Shown here piece after piece: positions 1 to 64,000 of a DNA stretch of 64,000 nt. Positions within the stretch are counted from its first letter, which is position 1; each line of letters opens with the position of its first letter. The stretch spans positions 1 to 64,000 of the forward strand of contig JAFGQN010000244.1 of NCBI GenBank assembly GCA_016935665.1, read 5' to 3'. Below the pieces are notes generated by a model. That model did not search any database and had not been told where the DNA came from. It saw nothing but the letters and a program-made list of their open reading frames with translations. The stretch comes from Deltaproteobacteria bacterium. GTDB taxonomy: Bacteria > Myxococcota_A > Polyangia > JAAYKL01. Position numbers and translations under genes: made by a program.

Positions 1-39
1 CCAACCTTGTCTGGACCTGACAGTCCCGTCCTTTTTCAT
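1..39 (-). CDS. 5' end of an unidentified gene (first 13 codons)
   Basis: An ATG at 39-37 on the minus strand is preceded by a strong Shine-Dalgarno, GGAGGTG, at 51-45 with 5 bases between. The frame stays open to the window edge and reads MKKDGTVRSRQGW. It is too short for the ORF track. It lies downstream of the polysaccharide cluster in the same direction, about 240 bases after the NTP_transf_5 gene. Such genes are often near small PqqD-like or HprK-like genes, but 13 residues cannot identify the product. Confidence 0.6.
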   Translation of the reverse strand, partial: MKKDGTVRSRQGW

Positions 40-278
40 TGTCACACCTCCATTTCGAGAGTGACTATACACCATCAAAAAAATTATTTCGTGCGCGTGT
101 TCACAGGACGGATACGTAGAAGATTTGTGGTTAGTTAATCGAAACTTTGTTACCTGTTTGAATCAAATGGGGATAATTTTCATATAATATTATAATTGAT
201 CATTCAACGCCGTATAAAAGAATTCTCAATCTGTGGCATTTGCACAAATTTTCGGATTTATGGAACATAGGACAATTG

Positions 279-1154
279 TTAGTGGCAAATGGAAAAATGA
301 TCCGAAATAAAATCTGTTATGCGGAGGATCGAGTAGTATTTTGCAAATCTTATAATTGGTACGACGCCATCCATCAAAAAAGGCCATAAAACAATTTGCC
401 GCTTTCGGTGATCCAATTGTTGAAATCGAAATCCATTTTCGTCTGGAACTAGAAATGAAAGGACATTGGAAACTGCAACTTTTGGAGCAATGGCTCTGAT
501 GAATGCATCGTCGATATCGATGTTCCTGGTTTTCTTCAATAGCATAAACATTAGCCAAAGTGCGCGTTCACATTTCCATGCCTTTGAACGTGCAATAAGA
601 ATATGAAAATCGGGTTTTTGATTCTCTATCAATAACTCAAGGTCACGAAGTGGACGAGTTAGCTCTGAGAAACAATCAGTAAAAGCATGAATTATAAGAT
701 GTAAAAAAGTATCTTCCGGGGCGAGTCGTTTACAAGGTACACCGTCGAAATTAGAGTCAATGGTTCTTTTCCATAGTGCTTCATAATTAATAGGATGGCG
801 TTCCTGCTGAACTAAAAACCGATGAGCCTCGAACAATATTTTCTTTGTGGCAGAGATCTGAAGATAGTATCCAGAGTCTTTTAACTGTGATGCAGTATGT
901 TTTCTGCCAGGTATAACTCGCTTTACATAACCTTTTTGCATGAGGAGTGTATTCACGAAAGCAAAGTTTTCAGCCTTGACCAGAAAATCAATGTCTGCCA
1001 GCAGACCTCTATCTTCGTTGGGCGGATAAACGCTCGTCAGTAATTCAGCGCCTTTTAATGGAGCCACGTCAATGCCGTGTTGATTTGCAACGCTAATAAA
1101 TTCACGGAAGTAATGGAATAGGATTATGTATTGGGGAGAGATCAAAACTTGCAT
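279..1154 (-). CDS. NTP_transf_5 family protein (uncharacterised nucleotidyltransferase-like)
   Basis: A 291-residue protein. Residues about 30-60 have the family signature: a 'PLKGAELL' block, then an Arg and 'LADIDFLV', matching the 'KG...R..GDIDLLV' pattern of the nucleotidyltransferase fold. The two Asp of DID would be metal ligands. A central His/Arg-rich stretch and a 'FLHLIIHAFTD' helix also fit the family. The biochemical role is not established; homologues recur in polysaccharide and peptide-modification clusters. The start overlaps the end of the WecG-like gene by 13 bases, so the two are co-transcribed and probably coupled. No strong ribosome site is visible. The gene is AT-rich like its neighbours. 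Confidence 0.75.
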   Translation of the reverse strand: MQVLISPQYIILFHYFREFISVANQHGIDVAPLKGAELLTSVYPPNEDRGLLADIDFLVKAENFAFVNTLLMQKGYVKRVIPGRKHTASQLKDSGYYLQISATKKILFEAHRFLVQQERHPINYEALWKRTIDSNFDGVPCKRLAPEDTFLHLIIHAFTDCFSELTRPLRDLELLIENQKPDFHILIARSKAWKCERALWLMFMLLKKTRNIDIDDAFIRAIAPKVAVSNVLSFLVPDENGFRFQQLDHRKRQIVLWPFLMDGVVPIIRFAKYYSILRITDFISDHFSICH

Positions 1155-1918
1155 TTTTGTTTTAGATAATCTTTTACAATGAGAGACAAAAATCGAGGTG
1201 TCGAGATGAAATTTCTACGCCAAAGGCGTTTAGGTTCTCTAATGAGGCGCGGCAGCCATTCCAGACCATGTTCTCGGAACCACGGATGAGAGCGCTGTAT
1301 TGTACCGGCATAGAAGTCGAATGCCGCACCAATCGCGGCGATAACAGGAATATCTTTCAGAAGTTCTCGATGTTCCGCTATCCATTTTTCTTGTTTAGGG
1401 GCAGTTAGACCAACCCACAAAAAATCAGGTTTTGAATCGACTATTAATTTACAGATGTCGCTATTATTCCAATGTGATTGATCACTAAAAGGAGGAGAGT
1501 ACGTACCCACTACTTGTATAAAAGGTTCTTCTAATGACAAACGAAGTACAATTTTTTTTAAAACGAAATCTGATGATCCTAGAAAGAAAAAACGTAAATA
1601 TTTTTGATTTTGTTTTGACTTTTTAAGAACATTCCTGAAGATATCAGGACCACAAATTCGCTCGTTTAGTGGTTGTCCCGTTAAATGAGAAGCTAATATT
1701 ATCCCATGGCCGTCTGGTAGAATTAAATCGAATTCTCTAAGCGCATTTTCAAATTTTCTGTCTTTTTGAGCGGTGACAATCGAATGTGGGTTTACAAATG
1801 CAAGACACAAATTTGAATTTTGCTTCTCCAATGACTCAATTAGAAAATTTGTCACAGCTTCGGAGTTCGAGTCTGAAAATTCAAATTTTGATATTTTAGT
1901 TTTTTTTATGTCATACAT
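1142..1918 (-). CDS. WecG/TagA/CpsF family glycosyltransferase
   Basis: A 258-residue GT26 enzyme that would transfer a sugar such as ManNAcA or ManNAc to an undecaprenyl-diphosphate-linked acceptor at the inner membrane. Family marks are 'FVNPHSIVTAQ' near the N terminus, 'LPDGHGIILAS' with its Asp, 'RICGPDIF', 'FFLGSSD' and 'APKQEKWIAEHRE', then 'AIGAAFDFYAGT' and 'RAPxWxxxxGLEWL'-like residues ('SHPWFREHGLEWLPRL'). The track begins at a TTG at 1924; I prefer the ATG at 1918, two codons in. It sits between the GT4 gene and the NTP_transf_5 gene, in the usual position for a second- or later-step transferase. Length is normal for the family. Confidence 0.9.
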   Translation of the reverse strand: MYDIKKTKISKFEFSDSNSEAVTNFLIESLEKQNSNLCLAFVNPHSIVTAQKDRKFENALREFDLILPDGHGIILASHLTGQPLNERICGPDIFRNVLKKSKQNQKYLRFFFLGSSDFVLKKIVLRLSLEEPFIQVVGTYSPPFSDQSHWNNSDICKLIVDSKPDFLWVGLTAPKQEKWIAEHRELLKDIPVIAAIGAAFDFYAGTIQRSHPWFREHGLEWLPRLIREPKRLWRRNFISTPRFLSLIVKDYLKQKCKF

Positions 1919-1963
1919 CAGCAATCTACTTGCGGAACAATTGTGATTGTGTCGACGTTGCGA

Positions 1964-3082
1964 CTACTGGTTTAACAAAGACACAATGATGCTTGTCATA
2001 CTATTTTCAAATATTTTCAAAGTGAAATTCCTATTATATTTCTGATAGGCGCATTGTCCCATTTGAAACCGTAGATCTTTATTTTCTATTAAGAGCTGTA
2101 ATTTTTGTGCAAGTTCTTCAGCGTTTTGCTTCTTTATTAGAAATCCTGTGCGTTCATTATCAATGATGTCTGGAATACCACCTTCATAAGTTGAAATCGA
2201 AGGAAGGAAAAAACTTTGAGCTTCCAGAAGGACCAAGGGAAAACATTCATTGTCGTAAAAGGTTGGAAACGCAAAAACATCTGATTCCATAAAAAAACGC
2301 TCTTTTTCTTCCCCATATTTTGCGCCAACGTATTTAACATGCTCTTCTAGTTTTGCATTACAGATTTCTTCTTCCAGTTGCTTTCGAGAGATGTCTCCTT
2401 CGTTTCCAGCAAAAACACCCTGGAAAGGAATATTCTGACTAGCCAAAATTTTGCACGCATTCAATAGAGTAAGGACACCTTTACTTTCAATTAAGTTTGA
2501 AATGAAAAGAATTCTGGGAATTTTGTTGGAGTGCGAATTATACCCCCGGTTGCATTCTTTTGGTTCAGGTATCCCGTTAGGACAAATGTGTATTCGCTCC
2601 TTTGGAAAATACCTTTGTATATCTGGATAAAGGTATTTTGAGAGTAATATTGCATCACTGTTTTTAAAAACCAATTTATAGAAAACATTATACAATTTTT
2701 TTTGGCTATAAAGGTGCACACCTTTGTTATGAAAATGATAAACGATTTTTATGCCAAATGCTTTTACAATTAGAGCAATAACAGCATCTTTTAAAAAAGC
2801 GATTCCTTTTGCTGTAATTGCTAAATAGCATAAATCCGGTCGTCTAAAAATACATGATACAAATGTTGAAAAAACTATCTTAAAGAAAGAAAAGAACTTT
2901 GACGGATTCCATCTTCCAATATGAGAAATCTTTTTTGATGTATTCAGGTTTATATACTTGCAGCTAAATGTTGAATTTATCTTGTCACTATTTTGAATCT
3001 GTTTTCCAACAACAGAAGAACCATGAGTCGGAGGAGGCAAATGAAGTATGAATAAAATTTTACTGTGCTTACTCGAAGTCAT
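1964..3082 (-). CDS. Glycosyltransferase family 4 (GT-B fold)
   Basis: A 372-residue retaining GT-B transferase for polysaccharide assembly. The N-terminal domain opens with 'FILHLPPPTHGSS', a common start for this GT4 branch. The C-terminal domain has 'ILFISNLIESKGVLTLL', 'YVGAKYGEEKERFF' and the EX7E donor-binding motif in 'NECFPLVLLEAQSF', followed by 'GGIPDIID'. Donor and acceptor cannot be told from sequence. It is 30 bases downstream of the GT2-type gene in the same direction. Codon use is strongly AT-biased. Confidence 0.88.
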   Translation of the reverse strand: MTSSKHSKILFILHLPPPTHGSSVVGKQIQNSDKINSTFSCKYINLNTSKKISHIGRWNPSKFFSFFKIVFSTFVSCIFRRPDLCYLAITAKGIAFLKDAVIALIVKAFGIKIVYHFHNKGVHLYSQKKLYNVFYKLVFKNSDAILLSKYLYPDIQRYFPKERIHICPNGIPEPKECNRGYNSHSNKIPRILFISNLIESKGVLTLLNACKILASQNIPFQGVFAGNEGDISRKQLEEEICNAKLEEHVKYVGAKYGEEKERFFMESDVFAFPTFYDNECFPLVLLEAQSFFLPSISTYEGGIPDIIDNERTGFLIKKQNAEELAQKLQLLIENKDLRFQMGQCAYQKYNRNFTLKIFENSMTSIIVSLLNQ

Positions 3083-3112
3083 CTATTTATACTGTGAATA
3101 GTAGCGTGAAAA

Positions 3113-3991
3113 TTATACAAATTTATTTCTGATTCTGGAAATAAATGAATATTTTTTTCGAAATTCTTTTACTAAAGAAGCATTCAGTTTAATGGAAGAT
3201 TGAAAATTGAAATGCTTTTGTTCGCCACTGTCTAATGGTGTATTAAAACCTTTTATGCATCTAGTATGTGTCGAATCTTCACCGAAACCGACATTATTGA
3301 TCTTTGATTTGGAAGGGAATACTGTGAGTTGATTTTGAACAAATTGGCTATAACACCAGCGTATCGCCCAGGAATCAATTATTCCATGCATCTGATTATA
3401 CAGCATTTGTGGCAGGTCACTGCCGCCCCGCATAAATTGAATATTTCTTCTTAAATTGTTTTTAAATGACGGGTAATCACTAATAGTCCAATCGACATTT
3501 CCCCAGCGATTCTTCCAAGTGCCCCAGCCCCATGATGATGCCCTGTATCCCAGATAAAAATCTTTGGAATAGTTGTGCAAAGAGGAGAGGTCTGGTGTGT
3601 ATCCTGATATGGAAAAAATCCTTGAATTACTTTGAAAAAAATCCAATGCCTCGTTCATGAATAACAGGAAATTGGTCGAAGATATGAGGTCATCTTCCAA
3701 CGTAATTACGTTTCCGTATTTTTCAATTGTTTGAGACACACCCTTTATTATCGAGTTTGCCAATCCAATATTAGTTTCTGATTCCTGAATTGTTACAGAC
3801 TTGAATCCATTGATTTGTTGAACATATTTACGCGTTTCTCTGATTTTTTTATTGTCTCGCGTATCGCGAGGTCCATCACAAAAAATGAATAAGTCGCTTT
3901 CATCCGCCAAATCGTTTTTTTTTAGCGCAGATAAAGTTGCTTGTGTCTTTTCAGGACGATTAAAAACAAATAGACAGATTGGAGCTACCAT
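3113..3991 (-). CDS. GT2-like glycosyltransferase (GT-A fold, sugar transferase)
   Basis: A 292-residue protein starting 'MVAPICLFVFNRPEKTQATL', the typical opening of a GT-A type sugar transferase related to GNT-I. A DxD-like metal and nucleotide site appears as 'VITLEDDLISS' at about residue 95, and the acceptor region has 'RASSWGWGTWKNRW', a Trp/Gly-rich block common in this group. It should act on the cytoplasmic face during repeat-unit assembly; substrate unknown. It is the first gene of a block of four (GT2, GT4, WecG-like, NTP_transf_5) and is separated from the flippase by a 419-base AT-rich gap, so it may have its own promoter. Confidence 0.8.
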   Translation of the reverse strand: MVAPICLFVFNRPEKTQATLSALKKNDLADESDLFIFCDGPRDTRDNKKIRETRKYVQQINGFKSVTIQESETNIGLANSIIKGVSQTIEKYGNVITLEDDLISSTNFLLFMNEALDFFQSNSRIFSISGYTPDLSSLHNYSKDFYLGYRASSWGWGTWKNRWGNVDWTISDYPSFKNNLRRNIQFMRGGSDLPQMLYNQMHGIIDSWAIRWCYSQFVQNQLTVFPSKSKINNVGFGEDSTHTRCIKGFNTPLDSGEQKHFNFQSSIKLNASLVKEFRKKYSFISRIRNKFV

Positions 3992-4410
3992 TTGTTATGC
4001 CTATATAAGCAAGTTCTTTATTCTTAGAGCATTTTGAACATCGTTTAGAGTGCCGGATTTTGTCTATCTTTAGAAAATTAGGAAACGATGTAAAAAACGT
4101 AAAAAACCGCTTTGGGTTAAGTAAAAAAATTTTTTTGGAGTTTATCAAGGAACCTTTCGAATTCTATCATAGAAACCGAATTTTAATTTGACAACGTTAA
4201 GTTTTCCATCAGAGGAATTTATCGCATTTTTTTGTTGTATTCAAAAATTTGTACTAATGAATTCTCTTTGTCGTTAAAACAACCATATTTTGTGCCCCAG
4301 TTACAAACTGCACGAGTCAATGGAACTTATCCTACTTTTATTGCAAGATGGCTGCAGGACGAATCTTAGGTTTGTATCTTTGAGGCAAGCCAATTTTTCA
4401 GTGGACCTTA
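3992..4410. other. AT-rich intergenic gap without a recognisable gene
   Basis: About 420 bases between the flippase and the GT2 gene. Short frames here are not supported by composition, ribosome sites or recognisable protein sequence. A run of seven A followed by seven T lies at 4123-4136. A promoter for the downstream transferase block is likely but no box could be assigned with confidence. Confidence 0.5.
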
Positions 4411-5664
4411 TCATCGAACAAGCTTTTGAATACGATAAAAATAAAAAACCGCAAGACAAATTTCTCCTGTGAATAGACCCAAAATTGCGCCGCTAATGCT
4501 CCACAATTTTGAAAAAAATGTGACAGATACCAACGTGATTACGGTGCCGATTAGATTCGCCGATAAGTGAAATTTGAACTCCTTTAAAGACTGAACCATT
4601 ACTTCCAAACTGTTTCTAAGGGCTATCGCTGCACCAAATAGGCACCATATTTGCACGATGCCTCCAATGTTATGATAAGTTTCCCCTACAATACTTTGAA
4701 TGAATGGCCACAATAACATAAGCGCGATTACATAGAGCGACATTCCACTAAGAAAAGCGATGCTTAGAAAGATTCCTGATTTTTTAAACGCGTGTATGTT
4801 GTAGGCCCTGATGTCAGCCATTCTTGGAAGCGCAATCTGGCAGACTGCGGGAATGAGGAGTAGGCCAGGGGTAACGAATAGACGGGCAGCGTTCATTTGC
4901 GCAACGCCGGCAATGTCGATGGTTGATGCTACAATGAGTGTGTGAGCCTGAATTCTAAGAAAGAATGCAACATTCGTTATACTCGCCCATTTTCCTCCCT
5001 TCCACGTATCCCCCAATGCATCTTTAATTCGGGTGGCAGACCTTGGAAAATGTTTAAATCTGGAAAGGTGATGTGCGGCGACTATCGCAATCAGATGTGC
5101 AAGACCATAGTAAAAAATTGCTTCAAATAGTGTAATTTTTGATGTCAAAACCCAGTCTGCAACAAACAGTAAAAATACGCAGATGCTTAAGATTAGATTT
5201 GTGACAAAGGCATAGATTTCTTTTTTAATGCTATAGAAGTATCGTAGAAAAAAAAATTTGACAGAAAAAAACAATGACGCGAAAGCAAGCGGATAGATAT
5301 ATGGTAGAAAATTCGCTACTGTGCTTGAGAATGGCGAGAGCAAATGCGAACCTAATAATAAAAGCACAGCAATGCCAAAAGTCGTCAGGACGACGAGTTC
5401 ATAGACAGACGTAGCAAAGATTTTTCTTTGTCCTTCAGGTTTTTCAGGAGATAGCACCACCATTTGTGTGGTCAGTAAAGAATCTGTAATACCAGTTATA
5501 AACAAAAGTGCGGCAAAACAAATTCCGTATAAGCCAAATTCCGTTTTGGATAGTGTTCGAACCAAAATAATATTGATCCCAAAATTTGTTGCGCTGCTTA
5601 TGATCTGATTCAGTACGCTAATGGAAAAAGCTTTTCCAATTCTCTTCTTAGATGAGGATTTCAT
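4411..5664 (-). CDS. wzx: Oligosaccharide flippase (Wzx-like, MOP superfamily)
   Basis: About 417 residues with roughly 12 hydrophobic segments. The N-terminal 'FSISVLNQIISSATNFGINIILVRTLSKTEFGLYG' region is typical of the polysaccharide_synt/MATE-like flippases that move undecaprenyl-linked repeat units across the inner membrane. Several conserved Pro, Gly and charged residues lie within membrane helices, for example 'MNAARLFVTPGLLLIPAV'. The track starts at 5724; I chose the ATG at 5664 (MKSSSKKRIGKAF) because it puts a basic cluster right before the first helix, but no ribosome site decides it. It pairs with the Wzy-like gene upstream in a Wzx/Wzy-dependent pathway. Confidence 0.85.
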   Translation of the reverse strand: MKSSSKKRIGKAFSISVLNQIISSATNFGINIILVRTLSKTEFGLYGICFAALLFITGITDSLLTTQMVVLSPEKPEGQRKIFATSVYELVVLTTFGIAVLLLLGSHLLSPFSSTVANFLPYIYPLAFASLFFSVKFFFLRYFYSIKKEIYAFVTNLILSICVFLLFVADWVLTSKITLFEAIFYYGLAHLIAIVAAHHLSRFKHFPRSATRIKDALGDTWKGGKWASITNVAFFLRIQAHTLIVASTIDIAGVAQMNAARLFVTPGLLLIPAVCQIALPRMADIRAYNIHAFKKSGIFLSIAFLSGMSLYVIALMLLWPFIQSIVGETYHNIGGIVQIWCLFGAAIALRNSLEVMVQSLKEFKFHLSANLIGTVITLVSVTFFSKLWSISGAILGLFTGEICLAVFYFYRIQKLVR

Positions 5665-5878
5665 ATTTGAAGAACCGAGTTCTGTCTTACGCATTGCAGA
5701 AATAGTATGTTCACATTTAAACAACAGGCAGGGACGTTATCTGATATTATCCCAGGTATGCTTTGCTCGGGGACCAGACTTTGATAATTGCGTTTTGTTA
5801 CAAAACGTAGATTTCCGCAACGAGGCACTTGGTAAAAAAAAATTAGATTTCTAATCTGCATAAATGGGTACACCGGGG

Positions 5879-7291
5879 CTATTGACTTCCCGTTCGAACA
5901 CGGAGACGTTTCTTCAAATATAGATGTGCTTCAAGAAACGCTACACAGGTCAATGCCAGATGTAAATTCATGTTTAGGATGTGGAAAGAAGGGCCGGTCA
6001 TAGTGCGAAAAGTAAGAAAGGAAAAAATGATTAAAGGGATATTATGTATCGTCTTCTCTGAAGTTCTCGAACATTTTAGAGTTTGAAGCGAGAAAATGAT
6101 GACTTTGTATAGCAGGTATAGATGAAAAATAAAAAGCCATGATGTTCCCAGAATACCGATGTCAACCAAAGAATCCAGATAAGTATTATCAAGCGTGGAC
6201 AAATGCTTAATTTCGCCGCTTAGTACTGCTTTATGCCCGCTGTAATAGCCTGTCCCAAACCAGGGATTATTCAAGAAAACATCCCACCCTATTTCCCACC
6301 TCCAAGCGCGTCCGGTCATAGACATAAGCTCTTTTGATGATTGACCTCTAGACATATAGTCTACAACAAATTGAGTACTTCCATATGCCACCAGTAAAAA
6401 GATTACTGGAACGCTAAATACGAAGAACTTTTTATGATCTTTAATCAAAAGCAAGCAAAGAAGAATGGCCGTTGCAAAAATGGATGTTCTTGAATGGCTG
6501 AGAATCATCACTATAAATGATATCAACGTTGCCAATACAACAGGGATTCGATACTGTTTTTTATCCAACATGTACAGAAAAAGTACTAAGAAGACAGTGC
6601 CGCCGATTTGGGTTAAGGTATTGGCATTTACATAGGGAATTATACTGCCACCTGTGCTGGAACCGACATCCTTTCCTGACTCTGATATACGGAATGCTAC
6701 ATCTGGAAAAAGAACCATACTGACTACACCAAAAATCTCCAGTGCGAAAAGCAAATACATGGTGCCGTACAACAAGTTATGTGGTGTTTGTTGAATTATG
6801 GATTTTTGAATCACGACGGCGGTCCAGGACATATAGACGAGCAGTTCAAAGGATTTCCACATTGATTCCTGCGGAAAGGGAGAATATGTGCTCGAAGCGA
6901 GACAAAACAGAAAATAGAGGAAGTAATAAAGAAGCAGTTTCGATTTTGGAATTTTTAGTTTTAGAATTTGCAGAAGGTTTGTTCCGAATAATATCAAAAA
7001 GATCACGATGCGCAGATATCGTTTCATCCCCAACTGACTATCACTGGAAAAAGACGCTGCGTGCATTTCAACATCAACCGGCCAAGATAATAGACCAATT
7101 ATCAAAAGAGTAAAAATGTAAAAATTTCTATTTGAAAAGAAGCTTTTTTTCCATGTGATAAATGGTTCAACTTTTGAAAAAAAACAAATAATTATTGTGC
7201 CGACTAACAGAATAGTAATGTAGACTTTCAACGAAAAACCTATAACTACCGATAATTGGGATATTAACGGTGAACTTTCAATCCTCTGCAA
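5879..7291 (-). CDS. O-antigen/polysaccharide polymerase-ligase (Wzy/WaaL family)
   Basis: A polytopic protein of up to 470 residues with about 11-12 membrane segments. The Wzy_C region holds 'SHSRTSIFATAILL', a periplasmic loop with 'MTGRAWRWEIGWDVFLNNPWFGTGYYSGH' and then 'TLDNTYLDSLVDIGILG', the pattern of the O-antigen ligase/polymerase superfamily. Polymerase is preferred over ligase because a flippase is adjacent and no lipid A genes are near. The track's start codon is TTG and no in-frame ATG lies upstream, so the true start is uncertain. It is followed by the flippase after 214 bases when the later flippase start is used. Confidence 0.85.
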   Translation of the reverse strand: MQRIESSPLISQLSVVIGFSLKVYITILLVGTIIICFFSKVEPFITWKKSFFSNRNFYIFTLLIIGLLSWPVDVEMHAASFSSDSQLGMKRYLRIVIFLILFGTNLLQILKLKIPKSKLLLYYFLYFLFCLASSTYSPFPQESMWKSFELLVYMSWTAVVIQKSIIQQTPHNLLYGTMYLLFALEIFGVVSMVLFPDVAFRISESGKDVGSSTGGSIIPYVNANTLTQIGGTVFLVLFLYMLDKKQYRIPVVLATLISFIVMILSHSRTSIFATAILLCLLLIKDHKKFFVFSVPVIFLLVAYGSTQFVVDYMSRGQSSKELMSMTGRAWRWEIGWDVFLNNPWFGTGYYSGHKAVLSGEIKHLSTLDNTYLDSLVDIGILGTSWLFIFHLYLLYKVIIFSLQTLKCSRTSEKTIHNIPLIIFSFLTFRTMTGPSFHILNMNLHLALTCVAFLEAHLYLKKRLRVRTGSQ

Positions 7292-7651
7292 TCAATGGCG
7301 AAAATCGGCTCGAACTGACAACTTCTGTTCTCCATTGTAGGAAGCTTCGTTTTCGCATTGGGTATAACAAATTCAGCGCTTTTTAATTGACGTATAGTTG
7401 AGAAATGTGTCTTTTTGATTGAGAATCGTCTGCGGGTAAATACGGCTGATGTTTCTATATTGATCTGTATTTGAATGCTTGGGTTGAGATTTTTGTATCT
7501 GGTTTTTTTGAACCGAACTTTGTGCGGTGATACACATTACAAATAATTCCACTCCAGATCTAAGAGACCTATTCATTCTTTATACATTGACTTCGTAACA
7601 TCGTTCATCTGCTGTGGTCCTTACCCCTTCACCAATATAATGAATGACTAT
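7292..7651. other. Intergenic gap between the WecA-like and polymerase genes
   Basis: 360 bases. A 67-codon minus-strand frame (7373-7576) has no recognisable protein features and weak initiation context, so I do not call it a gene. This gap lies at the change from the ordinary-composition genes (wbp trio, WecA) to the AT-rich block, and is the natural place for a terminator or promoter, though no convincing hairpin with a T-run was seen. Confidence 0.45.
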
Positions 7652-9118
7652 TTAGTCGCTTTGTCTATCAGCCTCTTTCGATTGTTTGCAACTCGCTTCA
7701 ACAACAGAATCGAAAACGATGCGTAGCAATAGATCAGCGTATGGATCAAATGGTGAATCTTCGGAGCGCCAACCGAAGTTCATTTCGTAGTTCTCCGTTT
7801 TCTCACCACATTGGATAGAATGACGAATGCTGATTTGACGAATTTTTGAAGCTGCGTGGCCGTGATAGGTCACCCATTTCCAATAGTTCAAATAGTATGT
7901 GCCATTCTTTGTGCATTGCGCGATAACCAGTCCGCTGTGTTCACAAAACTCGTCCAGTGCCAATTGAAGCGCTTCGAGCGTTTGCGCCTCATGTATATTT
8001 AAAATAAATGCAGGAAGATTTTGTTTGATACGTAGAGTGAAGTCGCTATATTCTCCAGTGGATTCCAGTCGCCTCTCCCCGCGATGAAACATCCCTACCG
8101 CTCGCATCATGATAAATATTAATACCGTGGAAACAAGCAAGGCTGCACCAACTTCCCACTTTTCCCTTCCCAGGTATATGGCGATGGCAGTGGCGGTAAA
8201 TAGAATAGATATTCCGTATATAATCAGTACACTTTTTTTATGGGTTAGTCCCATTTCCAGTAATCGATGGTGAAAATGACCTTTGTCAGCAAGAAATATG
8301 GGCCGTTTCGCAACGAAACGTCTTGCGATGGCAATGAGCGTATCAAAAATAGGGACACCCATAGCAAGAATGGGTACTAAAAGCGCAACGGCTGTGCCGC
8401 CTTTGACGCCCATCAGAGATGTTGTCGCCAAAATGAATCCAATCAGCATGGAGCCGGTATCACCCATAAAGATTGTCGCCGGATTGAAATTGAAAATCAA
8501 AAAGCCAATCAGTGCACCACCTAAAGCGGCTGCGTACAGCGCCACAAGTGCATTACCCGACAGCAACCCAATAGTGAAGTTAACGATGCACACGAAAAAG
8601 GACACTCCGGCAGCAAGCCCATCGAGCCCATCAATCAGGTTTACGGCGTTGATGATTCCAACTATCCACAGCACAGTGACGGGCAGTGCGAAGATTCCCA
8701 TATGCAGCAACCCAACAAACGGAAGAGAAACCAAATTAATTTGAAATCCGCCAAAATAGGCACTGATTGCAATAATGAGTTGTACTAATAACTTGTGAAT
8801 CGCTCGAACATTTCGAATATCATCTATCGCGCCAAGCGTCGCGATAGCGATACTGCCGGAAAAAAGGGATATGATTCGCAATGTATCATTTTTGAACGCT
8901 TCTGTCAGCGGATTTGTAAATAGCATTATACCCAGAATGGGTGCGAGAAACCCGAATAATATAGCGATCCCACCAAGTCGTGGAATCACTGTTGTATTGA
9001 TTCGTCTCGTGCCAGGTTTGTCGACAGCGCCGACTTTAGTTGCGATTTTGCGCACCAGAGGCGTGACAAGTACTGCAACCGCTATGGATGAAACAAATGT
9101 TACAATTATCGTGTTCAC
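7652..9118 (-). CDS. WecA/TagO-like polyprenyl-phosphate GlcNAc-1-phosphate transferase with a C-terminal extension
   Basis: A 488-residue integral membrane enzyme that would load the first sugar phosphate on undecaprenyl phosphate. The MraY/WecA family motifs are all present: 'LGAIDDIRNV' (aspartate pair), 'NLIDGLDGLAAG', 'FMGDTGSMLIGF' and the His-rich 'DKGHFHHRLLEMGLTHKK'. The start codon is GTG. Family members are usually about 330-370 residues; here about 130 extra soluble residues follow the last helix, with no domain I recognise ('HEAQTLEALQLALDEFCEHSGLV'). It lies 56 bases downstream of the epimerase in the same direction, so it probably initiates the polysaccharide made by this cluster. 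Confidence 0.92.
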   Translation of the reverse strand: MNTIIVTFVSSIAVAVLVTPLVRKIATKVGAVDKPGTRRINTTVIPRLGGIAILFGFLAPILGIMLFTNPLTEAFKNDTLRIISLFSGSIAIATLGAIDDIRNVRAIHKLLVQLIIAISAYFGGFQINLVSLPFVGLLHMGIFALPVTVLWIVGIINAVNLIDGLDGLAAGVSFFVCIVNFTIGLLSGNALVALYAAALGGALIGFLIFNFNPATIFMGDTGSMLIGFILATTSLMGVKGGTAVALLVPILAMGVPIFDTLIAIARRFVAKRPIFLADKGHFHHRLLEMGLTHKKSVLIIYGISILFTATAIAIYLGREKWEVGAALLVSTVLIFIMMRAVGMFHRGERRLESTGEYSDFTLRIKQNLPAFILNIHEAQTLEALQLALDEFCEHSGLVIAQCTKNGTYYLNYWKWVTYHGHAASKIRQISIRHSIQCGEKTENYEMNFGWRSEDSPFDPYADLLLRIVFDSVVEASCKQSKEADRQSD

Positions 9119-9174
9119 TGAATGCCTTTGATGTTTGCAAATGTCGACATGCAGAAAGTCAAATCGTTCCTATT

Positions 9175-10113
9175 TCAGAGATTTTCGGTGTACCATCCAA
9201 TGGCATTTTTCAGACCGTCAAAGACTGAGTATGCTGGAGCATAATGAAGTTGTCTTCGCGCCTTTTCAATCGACGCCACACTATGCTTCACATCTCCGGC
9301 CCGTTCTTCCACATATTGGACTTCCTGATGTGTGCCAAGGAGCGTTTGCATGTATTCAATGAGTTCGTTAACAGTAATTTGTTTGCCCGTGCCAATGTTG
9401 AAAACATCTCCATCGGTATCATTACCGGCCTGGCATGCTTTAATATTGGCTTGAACCACATCCTGAATGTATACAAAATCACGGGTTTGCTCACCGTCGC
9501 CAAATACAACCGGCGATTCGCCGTGAATTAACTTTCGCGCAAAGATGGGAATCGCTGCCGCATAGGCGCTATTGGGATCCTGCCGCTGGCCGAAAACATT
9601 GAAGTATCGCAATCCCACTGTTGGTAATCCGTATGCGGATGAAAACAGTTTTAAATATTGCTCGCCTATCAATTTGGTTAGAGCATACGGAGACAGCGGA
9701 TCTGGTGGCAGGTCCTCATGTGCGGGCAAAACGTTTGTATTGCCATACGCAGCGGATGTAACGGCCATTACCACTTTTTTCACATTATTGTCGCGGGCGG
9801 CCAATAGAACATTAAGCGTGCCGGTGGCATTGTGGTCGTGCGCCAACATCGGCTCTTTCATTGACCAGGGCACTGAGGCCATGGCGGCGTGATGCAGAAC
9901 GTAATCGACGCCTTTACACAGCTCATTCATGAGTGCAGTGTCGCGAATATCTCCTTCGACAAAACGCATTTGCGTTTGTAACGAGCCGATGTTTTCTTCT
10001 TTACCGGTTAGATAATTGTCAATTCCAATGACGTCGTGTCCCATCTGAATCAGGGATTCTGCGAGATTGGAACCGATGAATCCGGCGACGCCGGTGATAA
10101 GATATGCTGTCAT
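9175..10113 (-). CDS. UDP-N-acetylglucosamine 4-epimerase-like SDR enzyme (WbpP family)
   Basis: A 312-residue extended short-chain dehydrogenase. It opens with the NAD-binding 'LITGVAGFIGSNLAE' and has the catalytic Ser/Thr block 'VTSAAYG' and the 'SPYALTK' YxxxK motif. 'GLRYFNVFGQRQDPNSAYAAAIP' and 'GDGEQTRDFVYIQDVV' closely follow the WbpP type, which interconverts UDP-GlcNAc and UDP-GalNAc (or the uronic acids). A UDP-glucose 4-epimerase or a related SDR activity cannot be excluded. It sits between wbpB and the WecA-like gene in a run of same-strand genes, fitting a supply role for nucleotide sugars. Confidence 0.85.
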   Translation of the reverse strand: MTAYLITGVAGFIGSNLAESLIQMGHDVIGIDNYLTGKEENIGSLQTQMRFVEGDIRDTALMNELCKGVDYVLHHAAMASVPWSMKEPMLAHDHNATGTLNVLLAARDNNVKKVVMAVTSAAYGNTNVLPAHEDLPPDPLSPYALTKLIGEQYLKLFSSAYGLPTVGLRYFNVFGQRQDPNSAYAAAIPIFARKLIHGESPVVFGDGEQTRDFVYIQDVVQANIKACQAGNDTDGDVFNIGTGKQITVNELIEYMQTLLGTHQEVQYVEERAGDVKHSVASIEKARRQLHYAPAYSVFDGLKNAIGWYTENL

Positions 10114-10197
10114 AACCGTAAACTTCCCTGGTGGTTGAACTATCTAAAACAGTTGTGGTTTTTAATCGCGTTCAAAGGCATCACTTTAACAGCAGAG

Positions 10198-11124
10198 TTA
10201 TCTCGATGCCACGTTTGCTTTTCGAATATTGTGAACCAATTCTATGGCGGGTCTGGCGTGCTCAATACCAAAGCCGTTGCCGTTCAGAATTTCCTTATAT
10301 GACTGTGTATGCAATGAAGTAAACCCGTTTGAAAATTCGATTTCTTCCCCGTCGACCGTTATGGAGCGAAATGTGGTGGTTTGGCCGGGAAGAGCTTCAA
10401 ATGGGAGGGAGGCGAAATCCACGCTGAGGTGCCAGTCCACATCTGCGTGCGCCAGTTCCAGTTCGCCTTTCACCGTTAGCAAAGTCCGCTGTGTCACGCG
10501 CACCTGTTTCACTTCTCCAAACAGCCAGATGAGCATATCAAAAAAATGAATGCCAATATTGGTTACCAGCCCTCCCGAGCGCTCTTCGCGTCCTTTCCAT
10601 GAGAGTTGGTACCATGGTCCCCTACCGGTAATGTAACTGAGCGAGACTTTTTTCCGGGTCAAACCGGGGGTTTCCATGCGTGCTTTTTCCAGCGATGCCT
10701 TCAACTGAAGCAGTGATGGCAGGAGACGCAGCTGCATGATGGAGTAGACTTTTCCCCCCGTTTCTGACTCCACTTGCGAAAGCTGGTCCAGGTTCCAGGG
10801 GTTGATCACCAGCGGTTTTTCGCAGATGGCCGCGCAGCCGGATCGCAATGCCAGCCGCACGTGCGCATCGTGAAGATAATTGGGCGAACAAATTGACACG
10901 TAATGAATGCGAGTGTCATCCGGTCCATTTCGCAGTTTTTCGAGATGTCTGTCAAATCTCTCAATTTCAGGAAAATAGCGAACGTCCAGAAAATACTTAT
11001 CCAGGATCCCTACCGAATCAGCGGGATCGGCCACCGCCGCTAATCGGTTCCCTGTATCTTTAATGGCCTGCATATGGCGCGGCGCGATGTAACCAGCAGC
11101 GCCGATAAGTGCAAAGTTTTTCAT
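10198..11124 (-). CDS. wbpB: UDP-N-acetylglucosaminuronate 3-dehydrogenase (WbpB/WlbA)
   Basis: A 308-residue Gfo/Idh/MocA oxidoreductase. The opening 'MKNFALIGAAGYIAPRHMQA' is nearly diagnostic for WbpB/WlbA, which oxidises UDP-GlcNAcA at C3 with bound NAD. 'YVSICSPNYLHDAHVRLAL' and 'AICEKPLVINPWN' include the conserved EKP lysine. The track begins 34 codons upstream; I use the ATG at 11124 because the family starts there and it lies 8 bases after the WbpE stop. In the Wbp pathway the 3-keto product is aminated by WbpE and acetylated by WbpD, both encoded immediately upstream in the same transcript. Confidence 0.92.
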   Translation of the reverse strand: MKNFALIGAAGYIAPRHMQAIKDTGNRLAAVADPADSVGILDKYFLDVRYFPEIERFDRHLEKLRNGPDDTRIHYVSICSPNYLHDAHVRLALRSGCAAICEKPLVINPWNLDQLSQVESETGGKVYSIMQLRLLPSLLQLKASLEKARMETPGLTRKKVSLSYITGRGPWYQLSWKGREERSGGLVTNIGIHFFDMLIWLFGEVKQVRVTQRTLLTVKGELELAHADVDWHLSVDFASLPFEALPGQTTTFRSITVDGEEIEFSNGFTSLHTQSYKEILNGNGFGIEHARPAIELVHNIRKANVASR

Positions 11125-11132
11125 GGGTCGAC

Positions 11133-12239
11133 TTAACGCTCCCCCACACATATGGTGAGTGTCTGTATCACCCGTTGCTGTTCGTCGGGAGTAATAGTTG
11201 GGTTTATGGGCAACGCCAGGGCACATTGGGAAAGTTGTTCCGCTACGGGGAACGCTCCTGGCCTGTATCGAAGATATGACAGTGCCGGTTGCAGATGCAG
11301 CGGAGTGGGGTAGTACACTGCGCTGGATATGCTTTTTTCCGACAGCGCCTGTATCGCCATTTTCCTTTGGTGCGCCGGAACCTGAATCACGTACTGATTG
11401 TACACATGGCCTGGAAGATCTGTTGGGCAGGTTACATGTGATAACATAGCCAGCGACTGCGTGTAGCGCACCGCCACGTTTCTTCTGTATGTATTCCAGC
11501 CGTTTAGAAACGGGAGCTTCACTTCCAGAAAAGCGGCCTGCAGGGTATCCATCCGAAAATTTCCGCCAATCAACTGGTGATGGTAACGTCTGCTCGCACC
11601 ATGGCCCCGAAGCTGGCGGATTCGATGCGCAATCTGATCGTCCTGCGTCACCACGGCGCCGGCGTCTCCGGCAGCTCCCAGATTCTTTGCAGGAAAAAAA
11701 GAGAACACGCCCGCATCGCCCAGAACGCCAACATGCTGGTCGTTAAATTGCGCGCCCAATGCCTGGGCGGCATCTTCCACCACCCAGAGGTGATGACGTT
11801 TAGCAATTTTGCAAATGTGTTCCATATTTGCAGGAGCGCCAAACAGATGGACTGGAAGGATACCGACTGTATCTGCATCAATTTTCTGTTCAATCTGTGT
11901 GTGATCCAAAGCAAACGTCTCTGGTTCAATATCGACAAACACCGGAATGGCGCCAAGGCGCACAATGGCGCCGGTGGTTGCAAAAAACGAATACGGTGTT
12001 GTGATAATTTTGTCACCGGGTCTCACCCTCAGCGCCATCAGCGAGACGAGCAACGCATCTGACCCGGAGCTGACCCCCACGACGTTGCAGGCACCAATCC
12101 AATTGGCGAATGCCGCTTCAAATCCTGCAACAGCAGGGCCATTGATGTATTGACCCGAACGAAGCACTTTGAGCATGGCGTTTTCGAGCTCTGGTGACAG
12201 GGGCGCATGCAGTGCTTTAATATCTAACATGGGAATCAT
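11133..12239 (-). CDS. wbpE: UDP-3-keto-GlcNAcA aminotransferase (WbpE/WlbC, DegT/DnrJ/EryC1 family)
   Basis: A 368-residue PLP enzyme that aminates C3 of the WbpB product. '[17 protein letters not shown]' opens the fold, '[14 protein letters not shown]' binds the cofactor phosphate, '[11 protein letters not shown]' holds the Asp that contacts the pyridine nitrogen, and '[16 protein letters not shown]' carries the Schiff-base Lys. '[10 protein letters not shown]' follows as in WbpE. I use the ATG at 12239, not the track start at 12257, because it forms a perfect ATGA overlap with the wbpD stop and matches the family start 'MIPMLDIK'. Confidence 0.9.
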
Positions 12240-12772
12240 TGGCATGTCCATGTGCATACATCACAGGTGCTGCCCTGTGTCAGCTTTTCGCCACAACGAC
12301 ACACCCAGGCTGTCAGCTGTGCAGGTACCCCCAGCATGAGCCCGTGTGGCGGCACATCTTTTGTAATCAGGGCACCGGCGCCGACGAAGGCGTATTCGCC
12401 AATGGTCGCTCCGCAAACGATGGTTGCGTTGGCGCCAACCGTTGCACCACGCTCAATGCGCGTCGGGCGGAAGTTCGCTTTCTGGTTGCGGTGCGCTCTG
12501 GGGTTTTTCACATTGGTAAATACCGCACCGGGCCCAATAAACACATCGTCTCCAATGCTGAGACCGTCATAAAGAGACACATTGTTTTGAATGCGAACGC
12601 CGTTGCCGATGACCACCTGACTCGCCACATATACATTTTGTCCAAGGACGCAGTTCTCACCAATGACACAGCCTTTCATCAGATGACAGAAATGCCAAAT
12701 GCGAGTGCCGCAGCCAATCTGTACTGGCGCATCCACCACAGTACTTTCATGAATAAAAGGGCTATTGGTCAT
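12236..12772 (-). CDS. wbpD: UDP-GlcNAc3NA uronate N-acetyltransferase (WbpD/WlbB)
   Basis: A 178-residue left-handed beta-helix acyltransferase with hexapeptide repeats ('[22 protein letters not shown]'). It would acetylate the C3 amine to give UDP-GlcNAc(3NAc)A. '[17 protein letters not shown]' and '[16 protein letters not shown]' match WbpD. The C terminus has a small Cys cluster, 'CRCGEKL...CDVC', likely a zinc ribbon as seen in some homologues. It overlaps the truncated dehydrogenase-like gene upstream by 11 bases and wbpE by 4, so the genes form one tight operon. Confidence 0.92.
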
Positions 12773-13532
12773 GAGTGATTACTTTGTCCATGACCCGTCG
12801 AAACAGCGCGTTGGCCACTTCGGTGCATTCGGGGGTGATTCCCGTAATGCGCAGGGCAGTGTTCCGGGTGAGTGGTTTCTCAGGGGGATGTTCTCCCTGC
12901 GTTCGGCAAAAAGCTACAAATACATGTTTACCTATGTGAACGCCTATTCTTTTTACAATTTCGTCAGTGAGCCGTTTTTCAAAGTCGTCTGAACGGTTGC
13001 TGCATTCGAATACCCAGAGCGTCATGGGACGCGGCGTGGCCAACAGGGAGTTCAATACAAGGGAGATGGCCTCTGCGTCGAATTTTTCGGCGTTGATATC
13101 TGGTGCGAAAACAGTGATTAGCTGACAGTTGGTCGAGGTGATCGCGTTGAGATCGTCACAAAGGGAAAGTCCGTGGAGCAACGCCTCATGGAGATTCTCC
13201 GACGATTGGGAGGAGAGGGGCTTTGGCCTTTCATCGAGGAGACGTTCAACCATTGAAAGGTCGCCGTCCACACCCACCGTGTGAAATCCTGCATTGGCGA
13301 ACAGCTGCGCCATGGATATGCCAGTGTTGTTGAGTCCCAGAATGCCAATTGTGGCATCTTTCAGATTTATGCGGCCAAGCAGGGTATCTTTGGCATCGGC
13401 CCCTGGATCAAACTCGCTGTCGGCGTAGGAAAGGGCTGTGTAATGCCCCTCTGTATATTTTCCGGGCGTGTACACCGACGATGTATATTCGCTTGTTGTG
13501 TATTTGCTGCGGGAATAGGGTTTGTTGGTCAT
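12762..13532 (-). CDS. Truncated, degenerate nucleotide-sugar dehydrogenase-like protein with an N-terminal Tyr pentapeptide repeat
   Basis: A 256-residue protein, first gene of the wbp operon. Residues about 45-256 look like only the N-terminal Rossmann domain of a UDP-sugar 6-dehydrogenase (WbpA/WbpO/Ugd). '[30 protein letters not shown]' aligns with 'IGIIGLGYVGLP...AGF.V.G.D', but the central Gly of GxGxxG is Asn68. The central helical and C-terminal UDP-binding domains with the catalytic Cys are absent. Residues 6-41 are a regular five-residue repeat with Tyr (finally Phe) at 6, 11, 16, 21, 26, 31, 36 and 41. I use the ATG at 13532; the track's 43 extra codons are not supported. It could be a non-catalytic relic with a regulatory or scaffolding role; catalysis looks unlikely. 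Confidence 0.7.
13410..13517 (-). repeat. 15-base coding repeat giving a Tyr-(Ser/Thr)-rich pentapeptide
   Basis: Eight consecutive five-residue units, six of them reading YT or YS followed by three variable residues and the last two YA and FD, at the N terminus of the truncated dehydrogenase-like protein. The DNA units have drifted but the Tyr spacing is exact. Confidence 0.85.
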
Positions 13533-13860
13533 GATACTACTCTGGCGCCGGACAGGCTCCGCCCCTTTGGGTTCCACGATGGGGACCCAATATTGACCGG
13601 CAGCGAGTGGCGTACATCTCCATAAAATTTGAGACGTTCTGGAATTCGCTTTTGAATTCAATTGGATATATAGCTCAAGTGTGCAGGTATTGCCACTTTC
13701 CGAACGTTGAAGGCAAAGACCTGTTCACTGCCGTTTTTCAATTAAAAAAAAACGCATTTCCCTCCTGGGTTGTGATAGCTTTTCAGGAATAGAGTGCACT
13801 GATGTTCGGACATCGAAGCAGAAGGGGCAACTGGCAGAAAATCTGTTTTGCTTTGTGGGT

Positions 13861-13886
13861 AAAAAAAACACTGGTCGCTACCAGTG
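13861..13886 (-). terminator. Minus-strand intrinsic terminator
   Basis: On the minus strand a 7-bp perfect stem (CACTGGT/ACCAGTG) with a four-base loop is followed at once by eight T. The only minus-strand transcription that could reach it comes from the tgpA-like operon, whose last gene ends at 15218 with no visible terminator. It would stop that read-through before the wbp operon. Confidence 0.55.
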
Positions 13887-13893
13887 GCGGCTT

Positions 13894-13920
13894 AATCGAT
13901 TTCAATTTTATAAATCGATT
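13894..13920. promoter_or_regulatory. Perfect 9-bp inverted repeat just upstream of the lipoprotein start
   Basis: AATCGATTT and AAATCGATT are separated by nine AT-rich bases and end six bases before the GGAG ribosome site at about 13926. This is either an operator or an mRNA hairpin close enough to affect ribosome access. No regulator can be named. Confidence 0.5.
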
Positions 13921-13936
13921 CCTATGGAGATTGCAC

Positions 13937-15211
13937 ATGAATAACATCCTTTTCTATCGTTTGATGCGTGCAGGCAACAGCAAAAGAGGACTGATTCTTT
14001 GTTGTTTTCTCTCGTTTGGGCTATTTGCTGCGTGTGATGGGGGGGACAACCAGAAAAGCGCTGAATATGCAGACAGTGCCGATGCTGATAGTGACAGTGA
14101 CAGCGATGGTGATAGTGATGGGGACGGCGATTCGGATTCGGATGGTGACGCCGATACTGATGGGGACACCGATGGTGACAGTGATAGCGATGGAGATAAT
14201 GATGGGGACAGCGATTCGAATTCGGATGGAGACGCCGATAGCGATGGGGATACGACGTCTGAATCAGAAAAAGACACCGAAACGGATAACGGTTCGAGCA
14301 GTGGGGATACAGATACTGAATCCGATGACGATAGTAATTCCGATACTGGCTTTTTGGATGCGGATTGTGACAATTTGCTGCCGCTGCCCAGGGAGGCTGT
14401 TAAAATAGACCACTTTGTCGCTTCGGAAGATTTTGTGTTCGATAAAGAGGGTTACATTCTCCAGGCCGGTGTGGAAAACGGCGCGATTGCGAAGACGACA
14501 TACGACGGCGAATCAACGACACTGGCCGCTATCAGTATCGAGTGGCCGCAGGGCACGCGCCTGTTGCCGGAAGGTGATCTTATCGTGACCAATGCGTTCA
14601 ACAATGAACTGGTGCGGATTTATCCCAATGGCGCTTTTGAGGCATTTGCACAGGGACTTCCCAGTCCCAATGGTCTGGCTGTGAACATGGACGGCATTAT
14701 TTATGCGGCCAGCGCAGAGGGACGCATTTACCGTGTAGATCCTGAGGAGAATACCTATGAGCCGCTTTTGTCAATGGATGGCGTGTCTTTTGACGGTATT
14801 ACCTTCAGCCCGGACTATAAAACCCTGTATTTCAACGAAGAAATGGGAAGCATTCATAGGGCGCCGGTGAAAGCGGATGGAACTCTTGGCGAACCCGAAC
14901 TGTTCACCACTTTTGACGTGACGACGGAGATGAAGGGGCTGCTTGACGGCATGACTACAGATATTTGCGGCAACCTGTATGCCGTGGTGATGTCTGGAGT
15001 GATTTTGCGCATTACTCCGGATGGCGAAGTAGAGGAAGTCGTCCGTCTGGGACGGAGTGATGGACGCGGGGGGGATGAAATGATTCCCGCAGTGAATTTC
15101 GGTTCGGGAGTTGGCGGCTGGAAGGCAGATCATCTCTACATAATGAGTTTTTTAGGTGGGATATATGAGGTGGATATGGGGGTTGTCGGGAAGCCCGAAC
15201 CGCATTTATAG
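13937..15211 (+). CDS. Lipoprotein with an Asp/Ser stalk and an SMP-30/gluconolactonase-like beta-propeller
   Basis: A 424-residue secreted protein. The ATG at 13937 follows GGAG and starts a signal peptide ending in 'LFAACDGG', a lipobox with Cys. About 85-100 residues then consist almost only of Asp, Ser, Gly and Thr (DSDSDGD type), a flexible acidic stalk. The rest has propeller-like blades with 'GDLIVTNAFNNELVRIYPNG', 'SPNGLAVNMDGIIYAAS', 'DGITFSPDYKTLYFNEE' and 'DICGNLYAVVMSGVILRITPDG', the pattern of the SMP-30/gluconolactonase superfamily. Enzyme activity is uncertain; it may be a surface binding protein. It is monocistronic and converges on the tgpA-like gene with a 6-base gap. Confidence 0.8.
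   Translation: MNNILFYRLMRAGNSKRGLILCCFLSFGLFAACDGGDNQKSAEYADSADADSDSDSDGDSDGDGDSDSDGDADTDGDTDGDSDSDGDNDGDSDSNSDGDADSDGDTTSESEKDTETDNGSSSGDTDTESDDDSNSDTGFLDADCDNLLPLPREAVKIDHFVASEDFVFDKEGYILQAGVENGAIAKTTYDGESTTLAAISIEWPQGTRLLPEGDLIVTNAFNNELVRIYPNGAFEAFAQGLPSPNGLAVNMDGIIYAASAEGRIYRVDPEENTYEPLLSMDGVSFDGITFSPDYKTLYFNEEMGSIHRAPVKADGTLGEPELFTTFDVTTEMKGLLDGMTTDICGNLYAVVMSGVILRITPDGEVEEVVRLGRSDGRGGDEMIPAVNFGSGVGGWKADHLYIMSFLGGIYEVDMGVVGKPEPHL
14071..14270 (+). repeat. Degenerate GAY/AGY low-complexity repeat (Asp/Ser stalk)
   Basis: The DNA encoding the stalk is a drifted six-base repeat of Asp, Ser and Gly codons. It makes long artificial open frames on the opposite strand (Ser/Pro-rich) and in another plus frame (Met/Ile/Thr-rich), which are not genes. 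Confidence 0.9.
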
Positions 15212-15217
15212 TTGGAA

Positions 15218-17344
15218 TTACCCGCCTGCCTTTGACCGCATTTCTTTTTGCAATTGCTTTGAAATCCCCGCAATCCGGCTTGAAAATATGCGTCTCATGT
15301 CGGGTGACATGGTGTGTCCTCCAAAACGCTCCGCCAGATAGGCATCACTGAATTCCTGTAAAAAAGTTGCAATCAACGGATGTTGTTGCGCCATTTGCTC
15401 CAGGAATTGCTTTGGCGTCTTTGAAGCGGGCCGCGGTGCGGAAATTCGGCCAAGTTCGGTTTCCAGTTTCAGATAGAGAGCGGTTGCAGATGACCGGGGT
15501 GGACCCGACTGTCGGCGGAATTGCCGCCAGACAGCGCCCAGTTGTTTTCGCTTGAATATGACGAATATGCTGAAGATGACCAGTATGAGAGTGGCCAGAA
15601 CGGTTTGGGAGATAGAAAAGCGTGGTCTGTGAAATCGCTGCCCTTTGTTCGGCAAAAGCACCTGGGACAGCAGGTTCTGCTGGGTGGTCTCGTTATAATC
15701 AATCACGTACTGATGCCATTTCATTTCCAGTGTATCCATGAATTGCCTGAGATAAGGTGGCTTTTCTGCCAGGACCACGCTGTTTCCATTGGTTTGGACT
15801 GGAGTTGCATCCACGGTGTGCCAGCGTCCGTTGTAATATATTTCCGTCCATGCGTGGGCCATGGAGGCATCCACCGTGTAGTATTCGCCAATATCGTTCC
15901 ATTTGGCTCCCTGAAAACCGGTAACAAATCGTGCAGGAATATTGAGTGTTCGAAACATCAATGTGGCGGCGGTGGCAAAGTGTTCGCAGGTGCCTTTTCG
16001 ATAGCTGAAAAGGAAACGGTGCAGGACGTCTGATTCGCTGGACGATGCGCGTGCCAGCGCGGAAACGGTTTTGGCATATCCAAACTGCTGTTGAAACGTC
16101 ACCACAATTCTATTCACCTGGGTTTGTACAGATGGACTCCCGCGTGTCCATTCCTCTGCAAGACGACGGATTCGCTCGTGGTGTTCAGGCAATTGCAGAT
16201 ACACCCGGAAATTTTCAATGGGCCAGTTTGGTAGGGGGCTCCCGCTGATGTTGGCAGTGTAGCGAATACCCACCTTGCGCGGGTCATTGTACTTCAGCAC
16301 GCCATTCGCGTTGATACGCAGGGCGTTGAAACGCGTCCGACCTCTCCTTAGCTGCGCTTCCATTTGTACACTGTCTGCGCCCACCGGTATGAATAGAAAC
16401 GGGGGATCGGTGGATTTTTGCATGATCTGGTAGGACGCTGTTGCTTTTTGGGGATGAACAAAAAATGAATATCTGCCGTTTCGCGATGTAAAGTAGTGAA
16501 ATCCGCGGTCGCCTTTGTGATGCTGCCACTTGCCATCTCGGTAAGTATCGAAAACGGCTCCACGAAATTTTAAATTGAGAGAACGGCCGGGTTTGTCGCT
16601 GGTGTATTTGGGCCATAACCGCATGTAAATGTTGTTGTTTTCGATGGTCTCAGACAAATCGCCGATTTGTACTTCATCAGTGAATCCCGGCATTGGATTG
16701 CCAATTAATCCGCCACCACCAATACCAAATCCCCACCTTGGAATGCTGAGGAACAGCAGGCTGATCACTGCCAGCAGCGATACAGTGCCCAGCAGAGGAA
16801 TCGCGGGCAAACGCTTTTGCACGATTTTGGTGGACTGGAGCAGGCGCTGTCGGGTGTAGGAATTGGCTTTGGTAAATCGGACTTCCATTTCCTTGCGCAA
16901 TTGAGTGAGGAACATGGCGAAAGGTGCAAGCACCACGAAACCCGCGAAGAAAAATCCATATGACAACTGGTAGCTGGTCACCGTGGATGCGATTTGCGCC
17001 ACGAAAGACAGAAGTACAATTTGCTGGAAATCACCAAATTCGCTGCGCATGCAGAGTTTTACTGCCAAAAGCAGAGTGGCGAATTCGATGGTGGCCACGG
17101 CCAGATGCATCCCGGCGCCAACGCGAATTACCTGGATGACAAATAAGGTGGCCACCGTAAATGTGGCGACGGTGCGGAAAACCGGTTTTTTCATCCAGCG
17201 TTCCGGCAACCCCAAACCCACTATCCACATCAGGCCGACTACCGGGCCCAGATATATGCCGGTTTCACCGCTTAAAATCAACGGCAGCACCGCGATGGCG
17301 GCGAGACTGAAAAGCACTGATTTATGAACCAGCGCAAAGTTCAT
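15218..17344 (-). CDS. TgpA-like transglutaminase-domain membrane protein (DUF3488 type)
   Basis: A 708-residue protein. The first about 200 residues form five to six membrane helices (DUF3488-like), then a periplasmic region leads to a transglutaminase core. The likely catalytic triad is Cys in 'YRKGTCEHFATA' (about residue 450), His in 'SMAHAWTEIYYNGRW' and Asp in 'HTVDATP'. One more helix is near residue 590, before a cytoplasmic tail (DUF4129-like). TgpA is an essential inner-membrane protein in Pseudomonas with a cell-envelope role not fully known. The start overlaps the DUF58 stop by 4 bases, so moxR-DUF58-tgpA is one operon. Confidence 0.9.
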   Translation of the reverse strand: MNFALVHKSVLFSLAAIAVLPLILSGETGIYLGPVVGLMWIVGLGLPERWMKKPVFRTVATFTVATLFVIQVIRVGAGMHLAVATIEFATLLLAVKLCMRSEFGDFQQIVLLSFVAQIASTVTSYQLSYGFFFAGFVVLAPFAMFLTQLRKEMEVRFTKANSYTRQRLLQSTKIVQKRLPAIPLLGTVSLLAVISLLFLSIPRWGFGIGGGGLIGNPMPGFTDEVQIGDLSETIENNNIYMRLWPKYTSDKPGRSLNLKFRGAVFDTYRDGKWQHHKGDRGFHYFTSRNGRYSFFVHPQKATASYQIMQKSTDPPFLFIPVGADSVQMEAQLRRGRTRFNALRINANGVLKYNDPRKVGIRYTANISGSPLPNWPIENFRVYLQLPEHHERIRRLAEEWTRGSPSVQTQVNRIVVTFQQQFGYAKTVSALARASSSESDVLHRFLFSYRKGTCEHFATAATLMFRTLNIPARFVTGFQGAKWNDIGEYYTVDASMAHAWTEIYYNGRWHTVDATPVQTNGNSVVLAEKPPYLRQFMDTLEMKWHQYVIDYNETTQQNLLSQVLLPNKGQRFHRPRFSISQTVLATLILVIFSIFVIFKRKQLGAVWRQFRRQSGPPRSSATALYLKLETELGRISAPRPASKTPKQFLEQMAQQHPLIATFLQEFSDAYLAERFGGHTMSPDMRRIFSSRIAGISKQLQKEMRSKAGG

Positions 17345-18447
17345 GGGGCAACCCTTCTATTTTCGGATGTCGATTCAGTGGTTGCGCCAGTTGTGGAAGC
17401 GGACGCAGTTTCGACATCCGTCGGTTGCAAAGAGACAGGATATTTTAAAAATACTTTCGCTGTGGCGGAATTGACAATGAGTGCGCCAAACGGAATATTT
17501 TCCGCCGGCGGCGATGGCATGTCGGTTTTCATCAGGGCCAGGTGATCCAGCAGAGGGGCGGCGGTTTCCTGGCGACTATGGATAATATGATTTCGGGATG
17601 TGCTGAGACTGACCGGAATGTTCCGGCGGTGGAGTTCATCGGTGAGAGATGCCGTTACCCGGATGAGCATTTCCTTTTCCCTGCCAGTGTCAGAAGCACC
17701 CAGCAAAAGCACAATATGCGCTTTGCGATCGCTGCGCGCCTGTGTTTCCATCAGAATAAGGCGGTTTTGTCGCGCGCTGGCTTTCCAGGATATTCGCCTC
17801 GCATCCTCTCCCTGTTGAAATTCCTTCAATTGCCAGAATTCGTCGCCTGCACCCTTAAATGAAATGGGAACGGTACCTTCCTGAACGGGGGAAAAATGCC
17901 TCGGCAGATGTACTGGCTCTTTAGCGGGCCATACAATTATTTCATGGCTTAAAGGGATTAGTTTGGCACGTTCGGTCAGTCCGAACGGGAACGCGGTGGA
18001 CAACAGGATACCGTCGAAATGGCTTCTTCCCCGCAGGAAGAGCTCACATTGGTATTCGATATGGCGCGCTTCCAGTGGTCCCGCTTTCAAAAAATGGCCA
18101 CTGCGTTTAAAACGTTCCCCATCTATTACATCGCGAAGTTGGATTCCGAAGATGGGCAGTCGCTTGTTTTCGTTGGTGATGTGCAACGTCACTGGAAACA
18201 ATGCGCCCGCCACGGCACGGTGCGGTGCGGTTCGCCTCAGAGACACATTTTTTAAATTGAATTCCGCCAAAAATAGTTGCACCAGAAATAGACAGATTTT
18301 AAGTGAGAGAACCAGATACAGTAGATTATTTCCGGTGTTGAACGCCGCCATGCCCACCCCCAGCAGTAACAGCAGGAACCATTTGCCTTCCCGGGTGATG
18401 CGGAACTTTCGGGTGGGCTTGCCGCGTTGCCTGCGCTGCTGAAACAT
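17341..18447 (-). CDS. DUF58 domain protein
   Basis: A 368-residue protein. A basic N terminus is followed by two membrane helices ('WFLLLLLGVGMAAFNTGNNLLYLVLSL'), then a domain ending in the DUF58 core, 'GAGDEFWQLKEFQQGEDARRISWKASARQNRLIL', which resembles a von Willebrand A-type fold region. DUF58 proteins nearly always accompany MoxR ATPases and often transglutaminase proteins, as here, and are thought to be substrates or partners of the ATPase. The gap to the MoxR stop is 10 bases. Confidence 0.92.
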   Translation of the reverse strand: MFQQRRQRGKPTRKFRITREGKWFLLLLLGVGMAAFNTGNNLLYLVLSLKICLFLVQLFLAEFNLKNVSLRRTAPHRAVAGALFPVTLHITNENKRLPIFGIQLRDVIDGERFKRSGHFLKAGPLEARHIEYQCELFLRGRSHFDGILLSTAFPFGLTERAKLIPLSHEIIVWPAKEPVHLPRHFSPVQEGTVPISFKGAGDEFWQLKEFQQGEDARRISWKASARQNRLILMETQARSDRKAHIVLLLGASDTGREKEMLIRVTASLTDELHRRNIPVSLSTSRNHIIHSRQETAAPLLDHLALMKTDMPSPPAENIPFGALIVNSATAKVFLKYPVSLQPTDVETASASTTGATTESTSENRRVAP

Positions 18448-18457
18448 TGGTTTCTCC

Positions 18458-19396
18458 CTAAATCGGCGCTTTGCTCGACTGGAGAATCTGTTTTAGCAGC
18501 CCTTTTGCCGATTGCATTTGTTCTCCACTGTATATGCCATCACTGCGTCCCGACAGTCGATGCGCCAGAACTGGTACAGTCAATTTCTGAATATCGTCCG
18601 AAAGTACATAATCTCTCCCCTGAATACGTGCAAAGGCTTTGGCGCATTTGTAAAGGGCAATACTGCCGCGGGGACTGGAACCCGAGTTTGGTGACGACAT
18701 GCTTCGGGTTTTAGCCACGATAGTCATCAGATATTCCAGTACCGAATCGTCCATGTGCGTTTGCTCGATTTCGTCTTTTAGCGCGTTCAACTCAGATGTG
18801 GACACCGCCGCAGTGACGGATTCCGGATGCAGGTTTCCACCAGCGCGAACCAGTTGTTTTTCCACGTCCGGCGGCGCATAGCCCAGATGAATACGCATGG
18901 TAAATCGGTCCAGCTGGCTTTCGGGCAAGGGGTAGGTGCCAAAACTGTCGCTGGCGTTCTGGGTGGCGATGACCATGAAAGGGGCCGGCAGTTGGTATGC
19001 CTGACCTTCCTGTGACACCTGTCTCTCGCTCATGGCTTCCAGCAGTGCCGACTGGGTTTTGGGAGAGGCGCGATTGATTTCATCGGCCAACACCACGTTG
19101 GCAAATACCGGACCTTTTTGAAATTCGAAGGTATCCTTCTCCCCTTTCCAGATGGAAATACCGAGAATGTCTGCGGGCAGTAGATCTGATGTAAACTGTA
19201 TTCTGGAAAAACTGCCACCGAATGCGGCTGCCATGGCTTTGGCCAGTGTGGTTTTTCCAACCCCAGGGGTATCTTCGATGAGCAGATGGCCTTCAGATAA
19301 AAACGTGCACACTGCGAATTCAACCGCATTGCGATTTCCCATATATGCTTTTTCAATGGTTTGAATGATTCTGGTGATGGCGGATGTTGCGCTCAT
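18458..19396 (-). CDS. MoxR-family AAA+ ATPase
   Basis: A 312-residue chaperone-like ATPase. Walker A is 'DTPGVGKTTLAKAMA', Walker B 'NVVLADEINRASPKTQSALLEAMSER', sensor 1 'VIATQNASDSFGTYPLPESQLDRF' and sensor 2 lies in 'SPNSGSSPRGSIALYKCAKAFA', all typical of MoxR. It probably remodels or matures a partner containing DUF58. The ATG at 19396 is used; the 38 extra codons in the track show no family similarity. It is the promoter-proximal gene of the three-gene operon and is divergent from the LolA-like gene. Confidence 0.93.
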   Translation of the reverse strand: MSATSAITRIIQTIEKAYMGNRNAVEFAVCTFLSEGHLLIEDTPGVGKTTLAKAMAAAFGGSFSRIQFTSDLLPADILGISIWKGEKDTFEFQKGPVFANVVLADEINRASPKTQSALLEAMSERQVSQEGQAYQLPAPFMVIATQNASDSFGTYPLPESQLDRFTMRIHLGYAPPDVEKQLVRAGGNLHPESVTAAVSTSELNALKDEIEQTHMDDSVLEYLMTIVAKTRSMSSPNSGSSPRGSIALYKCAKAFARIQGRDYVLSDDIQKLTVPVLAHRLSGRSDGIYSGEQMQSAKGLLKQILQSSKAPI

Positions 19397-19667
19397 ACGA
19401 CCACTTTCTTTCGAGTCCAAACGGATAACAACTTCATTTCTGCGTGGGTCATGGGTATTGTGTAGCAGAAAAAACGCAGCACTGCACCCTGGCTGTTGCT
19501 TTAAACGCACTTTTTGGGCAAAACCAAACTGGCGGGTGTTCGGAAGTGTCGCGGTCCGTTTTACGCATCGTGCTTGCGTTCCGAGATTATCTGTGTTTTG
19601 TTTGGGGCGCTTCGGTCATTAGGCCGTGGTGAAAAACCATTTGGAACGGGGAATCCCATTGAAATTT

Positions 19668-20405
19668 ATGAACATCATTTCATCAAACAGTCCAAAGGGT
19701 GTCGTTTCGGGACTATTGGTGATACTGATTCTGCTTTGCCGCGGTGACTTTCTTCACTGTGCAGAAAACTGGGGTGTTGGTGACGGAGACGCTCCGAAAA
19801 ACGGAACGGAATCCCCCAAATGGTACAGCGACACAATCGCCTGCTACAGGAATGTCGATGGATTTCGCGCATTGTTTACCCATGAATTTATTTCCCGTTT
19901 TGGCAAGCGGGGAGCTGCGGCGACGGGGGAAATCCAGGTGTCTCAGAATGGCTATTTTAGAATGGCCTACACATCGCCTTCGGCAAAACTGGTAGTGTAT
20001 AACGGAAAACGCATTCGCGCATGGGATGGTGAAACAGGCATGCACCTGGAGGATACAGGAAGCGATGACCTGCTGTTTACCAGTCTGATTGAACTTTTTG
20101 GTAAACCATTGATATCAATTAAAGAGGGTTTTGGGGTGCGACAACTGCGAAAAACGACAGCGACGGAGAAAGACGAGAATTCTTCCCTTGAAGTTGTTGA
20201 ACTCATTCCCCGTGAAACGGACCCGCTGATTCGGAAAATTGTGATCACTTTTGGGGATTGCCCTACCGTTCGTCGGATTATCCTGGTGGACCAGGCGGGA
20301 AATATGATTCGTTTAACGCTGGAACAGATTGAATTGGTCAAAACCTTCACCAAAGCGGATTTTCGATTCGACGTGTTCCCCGACAGCACAGTGATTCGTC
20401 CGTGA
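19668..20405 (+). CDS. LolA-like periplasmic protein
   Basis: About 245 residues with an N-terminal signal peptide ('VVSGLLVILILLC'). The mature part matches the LolA/LppM open-barrel family: 'FRALFTHEFISRFGKRGAAATGEIQVSQNGYFRMAYTSPSAKLVVYNGKRIRAWD' follows the 'G.....pgrmRW.Y..P......dG..lw.yd' pattern of lipoprotein carriers. It may carry lipoproteins or another lipid through the periplasm. A GTG at 19626 is an alternative start; the ATG at 19668 puts the hydrophobic core nearer the N terminus. No partner gene is adjacent. Confidence 0.75.
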   Translation: MNIISSNSPKGVVSGLLVILILLCRGDFLHCAENWGVGDGDAPKNGTESPKWYSDTIACYRNVDGFRALFTHEFISRFGKRGAAATGEIQVSQNGYFRMAYTSPSAKLVVYNGKRIRAWDGETGMHLEDTGSDDLLFTSLIELFGKPLISIKEGFGVRQLRKTTATEKDENSSLEVVELIPRETDPLIRKIVITFGDCPTVRRIILVDQAGNMIRLTLEQIELVKTFTKADFRFDVFPDSTVIRP

Positions 20406-20594
20406 TGACCTGTCAGATAAGCGGGATAAATGTTTGAATGTTGAAATTCCAGATATAATTTGTTTGCACGGGCGAACGGATTGATTATACATTTGTTCAG
20501 ATGTAATTTGTCCATCCCGCGAACAGGGGCGTTTCCAGATAGTCTCGAAAATGCGGCGCATGGGGGAAACGTATCAGTAATTGAGGGAGTGTGA

Positions 20595-22061
20595 ATGCCC
20601 AGGGAAAACATTGTTGCCATCAATGTTGATTTGCAGGAGACGCGGGTGGCGCTCATTGAAAACGGAATGATTGCCGAGTTGCTGGTGGAGCGAACCCATC
20701 AAAAAACCTCTGTAGGCAACATTTATAGAGGCAAGGTGACCAGAGTGCTTCCTGGAATGCAGGCGGCCTTTGTGGATATTGGCATGGAGAAACACGCGTT
20801 TTTGCATGCGTCCGACGTCATCGTTGAAAATGAGAGAAGTCGCAGGAAGCAGCCCATTCGCGAGACACTTCAGGAGGGGCAATCTATTCCGGTTCAGGTT
20901 TCCAAGGATATGATTGGCACCAAGGGTTGTCGTATTACGTCAGATGTATCGCTGGCCGGACGACATCTGGTGTACATGCCCATGTCTCAGAAGGGGGGTA
21001 TCAGTCGTAAAATTGAAGATGAAAAGGAACGGGCGCGGCTACAGAAAATATTGGCGCGACTGGAGACCGAAGAAGGTGCGTTGATTGCGCGTACCGCGGC
21101 GATGGGCGCCAGCGCCGACGCACTTGAGGCCGATGTGGCATATCTGGTGGAGACGTGGCAGGAAATCAAAGCCCGTTTCAGCAAAAAGCGAAAACCATGT
21201 CTGCTATACGACGATCTCTCTTTACCGCTAAAGGTGGTGCGCGACAAATTTAATGACAGTGTCGCCCAGATTATCGTGGACGACCCCGATGTCTACGAGG
21301 ATTTGCGCGGCTTTATTGATCGATTGATTCCCCGCCGCCTGGACGCGGTGGAGCTGTATACTGGAGATGAACCCATATTCGATGCATTCGGAATCGAATC
21401 TGAAATCAAACGGGCATTGGAACGAGTGGTGGAACTGCCATCTGGCGGCTCTCTGGTGATTGATCAGGGAGAAGCGCTTACCGCCGTAGATGTCAATACC
21501 GGTAAATTTGTTGGAAAAGGGTCCAGGGATCAGGAGGAGACAATTCTCCGGACCAACATGGAGGCGGTGGAGGAAATCGCCTACCAGGTTCGATTTCGCA
21601 ATATTGGTGGATTGATTGTGCTGGACCTTATCGACATGGACAAGCCATCCAATCGGCATAAGGTTACCGCGCGACTCAAGGAAGTGCTGAAGGGCGACAG
21701 AGCAAAAACGTCGGTGAACGATATTAGTCGGTTTGGCCTGATTGAGATGACACGCGAGCGCACCACTGAGAGTCTGGGACGCATGTTGCACGAGTCGTGC
21801 CCCTATTGCGACGGGACCGGCAGCATTATTTCCAGAATCACCATTGCCAGTGAAGTGTTGCGGGAAATACAAAGAACGGCGGATGAGCCCCCCGTAGGGT
21901 TTCTGGAAGTAGTGGTGCACCCCAATGTGGCCGAAGTGTTGCGCGGTATCAGCCAGGCAGCGGTGAAGGAGATGTCACGGCGCATTGGAAGAAAAATCAA
22001 AATCACCGTGGACAAAAACTGCCACATGGAGAGTTATCATGTGTATTCCCGCAAACCGTGA
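20595..22061 (+). CDS. rng: Ribonuclease G (Rne/Rng family)
   Basis: A 488-residue endoribonuclease for rRNA and mRNA processing. The N-terminal S1 domain starts in 'VGNIYRGKVTRVLPGMQAAFVDIG'. The DNase I-like catalytic subdomain has the two metal-binding Asp in 'LTAVDVNTGKFVG' (about residue 298) and 'GGLIVLDLIDMD' (about 344). The zinc link is 'SCPYCDGTGSI'. It lacks the long C-terminal degradosome scaffold of RNase E, so RNase G is the better name. The start at 20595 follows 'GAGGGAGTG'. The PilZ gene follows after 16 bases and is probably co-transcribed. Confidence 0.95.
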   Translation: MPRENIVAINVDLQETRVALIENGMIAELLVERTHQKTSVGNIYRGKVTRVLPGMQAAFVDIGMEKHAFLHASDVIVENERSRRKQPIRETLQEGQSIPVQVSKDMIGTKGCRITSDVSLAGRHLVYMPMSQKGGISRKIEDEKERARLQKILARLETEEGALIARTAAMGASADALEADVAYLVETWQEIKARFSKKRKPCLLYDDLSLPLKVVRDKFNDSVAQIIVDDPDVYEDLRGFIDRLIPRRLDAVELYTGDEPIFDAFGIESEIKRALERVVELPSGGSLVIDQGEALTAVDVNTGKFVGKGSRDQEETILRTNMEAVEEIAYQVRFRNIGGLIVLDLIDMDKPSNRHKVTARLKEVLKGDRAKTSVNDISRFGLIEMTRERTTESLGRMLHESCPYCDGTGSIISRITIASEVLREIQRTADEPPVGFLEVVVHPNVAEVLRGISQAAVKEMSRRIGRKIKITVDKNCHMESYHVYSRKP

Positions 22062-22077
22062 GCCCTGGAGAAAATAA

Positions 22078-22392
22078 ATGGGATATACATCAAAACGAAG
22101 TGAGGAACGCGTCACCATCAACAAGGAATTCGAGAGTTACGATGCGTTCATAAATGAGTATGTGACCAATATTTCCCGCAGCGGCGTCTTCATCCGTTCT
22201 CGAAATCCTCTGTCCGTTGGTACCCGAGTCAATTTAAAGTTCACGGTAATTACGGACGACATTGAGACAGTGGAGGGCGTGGGAGAAGTGGTGCGCGTGG
22301 AAACGGAGCCACGGGGTATGGGAGTGGCGTTCATCGAATTGCCCAACTACAGTAAAAATCTGATTGAGAAGCTCCTGGTTCGGAAAAAGTAA
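22078..22392 (+). CDS. PilZ-domain protein (TIGR02266-like)
   Basis: A 104-residue single-domain protein. 'YVTNISRSGVFIRSRNPLSVGTRVNLKF' and 'VEGVGEVVRVETEPRGMGVAFIEL' are the hallmarks of the short PilZ variant common in myxobacteria and relatives. The canonical c-di-GMP motif RxxxR is not clear at the N terminus ('SKRSEERVTIN'), and D/NxSxxG appears as 'NISRSG', so nucleotide binding is possible but unproven. It lies 16 bases behind rng and converges on the next gene with a 4-base gap. Confidence 0.88.
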   Translation: MGYTSKRSEERVTINKEFESYDAFINEYVTNISRSGVFIRSRNPLSVGTRVNLKFTVITDDIETVEGVGEVVRVETEPRGMGVAFIELPNYSKNLIEKLLVRKK

Positions 22393-22396
22393 ACGG

Positions 22397-22870
22397 TTAG
22401 GCGTTTCCCTTGGATGGGGAGTAGGCCAGCAGGTCCAGCTGTTTTGAATCAAGAGATTGGGGTGTGGTCTTTTTCCGTGTTTTTTGCCTTGATGACTGGG
22501 ATGTCACTTTTACTTTTTTTACCACTTCATCGGGATGGGTGAGCATGAACGGCCGATCGTTCGCCTCGGCATACAGTTTGTCCACTTCGCCGGCGCGTAT
22601 CCGACGCGGCGTTTGTACTGTTGCAGTGCCGTCCTGAACCCGCGCCATCACGACTCTCTTTAATGTGGCTGCCCGTTCCTGAAAGTGACGCCTGGCGCTG
22701 GCGACATCCATCACCAGTTCTTCGAGGGCTTCATCCACCCCGTCGAATCGGACCACTTGCAGATGGGGGCAACCATCGGATGGTCCAGCCGGATTGACCA
22801 CACCACAGGCGGGACAGATGTGAATCGTCGCCTTGCCAAGATTGTATTTTTTCGCGTCTCTTGTTTCCAC
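22397..22870 (-). CDS. Hypothetical protein with an N-terminal Cys motif
   Basis: A 157-residue protein of unknown function. Near the N terminus it has 'HICPACGVVNPAGPSDGCPHLQ', a CxxC...CxH pattern that could bind zinc. A helical middle ('EALEELVMDVASARRHFQERAATLKRV') and a basic tail with many Lys, Arg, Ser and Thr follow. The start codon is GTG. It faces the PilZ gene tail to tail. The basic tail could bind nucleic acid, but this is only a guess from composition. Confidence 0.7.
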   Translation of the reverse strand: METRDAKKYNLGKATIHICPACGVVNPAGPSDGCPHLQVVRFDGVDEALEELVMDVASARRHFQERAATLKRVVMARVQDGTATVQTPRRIRAGEVDKLYAEANDRPFMLTHPDEVVKKVKVTSQSSRQKTRKKTTPQSLDSKQLDLLAYSPSKGNA

Positions 22871-22965
22871 GGACTGTATTGTAACTCATTTCAAAATATT
22901 TCCAACTTTTCAGTCAATCAGGCAACGATGTGGAACCGGCATCTGGTGAGCGGAGCGTCGGACCG

Positions 22966-23913
22966 TTAAAATGATTCTGTTTGTTGGGATGTGGATTCCA
23001 ACATGGCTTTGACCTGCTTGAGGTCATCCCATACTTCGCGTTTGACTGCCGGGGTCGAAAGCATCTGATTCAGTGACCACGTGGGCATGACAGGAATATT
23101 GTTCCACTGATGGAATTTGCCGCGCAGGGTATGCAATTCAGCTTGAGTGTTTAGCAGCAGCTCAGTGGGGGCCTGCCCGAGTGCAACGATAACCTTGGGA
23201 GAAACCAGTTTCAGCTGTTCAAACAAAAAATCGCCACACGTATGCAGTTCTGTTCTGGTGGCGACCCGCCCTTCCGGGGGTGCGCATTTGACCACATTAC
23301 ACAGATAGCTGGTCTCCCGACGCTGACCAATCGCCAGAATGATTTTGTTCAGCAAATGCCCCCGTTGCCCAATAAATGGCAAAGACACCACATCTTCTTC
23401 CCGAGAAGGGGCGTCTCCTATAAATGCAATGGCGCCCGACATGGTGCCATCGCTGAATACAATCCGGCTGCGTCCTTCGGACAACGGGCAAAGGGTACAG
23501 GTTTCCAGCTTGAATTTGAGCGCCGCCATGGCATGCGCGCGAGACTGTTCCACAGGTGGATTGCTGCTATTGGACGCTGCAGAATTCAAAGATGCCGCAG
23601 ACGAGGGACGCGAATCGTAAGATGTCTGTTGCGGCGATGATGGAGCTATCCCTGAGGGGGCGAATCCGCGTGGTTCCTCCGGTGGCCTTCCCCCTGGAAC
23701 AGCGTGTCGGGTCTTTGGTTGAGGCTGGGCTGGAATGCCGCCTGTCCTGGCGGGTATCGGGGATGGCGCCGGAGTCATTGGCGGGGTGGTAATAACAGGC
23801 GCATCGCCAAAGTTGGCGGGCCTGGCATATCCGGGGCAATTGAGTTCCCTTTCCCAATCCACCCGTTGCAAAACATCACGGGCCAGTGCCAGAATGGAGT
23901 CTGTGTAGCTCAT
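22966..23913 (-). CDS. Family 4-type uracil-DNA glycosylase-like protein with a proline-rich N terminus
   Basis: A 315-residue protein. Residues about 135-310 match the Fe-S uracil-DNA glycosylase family 4. Four Cys expected to bind [4Fe-4S] are present ('CTLCPL', 'VVKCAPP', 'ELHTCGDF'). 'LPFIGQRGHLLNKIILAIG' and 'VIVALGQAPTELLL' also match. However, the first active-site motif is 'GDAPSREED', not GEAPG, and the second is 'PTWSLNQML' where family members have a His-Pro ('THP..LL'). The first 130 residues are Pro/Ser-rich and probably disordered. It overlaps the FHA gene by one base (TGATG), so translation is coupled. Glycosylase activity may be altered or lost. Confidence 0.82.
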   Translation of the reverse strand: MSYTDSILALARDVLQRVDWERELNCPGYARPANFGDAPVITTPPMTPAPSPIPARTGGIPAQPQPKTRHAVPGGRPPEEPRGFAPSGIAPSSPQQTSYDSRPSSAASLNSAASNSSNPPVEQSRAHAMAALKFKLETCTLCPLSEGRSRIVFSDGTMSGAIAFIGDAPSREEDVVSLPFIGQRGHLLNKIILAIGQRRETSYLCNVVKCAPPEGRVATRTELHTCGDFLFEQLKLVSPKVIVALGQAPTELLLNTQAELHTLRGKFHQWNNIPVMPTWSLNQMLSTPAVKREVWDDLKQVKAMLESTSQQTESF

Positions 23914-24908
23914 CAGGGGGTATAGGTAAAATGGAAAGGATGTCCGCAGATGGAGAAGGCATCACCTTCATCAATTCGTTTGGAATCCACCAGCTGATTG
24001 CCGTATTCCACGCCATTGGTGCTGCCAAGGTCTTTGATGTAATACGCACCATTGTGGAACAGAATCGCAGCGTGTTTGCGAGAGACATTGGGATCTTTGA
24101 TGGGCAAGTCCGCGCTTCTGGAGCCTCTGCCAATGATAAACTGATCCTTTTGAATATGAATTTTTCGTCCCTGGTAAATCATTGTTAAAATAGGGCGGCC
24201 AGGCTGCATCATGGGAGGCGCAACCACAGGCTGCGGGTGATGTTGCGGGGGAATTGATGATCCCACTGGAGATGCGGCTGTCGCTCTTGGGGGCCCTGGC
24301 GGAACCATGGGCCTGGGCGCTGGTGGCACGGAAGGCACCGCGGGACGGCTGATGGGCGGCGGCGGCGGTGTGGTCGATCTTGGGGGTCTGGGTATCGACG
24401 GCACCGATGGAACCGATGGTGCAGACGACGTGCTCATGGGCGGTGGTACCGATGGGACACCGGGTCTGGCGGGGCGAAGAGCTCCCCCCGGATTTGCAAG
24501 CGTGGGTGCCGATTCAGCCGGAAGTGGAAGTCCGGAATCCCGTTCGTCCAGGTCGAGACCAAAAAGGTCATCGCTGCTGTCTTCGTCACCGGCGAACGCT
24601 ACCAAATCGTCGTCATCGTCCATGACCAGCGAAGACGAATGCCGGTTGCGCGCCAGTTCCTGTTGTCTGCCATAATTGGAGTCGCGGTCATCAAATCGCT
24701 CCGCCACGGGTGGCGGCGCCTGAGAACCACGGGCGCCCGGTCCGGCAGGAAGGAATGCGTGAGCTTCGGCATAGGCGCGCATGGCCTCGTTAATCAGATA
24801 ATCAACGGAGCAATCCATTTCCCTGGCTTGCTCCGTAAAAATTTCCCATAGAGTCTCCCTTGCGTGAAAGCTTTGCAGAACTTTTTGACTGGCGGTCCGT
24901 GTGCTCAT
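23913..24908 (-). CDS. FHA-domain protein with an N-terminal ribbon-helix-helix-like segment
   Basis: A 331-residue protein. The C-terminal 90 residues form a forkhead-associated domain that binds phosphothreonine: 'FIIGRGSRSADLPIKDPNVSRKHAAI' and 'YYIKDLGSTNGVEYGNQ' have the Gly-Arg, Ser and Ser-x-x-His and 'STNG' positions. The first 50 residues ('TLWEIFTEQAREMDCSVDYLINEAMRAYAEAH') look like an Arc/MetJ-type helix pair. The linker is very rich in Pro and acidic residues. It sits between a HEAT lipoprotein (6-base gap) and the glycosylase-like gene (1-base overlap) in one operon. A signalling role responding to Ser/Thr kinases is likely. Confidence 0.88.
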   Translation of the reverse strand: MSTRTASQKVLQSFHARETLWEIFTEQAREMDCSVDYLINEAMRAYAEAHAFLPAGPGARGSQAPPPVAERFDDRDSNYGRQQELARNRHSSSLVMDDDDDLVAFAGDEDSSDDLFGLDLDERDSGLPLPAESAPTLANPGGALRPARPGVPSVPPPMSTSSAPSVPSVPSIPRPPRSTTPPPPPISRPAVPSVPPAPRPMVPPGPPRATAASPVGSSIPPQHHPQPVVAPPMMQPGRPILTMIYQGRKIHIQKDQFIIGRGSRSADLPIKDPNVSRKHAAILFHNGAYYIKDLGSTNGVEYGNQLVDSKRIDEGDAFSICGHPFHFTYTP

Positions 24909-24914
24909 GTAAAA

Positions 24915-26225
24915 TCAACCTTTCTTCTCAATCGCCAAAATGGCGGCTGAGGCAGCAGCACCAACTGTTTTATCCGGAAATTCAGCCGGCAACCGTTCCC
25001 TGCTACGGGTAAGTGGCTTCAGAGAGGGGATGTCGTCTTGCGTCCCCAGAAGTGCCAACACACCAATAGCGAGTCCCATGCTGAATCTGTCGTTGCTTTT
25101 CAGTTTAGCCACAATAGCGCTTTTCAGATTGGGAAACCGGGCGATTAAGGCTGTCAGTTCTTCAGTTTCCTGCGTATCTGTTACCATTTCCCGGTTTTCT
25201 AAAATAATGTCGAGGTGGGCTTCCCCGTTTTGGCGGAGCAGGCATCGGACGCCGACCATCCGCCAGAAAAATGTCTGGTCTTTCAATAATCGCTTGAAGC
25301 TGGCAACGGTAGCCGGGGAAACGGTTTGCGCCAGAGTGAGATAAATCTGCTCCCGGTGATCCGTTGGGCGCGCCGTATCTTCTGCTGCCGAAACAAGCCT
25401 GGCAACCTGTTTGTCGTTGCTGCTGACATTCTTTTTTTCGAGTGCGGTGGAGTAGGCGAGTAATGCATAGTTGCGCAACTGGATGGGAAGAGACGTTTGG
25501 GCGACAACGGCCACCAGCATATCCGCAACCGGCTTCCCGCCAATGATGGCGGCGGCGGTGAGATGGCCGTCTGTGATTTTATCCAGATGTCTCTGTAACT
25601 CGCCGGCGAGTTGCCGGGATGCGTCGTTCAGTATTTCCCGGTTTTCGGAGGCACGCAAAATGCGGGCAATCTGCATCAGGTTTCGCTTGTCGATGGTAAG
25701 ATTTTTTATCATTTTCCGGTACACCGGAACGCCAATCTTTTCAATGATCACACGGATGTTGAATCCGGCCTGTTCTCTGGCACGAAAATCGCCTTCCGTA
25801 CACCAGCGGATCAACTCGTCTTCCACCGGTTTGCGACTTTTCTGCCCGGCGAACGCAAAGAGCAGATACATGCCATCTTTGGCTGTAATCTGCGTCGAGC
25901 TGAGCCCGGAATCTTCTGCGGAATCCCCCTTGATTTGTCGGGTCAGAGCAGGCATGGATGCCAAAATGACTTCATCTGCATCATCTGGCGGCAGTCCTCG
26001 GAAAACATCGTTGATCAGCGCGTGTTCCTTTAAATCAATCAATGCGACTGTTGCCGCGCTGCGCAAGGATATTTCCTGCGACTGATCGCGAATGACATCT
26101 GCTATTTTACCGGGCCCATTTTGAGTGCTTTTCCATAGTGTGATTTTTTCCTCAGTGACGCTGCATCCCAATACGGCGAAACCGACGAACAACAACACGG
26201 CTGCGACTTCAAAATGTTTTTTCAT
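24915..26225 (-). CDS. HEAT-repeat lipoprotein
   Basis: About 436 residues. The signal peptide 'KKHFEVAAVLLFVGFAVLGCSVTEE' has a lipobox (VLGC). The mature protein is all-helical with HEAT/armadillo-like units such as 'SLRSAATVALIDLKEHALINDVFRG', 'LPIQLRNYALLAYSTAL' and 'FFWRMVGVRCLLRQNGEAHLD'. It would be membrane-anchored in the periplasm or outer membrane and act as a protein-binding scaffold. I use the ATG at 26225 so that the Lys pair begins the signal peptide; the track adds four residues. It is the first gene of the operon with the FHA and glycosylase-like genes, an odd pairing of envelope and cytoplasmic products. Confidence 0.75.
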   Translation of the reverse strand: MKKHFEVAAVLLFVGFAVLGCSVTEEKITLWKSTQNGPGKIADVIRDQSQEISLRSAATVALIDLKEHALINDVFRGLPPDDADEVILASMPALTRQIKGDSAEDSGLSSTQITAKDGMYLLFAFAGQKSRKPVEDELIRWCTEGDFRAREQAGFNIRVIIEKIGVPVYRKMIKNLTIDKRNLMQIARILRASENREILNDASRQLAGELQRHLDKITDGHLTAAAIIGGKPVADMLVAVVAQTSLPIQLRNYALLAYSTALEKKNVSSNDKQVARLVSAAEDTARPTDHREQIYLTLAQTVSPATVASFKRLLKDQTFFWRMVGVRCLLRQNGEAHLDIILENREMVTDTQETEELTALIARFPNLKSAIVAKLKSNDRFSMGLAIGVLALLGTQDDIPSLKPLTRSRERLPAEFPDKTVGAAASAAILAIEKKG

Positions 26226-26654
26226 CAATGAGTCCAAAATTTCAGATTTTTCGTGAGGCTATTAAACATTTGCATCTTTTGTTAAATATATAATTGGGCG
26301 ATGCGTTTTTTGCCCAACTCTGAATTTCTTTAAGATAACAAATTAATTCATAAATTTTAAACAAAAGTTCTGTAAATAACGAAAAAGACCCAAAATCTGT
26401 CGCATTCAATTCGCTCGTTACGCAGCACAGGGCGATCGTAAGATCCTGATTTTTAGAAAAATAAAGTAGGGTGGTAGTTTATCTGCCACCGTGATGGATT
26501 AACGGCTGGGAATAAATCCCGGACCGTCCACATTTTCGGACAATTTGACCGGTTCTCGAGCTTGAACTATCGCGTAGTCACGGACTAAACAACTCCGATC
26601 AGTGGTCCATGTGCGGGATTTTAGTAGGGGCGATGTGCCGTTTTGAAAAGTGTA
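26226..26654. other. Intergenic region between dnaK and the HEAT lipoprotein gene
   Basis: 429 bases with no supported gene. It holds a terminator-like hairpin (26470-26490) for dnaK and an inverted repeat TTGGGC/GCCCAA (26294-26317) in an AT-rich stretch, probably within the promoter region of the HEAT lipoprotein operon. Confidence 0.55.
26450..26490 (-). terminator. Probable terminator downstream of dnaK
   Basis: On the minus strand an 8-bp stem with one G-T pair (GGTGGCAG/CTACCACC) and a five-base loop is followed by 'CTACTTTATTTTTC'. The T-run starts a few bases after the stem, so efficiency is uncertain. It lies about 165 bases after the dnaK stop. Confidence 0.5.
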
Positions 26655-28571
26655 TCAGTTTTCCTCAAACTCTGCATCGATAACGTCACCCTCATCTTTT
26701 GAGGGATTGGCCGCACTCGGGTTCGCACCAGCGGCACCGGTTGCGGCGGCGCCCGCTGCGGCCGGGGTTCCGCCAGCCTGTTGATAGGCCAGCTCCGCAA
26801 TTTTATGAGATGCTTTGGTGAGGTTCTCCATCTTGGCTTCGATTTTGGCTGTATCGCCGGATTTGATGGCATCTTTTAATGCATCAATCGCAACCTGGAC
26901 TTTGGATACCTCATCGGCGGGAAGCTTGTCTTTATTTTCTTCGAGGGTTTTTTCAATTCCGTACACCAACTGCTCTGCTTTGTTCCGGGTCTCAATGGAT
27001 TTACGTTTGACTTCGTCATCTGCCTTGTTTTTCTCGGCATCTTTCACCATGTTATCGATTTCGGATTCGCTGAGTCCCGAAGATGCCGTAATGGTGATTT
27101 TCTGCTCTTTCCCTGTTGCCAGGTCTTTTGCAGACACATGCACAATACCATTGGCGTCGATGTCAAACGTTACTTCAATTTTCGGTACACCACGTGGCGC
27201 CGGCATAATACCTTCCAGATGGAAGCGACCTAACGTTCTGTTATCTGCGGCCATTTCCCGCTCACCCTGCAGCACATGAATTTCAACAGAGGTCTGGTTA
27301 TCCGCCGCTGTGGAATAGGTTTCTGATTTTTTTGCAGGAATAGTGGTGTTGCGCTCTATCATCCTGGTGGTAACGCCGCCCAGGGTTTCAACGCCGAGGG
27401 ACAGAGGGGTTACATCCAGAAGCAGCAAATCTTTGACATCACCGGCCAAAACACCGGCCTGTACAGCAGCACCCAGAGCGACCACTTCATCGGGGTTCAC
27501 GCCTTTGTGGGGCTTTTTACCAAAAAATTTGCTCACAGATTCCTGAACTGCAGGAATTCGAGTGGAACCACCCACCAGAATGACTTCATCAATTTCAGAT
27601 GGTTTTTTACTGGCGTCATCAAGCGCCTTTTGGCAGGGGATGAGCGTTCTTTTTACCAGGTCCGAAATCATTGATTCAAATTTTGCGCGGGACAGGTTCA
27701 GGTTCATATGTTTGGGCCCCGTTGCATCAGCAGTAAGGAAGGGCAGATTGATATTGGTTTCCATCACACTGGACAGTTCAATTTTGGCTTTCTCGGCCGC
27801 TTCCTTCAAACGCTGCAACACCATTTTGTCTTTGGAGACATCAATTCCCTGATCCTTTTTAAACTCGTCTATCAGGTAATCAATAATCACTTTATCCACG
27901 TTGTCTCCGCCCAGATGCGTGTCCCCGTTGGTGGAGATCACCTGGACCACATTGTCGCCCACTTCCAAAATGGAAATATCAAACGTACCACCACCAAAGT
28001 CATAAACGGCGATGATTTCTTCGGATTTCTTGTCGAGTCCGTAGGCCAGCGCGGCAGCGGTGGGTTCATTTACGATTCGCTTTACATCCAGACCAGCGAT
28101 TTTTCCGGCGTCTTTTGTAGCCTGGCGCTGGGAATCGTTAAAATAAGCGGGTACCGTAATTACGGCGTCGGTGACGGCGGTCCCCAGATAATCCTCCGCG
28201 GCCTTCTTTAATTTCATCAACACGCGAGCGGAAATCTCCGGTGGTGCGAAATCCTTGTTGCGGGATTTTACAACCACGTCGCCGTTTGCGCTTTTGGCGA
28301 TATTGTAAGGTACCATCTTCGCTTCTTCGGAGACTTCGTCATACTTGCGGCCCATAAAGCGTTTGATGGAAAAAATGGTATTTTCCGGGTTTGTGATCGC
28401 CTGTCGTTTGGCTACCTGGCCCACAAGTGTTTCACCTTTTTCATCCCATGCAACGACGGACGGGGTAGTGCGTCCCCCTTCTTCGTTGGTGATGACGACG
28501 GGCTCATTTCCTTCGATAACCGCAACACAGCTGTTGGTTGTTCCCAGGTCAATACCAATAGTTTTTCCCAT
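26655..28571 (-). CDS. dnaK: Chaperone DnaK (Hsp70)
   Basis: A 638-residue full-length Hsp70. The ATPase domain has '[14 protein letters not shown]', '[20 protein letters not shown]', '[13 protein letters not shown]' and '[17 protein letters not shown]'. The substrate domain starts after '[19 protein letters not shown]', and the lid ends in the '[11 protein letters not shown]' tail typical of bacterial DnaK. The ribosome site is AAGGAGG before the ATG. No grpE or dnaJ is adjacent, so it is a stand-alone copy. A sigma-70-like promoter is visible about 105-130 bases upstream, and no CIRCE element was found. Confidence 0.98.
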
Positions 28572-28675
28572 AACAAAATCCTCCTTGATACGAATAATCG
28601 TATGCTTAATTCTTCACGTGTATTTGATAATCTGTATTCTATTACAGAATTGTTGTCGCCCAAAAAGGTGGCCCA

Positions 28676-28703
28676 AATGTAAGCACAGTTGAAATTGTGT
28701 CAA
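28676..28703 (-). promoter_or_regulatory. Sigma-70-like promoter of dnaK
   Basis: On the minus strand, TTGACA (28703-28698) and TACATT (28681-28676) are 16 bases apart. The -35 is a perfect consensus. The transcript would have a leader of about 100 bases. Confidence 0.6.
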
Positions 28704-28921
28704 GCAACCTCTTAAAGCTTTTTTGGTTCGGGCGTTTATTGAAACAAGAGGTAATTTTATTGGAATAAAATCAACTTCTGGAGTTTCTGAATATTGAGGC
28801 AAATGTTTTATAAATACTGAATTTTCACTTTATTTTGGTTTTCGCGGTTGTTAGTAGGCACGTCATTCTGTATATTACCTTTACGTCGGGAAGTCGTGTA
28901 TGTTTAGTAAAGGAGTGCACA

Positions 28922-30268
28922 TTGGCGCACATTCTGGTAGTTGATGATCAAAAAAATATGAGGGCCACGCTGTCGATTATGCTGCGCAGTGCCGGCCACG
29001 ACGTTGCGGAAGCAAAAGATGGACAGGATGCCTGCGATGCGGTTGATGACGAGAGCTATGACCTGGTTATCACCGACCTGCGCATGGGAAAGGTGGATGG
29101 TATTGACGTGCTGAGGCATGTCCGGGAGGCATCTCCGTTAACGGAAATCATTGTAATGACAGCCTATGGCACTATTGAAACCGCTGTGGAGGCCATGCGT
29201 CTGGGCGCCTGGGATTATATTCAGAAGCCCTTTTCAGAAGACGAACTCTTTATAAAGGTTGACAAGGCTCTGGAAAGGCGTTGGCTATCGGGCGAGTTTT
29301 CGCTTTTGACACATGAATTCAAGGAGCGATACGGTTTTGAGAACATTGTTGGCCGATCGCGGCCGATTCGTGACGTTTTAACGCGCATTATTAAAATCGC
29401 CCCAACGGATACCACCGTGCTCATCACCGGTGACAGCGGCACGGGAAAGGAACTCATCGCCAAAGCGGTACATGTGAACTCCAAACGGACGGACAGACCC
29501 TTTGTTCCAGTCAATTGCGCGGCCATCAGCGAAACACTGCTCGAAAGTGAGCTGTTTGGCCATGTGAAAGGCGCGTTTACCGGAGCGGTCAGCACGCGCA
29601 AAGGCCTTTTTGAGGAGGCAAATGGCGGGACATTCTTTTTCGATGAAATCGCTGAAACCACCCCGTCTCTTCAGGCCAAATTGCTGCGTGCCGTGCAGGA
29701 AAAGGAAATTCGTCGTATTGGCGACAATAAGCCGATTCCCGTCGATGTGCGAATTATCGCGGCCACCAATCAGGATTTGCAGGAATCCATTCGGGAAAAA
29801 CGATTCCGCGAAGATTTGTATTATCGATTGAACGTGGTGCGTTTTATACTGCCTAAATTGCGTGAACGTCCCGAAGACATTCCTGTTCTGGTTGAGCATT
29901 TCTTGAAGAAATTTTCCATTAAAATGTCACGTTCGGTGCGTTTGGCCAAAGGAGTCATGGAGCGGCTCACCACGTATGAATTTCCCGGAAATGTGCGCGA
30001 ACTCGAAAATATGATTGAGCAGGGCGTCGCATTGACCATGGAGGGCGACGAAATTCAGGTGGACGATCTCCTGCCCGATGCCACTCGGGAGGATGGACCT
30101 CAAACACTTGATGCCATTGTCGCTGTGGCCGAGAAGCAGGCCATCAAAGCGGCGTTGGTGAATTACGAAAGTACGGATCGGGCTGCCGAGGCATTGGGCC
30201 TGTCTCCCACGACCCTGTGGCGAAAAATGAAAAAATTAAAAATCGACAACCCCCATCGCAGACATTGA
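28922..30268 (+). CDS. Sigma-54-dependent response regulator (NtrC family)
   Basis: A 448-residue activator. Residues 1-118 are a receiver ('HILVVDDQKN', phospho-Asp in 'DLVITDLRMGKVDG', Lys in 'YIQKPFSE'). The AAA+ domain has Walker A 'ITGDSGTGKELIAKA', the sigma-54 contact loop 'GHVKGAFTGAVSTRKG' and Walker B 'GGTFFFDEIAE'. The C terminus is a Fis-type helix-turn-helix, 'DRAAEALGLSPTTLWRKMKKL'. I place the start at the TTG at 28922, six bases after AGGAG, giving the standard 'MAHILVVDD'; the 29 upstream track codons are not part of the family. No sensor kinase gene is adjacent. It precedes dus by 18 bases. Confidence 0.93.
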   Translation: MAHILVVDDQKNMRATLSIMLRSAGHDVAEAKDGQDACDAVDDESYDLVITDLRMGKVDGIDVLRHVREASPLTEIIVMTAYGTIETAVEAMRLGAWDYIQKPFSEDELFIKVDKALERRWLSGEFSLLTHEFKERYGFENIVGRSRPIRDVLTRIIKIAPTDTTVLITGDSGTGKELIAKAVHVNSKRTDRPFVPVNCAAISETLLESELFGHVKGAFTGAVSTRKGLFEEANGGTFFFDEIAETTPSLQAKLLRAVQEKEIRRIGDNKPIPVDVRIIAATNQDLQESIREKRFREDLYYRLNVVRFILPKLRERPEDIPVLVEHFLKKFSIKMSRSVRLAKGVMERLTTYEFPGNVRELENMIEQGVALTMEGDEIQVDDLLPDATREDGPQTLDAIVAVAEKQAIKAALVNYESTDRAAEALGLSPTTLWRKMKKLKIDNPHRRH

Positions 30269-30286
30269 CCACCAGAATTATATCCC

Positions 30287-31309
30287 GTGACAGATATGTT
30301 TAGAATTGGACCATACGAATTTGGGAGAGGCGCCGTTCTCGCACCGATGGCCGGTATAACCAATCCACCCTTTCGGCAGCTGTGCACAGAATTGGGCGCA
30401 TTGTATTGCGTGACGGAACTCATCAGCTGTCACGCTGTGATGTATTTTGAGGCAAAAGCCAGAAACAGAGGCAGGAAAAGAGGGCAGAAGACACTCTCGT
30501 TGATGGAGCAATACGTGGGAGAGCATCCCCATGTGGTGCAGCTGTATGGCCGCGAACCGGAGATGATGGCGGATGCCGCAAAGGTAGTTGCCCGTGAGGG
30601 GGCGGACATCATCGACCTCAATTTTGGTTGCCCCGCGCGAAAAGTCATTAAGAACGGCATGGGATGTGGTGTCGCTCTAATGCGTACCCCGGATTTACTG
30701 GGTGAAATTACCCGCAGGGTGGTGGAAGCAGTGGATGTACCGGTGACTGCAAAAACACGACTGGGGTATGGCCAGGACGAAAAGAACGGGGTGAAAGTGG
30801 CCAAAATTCTGGCTCAGGCCGGTGCGCAGTTAATCACCATTCATGCCCGAACCAGGGAGCAGGGGCATAGCGGGCCAGTGGATTTGGCGTATCTGAAACA
30901 GATTGTCGATGCCGTGGATGTCCCGGTTATCGGCAATGGTGGTATTCATTCCGTGAAGGATGCCGATGATATGCTGCGGCAAAGCGGGTGTGCCGGCGTG
31001 GCGGTGGGGCAGGGCGCGAAGGGAAATCCGTGGATTTTCAGTGAGTTAGCCGGGGTGGGAACCAGACCAAACCTGGCTGAACGGGTCGCCACCTGTCGTC
31101 GCCATCTGGATTTGTATGTGGCATGGGGCGGGGAACAGCGCGCAGTGACCGAGATGCGCAAACACGCCTGCTGGTATCTGAAAGGATTTGACGGCGCGGC
31201 CGCATTCCGCAAGCGTCTCGGCGAAGCCACCAGTCGCGACGCCTTCCTCCTTTTGCTGGATGAAGTCCCCATGGAAAGTAATGCGGACGAAGACGCGACC
31301 GGCTGTTGA
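30287..31309 (+). CDS. dus: tRNA-dihydrouridine synthase (DusB-like)
   Basis: A 340-residue FMN enzyme that reduces uridines in tRNA D-loops. 'VLAPMAGITNPPFRQLCTELGA' opens the TIM barrel and 'DIIDLNFGCPARKVIKNGMGCGVALMR' has the catalytic Cys in 'NFGCP'. 'LITIHARTREQGHSGP' and 'PVIGNGGIHS' bind the flavin and tRNA. The start is GTG at 30287, or ATG at 30296. It closely follows the NtrC-like gene and may share its transcript. Length and motifs are normal. Confidence 0.94.
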   Translation: MTDMFRIGPYEFGRGAVLAPMAGITNPPFRQLCTELGALYCVTELISCHAVMYFEAKARNRGRKRGQKTLSLMEQYVGEHPHVVQLYGREPEMMADAAKVVAREGADIIDLNFGCPARKVIKNGMGCGVALMRTPDLLGEITRRVVEAVDVPVTAKTRLGYGQDEKNGVKVAKILAQAGAQLITIHARTREQGHSGPVDLAYLKQIVDAVDVPVIGNGGIHSVKDADDMLRQSGCAGVAVGQGAKGNPWIFSELAGVGTRPNLAERVATCRRHLDLYVAWGGEQRAVTEMRKHACWYLKGFDGAAAFRKRLGEATSRDAFLLLLDEVPMESNADEDATGC

Positions 31310-31362
31310 GCTGACAGATGTGTAAAATGGCCCCTGGGCAAGCGCTTCGCCAGATGGGTTCA

Positions 31363-32268
31363 TCAAGGGCCGAATGAAAATGCTTTTTTGGCCCAGCATA
31401 AACCGCACTGCTGACCTTTGGCAAATTGCCTGACTCCGTGTTTGAATATGGAATTGCCGTCACCGCCCGTCGCTAATCCATCGATGATCCCTCCCACCGT
31501 CCATGCGCTTGGGTAAGTAAGGAACTTGTTCATCATTAGAATATATATGTTCTGCCGACTGACAAAGGGACGGATGTAGGCATTGCTCTCGCACGCCAGA
31601 GCAAAAGTGCCTTTGGGTGTAGTCGAAGTGCCTTTTGACCAGGTGTGTTTGAGCATCCACCATGTGCTGGTCCCTTCCGAGACATCCATCATGTAGTTAT
31701 GCCCTATATATCCCACAAGATGGCTTTGTCCGCCGCCCTGCAGCAGTCGGCCATCGGACAGTGCGATTGTTTGGGGAGAGTCGTTGTTTACAGCATCCAG
31801 ATAATCTTTCATTGCATCGCCAATACGGTTGCCACGGTAGGCTTTGGCAATAATGGAAACGGAAAATTGACGTGGAAAGCCCATTTTCTGCAATGCCGTC
31901 GAAGCAAATTGGGTTTTGGACCATACCTCTTCTATAACAACTGTGTTGCTGACGTCTTGTCTGGATTGTACCTTGTGCCACTGGTGGGCCTTCAGGTATC
32001 CGGCAATACCGTTCCCTTTCCAGTATATATTTTTTAAGGGATCGTCGCCGTTGCAAATGGCGCGGTTTTTTACGGGGATGATTCCCTGTGAGTCGTTGTC
32101 GCATAATGCCACGTAAACGGTGACCACCAGCGGCTTTCCGTGTGTCACGTCGTCCTGGATGCGTTGCAGGAGAGCAGTGGTATTGGCGGCGGAATTTTGG
32201 GCATTGGTTCCAGGGCAGAAGAGATGAACGCACCAAAAGCAAACAAACGTGAAGATAATGCGCAGCAT
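31363..32268 (-). CDS. Secreted protein of unknown function
   Basis: A 301-residue protein with a signal peptide ('MLRIIFTFVCFWCVHLFCPGTNAQ'). The mature part has a distinctive 'VVTVYVALCDNDSQGIIPV' followed by 'GDDPLKNIYWKGNGIAGYLK', and later 'LVGYIGHNYMMDVSE'. I recall similar unannotated proteins in environmental bacteria with the 'VYVALCDN..QGIVPV' start, but know no function. Several Cys suggest disulfides outside the cytoplasm. I use the ATG at 32268, not the track start, because it begins the signal peptide. It is divergent from the HEAT-repeat gene. Confidence 0.65.
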   Translation of the reverse strand: MLRIIFTFVCFWCVHLFCPGTNAQNSAANTTALLQRIQDDVTHGKPLVVTVYVALCDNDSQGIIPVKNRAICNGDDPLKNIYWKGNGIAGYLKAHQWHKVQSRQDVSNTVVIEEVWSKTQFASTALQKMGFPRQFSVSIIAKAYRGNRIGDAMKDYLDAVNNDSPQTIALSDGRLLQGGGQSHLVGYIGHNYMMDVSEGTSTWWMLKHTWSKGTSTTPKGTFALACESNAYIRPFVSRQNIYILMMNKFLTYPSAWTVGGIIDGLATGGDGNSIFKHGVRQFAKGQQCGLCWAKKAFSFGP

Positions 32269-32417
32269 ATGCTGTTTCCCAAATCGAAGCATGACGGTAA
32301 CGGACGCGCGTGTGAAAAAAAGGATCTGTAAAAGATGGCGAAAATGCGTTGCGCGCGGCGTCGACAAGTGCAACAACGGGAAAGCAGTGTGAGGACAATT
32401 TTTCAGGAGGCTTGCGC

Positions 32418-33161
32418 ATGGGAATCAAAGACTGGTTAAAACCCGCGTGGAAAGACAAGGATCGCGATAAGCGACTTGTGGCGGTGAAGGAACTTTCCTC
32501 GCAAAAACATCTGATATGGGTGGCGCTCAATGATGCGGACGAAGGGATTCGAGAAGTGGCCCTTGATGGTCTGGATTTATCCACATTGTGGGAACCAAAG
32601 CTGCTGGAGCGAATCGCCACTTCAGATAGACCCTGGGAAATCCGATTGACTGCCGTCGATCGCATTGAGGACGATGCCACTCTTTGCCGTCTCGCCTGTA
32701 CAGATGAACACGCGGTAGTTCGCTGGGCGGCATTGCGCCGCATGGAAAGTGAAGAATTCCTCCAGAAGGTGGCCACTACAGATGCGCCCGAAGATATTCG
32801 GATTGCAGCCATTGCGCAATTGGAGGACGAAGACGCACTGAAGAAGATTTTTTTGGGAACAACCTGTGAATGGATACAATTGGCGGCAGTTAAAAACATC
32901 AGGGATGACGACTTTCTTAAGACGGTGGCGACATCCAAAGCGGGACGCTGGGTGCGTCAGGCCGCTGTACAGAATCTGCAAAATGGGGAGATATTAAAGG
33001 ATATTGCGACCTCGGAGCAGGACATGTTTGTTAAAAAGGCCGCAGTGGAAGGCATTGCCGATGCAACCGTACTGGCGGAGTTTGAAAATGATAAAAACGG
33101 GCTGGTGCGGGACGCCGTTCGCCAGACTATTGCCAATCTCACCGAGACGCCATCTCAATAA
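32418..33161 (+). CDS. Short-HEAT-repeat cytoplasmic protein
   Basis: A 247-residue protein preceded by a strong AGGAGG seven bases before the ATG at 32418. After 'MGIKDWLKPAWKDKD' it is built of about nine units of roughly 23 residues, each with a pattern like 'VRWAALRRMESEEFLQKVATTDA'. These are short two-helix repeats of the HEAT or LRV type. No signal peptide is present. It should be a protein-binding scaffold. The radical SAM gene converges on it with a 60-base gap. Confidence 0.75.
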   Translation: MGIKDWLKPAWKDKDRDKRLVAVKELSSQKHLIWVALNDADEGIREVALDGLDLSTLWEPKLLERIATSDRPWEIRLTAVDRIEDDATLCRLACTDEHAVVRWAALRRMESEEFLQKVATTDAPEDIRIAAIAQLEDEDALKKIFLGTTCEWIQLAAVKNIRDDDFLKTVATSKAGRWVRQAAVQNLQNGEILKDIATSEQDMFVKKAAVEGIADATVLAEFENDKNGLVRDAVRQTIANLTETPSQ

Positions 33162-33221
33162 GTGGATTCCTTCAAACGAAATTCGTCACATATTGTTTTT
33201 TATTTCAGGCAGAGCCATTTT

Positions 33222-34946
33222 TCAGTTCGGCAACTCGGTGCGCACGGTCAGGTTCACAACGCGTTTGTTTTCAACGAACAGCAAGTCGCTACTGGCCATG
33301 CGCGTAATGGTATCTTCGCTGCAGCCAATCTGATCGATGAGGTTTTTAATGGGTATAATTTCGTGAGTGGCGCCGATAATCTTAGCTTCTTCCTCATCCA
33401 GAGATATAACAGTTTCTTTATCGTTTTCGATGCGCACCAATCCCTGGATTGGATTTAAAAAGAGACCATCACCCCGATCATGACGTGTGTGCCATTCATC
33501 GAAGGCCGCCTGCAGGTCATCGAAGTAACCGTCCTCCCGGTTGTTTCCCTCTCCCTCGAAATGGTAGGCCAAATCCTCCAGTGTCTGCTCATCCACATGG
33601 GGGTGGGCCTCCCTGTATTCGGGCGCCGGATGAATGGCGGTCCAGCCGTAGTCTTTATAATTATCGAAATATGGGCTGAATCGATCAATATGAATGGGCC
33701 CCAGTATGCGTGGCGGCGGCAGATGCGGAATTTTTTTCATGATGTCGATTTGCTCCCTGTAGTCCGCCACCTTTTCCTGTGGGATTTTATACAGCAGATT
33801 CCATTTGCCAATCAAATGATGCTCACGACTCCATTTTAATGCCGCAATCACGCGAATGGCAGTGGCGCCTTTATTCATCATTTTCAGCAGACGGGTGCTG
33901 AGGGATTCAATGCCCATCTGAACAATGACTTTGGCTTTGGCCAGCGCCATAACGTCGCCTTCGGTGAGGTTGACCTTGAGTTCGTAAAACAACCACGGTC
34001 GCTGCTCGAACGTCCCCAGTTTTGGAATGGCGTTTCGCAAGTGGGTGAGGGAGAGAACCGCGTCGGTGGTCATGATTGTTTGGCCGTATCGTTCAAACAG
34101 GGTGCGGATTTCCTCAATGACCCGGTCGGTGGTTTTGGCTTCATACAATAAATGGGAACGGTGCAGTCCGCAGAAGGTGCAGTGTTTTTTTTCACCCCAC
34201 CAGCAGCCTCTGGAACTTTGATACTGGATGTTGATTTCCTTTTCGGGATTGAGCCCGTATTCCTCGGCCTCGCGTCTGAAATGGCGATAGTCGGGCAGAC
34301 TGGCGTTTTGAAATTCAGGTGGCGTGGCCGCCTGGATGAGTCCCTCTTTGGGAAAATTCCCTTGACACAATTTCAACAGAGGCGCTTCACCGTATCCACT
34401 GACCACATAGTCCACATGGGGATACGCTTTGAGGAGAGCTGCGCCCATGGCGTCACTGCATTGAGTGCCGCCTAATACCACGCGAGCATCGGTATACTTT
34501 TTAACAAGCTGGCTCAAAAAAAGTGACGCCATCATCTGATTATACGAAGTGGTGAATCCTACAATTTCTGCGCCAAAAAGCAGGATACGCTGCAAACACT
34601 GTTCACCAAATTCAGCGGTGATGGCATCGCGTTGTTTCCTGTCGCCAAAAAAATCAGTCAACTGTGCTGCGTACGCAGGGGAAACGTTGCCGTGAATGGC
34701 TTCGGCAAAAAGGAGCTCTGCCACATTGCCTTTGCGTCGCTCAACGCTATTGTAATACACTTCCTGCCCCACAATCCTCATCAGCTCCAGATGAAAAAAC
34801 GCTTCTTCGCAGTCCACGCCCTGTTCCCGCAGCCATGTGGCCATACTCGTCACCGCAATGGACGATAGAGTAGGGTGGTGAAACGGTGGACACGCCAGAA
34901 GTATTTTTTTTAAGTTTCCGGTTTCCTTTGTTGCTTTGTCTGACAT
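33222..34946 (-). CDS. B12-binding radical SAM protein, RiPP maturation radical SAM protein 1 type
   Basis: A 574-residue enzyme. The N-terminal cobalamin-binding-like region starts 'KKILLACPPFHHPTLSSIA' and includes 'VVLGGTQCSDAMGAAL'. The radical SAM site is 'SSRGCWWGEKKHCTFCGLHRS', with Cys spacing CxxxxxxCxxC, which is characteristic of the RiPP maturation radical SAM protein 1 group (TIGR03975-like). The later 'VQMGIESLSTRLLKMMNKG', 'WNLLYKIPQE' and 'PIHIDRFSPYF' also match that group. Such enzymes modify ribosomal peptides, but no precursor peptide is visible nearby. The ATG at 34946 is used; the track adds 53 codons. It lies 34 bases behind rhlE. Confidence 0.85.
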   Translation of the reverse strand: MSDKATKETGNLKKILLACPPFHHPTLSSIAVTSMATWLREQGVDCEEAFFHLELMRIVGQEVYYNSVERRKGNVAELLFAEAIHGNVSPAYAAQLTDFFGDRKQRDAITAEFGEQCLQRILLFGAEIVGFTTSYNQMMASLFLSQLVKKYTDARVVLGGTQCSDAMGAALLKAYPHVDYVVSGYGEAPLLKLCQGNFPKEGLIQAATPPEFQNASLPDYRHFRREAEEYGLNPEKEINIQYQSSRGCWWGEKKHCTFCGLHRSHLLYEAKTTDRVIEEIRTLFERYGQTIMTTDAVLSLTHLRNAIPKLGTFEQRPWLFYELKVNLTEGDVMALAKAKVIVQMGIESLSTRLLKMMNKGATAIRVIAALKWSREHHLIGKWNLLYKIPQEKVADYREQIDIMKKIPHLPPPRILGPIHIDRFSPYFDNYKDYGWTAIHPAPEYREAHPHVDEQTLEDLAYHFEGEGNNREDGYFDDLQAAFDEWHTRHDRGDGLFLNPIQGLVRIENDKETVISLDEEEAKIIGATHEIIPIKNLIDQIGCSEDTITRMASSDLLFVENKRVVNLTVRTELPN

Positions 34947-34980
34947 TGGTTCTCCGAATGGTTGTGTTTGTTGCCACGTT

Positions 34981-36261
34981 TTATTTTGTGGAACGCCTGC
35001 GCCCCACGCGGTGATTTTTATCTTTTGCAGGTGCGCGACGAGACGTCTTTCCTTGTGGGAAGTGTCGGCTTTTTTGTCGGGAACGCTGGGATGCCGCCTC
35101 ATCATCCATAAATTGTTCAGGGGAAATGGTTTCTCCTTTCGCTCCTTTCAACTCTCCCACAGGAATATATTGCCCCATGATGCGCTCAATTTGTTTGAGC
35201 TGCCTTTTTTCCTCCGGCGCCACCAGTGAAATGGCGTCTCCCGGATTGCCTGCACGGCCGGTGCGTCCAATGCGGTGAACATAGTCTTCCGGCGCCTGCG
35301 GCAGTTCGAAGTTGACCACGTGTGAAATATCGGTGATGTCCAGTCCGCGCGCCGCCACGTCCGTAGCCACGAGTGCAGCGATATCCCCGGATTTGAAAGC
35401 GGCCAGTGCTTTGTCCCGTGAGGACTGTGAGCGGTTGCCATGCAGCACTTCGGTGGTGATTCCCATCTGGTTTAGATATTCACCAAGGCGATTGGCGCCA
35501 AACTTCGTTCGGGTGAATATGAGTATTTTAGACCAGTGGTCCTGTTGAATGAGATGACGCAACACGCCGCGCTTGGCCCGCGCATTCATGCGATACACCC
35601 GCTGTTGCACCAACGTCGCCGCCTCATTGCGCGAACTGATTTCCACGCGCTCTGGCCGATACAGTATCTGGTTCGCCAAATTCATTACGGCTTTGGCATA
35701 TGTGGCCGAAAAAAGAAGACTTTGTCGCTTTTTGGGAACAGCCGCAACGATTTCCGTGATGGCCTCAATGAATCCCATATCGAGCATCCGGTCGGCTTCG
35801 TCGAGCACCAGTATTTCCACATTGCCGAGCCGGGCGTGATTGTTGTGCATCAAATCCAACAGGCGTCCCGGCGTGGCCACCAGCACGTCCACGCCCCGGT
35901 TGAGTGCATCGATTTGCGCGCTCATACCCACGCCGCCGAAGACTGCGGTGCATTTTAAAGGAATGCCGCTGCCGTATGTGGTAAATGATTTGGCCACCTG
36001 TTGAGTCAACTCCCGCGTGGGGGTGAGCACCAGCGCACGGGGAAAACGGCGATCGGCAGTGTCTCTGTGTTCCAGAAGCTGCAAAATGGGCAATGCAAAT
36101 GCCGCAGTTTTTCCCGTCCCGGTTTGCGCACGCACCAGTACATCTTTGTTTTCCAGAATCAATGGAATGGCCGCCACCTGAACCGGAGTCGCCTCCACGT
36201 AGCCTGTGGCGTTCACATTTTTTTGCAGGTCGACGGTTAAGCCTAGATTTTCAAATGACAT
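34981..36261 (-). CDS. rhlE: DEAD-box RNA helicase (RhlE type)
   Basis: A 426-residue ATP-dependent helicase for ribosome assembly or RNA turnover. It has the Q motif 'YVEATPVQVAAIPLIL', motif I 'AQTGTGKTAAFALPIL', motif II 'VLDEADRMLDMGF', motif III 'FSATYA', motif V 'ATDVAARGLDI' and motif VI 'HRIGRTGRAG'. The tail is short and basic ('KSRHFPQGKTSRRAPAKDKNHRVGRRR'), as in RhlE. The radical SAM gene follows in the same direction after 34 bases. Confidence 0.95.
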   Translation of the reverse strand: MSFENLGLTVDLQKNVNATGYVEATPVQVAAIPLILENKDVLVRAQTGTGKTAAFALPILQLLEHRDTADRRFPRALVLTPTRELTQQVAKSFTTYGSGIPLKCTAVFGGVGMSAQIDALNRGVDVLVATPGRLLDLMHNNHARLGNVEILVLDEADRMLDMGFIEAITEIVAAVPKKRQSLLFSATYAKAVMNLANQILYRPERVEISSRNEAATLVQQRVYRMNARAKRGVLRHLIQQDHWSKILIFTRTKFGANRLGEYLNQMGITTEVLHGNRSQSSRDKALAAFKSGDIAALVATDVAARGLDITDISHVVNFELPQAPEDYVHRIGRTGRAGNPGDAISLVAPEEKRQLKQIERIMGQYIPVGELKGAKGETISPEQFMDDEAASQRSRQKSRHFPQGKTSRRAPAKDKNHRVGRRRSTK

Positions 36262-36439
36262 TTGTGCTCCTGTTGTCGTGCGGCTGCTCCGTTACAATCG
36301 GACGTGCAAACCAACTCCCCGTATATCACAGGCGTCACCAAACAGATAGACGCTGAGCGAAATACCGAACTGTCAAAGTTCACCTGTCTTCCCTTTTTAT
36401 CGGTCCTGAGTGTATTATCAAGTAATGATAGGACACTTA

Positions 36440-37507
36440 ATGCGATTTTCAGGACTCTTTCTATTAATTTTTCTATTTGTTTGCGTTACACAGGCAAATG
36501 AAGACACAACTTCTTCAACCCGTTGCGCCACAGAAAACTGCGACGGACACGGGATTTGTGTGATTAAGGACGGAACTCCGGCATGCGCCTGCAATCCAGG
36601 ATACATCAACACAGATGCAACCCTTTTGTCGTGTGTGCCTCAATCCGCATACTATTCCACTCCCCATCTGTGGCCGGAAACGCTGCAAAAGGAACTGGCA
36701 TTGCATCCAAAGATAGATGCGGATTATCCTGGGAGAAATACAAAAAGTCCGAAAATATACACCCTGTTGAGAAATACGGCCGAAAGACGCGCGTGTGCCG
36801 GTATATCGTGCGCGGGCGGAGGATTGTGCGGCATACGCAGGGATGGCCAGCCCGAGTGCAGCTGTGACGACGGTTTTTTTCCAGAGCCCGGCAAAGGATT
36901 GAATTGTGTATCCGGGACCGTGGCGCCCACATATGAACGCATCCATAAAAAGCGCATGAAACGGGATGAGCTGATTCCATTGCGGCGGGAGGAGGCGCGT
37001 TTCAACGTGCTGAAAAATATTTTCGGCAATACGATTACAAAAAATCATTATATGAAATATCGGCAGAAACATCCCGACGAGGACTATCTGTATTTTCTCG
37101 AACGCCGATTCGATAGAAAAGTACGACATGGATACGCACTCATCTCACTGGGCGTGGTTTTGGGCACGGCAGCGGTTCCCTACCAGTTTTGGCTCTTCAG
37201 AACGATTCCCCCAGGTTCGGCATACCGGGCAACTAAAAACTGTGACAATGATTCGGCAGAGGGATGCGGTGGTGGACTCCTGTATATGTTTACATTTTGT
37301 TTGTACGCACTTGCCATCGCTGCCGATGTCGGTTCTGTTTTAATGGTAATTCTCGGTCATAAAATGATTCGCAGATATAAACAGCCATTAGAAGACGCCC
37401 GCCGTCTTACATTGAGTAAATCAGGGGATGGGTTTCGCTACACGGGAATTTCACCCTTTGGGTCGGACAATGGCCAGCGGGGGCTGAGTTTGAATTTTTC
37501 ATTTTAG
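36440..37507 (+). CDS. Membrane protein with two EGF-like domains
   Basis: About 355 residues. After a signal peptide ('MRFSGLFLLIFLFVCVTQA') come two six-Cys EGF-like modules: 'CATENCDGHGICVIKDG..CACNPGY' and, about 60 residues on, 'CAGISCAGGGLCGIRRDG..CSCDDGF'. A helical region follows, then two membrane helices ('YALISLGVVLGTAAVPYQFWLF' and 'LYMFTFCLYALAIAADVGSVLMVILG'). EGF-like modules are uncommon in bacteria outside a few groups including deltaproteobacteria and suggest extracytoplasmic protein binding. The ATG at 36440 is chosen because it starts the signal peptide. Function unknown. Confidence 0.7.
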   Translation: MRFSGLFLLIFLFVCVTQANEDTTSSTRCATENCDGHGICVIKDGTPACACNPGYINTDATLLSCVPQSAYYSTPHLWPETLQKELALHPKIDADYPGRNTKSPKIYTLLRNTAERRACAGISCAGGGLCGIRRDGQPECSCDDGFFPEPGKGLNCVSGTVAPTYERIHKKRMKRDELIPLRREEARFNVLKNIFGNTITKNHYMKYRQKHPDEDYLYFLERRFDRKVRHGYALISLGVVLGTAAVPYQFWLFRTIPPGSAYRATKNCDNDSAEGCGGGLLYMFTFCLYALAIAADVGSVLMVILGHKMIRRYKQPLEDARRLTLSKSGDGFRYTGISPFGSDNGQRGLSLNFSF

Positions 37508-37556
37508 CCAGCGATTCCCTTTTGGAGGGCTCTACACAGCGTTGGCGCAACATCTT

Positions 37557-38261
37557 TCAGTTTTGAGCTCGTTTTCGTTCTTCCCGTCGATACACCCACG
37601 GGGGAATGGGGTCGGGCGCAGTCCATAGACCGCGTTTTGCTTCTCGGGCTTTTTCTTCCATGGCCTCCAGTGATTTGTCTTCGGAATACTGGCGATACCA
37701 CCAGGCAAGACCGGCTTTGAGCAGGGCCGCTGCCAGAGACGTGCCGTCGGCCAGTACAATATCAGCCACGGTGCGACCGTAGCGATCGGTGGCGCGAACA
37801 TTCACCGTAACCGATTGTCCCCCCACCAGATTTTCAGTGAAATGCATGGCCTCGATGCCAAAGGGCTGTTTGAATTCCGGGCAGTCAATATCCGCCACGC
37901 GGATTGATATTTGGTGTTTTTGCCACACGACAATCAGTGTGTCGCCGTCCTTCACTTTGGTGACCGGCGCCACAAATGTCTTCGGCGGTTTGACTTTTGT
38001 TTTTTGGCGCGGGCTTTTTCCCGTGGCCTTTTTTGGGGTCACCTCCTTTTTCCCGCCGCACTGCGGCATGCGCGAGCGACATGTTTCGCTTAAGGGGGCG
38101 CCGTCGCAGCACTCACAGTCGCACACCCCGTCGTGCCTCGAACAGCAACCCGAGACGGCATCTGCGTGTCGAGCGGTGAACGCCAGCATCGCAATACCGG
38201 CGGCCAAAAAGACCGAAACGGGCAGTAAGCGCTTTGAAGTGTTTTTGGACGTGTGTTTCAT
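37557..38261 (-). CDS. Secreted thermonuclease-like (SNase) protein with a Cys-rich N terminus
   Basis: A 234-residue protein. The signal peptide is followed by a compact Cys-rich segment, 'GCCSRHDGVCDCECC', then more Cys up to about residue 65, and a basic linker. The SNase domain (about residues 100-225) keeps the catalytic set of staphylococcal nuclease: Asp in 'VKDGDTLIV', Arg, Asp and Glu in 'IRVADIDCPE', and Arg in 'DRYGRTVADI'. It should be an active Ca-dependent nuclease exported to the periplasm or outside. The start at 38261 is used, since the track's 45 extra codons precede the signal peptide. The gene is divergent from the MFS gene. Confidence 0.88.
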   Translation of the reverse strand: MKHTSKNTSKRLLPVSVFLAAGIAMLAFTARHADAVSGCCSRHDGVCDCECCDGAPLSETCRSRMPQCGGKKEVTPKKATGKSPRQKTKVKPPKTFVAPVTKVKDGDTLIVVWQKHQISIRVADIDCPEFKQPFGIEAMHFTENLVGGQSVTVNVRATDRYGRTVADIVLADGTSLAAALLKAGLAWWYRQYSEDKSLEAMEEKAREAKRGLWTAPDPIPPWVYRREERKRAQN

Positions 38262-38395
38262 GGATAATAAACAACCCCGTTTATGGGGCCTCGTCAACGC
38301 AGTTTCAGTGACAACCTGTGTTTTTACTGTCTTTTTTGTGCCAAAACGTGTACCTAAAATCACTACAAAACGGGAGCAATACGGAGATTGATGCA

Positions 38396-40192
38396 ATGAA
38401 AGACAAAAATGCCCTGATGGCAGAACCTAAAAAAAGCAAAGTGCATCCGCTGTTTTGGATTATTTCCAGTTACGTGGCCATGGGAATTCCGTTCTCGATG
38501 GTTATCTGGGTATCCGCCAGCCTGTTTAAGGATTTGGGACACAGCGATGGCGAGATTACCATTGCGGTGGCCAGTATCGGTATCGTTTGGTCGCTGAAAC
38601 CGTTCTGGGCCGATTTTCTGGCCATGTTTAAAACGAAAAAGTTTTTCGTTCTGTCCATGGAGTTCTTCATTGGGGTGCTCTTTTTACTCATGGGGCTGGC
38701 ACTCTTTTTGCCGTTCTATTTCAGTGCCATCATTGGTCTGATGTGGATTGTCGCCATCGCCTCGGCCACGCAGGACATCTGCTGCGACGGTATTTACATC
38801 ACCACGCTCAACAAAAAACAGCAAGCCACATTCATTGGCTTTCAGAGCATGGCCTGGAACCTGGGCCGTGTGGTGGCGGTGTCCCTGGTAGTGTGGGTAG
38901 CCGGATACCTCAAAGACAGCGTTGGCCTGACGCCAAAGATGGCGTGGTTCTATTCTCTGATGGGGTCCGGCGCGCTCATGGCCCTGTTTGGTCTGTATCA
39001 TTCGGCATTGCTACCCACCGGGAGTCTCCCTGAAGATAAAAAGGGACGCACAGCCAAAAATGTCGTTCAGGATTTTCTCACCAGTGCCCAGGACTTCTGC
39101 AATAAAAGATCGCTTTGGGGCATGTTGGCGTTTGTTTTCTTTTATCGCAGTGGCGAGGGGCTGCTACTGGTGGAAGCGCCTCTGTTCATGCAGGGCTGCC
39201 TTGAAGATGGTGCGCTGCAGCTGGCGCTGACTGACAAAGGTATTATCGATGGTACCATCAGCACGGTGGTGAGTGTTATCGGCGGCATTCTGGGCGGCTT
39301 TTTCATCGCGAGATTTTCACTTAAGCGCACCCTTTTCGTTCTCGCCCTGTGTGTGAACGTGCCCAACGCCTGTTATCTTTACCTGAGTTATGCGGTATCT
39401 CCGGACAATCCCTTGTCGTTTACACATATTGCCACGTTGGTGAGCATTGAGAAGTTCTGGTACGGTTTTGGTTTTGTGGGCAACATGCTCTACATGATGC
39501 AGCAGATAGCGCCGGGTAAATTCAAGATGACCCACTACGCTTTTGCCACAGCGCTCATGAACCTGATTCTGGTGCCCACGCAAATGGTGAGCGGTCCGAT
39601 GGCCGATTCCATGGGATTTCGGGATTATTTCATGTTTGTGATGGTGGCCTGTATTCCATCACTGATTGCCGCCTGGCTGGCACCCTTCCCGCAATTGAAA
39701 GCCCCCAATGAAGACATGAGCGTGGATGATGAGAGCCTGCTCGATGACAACGATAAAAAAATACAGAGCGGCGCCCGAAAAGCGAGCGTGTACAGTTTGC
39801 TGTCCATCTTCCTCTTTTTAATGCTCGACGTATTGTGCCTGGGATGGTTGAGCGGCGCCCAATCGGGTGCGGCAGTGGTCTTTTTCTTTGTGCTTTTGGG
39901 CGTGTCCACGCTGTTTAAACTACAGCTGGCCATCAAGGGTGTTCGCGCCGGTCTGGCCACATTAAATGAATCCAAATCGTTTTCGGGTGGCAAGGCGTAT
40001 TTGAGCAACGCCAAAGGCGCCATCATCGGCGGCGTGGTCATGGTGGCGGTTTCGGGCATTCTCACCTGGTACTGCATTGACAAAGCCAACGCCATTGACT
40101 GGGATTGCGCGTTCTCAAAAAACGCCAAAACCTGTCTGCAGCCCCACGCCGGCGAAACCAAAGTCTGCAAGCTCGATAAAGTTGAAAGATAA
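38396..40192 (+). CDS. MFS transporter (AmpG/PAT-like)
   Basis: A 598-residue inner-membrane transporter. It has about 12 core helices plus a C-terminal addition of two to three more. 'YVAMGIPFSMVIWVSASLFKDLGHSDGEI' near the start, 'ASATQDICCDGIYITTL' in helix 4-5 and 'FATALMNLILVPTQMVSGPMAD' near helix 10-11 resemble the AmpG muropeptide permease/PAT family. The substrate is not certain. The ATG at 38396 is preceded by GGAG and is preferred to the track start 26 codons upstream. The C-terminal tail has Cys and a charged end. A gamma-glutamylcyclotransferase gene follows after 15 bases, suggesting a shared operon. Confidence 0.82.
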   Translation: MKDKNALMAEPKKSKVHPLFWIISSYVAMGIPFSMVIWVSASLFKDLGHSDGEITIAVASIGIVWSLKPFWADFLAMFKTKKFFVLSMEFFIGVLFLLMGLALFLPFYFSAIIGLMWIVAIASATQDICCDGIYITTLNKKQQATFIGFQSMAWNLGRVVAVSLVVWVAGYLKDSVGLTPKMAWFYSLMGSGALMALFGLYHSALLPTGSLPEDKKGRTAKNVVQDFLTSAQDFCNKRSLWGMLAFVFFYRSGEGLLLVEAPLFMQGCLEDGALQLALTDKGIIDGTISTVVSVIGGILGGFFIARFSLKRTLFVLALCVNVPNACYLYLSYAVSPDNPLSFTHIATLVSIEKFWYGFGFVGNMLYMMQQIAPGKFKMTHYAFATALMNLILVPTQMVSGPMADSMGFRDYFMFVMVACIPSLIAAWLAPFPQLKAPNEDMSVDDESLLDDNDKKIQSGARKASVYSLLSIFLFLMLDVLCLGWLSGAQSGAAVVFFFVLLGVSTLFKLQLAIKGVRAGLATLNESKSFSGGKAYLSNAKGAIIGGVVMVAVSGILTWYCIDKANAIDWDCAFSKNAKTCLQPHAGETKVCKLDKVER

Positions 40193-40207
40193 GTTCAAGG
40201 CCCTCTC

Positions 40208-40621
40208 ATGCGAAAGCTCTTCACCTACGGTTCGCTGATGTGTGACGATATTATGGTTCATGTGGCCGGTCCCTGCCGTACGATTGGCAGCGCGCGGTTG
40301 ACAGATTATCGCTGCGTGGCCGTTAAAAACGAGGAGTACCCCGCCATTTTCAACAATGGTGGATACATCACCCACGGCGTTCTTTACGATCAGATCAGCG
40401 ATGACGGCTTCGCCCGTCTTGATGAATTCGAAGGTGAGATGTACGAACGCCGGGTCGTTGCCGTAACGCTCGAAGATGGAAGTACAGTGGAGACGTACAC
40501 CTACGTCTTTAAACCGGAATTCGCTCACCTGCTTACAGACGAAAACTGGCAGTTTGAAGCATTCCTCAAAAAAGGCAAAGCGGCGTTTATTGAAAAGTAC
40601 GTGGGATTTACACGGATATAA
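40208..40621 (+). CDS. Gamma-glutamylcyclotransferase-like protein (AIG2/GGCT fold)
   Basis: A 137-residue protein. 'LFTYGSLMCDDIM' is the conserved YGSL substrate loop, and 'LDEFEGEMYERRVVAVT' has the catalytic Glu of the family. It would cyclise gamma-glutamyl amino acids or amines to 5-oxoproline, or a related reaction. It follows the MFS gene by 15 bases. If the transporter moves cell-wall peptides, a gamma-glutamyl bond-cleaving enzyme would be a sensible partner, but this is inferred only from position. Confidence 0.88.
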   Translation: MRKLFTYGSLMCDDIMVHVAGPCRTIGSARLTDYRCVAVKNEEYPAIFNNGGYITHGVLYDQISDDGFARLDEFEGEMYERRVVAVTLEDGSTVETYTYVFKPEFAHLLTDENWQFEAFLKKGKAAFIEKYVGFTRI

Positions 40622-41660
40622 ATGGAGCGCCAATGGCTAAGTTCGGTGCCCCTTCTACGGTGCGTATCAGTCGTTAAAAAGCGGTTATGCGTATTGACCT
40701 GTAGATTAATCCGATTCCCAAAGTCCCATATGCACCGTCCACACCGCGATTTGCAGAATCCAAATGCCGCTGGTCCGTATGGGGATTCGAGCCAAAGACA
40801 CTGAGACCGGAACCGGGAAAAACTACTTTGCAACAGGCCCTCAGTGTCGGACCCCAGAGTCTCATTTTGGGTTCAGGAAGACGCAATACAGAAATTTCTT
40901 TGCAATTCCAATATTTTCGAAATGGCCCGAGAGTTTTCTGGGGCCTCATTCGAACAAAAGGGCGGCGTTAAATTGTTGCAAGCTAAACGCAATGCCTGTC
41001 AGTTAAGCGAAATTTGTTTGGATTCATCGCCATTTACAGCAGGTTTCCCCGGACTTCGTTTGTATCCACTCATTTTGATATTTACGCGCCGCTCCCACGC
41101 GATATCGTCCCTGCGGAATTGCACTTTGCACTAATGGGTTACTTCCTTTGTTTGCTGTTTTCTATTGGCTGGGAAGTACCAGGTCCAAATGAGATACAAT
41201 CTCCTGAATCGAACGATCGCGGAAAATCGCCATCCCGATAACAAGCCAGACCAGTGTATTTGCTGGACGCTTTCGTTTGCGTATCGTTGCGGCGTCGGTT
41301 TCATTAAGTGCACTTTCAATTTATGCAGCATCAGGCGTTTTGGCAAACACCTTGAAGCTCTCCGGTATGTCTGTTTGACGTATTTCCTGTAAATTGGCAG
41401 GAAGGCTTATCCGATCTCCTTTCTTGAGATCAAGCCACCATGCCATCTCTTTCCTTCTGATTCAAATACTTGGCAGCGCAACTGATTGGCATTGCAATTA
41501 AAGGACAATGTGATTCTTTGGAGTTCAAATCCGGAAGCGAGAAAAAGTGTTATCGCAAAGTTCATTTTTGATACTTTTTTTGAGGGGGCGGGTTCTCATT
41601 TCGTGAGGGTGGGGTGTGTTTGGGTAAAACGGCTTTTATAGAAGAAATGGAGCGATTCCC
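40622..41660. other. About 1 kb without an intact gene
   Basis: Between the cyclotransferase and the serpin. The middle (about 40.85-41.45 kb) holds a decayed IS4-type transposase on the minus strand. Remaining parts have no supported frame. Before the serpin is a short G-rich run (41578-41625). Confidence 0.6.
40850..41446 (-). pseudogene. Decayed IS4-family transposase N-terminal remnant
   Basis: Reading the minus strand from the ATG at 41446 gives a 41-codon frame ending at TAA (41323-41321), 'MAWWLDLKKGDRISLP...VFAKTPDAA'. The same frame continues past the stop as '[20 protein letters not shown]' and '[20 protein letters not shown]', the unmistakable Nterm_IS4 pattern (ALxxTGTATIRxRRLPxxxVVWLVxGMALFRDRSI). 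It meets TAG at 41164-41162 and continues with 'LVQSAIPQGRYRVG', equivalent to 'APSAIxQARxRLG'. Beyond about 41030 there are more stops and frame changes. The catalytic DDE region and terminal repeats were not found, so the element is dead and much eroded. Confidence 0.75.
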
Positions 41661-42953
41661 ATGCAAAAAAAAACAGGATTTATAACCGTATCTGGTTTGG
41701 CGATGCTGATGCTGGCAGGGTGCAGCAGCTCAGATGGAGCCCCCCGGGAGAAATTTGAAGTTCTGGAAAGCGTTCTTCCACGCATTACAGCACCGGATGT
41801 GGCAGCTTCGGATGTTGACCAGTGTGTCAGCGGAAACAACGGATTCGCCATGGATTTGTATGGTCAGCTCGCCACGCAGACCGACGGGAATCTGTTTTAT
41901 TCGCCCTACAGTATTTCTGTGGCCCTTTCCATGGTGTACGGAGGCGCCCGGGGAAATACCGCTACTCAAATGAAATCGGCACTGCACTTCGATTTGTCGA
42001 AACCGCTGCTTTTCGAGACCTTCAACGCCCTGGATTTGGCCCTGACAAGCCGGGGAGCCAACGCGCAGGGGAAAGACGGCAAACCGTTTGAACTGCATAT
42101 AGTAAACGATACGTGGGGACAGACCGGTTATGGGTTCCTGGACGACTATCTGAATCTGTTATCACAGTTTTATGGCGCCAACCTCAAAACACTGAATTTT
42201 GATTCAGCGCCAAAAGAGGCCCGCAGTGCAATCAACAGTTACATCGCCAATGAAACCGCAAAGCGGATTACCGAACTGCTGCCTAACGGAAGCATCTCAT
42301 CTCTCACCCGTTTGGTACTAACCAATGCCATCTACTTCAATGCCGCCTGGGCCGTGGAATTTGACACAGCGCAAACCCGGCCCATGCCATTTACATCACT
42401 GGATGGGGGCAACAACGACGTCCCGATGATGCATCAAACCGAGTCCATGGGGTACATGGCGGGCGAGAAGTTTGATGCGGTAGGGTTGAACTACGACGGG
42501 AACGAAATTTCCATGGTGCTGGTACTTCCCGATGAAAATGCTTTTAACACGGTGGAAAGCAGTCTTACTGCAGAGATGATACACTCCATTTTTACGAAGT
42601 TGGTGGAGACAACTGTTCACTTGAGTTTGCCGTCGTTCACATCCAAAACGGACTTTTCGCTGAAAGATACACTGATTGCACTGGGAGTGACAGACGCCTT
42701 CAGTGACAGTGCGGATTTTTCGGGGATCGACGGATCCCGAACGCTGATGATTTATAACGTGTATCACAGTACGTTTGTAGAGGTGGACGAGAGTGGCACA
42801 GAGGCGGCCGCCGCCACCGCCGTTGTGATGAATGACAGGGGAGCAGTTGATGAGGATGCTGTTGAGATGAATTTTAACCGACCATTCATTTATTTCATTC
42901 GAGACAACCAGACCAACACTATTCTTTTTGCCGGCCGCGTTACGAAACTGTAG
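41661..42953 (+). CDS. Serpin-family lipoprotein (serine protease inhibitor)
   Basis: A 430-residue protein. The signal peptide has a lipobox, 'MLMLAGCSSS', so it should be membrane-anchored. The serpin fold starts at about residue 60 ('NGFAMDLYGQLATQTDGNLFYSPYSISVALSMVYGGARGNTATQM') and includes 'LVLTNAIYFNAAWAVEFD' and 'VLPDENAFNTVE'. The hinge of the reactive loop is 'DESGTEAAAATAVVM', the Ala-rich pattern of inhibitory serpins, and 'FNRPFIYFIRDNQTNTILFAGRV' closes the fold. By counting from the hinge Glu, P1 is Arg in 'NDRGAV'. The P-prime side is four residues longer than in alpha-1-antitrypsin, so P1 is approximate. It likely protects the cell from trypsin-like proteases. It stands alone. 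Confidence 0.93.
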   Translation: MQKKTGFITVSGLAMLMLAGCSSSDGAPREKFEVLESVLPRITAPDVAASDVDQCVSGNNGFAMDLYGQLATQTDGNLFYSPYSISVALSMVYGGARGNTATQMKSALHFDLSKPLLFETFNALDLALTSRGANAQGKDGKPFELHIVNDTWGQTGYGFLDDYLNLLSQFYGANLKTLNFDSAPKEARSAINSYIANETAKRITELLPNGSISSLTRLVLTNAIYFNAAWAVEFDTAQTRPMPFTSLDGGNNDVPMMHQTESMGYMAGEKFDAVGLNYDGNEISMVLVLPDENAFNTVESSLTAEMIHSIFTKLVETTVHLSLPSFTSKTDFSLKDTLIALGVTDAFSDSADFSGIDGSRTLMIYNVYHSTFVEVDESGTEAAAATAVVMNDRGAVDEDAVEMNFNRPFIYFIRDNQTNTILFAGRVTKL

Positions 42954-43331
42954 ATGGGATTGGGACTCAATTAAAATAAAGCACGACACACAAGGTTTTA
43001 TCCCGAAAGTCGCGCTTCCCAAACTTTATTCGTTTTGTCATCAACGTAGCTGGAGACCAGACTATTCGAGGAATAGTCGGACAATCAGGGAACAGCCGCC
43101 AATAAGTGCAGAGCAACGTCCATTGCAGCGGATACGGTCCCCCGAGCACCTTTCAAAATTCACGTATAAAAACGCTACTGACTATTACTTCTACAACGAG
43201 TTTGCAGACCTCCCTGGAACGGGTATCCACGAGTGTGACAGGCCGAGACTGTTGATGCGGCCCATGAACAGTTAGGTAGTCAAGTGAGATTAGATCGGTA
43301 AGAATTTAAAACGAATGAGCGTTTTGTATTC
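42954..43331. other. Intergenic region with a palindrome
   Basis: 378 bases between the serpin and rpoZ (convergent). No gene is supported. It contains a perfect inverted repeat at 43060-43078, listed separately. Confidence 0.5.
43060..43078. repeat. Perfect 8-bp inverted repeat with a three-base loop
   Basis: GACTATTC-gag-GAATAGTC. No T-run follows on either strand, so it is not an obvious terminator. It could be an operator, a decayed element end or chance. Confidence 0.5.
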
Positions 43332-43577
43332 TTAAAAATCGGTAACACTGGCGGGAAGGGTTTCTACCATTTGCTCTTCCATCTCGGCAACATCCTGTTC
43401 CACGATGACTGTGCCTTTGGCGATTTCCCTAAGCGCTGTTACTGCTTCGCGGTTTTTGCTCTTTACAGTCTTCTCAGTGCCTTTCAGCAGCTGACGTGTC
43501 CGTTTTGATGCCACGGATACCAGTGCGAAACGACTGGGTACTTTTTCCAAACAATCTTCAACTGTAACTCTTGCCAT
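43332..43577 (-). CDS. rpoZ: RNA polymerase omega subunit
   Basis: An 81-residue protein. 'MARVTVEDCLEKVPSRFALVSVASKRTRQL' is typical RpoZ, and 'NREAVTALREIAKGTV' is the conserved central helix. It helps assemble RNA polymerase by binding beta-prime. A GGAGG precedes the ATG. It stands alone here, without the usual gmk or spoT neighbours. Confidence 0.95.
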   Translation of the reverse strand: MARVTVEDCLEKVPSRFALVSVASKRTRQLLKGTEKTVKSKNREAVTALREIAKGTVIVEQDVAEMEEQMVETLPASVTDF

Positions 43578-44051
43578 AATGTGTCCTCCGTTGCCAAAAA
43601 GCTAAGGGAACATACGGCAAAACGTTTTCAGATTCAAGAAAAGGATGGAAAATGACATAAGAAAATCCAGAAACACTGAACATTTGCATGAAAAAAGCGA
43701 GGGAATGCAGATTGGTTCGGCTTGTGTTATTACTGTAAGTATTCGATTTTATGCAATAAAATAACACGAAGATGTGGAATGGCACTAATGTTACCGTGAA
43801 CGATTTTTTTAAGGTTTCCGATATCTTCACAGAGGGGTAACGGAAAAAAAATCCAGAGGAATTGGCCATTCCCGTAACATCCCGAAAACGTGTCGGTTGT
43901 GTATCGGTGGGGGTATTGCAAAAAGTGAATCTGTCACACTCTTTTCGTTGTTTTGGCACACATTCGTCACGAAATGCACCGAATATCTGGCGCCGTGAAA
44001 ACAATTCAAATGGATACTGCCCAAATAGGGTGAGCAGGAAAGGGGGAATCG
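43578..44051. other. Divergent intergenic region between rpoZ and the kinase gene
   Basis: 474 bases without a supported gene. Its right half carries an array of four 7+4-base units (43931-43970) upstream of the kinase. The kinase ribosome site is AGGAAAGGGGG just before 44052. Confidence 0.55.
43931..43970 (+). promoter_or_regulatory. Pho-box-like direct repeat array before the kinase gene
   Basis: Units spaced exactly 11 bases: CTGTCAC, TTTTCGT, TTGGCAC, TCGTCAC. Two fit the (C/T)TGTCA(C/T)-type half-site well or fairly and two poorly. It ends 81 bases before the start codon. It is the weakest of three similar arrays near here. Confidence 0.4.
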
Positions 44052-47033
44052 ATGAACTCCATCGATGAAAGGGTCACTGCCGCCACTCAGGATTTGATGA
44101 TACCAGCAACGGTATTGGAAACGTCTAAAGACACGGAACAGTTTTACCTGGGGAGTCGGTTGCAGACCCTCGGGGTTATCGGGAACGGGGGAATGGGTAC
44201 GGTGCTCAAAGTGTTTCACCGGGAACTCAAGGTGAACCGCGCCGTCAAGCTTATCGATGCGGAGGTGCTGCATCGGTCGCATCAGGTATTTGAGCGGTTC
44301 AGGCAGGAAGCCCTCATCGCCTCGGAGATTTCTCACCCGAATATAATAAAAGTGTATGATCTTGATAGAACGCCGGCCGGGTGTCCGTTTATGCTGATGG
44401 AGCTTTTGGAAGGGATGAATCTGGAATCGCTGATTTCGCAGAATGCGCCCCTTTCATTGTCGGCGGTAATTCGCCTGCTGGCAGGACCGGCGGATGCGCT
44501 GGATGCCGTTCATCGCAAAGGAGTGGTGCATCGGGATTTGAAACCGGCCAATCTGTTTTTGACCCACAGTGGCACAGTGAAGGTTCTTGATTTTGGCATA
44601 TCGGGCTTCATTTTCGGACCAAAGGATGCGCGCATTACCCGGGACGGAGAGGTGGTTGGTACGCCGCTCTATATGGCGCCGGAGCAGTTGACCGGCAATA
44701 GGCTGGATGGCCGGGCAGATGTTTACGCCCTGGGGGTGATTGCGTATGAGTTACTTACGGGAAAAACGATTTTTAAGTACAAAACGATACCCCAACTCAC
44801 CACGGCCATTATGAACGATACACCATTGGCGCCGTCCGTGTTGAATCGGACGCTGGCGGCGCACGTGGACGGCGTGATAGCCAGGGCGCTCGAAAAGGAA
44901 GCGGTCGGTCGATATGATACTGCACTGGATTTTGTTCGCGCGCTGGCGGGCCATGAATACACACATTTAATATCCAGCGTGATTCGTAAAGAGTTGTTGT
45001 GCGCCATTGACTCGTCTGAGTTTCACTGTCTGGAGTTGCAAAGCCATACAGTGAAATCAAGTAATGACACCTGCTTCTCGCAGAATGATGAACAACCAGT
45101 TGATGCACCTGATGCAAATACCGACGCAGAACAATTTGTGCCAAATGTGAGAAAAAAATCGAACTGTTCGAAGGCAAATTCAAAAAAGCGTAAATGGCGG
45201 TTTGTCGTCTGGTGGATTCTGTTGGGTGGACTGGCTGCCGTTCCTGGTATGCGGCTTCTTCTACCGACAACGGCATCCGCGCCTCACGTCACAATGACCA
45301 TCGATTCTGTGGAACTGGTTGGGATTAAAGACGATATGACATGGTGTACGCGAGCCATACGCCAGTTGCTGGGTGCGTATCTTTCACTGGATCCCAATAT
45401 TGAATTGATTGATCACAAAGGCGTCATCAGCAAACAACAGTCCGATGACTTGCATTTGCGTCTCACTGTGCATGCGACTTACGACACCCAATGGCGGTTT
45501 GCCATGAGTGTGCAAAATGACGCCAATGAGACGATTTTTTCCAAATTGGCCAATACTGCGGGGTTCGAAGATGCCATCGATGAACTCACGCTGGATTTAT
45601 ATCAGTTCGTGGGATTCGAGCTTATGGCGCCAGACTCGGAAGCAGGGGGAACGGACCAAAGCGCCTCCGCATCCATTGAAAAACGTCGGCAGAAGGAACT
45701 GACAACCATGGCACTGAAGGCGCTTATCTCGGAGGGATTGTTGCCGCGGGTTGGCAGTGTGACCGCTCTTATGCCGCCTTCTGCACAGCGGAGATTCTTT
45801 GATGCCTTCCATGCATATTTGCAATGCGTCATTGGTGAGTCGGCAAAAGAGTGTATGGAACAGCAACCGTTTCCACCGGTTGCTCATACAGGCAATGAAA
45901 CTGTTGATGCACTGTGGAAATTGTTTTCATCGGCAAACAAAACGACCACATGCGACGCAATTCGCCGGGGACCAGCAGGCGTTCGAGAACTGGCGCCGGT
46001 GTTGCCTGACTACTTTGCGTGCGAGACGTCCATGGACAAAATATGTGGCAATACAGATACGTTCTGGCGCAGATACGGATGTGCAATTGCTTCAGCAAAA
46101 GGGGACAGCGCCAGTACAGCGTTGAATTATATATATTCTGGGTTAAAGATGGATGCGGCCAACAAATTTTATGCGGGTATCGCCGTATTGCCGCAGACTG
46201 GACTGGCCAGTGAAAACGGAAACAGCTGGTTTCAGCGATTGGTCTGGCGAAATGGCGAAAACGAAAAATCGGTTGCCGCGTTGCATTTTTCAATGGAAAT
46301 GGCGAGACGACACGGTGAAATCGCGTTGATCTGGGCCAGACGGTCTTATGGGGCCGCATTGAAGACTGCGTTGGCGCTGGAAACGGCGGGCTGGTTGACT
46401 GAAGGAATGGTGCAGCATTTGCAGTTGTATTTGCAAATGTTATCCGACGGGAAGGGAACACCTGCGACACAACTTGAGCAGTTACGGCACTCGCTTTATC
46501 CAATCATATTATTCAAGGAAGAGTCGCTCGCGAATAAGTGGTTGAAAATCGTTGAGGAAAGTGAAAACGAAAACGAACAACTCACCGAAGCTTTAAGGTT
46601 GATCGCTTATGTTCTCGACAAAACCAGGGGAAGAACGTGTCGTCCATCCGCTTTTAAGACCTTTTCAAATGAAGCGGATTATCTTTGTGGGCGTCTGGAC
46701 CGCATCATTCGAAAATGTCCTGTCACAGTGGAAACGGCGCAGTCCAGCGCGTGGAACACATTTATAAGTGCAGATGCCAACCTTGAAAAAGGAAACGTAA
46801 ATGAAGCGAGAGCGCTTTTTAATAAACTTGAATCAGATGCGATTTTTCGAGTGAATTATCCGTTGATTTCAATTTCTGCATTAAAGCGTCTGGGAGATGT
46901 CGCTGTTGAAATGAAGCGCTTTGACGACGCTGCGACCTGGTATCGCCAGTATCTGTCCGTGTGGGGCGCTCTGGATTTACCCGTACGTGACTACATGGAG
47001 GCATCGCGTTATCTCAGCGGTCAACGAATGTGA
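44052..47033 (+). CDS. Membrane Ser/Thr protein kinase with a large Cys-containing C-terminal region
   Basis: A 993-residue protein. Residues about 35-300 are a Hanks-type kinase: Gly loop 'GNGGMGTVLKVF', Lys in 'RAVKLI', 'GVVHRDLKPANLFL', 'KVLDFGISG' and 'VGTPLYMAPEQ'. A membrane helix is at about 381-402 ('FVVWWILLGGLAAVPGMRLLL'). The remaining 590 residues, probably periplasmic, resemble no family I know. They contain helices and several Cys ('QCVIGESAKECME', 'CETSMDKICG') that may form disulfides. It could sense an envelope signal and phosphorylate cytoplasmic targets. The response regulator gene follows directly. Confidence 0.93.
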   Translation: MNSIDERVTAATQDLMIPATVLETSKDTEQFYLGSRLQTLGVIGNGGMGTVLKVFHRELKVNRAVKLIDAEVLHRSHQVFERFRQEALIASEISHPNIIKVYDLDRTPAGCPFMLMELLEGMNLESLISQNAPLSLSAVIRLLAGPADALDAVHRKGVVHRDLKPANLFLTHSGTVKVLDFGISGFIFGPKDARITRDGEVVGTPLYMAPEQLTGNRLDGRADVYALGVIAYELLTGKTIFKYKTIPQLTTAIMNDTPLAPSVLNRTLAAHVDGVIARALEKEAVGRYDTALDFVRALAGHEYTHLISSVIRKELLCAIDSSEFHCLELQSHTVKSSNDTCFSQNDEQPVDAPDANTDAEQFVPNVRKKSNCSKANSKKRKWRFVVWWILLGGLAAVPGMRLLLPTTASAPHVTMTIDSVELVGIKDDMTWCTRAIRQLLGAYLSLDPNIELIDHKGVISKQQSDDLHLRLTVHATYDTQWRFAMSVQNDANETIFSKLANTAGFEDAIDELTLDLYQFVGFELMAPDSEAGGTDQSASASIEKRRQKELTTMALKALISEGLLPRVGSVTALMPPSAQRRFFDAFHAYLQCVIGESAKECMEQQPFPPVAHTGNETVDALWKLFSSANKTTTCDAIRRGPAGVRELAPVLPDYFACETSMDKICGNTDTFWRRYGCAIASAKGDSASTALNYIYSGLKMDAANKFYAGIAVLPQTGLASENGNSWFQRLVWRNGENEKSVAALHFSMEMARRHGEIALIWARRSYGAALKTALALETAGWLTEGMVQHLQLYLQMLSDGKGTPATQLEQLRHSLYPIILFKEESLANKWLKIVEESENENEQLTEALRLIAYVLDKTRGRTCRPSAFKTFSNEADYLCGRLDRIIRKCPVTVETAQSSAWNTFISADANLEKGNVNEARALFNKLESDAIFRVNYPLISISALKRLGDVAVEMKRFDDAATWYRQYLSVWGALDLPVRDYMEASRYLSGQRM

Positions 47034-47039
47034 CAGAAT

Positions 47040-47072
47040 TGTTCACACGGTTCTCACACAGTTGTCACGCGG
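47040..47072 (+). promoter_or_regulatory. Pho-box-like direct repeats before the response regulator gene
   Basis: Three 7+4 units directly after the kinase stop: TGTTCAC-ACGG, TTCTCAC-ACAG, TTGTCAC-GCGG. The period is exactly 11 bases, as bound by PhoB/OmpR-type regulators. It ends 65 bases before the regulator start and suggests autoregulation. Confidence 0.6.
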
Positions 47073-47137
47073 TTGGTGCGAGACTGTCGTGTGAAGTTTA
47101 TAGAACTGTGGAACAATCATTTCCAGGGAGTGTGCAT

Positions 47138-47890
47138 ATGACAACTAAAATACTGGTTGTTGATTCGGATGAATCAATTGTGGACAAAATTTCGGCGTTG
47201 TTTAATGGCGCCGGCTATACGTGTACGGGTGCGCATTCAGGTGCTGAATGCGTACGGCGAATTCAGAATACGCGGTTTGATTTGATTATTATGGAGTTGG
47301 AGTTGCCGGACATGCCGGGAACGGAGTTATGCAGAACACTCAAATATAATGGCGCTACAGCCAGTACACCGTTGATGTTTTTATCCCGCATGGGTGCGGA
47401 AATGGATCGTGTTGTCGGACTCTCGTTGGGGGCCACGGATTACGTGGTCAAACCGTTTAGCAGCAGGGAATTGGTGTTGCGCGTGCGCGCTATTCTGCGA
47501 AGGACTGCCCAAAGAAAAACGCAGTCTGTTTTGACCAATGGCGTGATAACACTGGACCCCCGCAGCCACCAGGCCACTTTGGATTCGGAAACGCTGACGT
47601 TGACGCGAATTGAATTCAGATTGCTGGCGTCACTGGTGGGAGCGGGCGGACATGTGCTGAAACGGGAACAGATTATTGAACTGGTATGGGGAGAGAATGC
47701 CCATGTGCTGGATAGAACAGTGGATGCGCATATTCGAACGCTGCGCAAAAAGATGGGCGTTGCCAAAGATGAACTGGAAACGGTTCAGGGGGTTGGTTAT
47801 CGAATCCGTCAACATAGAGATGTCCATTGTGAAAACACCGCTTCGAAGAATTCAGATGTCGGTTACACAACTGTAAATGATATGTTCTGA
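47138..47890 (+). CDS. PhoB-like OmpR-family response regulator with Glu at the phospho-acceptor site
   Basis: A 250-residue DNA-binding protein. The receiver starts 'MTTKILVVDSDESI' and keeps the acidic pocket, a Ser at the switch position ('LMFLSRMG') and the Lys in 'YVVKPFSSREL', but residue 53, where PhoB has the phosphorylated Asp, is Glu ('DLIIMELELPDMPG'). The C-terminal winged helix, 'LTRIEFRLLASLVGAGGHVLKREQIIELVWG' and 'VLDRTVDAHIRTLRKKMG', is strongly PhoB-like. The ATG at 47138 follows AGGGAG. There is no histidine kinase gene beside it. Glu may mimic phosphorylation, giving a constitutively active or level-controlled regulator. Its likely targets are its own repeats and those at 47893. 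Confidence 0.92.
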   Translation: MTTKILVVDSDESIVDKISALFNGAGYTCTGAHSGAECVRRIQNTRFDLIIMELELPDMPGTELCRTLKYNGATASTPLMFLSRMGAEMDRVVGLSLGATDYVVKPFSSRELVLRVRAILRRTAQRKTQSVLTNGVITLDPRSHQATLDSETLTLTRIEFRLLASLVGAGGHVLKREQIIELVWGENAHVLDRTVDAHIRTLRKKMGVAKDELETVQGVGYRIRQHRDVHCENTASKNSDVGYTTVNDMF

Positions 47891-47892
47891 AG

Positions 47893-47925
47893 TTGTCATA
47901 CAAGCTTCATTCAACTGTCAAAGAA
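47893..47925 (+). promoter_or_regulatory. Pho box upstream of the lipoprotein-TonB operon
   Basis: TTGTCAT-ACAA-GCTTCAT-TCAA-CTGTCAA-AGAA: three 7+4 units with AT-rich spacers, close to the E. coli Pho box (CTGTCAT plus four A/T). It starts three bases after the regulator stop. TACCTT at 47932-47937 begins ten bases after the third half-site, the right place for a -10 of a PhoB-activated promoter. Confidence 0.7.
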
Positions 47926-48001
47926 CTCGCCTACCTTCCTCCCCATGACAGTTGAACAACAACCTTGCCTATTAAGGTTTTATCCAGGGAGGATACTGAA
48001 G

Positions 48002-49387
48002 ATGTCAAAATTTACATGGAAATTAGTGGTGCTCTTTTGTCTGATGCTGATGGTCGTTTTGCTGGTTGGCGGATGCGAAGAAGACGACGATAAACCAGGT
48101 GAAAACAGGAAAACAGACAGTGACAAAATTACAGCAACAGACAGTGACACCATAGACACTGCCAGCGATACCGCAACAACAACGCCTATGGCGGAATGTC
48201 ACGGGGAGATGAACACCGCCAAAACAATGTGCATTGTCAGTGGTGTTCTTACCGGTGCAACGCACCATTGGACGAAGGCCTACACGTATGTGTTGCGCGG
48301 CGGCGTTTTTGTGGGTGATGATGTGAATGAGACTGTGTTGACAATTGATCCGGGTGTGACTGTTTTGGGAGAAGTATCCACCAAGGGTATGCTTGTTGTG
48401 ACAAGGGGGTCCAAAATTATGGCCGCCGGAACGGTAACCGAGCCAATTGTATTTACGTCCTCGAATCCTGTTGGTTCGAGAGCCCGTGGCGACTGGGGAG
48501 GCTTAATTATAAATGGACGCGCTACCATTAATGGTTGTGACACGCCTCCTTGTGAAGCCAGTGGCGAAGGGGGAACAGGTTGGTATGGTGGAACCAATGA
48601 TGACGACAACAGTGGTATACTGCAGTATGTACGCGTTGAGTTTGCTGGTCGTCTCATTAGTGAAGACAATGAACTCAATGGCATCGCTTTTCAGGGCGTT
48701 GGCCGTGGTACAGTTGTTGACAATGTGCAGGTACACATGAATGCAGACGATGGAGTTGAATTTTTTGGCGGCACAGTTAGTGTAAAACATGTTTACCTGA
48801 CCGGCATTGGTGATGATTGTCTGGACTGGACCGATGGCTGGAGAGGATACGCACAATACATTCTGGCAGTACAGTCGCCGGATGCGGGCGACCAGGGCAT
48901 TGAAGCGGACAACAACGCTGAAAATAACGCACTTACACCAATTGCAAATCCAATCCTTTCCAATGTGACTCTGTTGGGTTCCGGTGGTGAAAACTCTGAT
49001 ATTGGCATGCTTCTGCGAGAGGGCACCAAAGCGACTATTCACAACACAATCGTAGCCAATTTTGCCGATGGTTGCATCGACATGGACGGTGATACGATTA
49101 CACATGCCGCTAACGGTGAAGTGATAATCAATAACTCCATTGTAAATTGTACGGTGAATTTTATGGAGGGTGGGGATGAAGTTCCTGCCACAGTGGTGTC
49201 AGACACGTGGAATGCAGGCACAGGCAATCAAATTGGAAACGCGCTTGCGGGTATCTATTCGACAGGCATTGCCATCGGTACGGGTGCAGCACCCGCCAAT
49301 GCATTTTTTGACCAGGTGAATTACGTGGGGGCCGTCACGCAGGAGGCGGACTGGACCGCTGGCTGGACCACCACCGCACCAAATTGA
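48002..49387 (+). CDS. Beta-helix-type surface lipoprotein
   Basis: A 461-residue protein. The signal peptide ends 'VLLVGGCEEDDDK' (lipobox), followed by an acidic Thr/Ser/Asp linker. The body has turns typical of a right-handed parallel beta-helix, for example 'VTRGSKIMAAGTVTEPIVFTSS', 'RGDWGGLIINGRATI', 'LQYVRVEFAG', 'LNGIAFQGVGRGTVVDNVQVH' and 'DDGVEFFGGTVSVKHVYLTG'. I recall this widespread family, of unknown activity, near TonB receptor genes. It lacks a recognisable lyase site. The ATG at 48002 follows AGGGAGG; the track adds 19 codons. It is the first gene after the Pho box and its transcript meets a hairpin at 49410. Confidence 0.82.
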   Translation: MSKFTWKLVVLFCLMLMVVLLVGGCEEDDDKPGENRKTDSDKITATDSDTIDTASDTATTTPMAECHGEMNTAKTMCIVSGVLTGATHHWTKAYTYVLRGGVFVGDDVNETVLTIDPGVTVLGEVSTKGMLVVTRGSKIMAAGTVTEPIVFTSSNPVGSRARGDWGGLIINGRATINGCDTPPCEASGEGGTGWYGGTNDDDNSGILQYVRVEFAGRLISEDNELNGIAFQGVGRGTVVDNVQVHMNADDGVEFFGGTVSVKHVYLTGIGDDCLDWTDGWRGYAQYILAVQSPDAGDQGIEADNNAENNALTPIANPILSNVTLLGSGGENSDIGMLLREGTKATIHNTIVANFADGCIDMDGDTITHAANGEVIINNSIVNCTVNFMEGGDEVPATVVSDTWNAGTGNQIGNALAGIYSTGIAIGTGAAPANAFFDQVNYVGAVTQEADWTAGWTTTAPN

Positions 49388-49409
49388 CGATAAGGGAATT
49401 TCCCGTTTC

Positions 49410-49439
49410 GAAGAGCGGTGTCTAAGGATGCCGCTCTTC
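49410..49439 (+). terminator. Hairpin between the lipoprotein and TonB genes
   Basis: A perfect 9-bp stem, GAAGAGCGG/CCGCTCTTC, with a 12-base loop. The bases after it (ATTTATATGATTT) are only partly T-rich. It could be an attenuator or an mRNA-stabilising hairpin that lets the lipoprotein be made in excess over the TonB proteins. Confidence 0.55.
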
Positions 49440-49480
49440 ATTTATATGATTTATCCTGTAACAAACATGGTGAGTTGGAC

Positions 49481-50287
49481 ATGATGATGAAGAAAACAGC
49501 GATGTCGGTAAAACATGGAATTCTGGCGGGGCTGATAGGGGCAATTGTATTTGTACTGGGGGCTCAAGACGAGGTTTGCGCTTCTTCAACAATGAAGATG
49601 GCGGAACGTCTTGCCACCCTAAGAAAAGAAGTCGACGGTCTGTCGGGAGAACTTGAAGAAAGAAAAGAAGAAGTAAAAGGGCGTATTCGGTCCTATGCCA
49701 CGCAGAAAGCAGAACTGGAAGCAGAAATTCAACGTGCAAAGATGCGTTTGGCGCAGCTTCGTGAATCTCATTCAAAGCGAGTGGAACAATTGAGCGAGGA
49801 GGATACGCAGATTGCGGTCCTGACTCCGGCTGTTTTGGAGTCCATTGGTATCTTGAAAAACAAAGTGGCGTCGGGGATTCCGTTTAAGCGCGATGAGCGA
49901 ATTGCACAGCTGGATCGATTGATTCGGCAGATTGATGACAAGCTGCTTCATCCCGTAAACGCGTTTGCCAGACTTTGGGACCAAACGGAAGATGAATTTC
50001 GACTGGCCAGAGAAAGTGGCATGTACAAGCAGGTCATTTCGCTCGACGGTAAAGAAGTTTTGGCAGATGTGGTGCGCATTGGCATGGTGGCCATGTATGT
50101 GCAAACCAAAGACGGAAAAGTAGGTAAAAGCGTGCACCGCAACGGTGAGTGGCATTTCGAAACGATTCGGAATACCGAGCAGCGCAGACAGGTGTTGGTT
50201 CTGTTCGATTCATTCAAAAAGCAGATACGCACCGGATTGTTTGTTCTTCCAAACGCGGTTGGAACAACGTCAAAAGGGATGAAGTGA
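49481..50287 (+). CDS. DUF3450-family periplasmic protein
   Basis: A 268-residue protein with a signal peptide and a long coiled coil ('LATLRKEVDGLSGELEERKEEVKGRIRSY...AELEAEIQRAKMRLAQL'), then a small C-terminal domain with 'VLADVVRIGMVAMYVQTKDGKVG'. DUF3450 proteins regularly precede TtpC/ExbB/ExbD/TonB genes. The family is thought to be a periplasmic accessory of TonB complexes, though its job is unproven. I use the ATG at 49481. Its stop overlaps the next start (TGATG). Confidence 0.88.
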   Translation: MMMKKTAMSVKHGILAGLIGAIVFVLGAQDEVCASSTMKMAERLATLRKEVDGLSGELEERKEEVKGRIRSYATQKAELEAEIQRAKMRLAQLRESHSKRVEQLSEEDTQIAVLTPAVLESIGILKNKVASGIPFKRDERIAQLDRLIRQIDDKLLHPVNAFARLWDQTEDEFRLARESGMYKQVISLDGKEVLADVVRIGMVAMYVQTKDGKVGKSVHRNGEWHFETIRNTEQRRQVLVLFDSFKKQIRTGLFVLPNAVGTTSKGMK

Positions 50288-51750
50288 TGAAGTTGCGAAT
50301 ACAGATATTGTTGGTTTGGCTGGTGATAATGGCCAAAGTTGAAGTCGCGGCTGCGGATGACTTTTTTGATGCGTATCAAAAGGAATTTGCCTTTTTGGAG
50401 GCGGAGCGAAAGGCCTTAAAAAAGCGAATCGACGAGGTGGAAAACGAAACAAACAAAAAAGAAGCCGCTGCCAAAAAAGAATTGAGTGTATTGCAAAGTC
50501 AGCTTTTGGCCATTCACAACAGGGCGGACAGCATCGAGATGGATTTGGATGAAACAGCGCGTGACAACACGGATATGGAAGAACGTCAGGACATGCTCAA
50601 AGAGACGCTGGCCAGGGCTCAGGAAACAATAGAACAATATGGGTTCGATGTTTCAGCGCCTTCTGACAACGTGGATGTCCAGGCCACGCAGATAGTGAAT
50701 CTATTCAAATTGGTGCAGCAGGCGTATGACATGGGGGCAACAACGGCTGTTTCCGAAGGAGATTTCTTTTTAACCAACGGTAAAAAGGTTAAAGGAAAAA
50801 TTCTGACCATCGGTCATATTGCGGCTTACGGCATTTCAGATGCCGGGGGCGGTGTGTTGGCACCGGCGGGCAGTGGTCGCTACAAGGTCTGGGACAAAAC
50901 CACAAAAAAAACGGCGGCGATGATGGTTGGCGGACAGTTTCCCAGTGAAATGCCAATCTTCCTGTACGAATCCATGGAAAAGCCGGTTGAGCACAAAGAC
51001 GAAAAATCATGGAAGCAGATAGTCGACAGCGGCGGCATCATTGCGTGGATCATTGTTGGACTGGGGGCGATCGCTGTTTTGATGATTCTGGCGCGGGTGA
51101 TCATTTTGATTGTGGCGGGAACGCGTACCGAAAAGCTAATCGTTTCCGTGAGCGAACTGGTGCGCGGCGGTCAGATGGAAAAAGCGCTTGCAAAGTGTAA
51201 AAAGGCCAAAGGCGCCGCAGCCCATGTGCTGCGCGTGACCATTGAAAATCTGCACAAAGAGCGGGAAAAAATAGACGACATCGTTTCTGAAGCAATTCTG
51301 AATAAAGCGCCAATGGTGGACCGATTCAATACCTCTATTTTGGTTGCTGCGTCAGTGGCACCGCTTCTGGGGTTGTTGGGAACGGTAACAGGTATGATTT
51401 CCACCTTTGACATCATCACCGAACACGGCACCGGTGATCCCAAAATGTTGTCCGGTGGCATTTCTGAAGCGTTGGTGACAACGGAACTGGGCTTGATTGT
51501 AGCCATTCCAGCGCTGTTGTTTGGGACGTTGCTCAGCGGCAGAGCGAGTGCCATCATGGATGCGATGGAGAGAGCGGCGTTGCAGATAATTAATATTGAC
51601 GATGTGAAAAACAAATCCGTTGAAAACGAAAATGATGCACAAAGCGATGGCAAATCGCCTCGTTCCGACGGAGGGAAACCCGCTTCCGAATCGAAAGATG
51701 TTCCATCATCTGCCGGCATTTCCAGAAAACCCGCTGAGGCAGCCGTATGA
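50287..51750 (+). CDS. Extended ExbB/TolQ-family protein (TtpC-like)
   Basis: A 487-residue protein. A signal sequence and a periplasmic coiled coil (about residues 25-130) precede a small domain ('FFLTNGKKVKGKILTIGHIAAYGI'), then come three membrane helices of the MotA/TolQ/ExbB proton channel: 'IIAWIIVGLGAIAVLMILARVIIL', 'ILVAASVAPLLGLLGTVTGMISTF' and 'ALVTTELGLIVAIPALLFGTLL'. This layout equals TtpC of Vibrio TonB2 systems, a third inner-membrane component needed with ExbB and ExbD. The C-terminal tail is Ser/Lys-rich. It shares a four-base ATGA overlap with the next gene. Confidence 0.92.
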   Translation: MKLRIQILLVWLVIMAKVEVAAADDFFDAYQKEFAFLEAERKALKKRIDEVENETNKKEAAAKKELSVLQSQLLAIHNRADSIEMDLDETARDNTDMEERQDMLKETLARAQETIEQYGFDVSAPSDNVDVQATQIVNLFKLVQQAYDMGATTAVSEGDFFLTNGKKVKGKILTIGHIAAYGISDAGGGVLAPAGSGRYKVWDKTTKKTAAMMVGGQFPSEMPIFLYESMEKPVEHKDEKSWKQIVDSGGIIAWIIVGLGAIAVLMILARVIILIVAGTRTEKLIVSVSELVRGGQMEKALAKCKKAKGAAAHVLRVTIENLHKEREKIDDIVSEAILNKAPMVDRFNTSILVAASVAPLLGLLGTVTGMISTFDIITEHGTGDPKMLSGGISEALVTTELGLIVAIPALLFGTLLSGRASAIMDAMERAALQIINIDDVKNKSVENENDAQSDGKSPRSDGGKPASESKDVPSSAGISRKPAEAAV

Positions 51751-52382
51751 CACCGTCTTATGTCGAGCAACTGTCCAGCTACCTCAAAAGTGGTGGCTTT
51801 GTCATGGTGCCGCTGGTGCTTCTGGCGGGCGTATTGTGGTTTGGTTTGGGCTTTCGCATGTTCACTTTGCGCAGGGGGTCGTCCCGGACTGTCCGCAAGC
51901 TGATTGAACGCTGGCACAGCGGCCGTCGCCAGCGCGTTAAGGGGATTATTCCAAGAGCGATTGCGATGGCGTTGTCGGAACTGCGTCCTGGCGTGCCCGA
52001 TATTCGCCATCGGCTTACCAGTAAACTGGCGCCATTTGATGTGGAGATGGAACGATACTCTGTGCTTACCAAAGCCATTGTAGCAGTGGCGCCCCTTTTG
52101 GGGCTTTTGGGGACAGTGTCTGGCATGATAGAAACGTTTGATTCTTTGGCCGACATGTCGTTGTTTGCGCAATCTGGAGGAATTGCCGGTGGCATCTCGC
52201 TGGCATTGTTCACAACGCAAATGGGGCTGGCAGTGGCGATACCCGGTTTGCTGATTGGTCGTGTTCTCGATCAGCGCCAGACATCACTGCAAATGGAAAT
52301 TCAAAAGATAAAAGATGTTGTGGCTTCTCTGGATAGCCACGCCACAAAGGCCCCTTGGGACTATCAAGGAAAAGTGGCATGA
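51747..52382 (+). CDS. exbB: ExbB-like proton channel subunit (MotA/TolQ/ExbB)
   Basis: A 211-residue protein with three membrane helices. 'LLGLLGTVSGMIETFDSLADM' and 'GGIASG..LALFTTQMGLAVAIPGLLIG' (here 'GGISLALFTTQMGLAVAIPGLL') are the signature of ExbB/TolQ channels, which use the proton gradient with ExbD to energise TonB. It is a normal length and overlaps its neighbours by four bases on both sides. Confidence 0.94.
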   Translation: MTPSYVEQLSSYLKSGGFVMVPLVLLAGVLWFGLGFRMFTLRRGSSRTVRKLIERWHSGRRQRVKGIIPRAIAMALSELRPGVPDIRHRLTSKLAPFDVEMERYSVLTKAIVAVAPLLGLLGTVSGMIETFDSLADMSLFAQSGGIAGGISLALFTTQMGLAVAIPGLLIGRVLDQRQTSLQMEIQKIKDVVASLDSHATKAPWDYQGKVA

Positions 52383-52783
52383 GATATTTTAGAAAGAAAA
52401 ATACCAATACGGGCGTGGACATTTCTCCCCTCATCGATATGGTGTTTATTTTGCTCATCTTTTTTATGGTGTCGACGACATTCGTGAAAGATATGAAAAT
52501 TGATATCGAGAGACCAGGGGCCGCCAGCGCGTCACCGGCATCCACCAAATCCATTCGCATTCATCTTGATCGTACTGGCAATCTTTACATTGAAGGGCAA
52601 CCCATTAAGCCGTGGATGCTGCAAAGTCGCGTTAGAGATTTACTGAAAGGCGGCGCATCTGGCCAGGTGCTGGTGATTACCGATCGCCTGGTACCTGCCG
52701 AGAAGCTTGTCGAAGCGGTGGATCAGTGTCGGCTGGCCGGCGCAACAGATGTGGGCGTGGCAACGGAAAAAGAAGCGGGCTAG
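52379..52783 (+). CDS. exbD: ExbD/TolR biopolymer transport protein
   Basis: A 134-residue protein with one N-terminal membrane helix. 'VDISPLIDMVFILLIFFMVSTTFV' has the essential Asp in 'PLIDMVF'. The periplasmic domain follows ('IRIHLDRTGNLYIEGQPI'). It forms the proton-driven motor with ExbB. The ATG at 52379 overlaps the exbB stop; the track starts eight codons earlier. Confidence 0.95.
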   Translation: MRYFRKKNTNTGVDISPLIDMVFILLIFFMVSTTFVKDMKIDIERPGAASASPASTKSIRIHLDRTGNLYIEGQPIKPWMLQSRVRDLLKGGASGQVLVITDRLVPAEKLVEAVDQCRLAGATDVGVATEKEAG

Positions 52784-52814
52784 CCCAGGGCAACGAGACA
52801 ACGGATTGGTGAAC

Positions 52815-53471
52815 ATGCATTTATATTCAAAACAGGAGCGTCTTGCGCGTTTTGCCATTGCCTTGCTGGTAATGATTCTGGGAAGCGCCGGTGTGTTGTC
52901 ATTGGTGCTGGCCATGAACAGCCTGACACCTCCCAAAAAGGAAGCCAAAGTCGACTACAAGGAAATGACGGCAGCGCAAAAGAAAAAGCCAAAGCCCAAA
53001 AAGAAGCGACGCGAGCAAAAAAAGCAGCGGCCGAAGCGCACGACCCGAAAAGCGGCGCCGGCCCCTGTGATTTCCACTGCGATTTCGGGACTGAGTTTTG
53101 ATTTACCGCAAATGGAGGGGTTTGGTTTGGGAGAAGCAGTGGACCAACTGATTGGTGAACAGGCTGTTAAAGATATGGTGATGACGCCGGAGTCTGTGGA
53201 TGTTGTTCCCGAGCCTGTGTACGAAGGAACGCTGGAATATCCAGCCCGCGCCAGACGAAACAATCAGGAAGGGTATGTGGTGATTAACATGCTGATTGGT
53301 GCGGACGGTGCCGTTGAAAAAGTCAATGTGTTGGAATCGGTGCCTGTGGGCGTGTTCGATAGTGTCACGTTGAACTGGGCGAAAAATCTGCGGTTCACGC
53401 CGGCCTATTACAACGGCAAACCGGTCAAGACATGGGCGCGTCGCAGAATACCGTTCAAATTGAGTGGGTGA
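52815..53471 (+). CDS. tonB: TonB energy transducer
   Basis: A 218-residue protein. An N-terminal membrane helix ('FAIALLVMILGSAGVLSLVLAM') is followed by a Lys/Arg/Pro-rich segment ('KKKPKPKKKRREQKKQRPKR') in place of the usual Pro-Lys/Pro-Glu rod, and the C-terminal TonB domain: 'EYPARARRNNQEGYVVINMLIGADGAVEKVNV' and 'LRFTPAYYNGKPVKTW'. It transmits energy to outer-membrane receptors. I use the ATG at 52815; a GTG at 52809 is possible. The spanning region is short, as in many TonB2-type proteins that work with TtpC. Confidence 0.94.
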   Translation: MHLYSKQERLARFAIALLVMILGSAGVLSLVLAMNSLTPPKKEAKVDYKEMTAAQKKKPKPKKKRREQKKQRPKRTTRKAAPAPVISTAISGLSFDLPQMEGFGLGEAVDQLIGEQAVKDMVMTPESVDVVPEPVYEGTLEYPARARRNNQEGYVVINMLIGADGAVEKVNVLESVPVGVFDSVTLNWAKNLRFTPAYYNGKPVKTWARRRIPFKLSG

Positions 53472-53474
53472 TTT

Positions 53475-54653
53475 ATGAAGTTGAAACAACGACAGTTATT
53501 AGTTGGTGCTCTGGTGGGAATGTTCTTATCAATTGGAGCAACGCTGGGGGCAACCCCAAAAAAGGAAACCCGGATTGAAGAAGAGATAAATACGTTGGCA
53601 CTTGTATCTGTGCTTATTTCGGACAAACATTTTGATCGCGCGGTGCACATGCTGGAGCAAATCGATTTGAAAAAATCGGGCGTGGATAAAGCACACTATT
53701 ATTTGCTGTTGGGGCTTGCACATTTGTCGCTTTCCAATGTGGAACCCGCGTATGCAGCGCTTAAGGCATCTGTTAAAAACGGGCAATCCGACCCGATGGT
53801 GTATGTGTTTTTGGCGCAGGCGGCATTTAAGCTGGCAAAATACAAAGAGACCGTTGAATTTGTAGACGCATCCAAAGGCGCAGGCAACGCGATAGCGGCG
53901 ACGCATATGCTTAAAGCCAACGCGTGCTGGAAATTGAACGATTATCATGGCGCATGGAAGGCGTTGCAAAACGGTATTGCGCGATTTCCCGATAACGCCG
54001 AAATGAAACGTTCATCAGTACTTGTGCTGGTGGAAGCGGGGTTGTTCAGGCAGGCGATTGGCGAGGGCCGATCGTTTTTGACGGCCCATGACGTGAAACC
54101 CGAAGACTACACGGTGATTGCTGAAGCCTTCATGAATGGCGGCGCCCCTGAGGAAGCCATTTTGTTTTTGGAGGCGGCCAGGCTCACTTTCCCCAATGCA
54201 CCGGAATTAACAGTGCAATTGGCCCGTGCCTACATGAAGGCCGGCAATGAATTGATCAGTGCACGACTGTTTGAACATGCGGCGATGGAGAATGAAACAT
54301 TTTGTGCAGATGCGGCCGAACTCTATCGGCGCAATGGCCAGCATTACAATGCGCTGCGCATGAACGAGCGTATTGTGGCGCAGCAGCAGAAAATCCGCCA
54401 GCGGATGGGAATACTGCTCGAAATGTCCCGGTTCGAAGAAGCCGCGGGGCTGGCGCCCCGATTGTTTCGTCTGGGGCTTCTGGATGAGGCGGCGGTTCGA
54501 TACGGCCTCGCCTATGCACAATTTAAGAACGGCGAATTGAGTGAGGCGGAACAAACGCTCTCAAACATTTCAGATGAAGTCTATTTTAACAAAGCCATGG
54601 AGCTTCGACTGGCCATTGAACGGTGTCGCGCCGATGGCTGGCAATGCGATTAA
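53475..54653 (+). CDS. TPR-repeat periplasmic protein
   Basis: A 392-residue protein with a signal peptide ('LLVGALVGMFLSIGATLGA'). The rest is helical tetratricopeptide repeats, e.g. 'HYYLLLGLAHLSLSNVEPAYAALKASVKNG' and 'PMVYVFLAQAAFKLAKYKETVEFVDAS'. TPR proteins are a fixed member of TtpC/DUF3450 TonB clusters and are thought to contact the motor or receptor. It begins three bases after tonB. Confidence 0.9.
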   Translation: MKLKQRQLLVGALVGMFLSIGATLGATPKKETRIEEEINTLALVSVLISDKHFDRAVHMLEQIDLKKSGVDKAHYYLLLGLAHLSLSNVEPAYAALKASVKNGQSDPMVYVFLAQAAFKLAKYKETVEFVDASKGAGNAIAATHMLKANACWKLNDYHGAWKALQNGIARFPDNAEMKRSSVLVLVEAGLFRQAIGEGRSFLTAHDVKPEDYTVIAEAFMNGGAPEEAILFLEAARLTFPNAPELTVQLARAYMKAGNELISARLFEHAAMENETFCADAAELYRRNGQHYNALRMNERIVAQQQKIRQRMGILLEMSRFEEAAGLAPRLFRLGLLDEAAVRYGLAYAQFKNGELSEAEQTLSNISDEVYFNKAMELRLAIERCRADGWQCD

Positions 54654-57600
54654 ACGAAATCATTATGTTCAATATTTTTCTTAACCCCAATTGGGTAGTT
54701 GTTGTTGTGCTGATTCTGTATTCGACGGTTGCACGTGCGCAGGATATCCCTGGAAAAGTGCATGGTGTTCTATTTGAAGATGCCAAAAAAACGCCCATTC
54801 AAAACGTATCGATATTCAGTAAGGCCCGTCCGGACTCTGTGGTTGAAATTAACGATGGTGTGTTTGAATTGACGTTGCCCCCTGGCAGACATGAGCTGCT
54901 GGTGCATTTGGGAAACAGTGTGGTGGCGCGCCTTGGGGAAGTGGATGTGGTAGCGGGATACTCGGTTGAAGTGGTGGGCAGTATCAACGCCACGGGCGAT
55001 GTGACATCCATCCAGGTGGAAGGCATTTCAAAAATTGAGGTTCCCAAACAGGATGCCGCAGCAATGGAAAATGCGCAAATGTCTGCGTTGGAAGGTCGGG
55101 TTATTCACGCGGAGACCGGGGAAGGTATTGAGGGCGCACGGGTGTTTGTTCGTGGTCAGTCGGGCGAAGCGGTAACCGATGCGTCCGGGCATTTTCACTT
55201 TAATGTTCCGGTGGGCGTGCATGATGTTTCGGTCCTGCATCATCAATACGCTACGGTCACAAAAAAAAATGTGTCCGTGGTTGCCGATGCGCCCACAATT
55301 CTTGAAATAAAGGCCACACCACTCGGGGTGATGCTCCAGGATTATGTGGTGACCGCTCCACGCATCGAAGGCGGCACTGCATCATTGATGGAAGAACGAA
55401 AAGAGTCCACTGCTGTGGAGGACGTGATCGGTGCGGAACAAATGTCGAAAACCGGTGATTCCAATGCTGCATCGGCGTTGAAACGGGTGACGGGAATTAC
55501 TGTGGTGGGCGGCAAATATGTGTATGTGCGCGGCCTTGGGGAACGGTATTCATCCACATTGTTTAACGGCGCCATGTTGCCCAGTCCCGAACCGGAACGG
55601 CGCGTGATTCCGCTGGATATGTTCCCGTCTGGAATGCTCGAAAGTGTTGTGGTTCAAAAAACCTATAGCCCTGAACTGCCCGGAGAGTTTGGCGGCGGAG
55701 TGGTGATGTTGCGCAGCCGCAATTATCCATCGACATTGGTTTTTGATATTTCGGGCAGTGGCGAATTGCTCACCGGGACTACTTTTTCAAAGGGATGGAA
55801 AACCAAATCCGGCCCCACTGATTGGCTCGGTATTGACGGTGGATATCGATCCTTGCCAGGTGAATTTGTTGCTGCCACAAAGGACAAGGCGTTGGCAGTG
55901 GCGGACCTGGTCAATCCGGATGGCGGGTTTACGCCGGAGGAGCTGGAACATTTGGGTGAAATTATTCCCAAAAACTGGCACAACTGGAAAGGAACAGTGC
56001 CCCCCAATTGGGGATTGTCCTTAAGTGTGGGAAACACGTTTAAACTAAAGCGCGTTAAATTGGGGGTTCTTGGTTCAGCCATGTACGACAATGAATGGGA
56101 GAATGTGTCGCCCAAAATGGTAGTGTACAATATGTCGGAGGATTCACTCCGGGCATTCCATGAATACGATTTTGAGACCAACACCAATACCGTTAAGACA
56201 GCAGCGTTCCTTGCGGTGGGCCTTGAGTTTAGCGAACATCACAGTTTGCGCAGCACCACCATGCTCAATCGCATCAGTGACAAAATGACACGCTGGTATC
56301 AGGGACGAAACGACGACGCGAATACCACTATTCGGGTTTTCCGCAGTCGCTGGGTAGAGCGACAGCTGTTTTCGCAGCAGTTATTGGGCGAACACGTGTT
56401 TGAAAGGTTGCATGATCTGGGAGTGACCTATCGCTACACGTTTTCCCGCGCATCCCGTCTCGAACCATTGCGATTGACGGCCCGCCAGGATTACGAAGAC
56501 TCCACCGGGAACTGGCGACTCTCCGACAGGCCCGAAGGCAACAGCATTTTATACAGCGAGTTGTTTGATATCACCCATGATTTGGGAATGGAAGTGAGTT
56601 TGCCATTTGAGTTTAACGCGAGGAACAATCTGAAATTGTTTGCCGGCGGAGCATTGATGATTCGGGACAGAGAGGTGGATACACGCCGGTTTAAGTACGA
56701 CAGCAAACGATCCAACACGTTTCCCGGGTCCGGGGGACCACTCACGTTGAACGATTTTGGCCAATTGTTCGTGGACGAGTATATTGGGCCATTCACGTAT
56801 GAGGGCGAGATGTACAATGGCTTTCAGCTGTTGGAAGCAACGATGAATACCGACAATTACAGCGCCAGTCAGAATCTGTCGGCGGGATATGGTAAAGCGG
56901 AATTGCAGTTGGTGGATACAGTTAAAGTGATGGGCGGGGCACGGGTTGAAAAGTCGGACCAGAATGTAAAAACATTCGAACTGTTTAATCCTGCGGGAGA
57001 AGAGGTGAATGCCGGTTTGGAAACGCTGGATGTATTGCCGGCGGCGACTGTCTCCTGGGAATTTAAAGACGGAATGATTATCCGCGGAGGTTACGGACGC
57101 ACCGTATCTCGACCGGAGTTTCGCGAGATGTCTCCCGCGTTGTTTAACGATGTGACGGGCGGCAATCCGATTGTGGGCAATGAGGATCTGAAAAGAGCCG
57201 TCATTGACAACTTTGATGTGCGCTGGGACTGGTTTTTCGCTCCTGGCGAGATGATTTCCCTTGGCGGTTTTTTCAAACAGTTCGATCAGCCCATCGAAGT
57301 GACCATTCGTTCTGCCGCGCAGTTGCAGGTATCGTGGCAGAACGCGCGTTCGGCACGTAATTTTGGACTGGAATTTGATTTAAAAAAGAACTTCGACTGG
57401 ATTTCCGAATCGCTGAAAGATATCTATTTTGCTGCCAATGCGTCGGTGATTCGGTCTCAGGTAAAATTGGATCCCGATGGTATTCAAACCAACAACAACC
57501 GACCATTGCAGGGGCAGTCACCGTTTGTTCTCAACTGTCAGCTGGGCTACGACAATGTGGATAATGGCCGTTCCCTGATAATGCTTTACAATGTGTTTGG

Positions 57601-57826
57601 AAAGCGAATATCGGAGGTGGGGGCGCTGGGATTGCCGGATACGGTTGAGTTGCCGTTTCATTCGTTGAGCTTTGTGGCCAAAATGAAAGTGAAAGAGAAG
57701 TTTAAATTTAGTTTCAAGATAGGCAATATATTAAATCAGACCGTGGCGTTTACCCAGGGGGGCAAAATCCGCTGGAAATATAAAAAGGGCATCAGCTTCT
57801 CGGTAGGTGCGGGATTTTCCTATTAA
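54644..57826 (+). CDS. TonB-dependent outer-membrane receptor with two N-terminal beta-sandwich domains
   Basis: About 1060 residues. After a signal peptide ending near 'TVARAQDIPG' come two carboxypeptidase-regulatory-like modules ('VHGVLFEDAKKTPIQNVSIF' and 'LEGRVIHAETGEGIEGARVFV...TDASGHFHFNVPVGVHDV'). A TonB box follows ('DYVVTAPRIEGG'), then the plug ('SNAASALKRVTGITVVGGKYVYVRGLGERYSSTLFNGAMLPSPEPERRVIPLDMF...EFGGGVVMLR') and a 22-strand-type barrel ending in an aromatic residue ('VGAGFSY'). The ligand is unknown; Pho-box control hints at a phosphorus source. The ATG at 54644 overlaps the TPR stop; starts at 54623 and 54665 are possible. Confidence 0.94.
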   Translation: MRLNEIIMFNIFLNPNWVVVVVLILYSTVARAQDIPGKVHGVLFEDAKKTPIQNVSIFSKARPDSVVEINDGVFELTLPPGRHELLVHLGNSVVARLGEVDVVAGYSVEVVGSINATGDVTSIQVEGISKIEVPKQDAAAMENAQMSALEGRVIHAETGEGIEGARVFVRGQSGEAVTDASGHFHFNVPVGVHDVSVLHHQYATVTKKNVSVVADAPTILEIKATPLGVMLQDYVVTAPRIEGGTASLMEERKESTAVEDVIGAEQMSKTGDSNAASALKRVTGITVVGGKYVYVRGLGERYSSTLFNGAMLPSPEPERRVIPLDMFPSGMLESVVVQKTYSPELPGEFGGGVVMLRSRNYPSTLVFDISGSGELLTGTTFSKGWKTKSGPTDWLGIDGGYRSLPGEFVAATKDKALAVADLVNPDGGFTPEELEHLGEIIPKNWHNWKGTVPPNWGLSLSVGNTFKLKRVKLGVLGSAMYDNEWENVSPKMVVYNMSEDSLRAFHEYDFETNTNTVKTAAFLAVGLEFSEHHSLRSTTMLNRISDKMTRWYQGRNDDANTTIRVFRSRWVERQLFSQQLLGEHVFERLHDLGVTYRYTFSRASRLEPLRLTARQDYEDSTGNWRLSDRPEGNSILYSELFDITHDLGMEVSLPFEFNARNNLKLFAGGALMIRDREVDTRRFKYDSKRSNTFPGSGGPLTLNDFGQLFVDEYIGPFTYEGEMYNGFQLLEATMNTDNYSASQNLSAGYGKAELQLVDTVKVMGGARVEKSDQNVKTFELFNPAGEEVNAGLETLDVLPAATVSWEFKDGMIIRGGYGRTVSRPEFREMSPALFNDVTGGNPIVGNEDLKRAVIDNFDVRWDWFFAPGEMISLGGFFKQFDQPIEVTIRSAAQLQVSWQNARSARNFGLEFDLKKNFDWISESLKDIYFAANASVIRSQVKLDPDGIQTNNNRPLQGQSPFVLNCQLGYDNVDNGRSLIMLYNVFGKRISEVGALGLPDTVELPFHSLSFVAKMKVKEKFKFSFKIGNILNQTVAFTQGGKIRWKYKKGISFSVGAGFSY

Positions 57827-58060
57827 TGGAATTGCTGCCGCACTGGCACAAATGATGTCTCGAAGTGGCACATGTTGCAGTTCTCGAATCGATTTTGTGG
57901 TGAAATTTTCACTGCCCCGTGGCCGTTAAACCAATAAATCCGGGCAAAAACACACTATCTCAACGAGGCGTTGAATAACACCGTTTTGGCACAGTCTTTG
58001 CTCAAATTCGCATCCATCGCGCATTGTACCGAAGTGTGTACCGAACTGTGGAGGAAAAAA
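57827..58060. other. Intergenic region after the receptor gene
   Basis: 234 bases. A GTGGCAC...TTGC-like sequence at 57865-57879 resembles a sigma-54 promoter but has the wrong spacing. No other element can be supported. Confidence 0.4.
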
Positions 58061-58708
58061 ATGCAGCGTCAAAAAGCAAAACTGAGTGCCCTCATTTTTC
58101 CGTTGCTGTTTATCGCATTATTTACCATGTATGCGGTCCCTGCAGAGGCCGGTGGATATTTTGCCCAAAATCCCGATGAGCAACCGTCCATTTTTACTTA
58201 CGGATTGCGCGGTATCGGGGTTGGCGCCCTGGATGGGATGGCCGCGGGGTACCTGGTAATTTATTCGGAGATTAGCGATGTGGAAGAGTGGCGCATTTTT
58301 CTGGCAAGTACCGGTATTGGTGCAATGGGGGGCGCAGCGCTGGGGTTGGCAACGGGGTTCATCGATATGGCGATGTATAGCCGCTATCCCAGTGGCCATT
58401 ATGTGGGAATGGGCGCGATTATTTTGAGGGACGCGTTGTACGGCGCCCTGTTTGGCGGTTTGTTGGGAACGATTGGGGGGGGCGTGGCCGCTATCTTGAA
58501 TGAAGAGGGGAAAAGTGTGCCCCTTGGCGCCGCCATCGGGACGTTATCGGGCACCGCACTGGGGATTTTGATTGGCGTCATCGAAGGGCGAGTGTTGACT
58601 CGGCGACACGATTCCCACCGCCAGGCCCGGTTGCAGTTTGGGGTGACGCCTGTAATGACTGCGGAGCGGCGCTGGGTTCCATTGGCGGGTATCGCCGGAA
58701 CCTTTTAG
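58061..58708 (+). CDS. Gly-rich predicted envelope protein
   Basis: A 215-residue protein. GGAGG precedes the ATG at 58061. It has a signal peptide ('LSALIFPLLFIALFTMYAVPAEAGG') and then several Gly/Ala-rich hydrophobic segments ('GIGAMGGAALGLATGFIDMA', 'ALYGALFGGLLGTIGGGVAAIL', 'GAAIGTLSGTALGILIGVIEG') that look like glycine-zipper helices. The C terminus is basic. It resembles no family I can name. It may belong to the TonB locus or stand apart. Confidence 0.65.
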   Translation: MQRQKAKLSALIFPLLFIALFTMYAVPAEAGGYFAQNPDEQPSIFTYGLRGIGVGALDGMAAGYLVIYSEISDVEEWRIFLASTGIGAMGGAALGLATGFIDMAMYSRYPSGHYVGMGAIILRDALYGALFGGLLGTIGGGVAAILNEEGKSVPLGAAIGTLSGTALGILIGVIEGRVLTRRHDSHRQARLQFGVTPVMTAERRWVPLAGIAGTF

Positions 58709-58897
58709 CTTTCGCCCTTTCCATTCGATGCCGTGAATTGTATCCAATTACATCACAACTGCTTAAAATTATTGAATATTGATATCCTACCTTGACCTTT
58801 GGCCAAAACAGAAGGAAACTCATACCGTTCGTGTACGCTAGTCACAATAACGCAGAGGTGGGCGAAATAAGTGCCGCATATTCTGCGAGGAGGTTTT

Positions 58898-60412
58898 ATG
58901 AGACGGTTATTTTTTGTTGCAACACTGTTATTACTCGCTGGCTGTGGTGGCGCGCAGATGAGCCGCGGAGATATTTTAAAGCATTACGAACAGGTTAATC
59001 AGTTAAGTATTGAAGTGGCGGATGCAGAAACCAAGGAAGGTGCGCTGCTGGCGCCAGAGGGATTTGCATCGGTTAGTGATTTGCTTGAAGATGCACTGAA
59101 CGGTGCCATGAAGGGCGAAAAAGCGGATGCCGATGCGAAGGCGGCACAGGGACTGACGAAAATGGCAACGGTTCGTCAGAACATGAAAAAGGCCCGTGAG
59201 GAATTTGAGGAAACATTGGCCACGCGTGAAAGAGCCAAACTGGAAGGGGCGGACAGCCTGTACAGTGACGAGTTTGTCTCCGCTGACGACGAATTGCGCG
59301 ACGCCTCTGCTCTTATAGAAGAAGGAAAAATAGACAAGGCGCGTGAGAAGCGAATCGAAATCCAGAATATCTATGCCGATTTGGAATTGCGCGCTCTGAA
59401 AGAGGGCAAGAAAGCTGCCGCTGAAGCGGCGGTTCGCCATGCGGAGGAACTGGATGCGGACGATTGGGCGCCCAAAACATTCCATAAGGCCAAAGAGGAA
59501 CTGAAACTGGTGACCTCTGTGCTGGAAGCTGACAGAACACAGAAAGAAAAAGCGGACGCTCATGCCAATACGACTATTTGGCTGGCCGGTCGCGCCATTG
59601 CCATCACGGAATTGGCGCAAATGTTTGATGATGGGGACTATGAGCTGGAGGATCTTATCCTTTGGCACCAGGAACAGCTGGAAAACGTAAATCAGCCTCT
59701 GGAAGCGACGCTGCCATTTGATGAGTCAGATGCCAAAGCGGTTATTGCCATGCAGAACGCCATTCACGGCCTGCACAAGTCGATTGCGGACATGCGCGAA
59801 ATCATCAAAAAGAAGGAACAGGAAAAAGAAGATCTCGAAAAGGCCCACGAAAAGAAAATTTCTCAGATTCTTGAGGATCACAGCAAACAGCTGGCCAGGC
59901 TGCACAGTATGAGTGAGTCTGAAATTAACAAAGTTCAGAAAGCGGCGGCAGATCGGTTGGCACAAGCCAACGCTCAGCTGGACGCAGAGGCGGCGCAGAA
60001 GAAAAAATACGAATATGTGTCATCCCTTTTCTCTCCCAGCGAGGCCACGGTATCGAGACAGGGGGATAACATCCTGATCAGCGTGCATGGATTTGATTTC
60101 CCCAGACGCGACACCGGTATTGGTTCGGAGAACTTTGGACTGCTGGATAAAATCGTTTCGGCTATTAACAAGTTTCCCAAAGCGGAAGTGGAAATCAGTG
60201 GTCATACCGATTCCAGAGGTGGAAAGAATCGCAATTACACGCTGTCTGCTCAGCGGGCTGAAGCGGTGGCGAAATTCCTGACGACTATCGGCGGCATCGA
60301 TGCCAAACGCGTGCGATCAAAAGGCATGGGCGGCGACAAGCCTATCGCGCCGAACAACACGCGTGAAGGTCGCAGCAAAAATCGACGCATCGAAGTATTG
60401 CTGACACTCTAA
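58898..60412 (+). CDS. OmpA-family lipoprotein with a coiled-coil body
   Basis: A 504-residue protein. The ATG at 58898 follows GGAGG and begins a lipoprotein signal peptide ('LLLLAGCGGAQ'). Residues about 30-370 are helical and charged, with long coiled coils ('IKKKEQEKEDLEKAHEKKISQILEDHSKQLARL'). The C-terminal OmpA domain binds peptidoglycan: 'KAEVEISGHTDSRGGKNRNYTLSAQRAEAVAKFL' has the Asp and Arg that contact diaminopimelate. It links the outer membrane to the wall. The first part resembles DUF4398-type envelope proteins. The track adds nine codons. Confidence 0.92.
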   Translation: MRRLFFVATLLLLAGCGGAQMSRGDILKHYEQVNQLSIEVADAETKEGALLAPEGFASVSDLLEDALNGAMKGEKADADAKAAQGLTKMATVRQNMKKAREEFEETLATRERAKLEGADSLYSDEFVSADDELRDASALIEEGKIDKAREKRIEIQNIYADLELRALKEGKKAAAEAAVRHAEELDADDWAPKTFHKAKEELKLVTSVLEADRTQKEKADAHANTTIWLAGRAIAITELAQMFDDGDYELEDLILWHQEQLENVNQPLEATLPFDESDAKAVIAMQNAIHGLHKSIADMREIIKKKEQEKEDLEKAHEKKISQILEDHSKQLARLHSMSESEINKVQKAAADRLAQANAQLDAEAAQKKKYEYVSSLFSPSEATVSRQGDNILISVHGFDFPRRDTGIGSENFGLLDKIVSAINKFPKAEVEISGHTDSRGGKNRNYTLSAQRAEAVAKFLTTIGGIDAKRVRSKGMGGDKPIAPNNTREGRSKNRRIEVLLTL

Positions 60413-60563
60413 CGAATTTTCGCCTTATGCGGATGCGAGATTGCTTTTCATTCGCCTTGTACACCCCCTTCGTTGAACCCGTTTTCCAGCCATTGACCCT
60501 CCCTTTGGGTGATTGATTTTTCCCCGGAGTTGTGTTCCTGAAAAAAAAGACTACAATCGCGCC

Positions 60564-62912
60564 ATGTCAAATATGAAAAAATATCAACAGGAAATATTAA
60601 GTTTTTTAATGTCCAAACAGCCCAATGGGCAAATCAAACCCCGCAAACTGGCCAGGCAGATGGGGATATCTGAAGAAGATTATGGCGATTTTCGCGTGGC
60701 GTTTAAAAAGTTGCGCGAGGAGGGTCGGTTGCTGCTGGGGACTGCCAGAGCAATGACGTTCCCCAATGGCGAACGGAAAATACTGGGACGGTTTACCGCC
60801 AACCCCAGAGGCTTTGGATTTGTGGTGCCCGAAGACAAGACGCTGCAATTCGATTTGTTTGTGCCGGAAGGCAAAACGGCAGGGGCGCAGGAGGGGGACC
60901 AGGTGATGGCGGAGTTGTCCAAAACGGACGAGAAGGATGGTGAAACCCGCTATGCCGGCAGAGTAATTGAAATTTGTGAACGGGGAACGTCTACCGTGGT
61001 GGGTACGCTGGAACTGGCCAATCACACGTGGTTTGTGACCCCGGATGGTCGTCGGTTTTCCAAACCGGTGGTGGTGCGGGATGTCCAAAGGGAATATCAG
61101 AAACCGGGCATCAAAGTAAAAGTGGATATTATCTGGTACCCCGCAGAGGGCGGTATGCCTGAAGGGGTGATTGTGGACGCGTTTGGTCTTTCCGGGGAGC
61201 CGCAGGCGGAAATTGCTGCGGTCATGGCAGCGTATGGTTTGCGCAAAGAGTTTCCCAAAGACGCCATTTTGGAAGCGGAGCGCTCTTATGAACGATTTAA
61301 TCCGGACGACGCACCGGATCGCGAGGATTTCACAAAGGAGATCATCGTTACCATCGATCCCGAGACTGCCAGAGATTACGATGACGCCATTGGTCTGATT
61401 GCGCTGCCGGATGGTGGATATCGCCTTGGCGTCCATATCGCGGATGTGGCGCATTTTGTGGAACAGGGGGGCGCGTTGGATGTGGAGGCCAAACGTCGGG
61501 CCCTTAGTGTTTATTTTCCAAGGTATGTGGTGCCCATGTTGCCCGCCATGCTGTCCAATGGGCTGTGCTCTCTCCAGGAAGGAGTGCCGCGATATACGCG
61601 GACGGCGATTATCGACTATAACGCAAACGGGGAGCGGGTGGCCAAACGGGTGTGCAAGGGATTGATCTCATCGAGAAAGCGGCTGACCTACCAGGAGGCG
61701 CAAGGCATCATCGATGGAAAAGGGCAACGCAATGATGCCGATGTGGATGCGCTCCTGCTGCGGATGGATGAGCTGGCGCACAAGATTGAAAATCGTCGAA
61801 AAAAGGCAGGGATGATTAACCTGAATTTGCCGGAAATCGAATTGTCCCTTGATGATACCGGCCGCGTGATGGACGCGATAAAGGCGGACGATTCCTACAC
61901 TCACAAAATAATCGAGATGTTTATGGTGGAAGCCAATGAGGTGGTGGCTGAAATTCTGGATGACCAGCAGGCGCCGTTTATTCGCAGAATTCATCCCAAA
62001 CCCGACGAGGAGTCCAAGCTGCAGTTGTCGAAGTTTGTGGGTGCATGCGGATATTCACTGTCACCGGATCATTCCCTGTCGGAATTGAACCGTCTCATCA
62101 CAGAGGTGGAAGGGAAAGACGAGTCGTATGCGGTCAATCTCGCCGTGTTGAGGTCCTTCCAGCGTGCCAGTTATGCGTTGGAGCGCGAAGGTCATTTTGC
62201 GCTCGCCAGCAAATTTTATTGTCATTTTACCAGCCCCATTCGCCGCTATCCGGATTTAGTGGTGCATCGACTGATTGAAACGCTGCTTAGAAAAGATTCA
62301 TTCGATACGTCGTCGGAATATGAGGCGCAGCAAAAGGAGGACGCGGCCATTTTTTCGGCAGTGGAGCGTTCGGCCCAGGCGGCGGAGACAGAGTTGCGTC
62401 TGGTGCTGGTTTTGGAATTTTTAAAAGCGAAAACCGGTGAATTGTTCAACGGTATTGTGACGGGCGTGACCGATTTTGGGTTGTTCATTCAGCACCCCAA
62501 ATTTCTGATTGAAGGCCTGGTTCGGCTGCAGGATTTGGGGGATGACTGGTGGGAGGTTTCGGTTGATGAAGGTAAGGTTCGCGGTGAATATTCCGGGCGC
62601 GTTTTTAAAATAGGATCGGTTATTGAAGTGCGGATAGATGGTGTGGATACAGCCAGACGACAGTTGATGTTATCACCGTCGTGGATGCCCAAAAAAGTGG
62701 AGAAGGAAGTCGGATTGTCCGAATACTTTTATTCGTCTTCGCAGGGAAGTACTGCACCCAAAACGCAAAACACGCGAAACGCGCAAAATGACGAAAAGCC
62801 CCCAAATAAACGTTCTGGCCCGCTGCGTGGTAAAAGTCATAGTCGACGGGGGACGGGTCCTCAAAATAAACGCGGGCGCCGTATTGGCGGCAAATCCAAA
62901 CGGGGGGCATGA
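60564..62912 (+). CDS. rnr: Ribonuclease R
   Basis: A 782-residue 3'-5' exoribonuclease. It has an N-terminal winged helix, cold-shock domains ('LGRFTANPRGFGFVVPEDKTLQFDLFVPEG'), the RNB catalytic domain with metal-binding Asp in 'TIDPETARDYDDAIGL', 'GVHIADVAHFV' and 'HFTSPIRRYPDLVVHRLI', an S1 domain ('GELFNGIVTGVTDFGLFIQ') and a basic tail ('RGKSHSRRGTGPQNKRGRRIGGKSKRG'). It degrades structured RNA. The ATG at 60564 is chosen over 60513 because it gives the usual short N terminus. It overlaps the next gene by four bases. Confidence 0.96.
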   Translation: MSNMKKYQQEILSFLMSKQPNGQIKPRKLARQMGISEEDYGDFRVAFKKLREEGRLLLGTARAMTFPNGERKILGRFTANPRGFGFVVPEDKTLQFDLFVPEGKTAGAQEGDQVMAELSKTDEKDGETRYAGRVIEICERGTSTVVGTLELANHTWFVTPDGRRFSKPVVVRDVQREYQKPGIKVKVDIIWYPAEGGMPEGVIVDAFGLSGEPQAEIAAVMAAYGLRKEFPKDAILEAERSYERFNPDDAPDREDFTKEIIVTIDPETARDYDDAIGLIALPDGGYRLGVHIADVAHFVEQGGALDVEAKRRALSVYFPRYVVPMLPAMLSNGLCSLQEGVPRYTRTAIIDYNANGERVAKRVCKGLISSRKRLTYQEAQGIIDGKGQRNDADVDALLLRMDELAHKIENRRKKAGMINLNLPEIELSLDDTGRVMDAIKADDSYTHKIIEMFMVEANEVVAEILDDQQAPFIRRIHPKPDEESKLQLSKFVGACGYSLSPDHSLSELNRLITEVEGKDESYAVNLAVLRSFQRASYALEREGHFALASKFYCHFTSPIRRYPDLVVHRLIETLLRKDSFDTSSEYEAQQKEDAAIFSAVERSAQAAETELRLVLVLEFLKAKTGELFNGIVTGVTDFGLFIQHPKFLIEGLVRLQDLGDDWWEVSVDEGKVRGEYSGRVFKIGSVIEVRIDGVDTARRQLMLSPSWMPKKVEKEVGLSEYFYSSSQGSTAPKTQNTRNAQNDEKPPNKRSGPLRGKSHSRRGTGPQNKRGRRIGGKSKRGA

Positions 62913-64000
62913 TTAGTCCCATGAAATGTTTTCGACGTTGGCCCGTCGCCAATAGCCATCCGCCGAGGTTTTGCAGCATTGGTGCGGCCGTATTCGGTTT
63001 GTGTTTTGTGGCGTTCAATGTTCTGGCCTCTTCGACTGGCGATGGGGATGGTGCATCGCAGCCCCCAAAAAAAGAAGGGATTTCCGGAGAGTACGAAAGC
63101 ACTCTGAAATATGTGGGCGACAACGGACGAACACCAGTGGAGTTCGCGTTGGGCGAAGACGATAATCGCGCATCGGTCCTGCAGCAGCTGATGTTGTCAG
63201 TAAAACGCGGTGACACCGACGGGGGGGCCACGTTGCAGCTGCGGATGTTTCCGGCCTCTCCCGCGTATTGGCCAATAGATAATATATCGATGTATCGGTT
63301 TGGTAACGATGTTCGCATCGAACGGTTTTGGTATCATCATAAGGCCCAGTCCATTGAGGTGACGTTTGGCGACTTTTCACTGACACTCGGCCGCAAGCTG
63401 GCATTTTATGTGGATGGCGACGCAACAGGCTGGGATCAGGCAACACTGCGAGGCGCTTCGCTTGAGTTTGCACAACCGGGGCGTTTTTTATTGGGTCTGT
63501 ATGGCGGCAGTACCAATACCCAGAATACGGATCCGGTGACCGGAAGTATGCTGGAAGCAGAAGCGGCCGATACGGTGGTTGCCGTTCAGGTGCAGTGGCA
63601 CGCCAAAGAGGTCGTTCGCTTTGGTATGCACGGCGTCCATTTTGAACCCAGATATAAATTGGCCACCGACATTCCACAGCAACAGTTATGGGTGGATAAA
63701 GGTCCCGGGATTCGCATTTCCACCGCAGGGGCGTTGCTGGACTTTCGTTTGGGCGGCATTTCGTTTTATGCGGAAGGGAATTTTCAATCTCACGACAATT
63801 TCAGGACCATCTCTTCAGAAGGCGTACACAATGAATCAGGCAGCGCGGTATATGCGGAACTGGCGTGGGATTCAGGGCCGTATTTCAGGCGAATAAAACT
63901 GCAGTTGCAGACCGAAGGGGTGTGGTATCGGAGATTCCTTGCGGAGGGAACCTATCGCAGCGCATTTGGCGAATATCTGCTGTCTGAGCTTGACCCGGCG
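62909..64000 (+). CDS. Partial outer-membrane-type protein (3' end outside the window)
   Basis: Absent from the ORF track because no stop occurs before the window edge. The frame is open for 364 codons from ATG 62909, which overlaps the rnr stop as ATGA; ATG 62921 is an alternative. A hydrophobic signal-like segment ('IGAAVFGLCFVAFNVLASS') is followed by an acidic Gly-rich linker and then alternating beta-strand pattern ('IEVTFGDFSLTLGRKLAFYVDGDATGWDQATLRGASLEF'). This resembles beta-barrel proteins of the DUF6029 kind, as recalled from pattern only. Translational coupling to rnr is odd for an outer-membrane protein. Confidence 0.75.
   Translation, partial: MISPMKCFRRWPVANSHPPRFCSIGAAVFGLCFVAFNVLASSTGDGDGASQPPKKEGISGEYESTLKYVGDNGRTPVEFALGEDDNRASVLQQLMLSVKRGDTDGGATLQLRMFPASPAYWPIDNISMYRFGNDVRIERFWYHHKAQSIEVTFGDFSLTLGRKLAFYVDGDATGWDQATLRGASLEFAQPGRFLLGLYGGSTNTQNTDPVTGSMLEAEAADTVVAVQVQWHAKEVVRFGMHGVHFEPRYKLATDIPQQQLWVDKGPGIRISTAGALLDFRLGGISFYAEGNFQSHDNFRTISSEGVHNESGSAVYAELAWDSGPYFRRIKLQLQTEGVWYRRFLAEGTYRSAFGEYLLSELDPA

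Follow-up and report, generated by a model that had tools for sequence, protein, structure and literature searches.

The Question Raised by the Regulator

How can a PhoB-like regulator be switched when the aspartate that should accept the phosphoryl group is replaced by a glutamate? This question is raised by a gene located in a 64,000-nucleotide stretch of genomic DNA (hereafter, the window), and it touches a broader one, since the switching of bacterial pseudo-receivers is still an open question (PMC12632262). The original prediction proposed that the Glu may mimic phosphorylation, or that the protein is plausibly controlled by Ser/Thr phosphorylation or by its amount alone. We analyzed the regulator itself, its relatives, and its surroundings, which begin with the following features:

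44052..47033, plus strand: membrane Ser/Thr protein kinase with HRD and DFG motifs, upstream of the regulator
47040..47068, plus strand: candidate Pho box, with 11-bp direct repeats resembling those of pst, of which three 11-nt copies are counted from 47043 onward; the regulator gene probably has its promoter box here
47138..47890, plus strand: pseudo-receiver OmpR/PhoB-type regulator, 250 aa, with Glu53, Ser10, and Thr100, and with Thr and Gln where E. coli PhoB has Arg201 and Arg219
47893..47921, plus strand: variant box TTGTCA/GCTTCA/CTGTCA, repeating every 11 bp, ahead of the lipoprotein-TonB operon
47932..47937, plus strand: candidate -10 element TACCTT, lying 11 nt beyond the third repeat

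A PhoB-Type Regulator with a Degenerate Receiver Site

The open reading frame contains both Response_reg (PF00072, E=3.5e-22) and Trans_reg_C (PF00486, E=1.3e-21), each above its gathering score, which assigns the protein to the OmpR/PhoB family. Its ATG start at 47138 is backed by orthologues beginning at the same residue and by a GGGAG upstream; an in-frame GTG at 47030 offers an alternative start that is not required. With the canonical PhoB model TIGR02154, the regulator scores 191.7 bits and fails the cut-off of 296.2, and the top named models, CreB and PhoB, each stay well under their own cut-off.

As announced by the original prediction, residue 53 is a Glu (GAG codon), at the place where every canonical PhoB of our set has its Asp. 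The expected switch Ser and conserved Lys are also present (Ser83 and Lys105) and, like Tyr102, are invariant in all five Glu53 members of the alignment, which also retain the dimer-face residues Glu111, Asp101, and Arg115. On the contrary, the acidic pocket, said to be kept, is broken. Indeed, residue 10, the Mg-coordinating Asp of canonical receivers (CheY Asp13), is a Ser in the window and a Ser or a Pro in the Glu-bearing orthologues, and the GADDYV motif has become GATDYV, the Asp100 position being occupied by Thr across the whole clade. Asp9 remains in the window regulator (Glu in the orthologue of one genome, G012). The regulator thus has neither the Asp53 nor the Mg ligand Asp10 of canonical PhoB. 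Moreover, its K+2 residue is Phe107, and a Phe at this position does not favor the active state (PMC12632262).

The AF2 model of the protein (mean pLDDT of 84.8, about 93 for the receiver) preserves both folds and matches MtrA with a TM of 0.76; RitR also ranks among the better structural matches over the full length (TM 0.70–0.73). This model cannot be used to tell an active from an inactive state, its receiver fitting the BeF3-activated YycF (0.8 Å) about as well as the VicR receiver (0.9 Å).

Judged by its residues, the regulator is hence an aspartate-less (pseudo-receiver) OmpR/PhoB regulator, which is a known kind of protein. ChxR of Chlamydia trachomatis has the same OmpR/PhoB architecture, a Glu at the phospho-acceptor position, and a direct-repeat DNA site, and is phosphorylation-independent (PMC3960148, PMC4395418), a likeness that holds by description rather than by sequence comparison; our regulator is a PhoB paralogue tied to a Pho/TonB locus, which ChxR is not known to be. 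RitR and HP1043/HsrA are likewise OmpR-type pseudo-receivers treated in the literature as phosphorylation-independent, but they carry other residues at the Asp position (Asn in RitR) and have other targets. The Asp is absent in about 2% of receivers (PMC12632262), Glu being its commonest replacement (PMC12632262, PMC4395418). Since roughly 119 matches were found in the genome of the window, one such protein is expected there, and its mere existence is ordinary.

Glu53 Is Kept in a Bacterial Family

We compared six metagenome assemblies belonging to one family: the genome of the window (G000), two of the same genus (G001 and G002), one of another genus (G010), a fifth Glu-bearing genome (G012), and G009, whose regulator is a sister within the same clade. 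The Glu-bearing orthologues are 67% and 64% identical to the window regulator within the genus, 41% in the other genus, and about 38% in G012. In the order G000, G001, G002, G010, and G012, residue 53 is Glu in all five, encoded by GAG, GAA, GAA, GAA, and GAG, and residue 10 is Ser, Ser, Pro, Ser, and Pro; G009 has Gly at position 53 and Arg at position 10, where the canonical PhoBs of the set have Asp. Within the genus, the receiver shows a pN of 0.24–0.28 versus a pS of 0.75–0.82, with synonymous sites saturated or near-saturated. Because pN is well below pS, the receiver is under purifying selection and not in decay. Since the Glu is kept in five genomes by two different codons in spite of this synonymous divergence, Glu53 itself is, on comparative grounds, a conserved trait and not a chance event. 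The four orthologues, in which an Asp would have pointed to a sequencing error or a local mutation, thus rule out both explanations. Among the 27 best matches inspected in a broad contig scan, Glu was found only in the three orthologues and in one unrelated Kaiserbacteria protein.

A Separate Canonical PhoB/PhoR Pair in the Same Genome

No histidine kinase is encoded beside the regulator, as had been noted at the outset. A canonical phoB-phoR pair lies elsewhere in the same genome, on contig C12 (phoB at C12:184-888). This PhoB shares with the regulator its fold, its subfamily, 39% identity, the dimer-face residues, and boxes made of 11-bp direct repeats, but differs from it by Asp53, Asp10, Thr83, Arg201, Arg219, and an adjoining kinase gene. 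In G002, neither canonical phoB nor phoR gave a match, although pst, phoU, and Pho-type boxes are present; this is either an assembly gap or a true loss, and a true loss would rule out any dependence of the G002 regulator on PhoB.

The Regulator Precedes a TonB2-Type Uptake Operon

Downstream of the regulator, we identified the following genes:

48005..49387, plus strand: beta-helix-type lipoprotein (lipobox LVGGC), without Pfam match, the beta-helix being read from the sequence pattern
49481..50287, plus strand: DUF3450 protein, TtpB-like (Pfam PF11932, E=4.5e-27)
50281..51750, plus strand: TtpC-like protein, with a DUF3450-like N-terminal part and a MotA/ExbB channel
51747..52382, plus strand: ExbB
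52355..52783, plus strand: ExbD, start uncertain (Pfam ExbD, E=4.5e-25)
52707..53471, plus strand: TonB, start uncertain (TIGR01352)
53475..54653, plus strand: TPR protein, TtpD-like
54623..57826, plus strand: TonB-dependent receptor with an N-terminal carboxypeptidase-regulatory-like domain

TtpB (DUF3450), TtpC, ExbB, ExbD, TonB, and TtpD (TPR) are thus united in one cluster, the very gene set of the Vibrio TonB2 system (TtpB2-TtpC2-ExbB-ExbD-TonB2-TtpD2, PMC6957404), and we take the role of TtpB2 from the same source (PMC6957404). Vibrio TonB2 is iron-regulated, whereas the window cluster adds a lipoprotein and a receptor, and its linkage points to the Pho regulon. In G000, G001, G002, G010, and G009, the lipoprotein gene is the next one after the regulator. 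In G012, the order is phoB, phoR, the Glu-bearing regulator, the Ser/Thr kinase, the lipoprotein, and the TonB operon; the same contig carries, further on, a Porin_O_P gene, pstB, and phoU, with about 28 kb from phoB to phoU. Moreover, the lipoprotein and the receptor are found near a canonical Asp-bearing PhoB in 13 sampled loci across the class. Because of these 13 loci and of the phoB-phoR/pstB/phoU linkage in G012, gene order indicates that the lipoprotein/receptor module is linked to the Pho system.

Two Related DNA Boxes Flank the Regulator Gene

We searched for Pho boxes using a matrix built from four pst/porin boxes, themselves chosen by the same 11-bp scan. This matrix locates a box upstream of the regulator in four of four orthologues (p≤0.004 each; p=0.004 in the window, 0.002 in G002, and 0/500 shuffles in G001 and G010), in shuffle tests that preserve base composition alone and use short regions. 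Before the lipoprotein gene, it gives a weak match in the three genus members (p=0.04–0.08), in which a variant box is found instead, whose core agrees at 13 of 15 positions in each of G000, G001, and G002 (0/300 shuffles each). The candidate -10 element follows with the same spacing in G001 (TACCTT) and G002 (TAGATT). The lipoprotein promoter of G010 fits the pst matrix (p=0.002) and not the variant box of the genus. By the shuffle test, a Pho-type triple box was not significant ahead of the lipoprotein gene in G012 and G009, where no clear variant box was seen, nor before phoB itself in G000 and G001.

Two DNA-binding positions, 201 and 219, are numbered here after E. coli PhoB, the in-genome PhoBs serving as the real control. 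In the six clade members, position 201 is Thr, Thr, Thr, Leu, Gly, and Gly, and position 219 is Gln, Gln, Gln, Gln, Cys, and Arg; the canonical PhoBs of the set have Arg at both. Arg201 and Arg219 are the base-reading residues of PhoB (PMC3973317), and the loss of Arg201 would fit an altered DNA target of the clade.

An Amount-Controlled Second Tier of the Pho Response?

How, then, might this regulator be controlled? We propose that it is a PhoB paralogue in which the replacements of Asp53 by Glu and of the Mg ligand by Ser or Pro would no longer permit normal phosphorylation, and which most likely dimerizes and binds DNA without it, its activity being set by the amount made. Because of the pst-like Pho box upstream of its gene, canonical PhoB~P (from the PhoB/PhoR pair of contig C12) is the most likely inducer of the regulator under phosphate limitation. 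The regulator would then bind the direct-repeat box that closely follows its own gene, akin to the Pho box yet different from it, and activate the lipoprotein/TonB2-type uptake operon, the box probably replacing the -35 element of the promoter. Of the initial proposals, independence from phosphorylation and control by amount are those that gained support, from the conserved Glu53 and Mg-ligand loss, the lack of a dedicated kinase, and the pst-like box upstream. The phosphorylation independence, the cascade from PhoB to the regulator to the operon, and the phosphate-related role are all inferred from genomic data, and we give the complete relay an even chance of being right. Against it stand G012 and G009, without a clear variant box, G010, whose lipoprotein promoter matches the pst matrix, and G002, which shows no phoB/phoR. 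A ligand or a partner could instead be what this rapidly evolving receiver responds to.

The next explanation is that Glu53 is a built-in phosphomimetic, contacting Ser83 and Lys105 and holding an active dimer, so that the protein would be permanently on. Besides the invariance of Glu53, Ser83, Lys105, and Tyr102 in the five Glu members, it is favored by the fact that Glu, the usual substitute of Asp, mimics phosphate in some regulators (PMC4395418, PMC12632262). On the other hand, position 53 is Gly in the clade sister of G009 and Ala or Gly in other cassette-linked regulators, and the Mg site is lost too. Moreover, an Asp-to-Glu change alone is often insufficient, PhoB being a named case, and DNA binding by ChxR does not depend on its Glu, as changing it to Asp or Ala does not abolish binding (PMC4395418). 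Mimicry, as first suggested, is hence possible, but as the sole explanation we hold it to be rather improbable; in view of the Gly of G009 and the ChxR precedent, such an effect may play a part without necessarily being the cause.

Alternatively, the regulator could work with canonical PhoB, as a heterodimer or a competitor for Pho boxes, and tune part of the Pho regulon. The related boxes, the common dimer face, and the proximity of phoB-phoR in G012 would agree with such a partnership, but the clade lacks Arg201 and, for the most part, Arg219, the lipoprotein box of the genus is unlike the pst boxes, and G002 retains the regulator while no phoB was found there, which makes it unlikely in our opinion.

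We consider it more doubtful still that the neighboring membrane Ser/Thr kinase phosphorylates and controls the regulator. The kinase announced beside the gene is there, with its HRD and DFG motifs, and its orthologue adjoins the regulator in G002 (cut by the contig end but collinear) and, at full length, in G012. However, G001, G010, and G009 lack it next to the regulator gene, although the regulator and the operon are conserved, and the window genome encodes 59 such kinases. The idea that this kinase controls the regulator thus draws weak support: linked in three of the six genomes, the kinase is unsupported as a universal partner, and its control is possible where it is linked (G000, G002, and G012). 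Finally, a functionless decaying receiver or an assembly artefact, which the fast evolution, the long branches, and the various ways in which receiver hallmarks were lost might suggest, is mostly refuted and very improbable, given the same Glu in four other assemblies at 38–67% identity, a pN well below pS, intact open reading frames, conserved gene order, and a confident predicted fold.

The amount-control model offers a conserved pseudo-receiver family whose canonical parent, PhoB, is encoded in the same genome, with a predicted input (the Pho box) and a predicted output (one boxed operon), and it is therefore directly testable. Its genomic context is unusually clear and, if the model is true, TonB2-type uptake, known from iron transport, would be tied to phosphate limitation in this group.

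Regulators Linked to TtpBC-Type Cassettes

We also compared ten TtpBC-type cassette loci carrying a PhoB-type gene. At least one catalytic residue is lost in nine of the ten regulators, a count that comes from a small sample of related cases and is not to be read as a probability. Position 53 is Glu in five (G000, G001, G002, G010, and G012), Gly in two (G009 and G210, the latter also with Ser83 changed to Ala and Lys105 to Arg), and Ala in one (G053); the ninth, G207, keeps Asp53 but has a broken Mg site, with GG replacing the acidic pair, and Lys105 changed to Glu. G266 has a canonical site. In the simpler lipoprotein-receptor loci, the regulators keep the Asp in 13 of 13 cases. The six family members form one clade (support 96/86). 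For a single ancestral pseudo-receiver at the origin of all nine degenerate regulators, the AU test gave p=0.18, and parsimony counted three changes, on a tree with long branches. We tentatively suggest, as a possibility that we do not favor, that PhoB-type regulators lose their receiver chemistry once captured by TtpBCD-type TonB cassettes, the window clade having become a kinase-free, amount-switched second tier of the Pho response with an altered box.

Several further observations concern these genomes. The G053 cassette contains, beside the Ala53 pseudo-receiver, a second and still more divergent receiver-like/PhoB-type open reading frame (L116:7083-7790). In the window genome, there are two more DUF3450-TtpC-ExbB-TonB-TPR cassettes (G000:C158, L166:8165-13431; G000:C2, L167:126-5122), each preceded by other lipoprotein-like genes, and no PhoB-type gene was seen in the stretches read. 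A second copy of the lipoprotein, about 47% identical, is found in G001 without a TonB cassette around it (L133:3619-5085 of G001:C221). At the other end of the window, positions 1–8000 have a GC content of 36–39%, versus about 50% for the rest, and carry a minus-strand block of genes for glycosyltransferases, an O-antigen-ligase-like protein, a polysaccharide flippase-like protein, and a WecG-type transferase, which looks like an acquired polysaccharide cluster.

Follow-up and report, generated by a model that had tools for sequence, protein, structure and literature searches.

Positions 47893-47925 very probably form a genuine promoter element of the phosphate-starvation response, and the operon that follows it is probably a phosphorus-uptake module; both judgements rest on sequence comparison within the window, that is, the whole stretch of 64,000 nucleotides that was analysed, and with related genomes. 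We consider it likely that the promoter spanning 47860-47937 would be turned on by PhoB, that it would drive a TonB operon for phosphorus uptake, and that a PhoB paralogue encoded beside it would reinforce this expression. The coordinates of the features are given in Table 1.

Table 1. Features of the gene cluster around the Pho box, with the basis of each assignment (positions are those of the window).
Feature	Start	End	Strand	Basis and remarks
Third Pho-type array, before the Ser/Thr kinase gene	43932	43986	+	TGTCAC, TTTCGT, TGGCAC, CGTCAC; GAATAT at the -10 place
Hanks-type Ser/Thr kinase, C-terminal TPR-like region	44052	47033	+	PF00069, E=4.7e-45
Second Pho-type array, upstream of the regulator gene	47041	47068	+	GTTCAC, TCTCAC, TGTCAC at 11-bp steps
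OmpR/PhoB-family regulator with pseudo-receiver (D10 to S, D53 to E)	47138	47890	+	PF00072, PF00486; alignment with PhoB
Three weaker in-register 11-bp units	47860	47892	+	CGGTTACACAA CTGTAAATGAT ATGTTCTGAAG; overlap the last codons of the regulator; matrix, array scan, synonymous conservation
Pho box of the lipoprotein-TonB operon	47893	47925	+	Three 11-bp units TTGTCATACAA GCTTCATTCAA CTGTCAAAGAA; sequence and conservation in two congeners
Probable -10 element TACCTT	47932	47937	+	Ten-base gap as in E. coli phoA and family pstS; CTA--TT columns kept in congeners
Predicted lipoprotein, first gene of the operon	48002	49387	+	Lipobox-like N-terminus; accompanies the TonB cassette across the class
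TtpB-like protein (DUF3450)	49481	50287	+	PF11932, E=4.5e-27
TtpC-like MotA/TolQ/ExbB protein, extended N-terminal region	50287	51750	+	PF01618
ExbB-like	51747	52382	+	PF01618
ExbD-like	52379	52783	+	PF02472
TonB	52815	53471	+	PF03544; start set at an internal ATG (putative)
TtpD-like TPR protein	53475	54653	+	TPR families
TonB-dependent receptor with CarboxypepD_reg domain	54665	57826	+	PF00593, PF07715, PF13620; TIGR01782 below cut-off

Pho boxes are built of 11-bp direct repeats of a CTGTCAT-like heptamer. Direct reading of the sequence gives TTGTCAT (47893-47899) followed by ACAA, GCTTCAT (47904-47910) followed by TCAA, and CTGTCAA (47915-47921) followed by AGAA up to 47925. The three 7+4 repeats of the original prediction are thus present exactly as described, in register, with two heptamers matching the consensus at 6/7 positions and one at 4/7. 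TACCTT begins after a gap of ten bases from the last heptamer (six bases past 47925), and the sequence of E. coli phoA (NC_000913), which reads TTGTCAC-GGCCGAGACT-TATAGT, has the same ten-base gap, as had been predicted. A generic sigma-70 scan detected no promoter at 47893-47937, as is expected if the Pho box replaces the -35 element, and an Rfam search of 46900-48400 returned no match. The site therefore resembles the E. coli Pho box promoters (phoA, pstS) in its 11-bp heptamer repeats and in the -10 placed ten bases after the last heptamer. It differs from them in its middle unit, CTTCAT, which is off consensus yet invariant in three congeners, in the three weak units by which the array extends upstream into the final codons of the regulator gene, and in its predicted target, a TonB energiser.

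The strongest evidence for the element, as judged from aligned sequences, is the conservation of its footprint. Two genomes of the same genus (G001 and G002), whose regulators are 64-67% identical to that of the window, retain TTGTCA-N5-CTTCATT-N4-TGTCA together with the CTA--TT of the -10. Across the three species, 16/18 columns are invariant in the unit cores versus 2/15 in the linkers (Fisher p=1.6e-5). In the last codons of the regulator, where the weak upstream units lie, synonymous conservation is also raised (4/6 versus 23/128, p=0.015, from a small sample).

Scores of the site taken by themselves are less telling. With a 33-base matrix trained only on the pstS promoters of eight relatives, 47905-47937 ranked second of the 127,936 window positions scored (13.6 bits), and first came 47861-47893, which lies directly upstream of the Pho box and shares its 11-bp register. 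Scores as good as that of 47905-47937 are expected 0.42 times per shuffled 64-kb window, so that this match alone is not significant, even though the likeness to the pst promoters of the same genome and its relatives is evident. We also scanned for arrays of 11-bp units, trying two to six units; each expectation given here applies to one unit number and carries no correction for this choice. Six in-register units, as at 47860-47925, are expected 0.07 times per shuffled window; three other, overlapping six-unit frames near 43910-43932, in the array before the kinase gene, tie with them in score. The array at 47041 is the best three-unit array of the window (0.14 expected per shuffled window) and is partly conserved in the congeners; no recognisable -10 was found at the standard place after it. 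The array at 43932 is the best four-unit array, and none as good arose in 200 shuffles. All three arrays, before the kinase gene, the regulator gene and the lipoprotein operon, lie in one gene cluster.

The comparison with known phosphate genes, in this genome and in relatives that include metagenome assemblies, favours the Pho box reading. The pstS promoters of the same genome and of eight relatives (G001-G003, G005, G006, G009, G010 and G012) carry two or more units and a -10 at equal spacing, with variant units in some of them (CGTAAC in G003 and G012; TGTTTC as the first of two in G010), and Pho-type sites of such a layout also precede phoB in this genome and in G012, as well as the porin gene of G012. 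Under a pstS matrix trained on neither, the pstS site of the same genome scored 24.4 bits and the phoB site of G012 19.0 bits; the sites before the lipoprotein gene score weakly under the pstS matrix, with 8.3 bits in G009 and 4.3 bits in G012. With this layout and spacing shared, and with Pho-type sites near two Na/Pi cotransporter genes, there is good support for reading the site as a Pho box whose -10 is correctly placed.

The genome scan for matches before pst-like genes, which had been proposed as a check, was borne out for the best-ranked matches and failed for the weak ones. Of the matches to a pstS-derived pattern, the best are pstS itself, with 0 mismatches, and one next to a Na/Pi cotransporter gene, with 2; those with three mismatches include the 47893 site and one that precedes a second Na/Pi cotransporter-like gene by ~50 bp. 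However, at up to three mismatches the genome holds 14 matches versus 26 for a reversed-pattern control, and since the weak matches are not in excess, the matrix alone could not decide the identity of the Pho box. Another pattern had zero mismatches only at the 47893 site and at pstS, but it was designed after both sites had been viewed and is not counted as independent evidence. No Pho-type arrays were found at the two paralogous TtpB-TtpC-ExbB-ExbD-TonB-TtpD operons of this genome (C158:36293 and C2:4346). A chance arrangement of TGTCA-like words would fit both these genome-wide counts and the site score alone; it is nevertheless hardly credible beside a conservation confined to the unit cores, two further arrays and the linkage to pst described below. 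One good Pho-box match (C21:27508-27540, L185) lies 34 bp from a Na/Pi cotransporter gene; it is oriented away from this gene and thus was not counted as a clear promoter.

By its predicted products, the operon downstream of the site is neither a pst nor a phoA operon of the classical kind; it is a TonB2-type energised uptake operon, which relatives carry in linkage with pst. The Pfam domains follow one another as DUF3450, MotA/ExbB, MotA/ExbB, ExbD, TonB_C, TPR and receptor, which is the TonB2-type six-component order, and the six components would energise the TonB-dependent receptor encoded downstream. Orthologues of the TtpC-like protein occur in 8/14 genomes of the family. No Pfam family was assigned to the leading lipoprotein, and its AlphaFold model, mostly beta, is of low confidence (mean pLDDT 46) and hence too poor to use.

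The identical order of six components, ttpB-ttpC-exbB-exbD-tonB-ttpD, is found in the Vibrio TonB2/TonB3 systems, and the TonB2 operon of V. vulnificus is induced by iron limitation and has a putative Fur site (PMC6957404). An iron-regulated system of the Vibrio kind, next to which the repeats would be incidental, could account for the gene set and its order. We regard it as very unlikely, given that the Pho-type footprint is conserved and that relatives have the cassette linked to pst, phoBR and a Porin_O_P porin. Unlike Vibrio TonB2, the operon of the window stands behind a Pho box, begins with a lipoprotein gene and also contains a receptor gene.

The linkage is most complete in G012, where a single 98.5-kb contig carries phoB-phoR-paralogue-kinase-lipoprotein-TtpB-TtpC-ExbB-ExbD-TonB-TtpD-receptor-porin and, after ~5 kb, pstSCAB-phoU; the porin, upstream of pst, is a Porin_O_P phosphate porin. 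G003, a congener of G012, lacks the cassette and has phoB-phoR-porin-pst. In G004 the lipoprotein-to-receptor cassette has pstS after it at a distance of at most ~120 bp, and no Pho box was seen in the gap between receptor and pstS. Outside the family, the TtpB-to-TtpD set was found in nine loci of the class (one broken by a contig end), mostly with the lipoprotein and the receptor, and a PhoB-family regulator adjoins the cassette in four of the nine (G229, G180, G053 and G273). This regulator is often degenerate, and is canonical in G180. In G053, the TonB cassette adjoins a pair of neighbouring degenerate PhoB-like regulators (L246, 9274-9906 and 10247-10777), and the sequence upstream of the first, TGTTCACTCTACTGTCACAGAAGCACTCTAAG, is Pho-box-like with the standard -10 spacing.

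The location of the site between a regulator and the operon that it would control had been put forward together with the Pho box itself. The site does lie there, but the role implied for the regulator has to be revised: judging from its alignment, the adjoining gene product is not a canonical PhoB but a paralogue with a degenerate receiver (D53E, D10S). No histidine kinase gene lies beside it, and the canonical PhoB-PhoR pair is encoded on another contig (C12). The regulator scored 191.7 bits against the NCBIfam PhoB model, under the cut-off of 296.2. Its alignment with E. coli PhoB, whose reference sequence was checked against PDB entries, is gapless over the active site and shows D9, S10, E53, S83 and K105; both the phospho-acceptor aspartate at position 53 and the second residue of the acidic pair 9-10 are thus replaced. 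Among the six family paralogues aligned (window, G001, G002, G010, G012 and G009), D10 and D53 are lost in each, with position 53 being Glu in five and Gly in one; they cluster together with modest support (82/70) on long branches. The recognition helix, in contrast, remains PhoB-like (DRTVDAHIRTLRK versus DRTVDVHIRRLRK), with residues equivalent to R193, T194 and H198 retained and R201 replaced by T.

The PhoB receiver in PDB entry 2jb9 carries D10A and D53E according to our alignment, and we take this double mutant to be constitutively active. The same two positions are changed in the paralogues (D10 to S or P; D53 to E in 5/6), with the difference that 2jb9 is a laboratory mutant, whereas the changes here are natural and conserved. 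In aspartate-less receivers, Glu is the commonest residue at the phospho-acceptor position; phosphomimicry remains a hypothesis for them and failed in some tested cases (PMC12632262). The regulator of the window shares with these pseudo-receiver regulators the Glu and the missing partner histidine kinase gene, and differs from them in its setting: its gene neighbours a Ser/Thr kinase gene within a phosphate-linked cluster that bears a Pho box. A relative of this kinase also adjoins the regulator in G002 and G012. The regulator has a cysteine, C29, ~19 residues past the acidic-pair position, which is kept in the three congeners and absent in G010; for some pseudo-receivers, a Cys in this position is described as a point of redox control (PMC12632262).

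Which protein acts on the box can be argued in three ways. In the first, canonical PhoB alone would control the operon as a plain member of the Pho regulon, the paralogue being in decay or unrelated. The pstS-like layout of the site, the long branches of the paralogues and their eroded receiver agree with this, and we hold it to be possible though doubtful, because the congeners retain a regulator of 64-67% identity whose DNA-binding domain is intact, the array in its own promoter is conserved in part, and PhoB-like regulators with a pseudo-receiver are found repeatedly next to the cassette within the class. In the second, the repeats would be a private operator of the adjoining regulator, answering to a signal other than phosphate, such as phosphorylation by the Ser/Thr kinase, and their likeness to a Pho box would reflect the shared ancestry of the DNA-binding domains. 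In its favour are the adjacency of regulator, kinase and operon, the arrays before all three transcription units, the retained counterparts of PhoB R193, T194 and H198, and the PhoB-family regulators, often degenerate, that accompany the cassette in other families of the class. We nevertheless think it improbable, since the site has its unit sequence, -10 and spacing in common with pstS of this genome, G012 and G004 show linkage of the cassette to pst or phoBR, and the regulator adjoining the cassette in G180 is canonical.

We favour the third, in which both PhoB and the paralogue would act on the box, over either alone. Upon phosphate starvation, canonical PhoB (with PhoR, from contig C12) would bind the promoter at 47860-47937, with its three good and three weaker 11-bp units and its -10 at the standard place, and would switch the operon on. 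The products, from lipoprotein through TtpB, TtpC, ExbB, ExbD, TonB and TtpD to the receptor, would form an energised outer-membrane route for a phosphorus compound and feed the Pst transporter; the ligand may be phosphate itself, one of its esters or some other compound of phosphorus. The paralogue lies behind a Pho-type array of its own, and PhoB would therefore induce it as well. With Glu in place of the phospho-acceptor Asp, it would be active whenever it is made, and once induced it would bind similar repeats and reinforce or prolong the expression of the operon. We further propose, tentatively, that a Pho-regulated operon of TonB energiser and receptor would be held on by this PhoB-induced, naturally constitutive paralogue (D10S/D53E), such that a brief phosphate shortage leads to sustained expression, with possible tuning of the paralogue by the Ser/Thr kinase.

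In the textbook view, phosphate enters through passive porins and the Pst transporter. A TonB energiser set placed behind a Pho box, and inside or beside pst in relatives, would mean that some bacteria spend energy on the uptake of phosphorus across the outer membrane. TonB-linked uptake under Pho control is in itself an idea already known: the PhoB regulon of Caulobacter crescentus contains TonB receptors, for which a part in the import of alternative phosphate donors is assumed (PMC11208175). Receptors alone are mentioned there, whereas the operon of the window holds a whole energiser set and adjoins a PhoB paralogue, and it is in the energiser set within the regulon and in the pseudo-receiver partner that the proposed system would differ. 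Our search for a published Pho-regulated TonB energiser, made mostly in literature outside subscription journals, found only PhoB-controlled receptors. Moreover, the paralogue is a protein that evolution has kept with changes at the same two positions as in a laboratory PhoB mutant, and with it the action of a pseudo-receiver becomes directly testable at a known DNA site.

Two small hairpins are possible in the leader of the lipoprotein gene (47962-47994). One of them, the second (TATCC-AGGGA-GGATA), includes the ribosome-binding site, and three species agree in all 15 of its bases.
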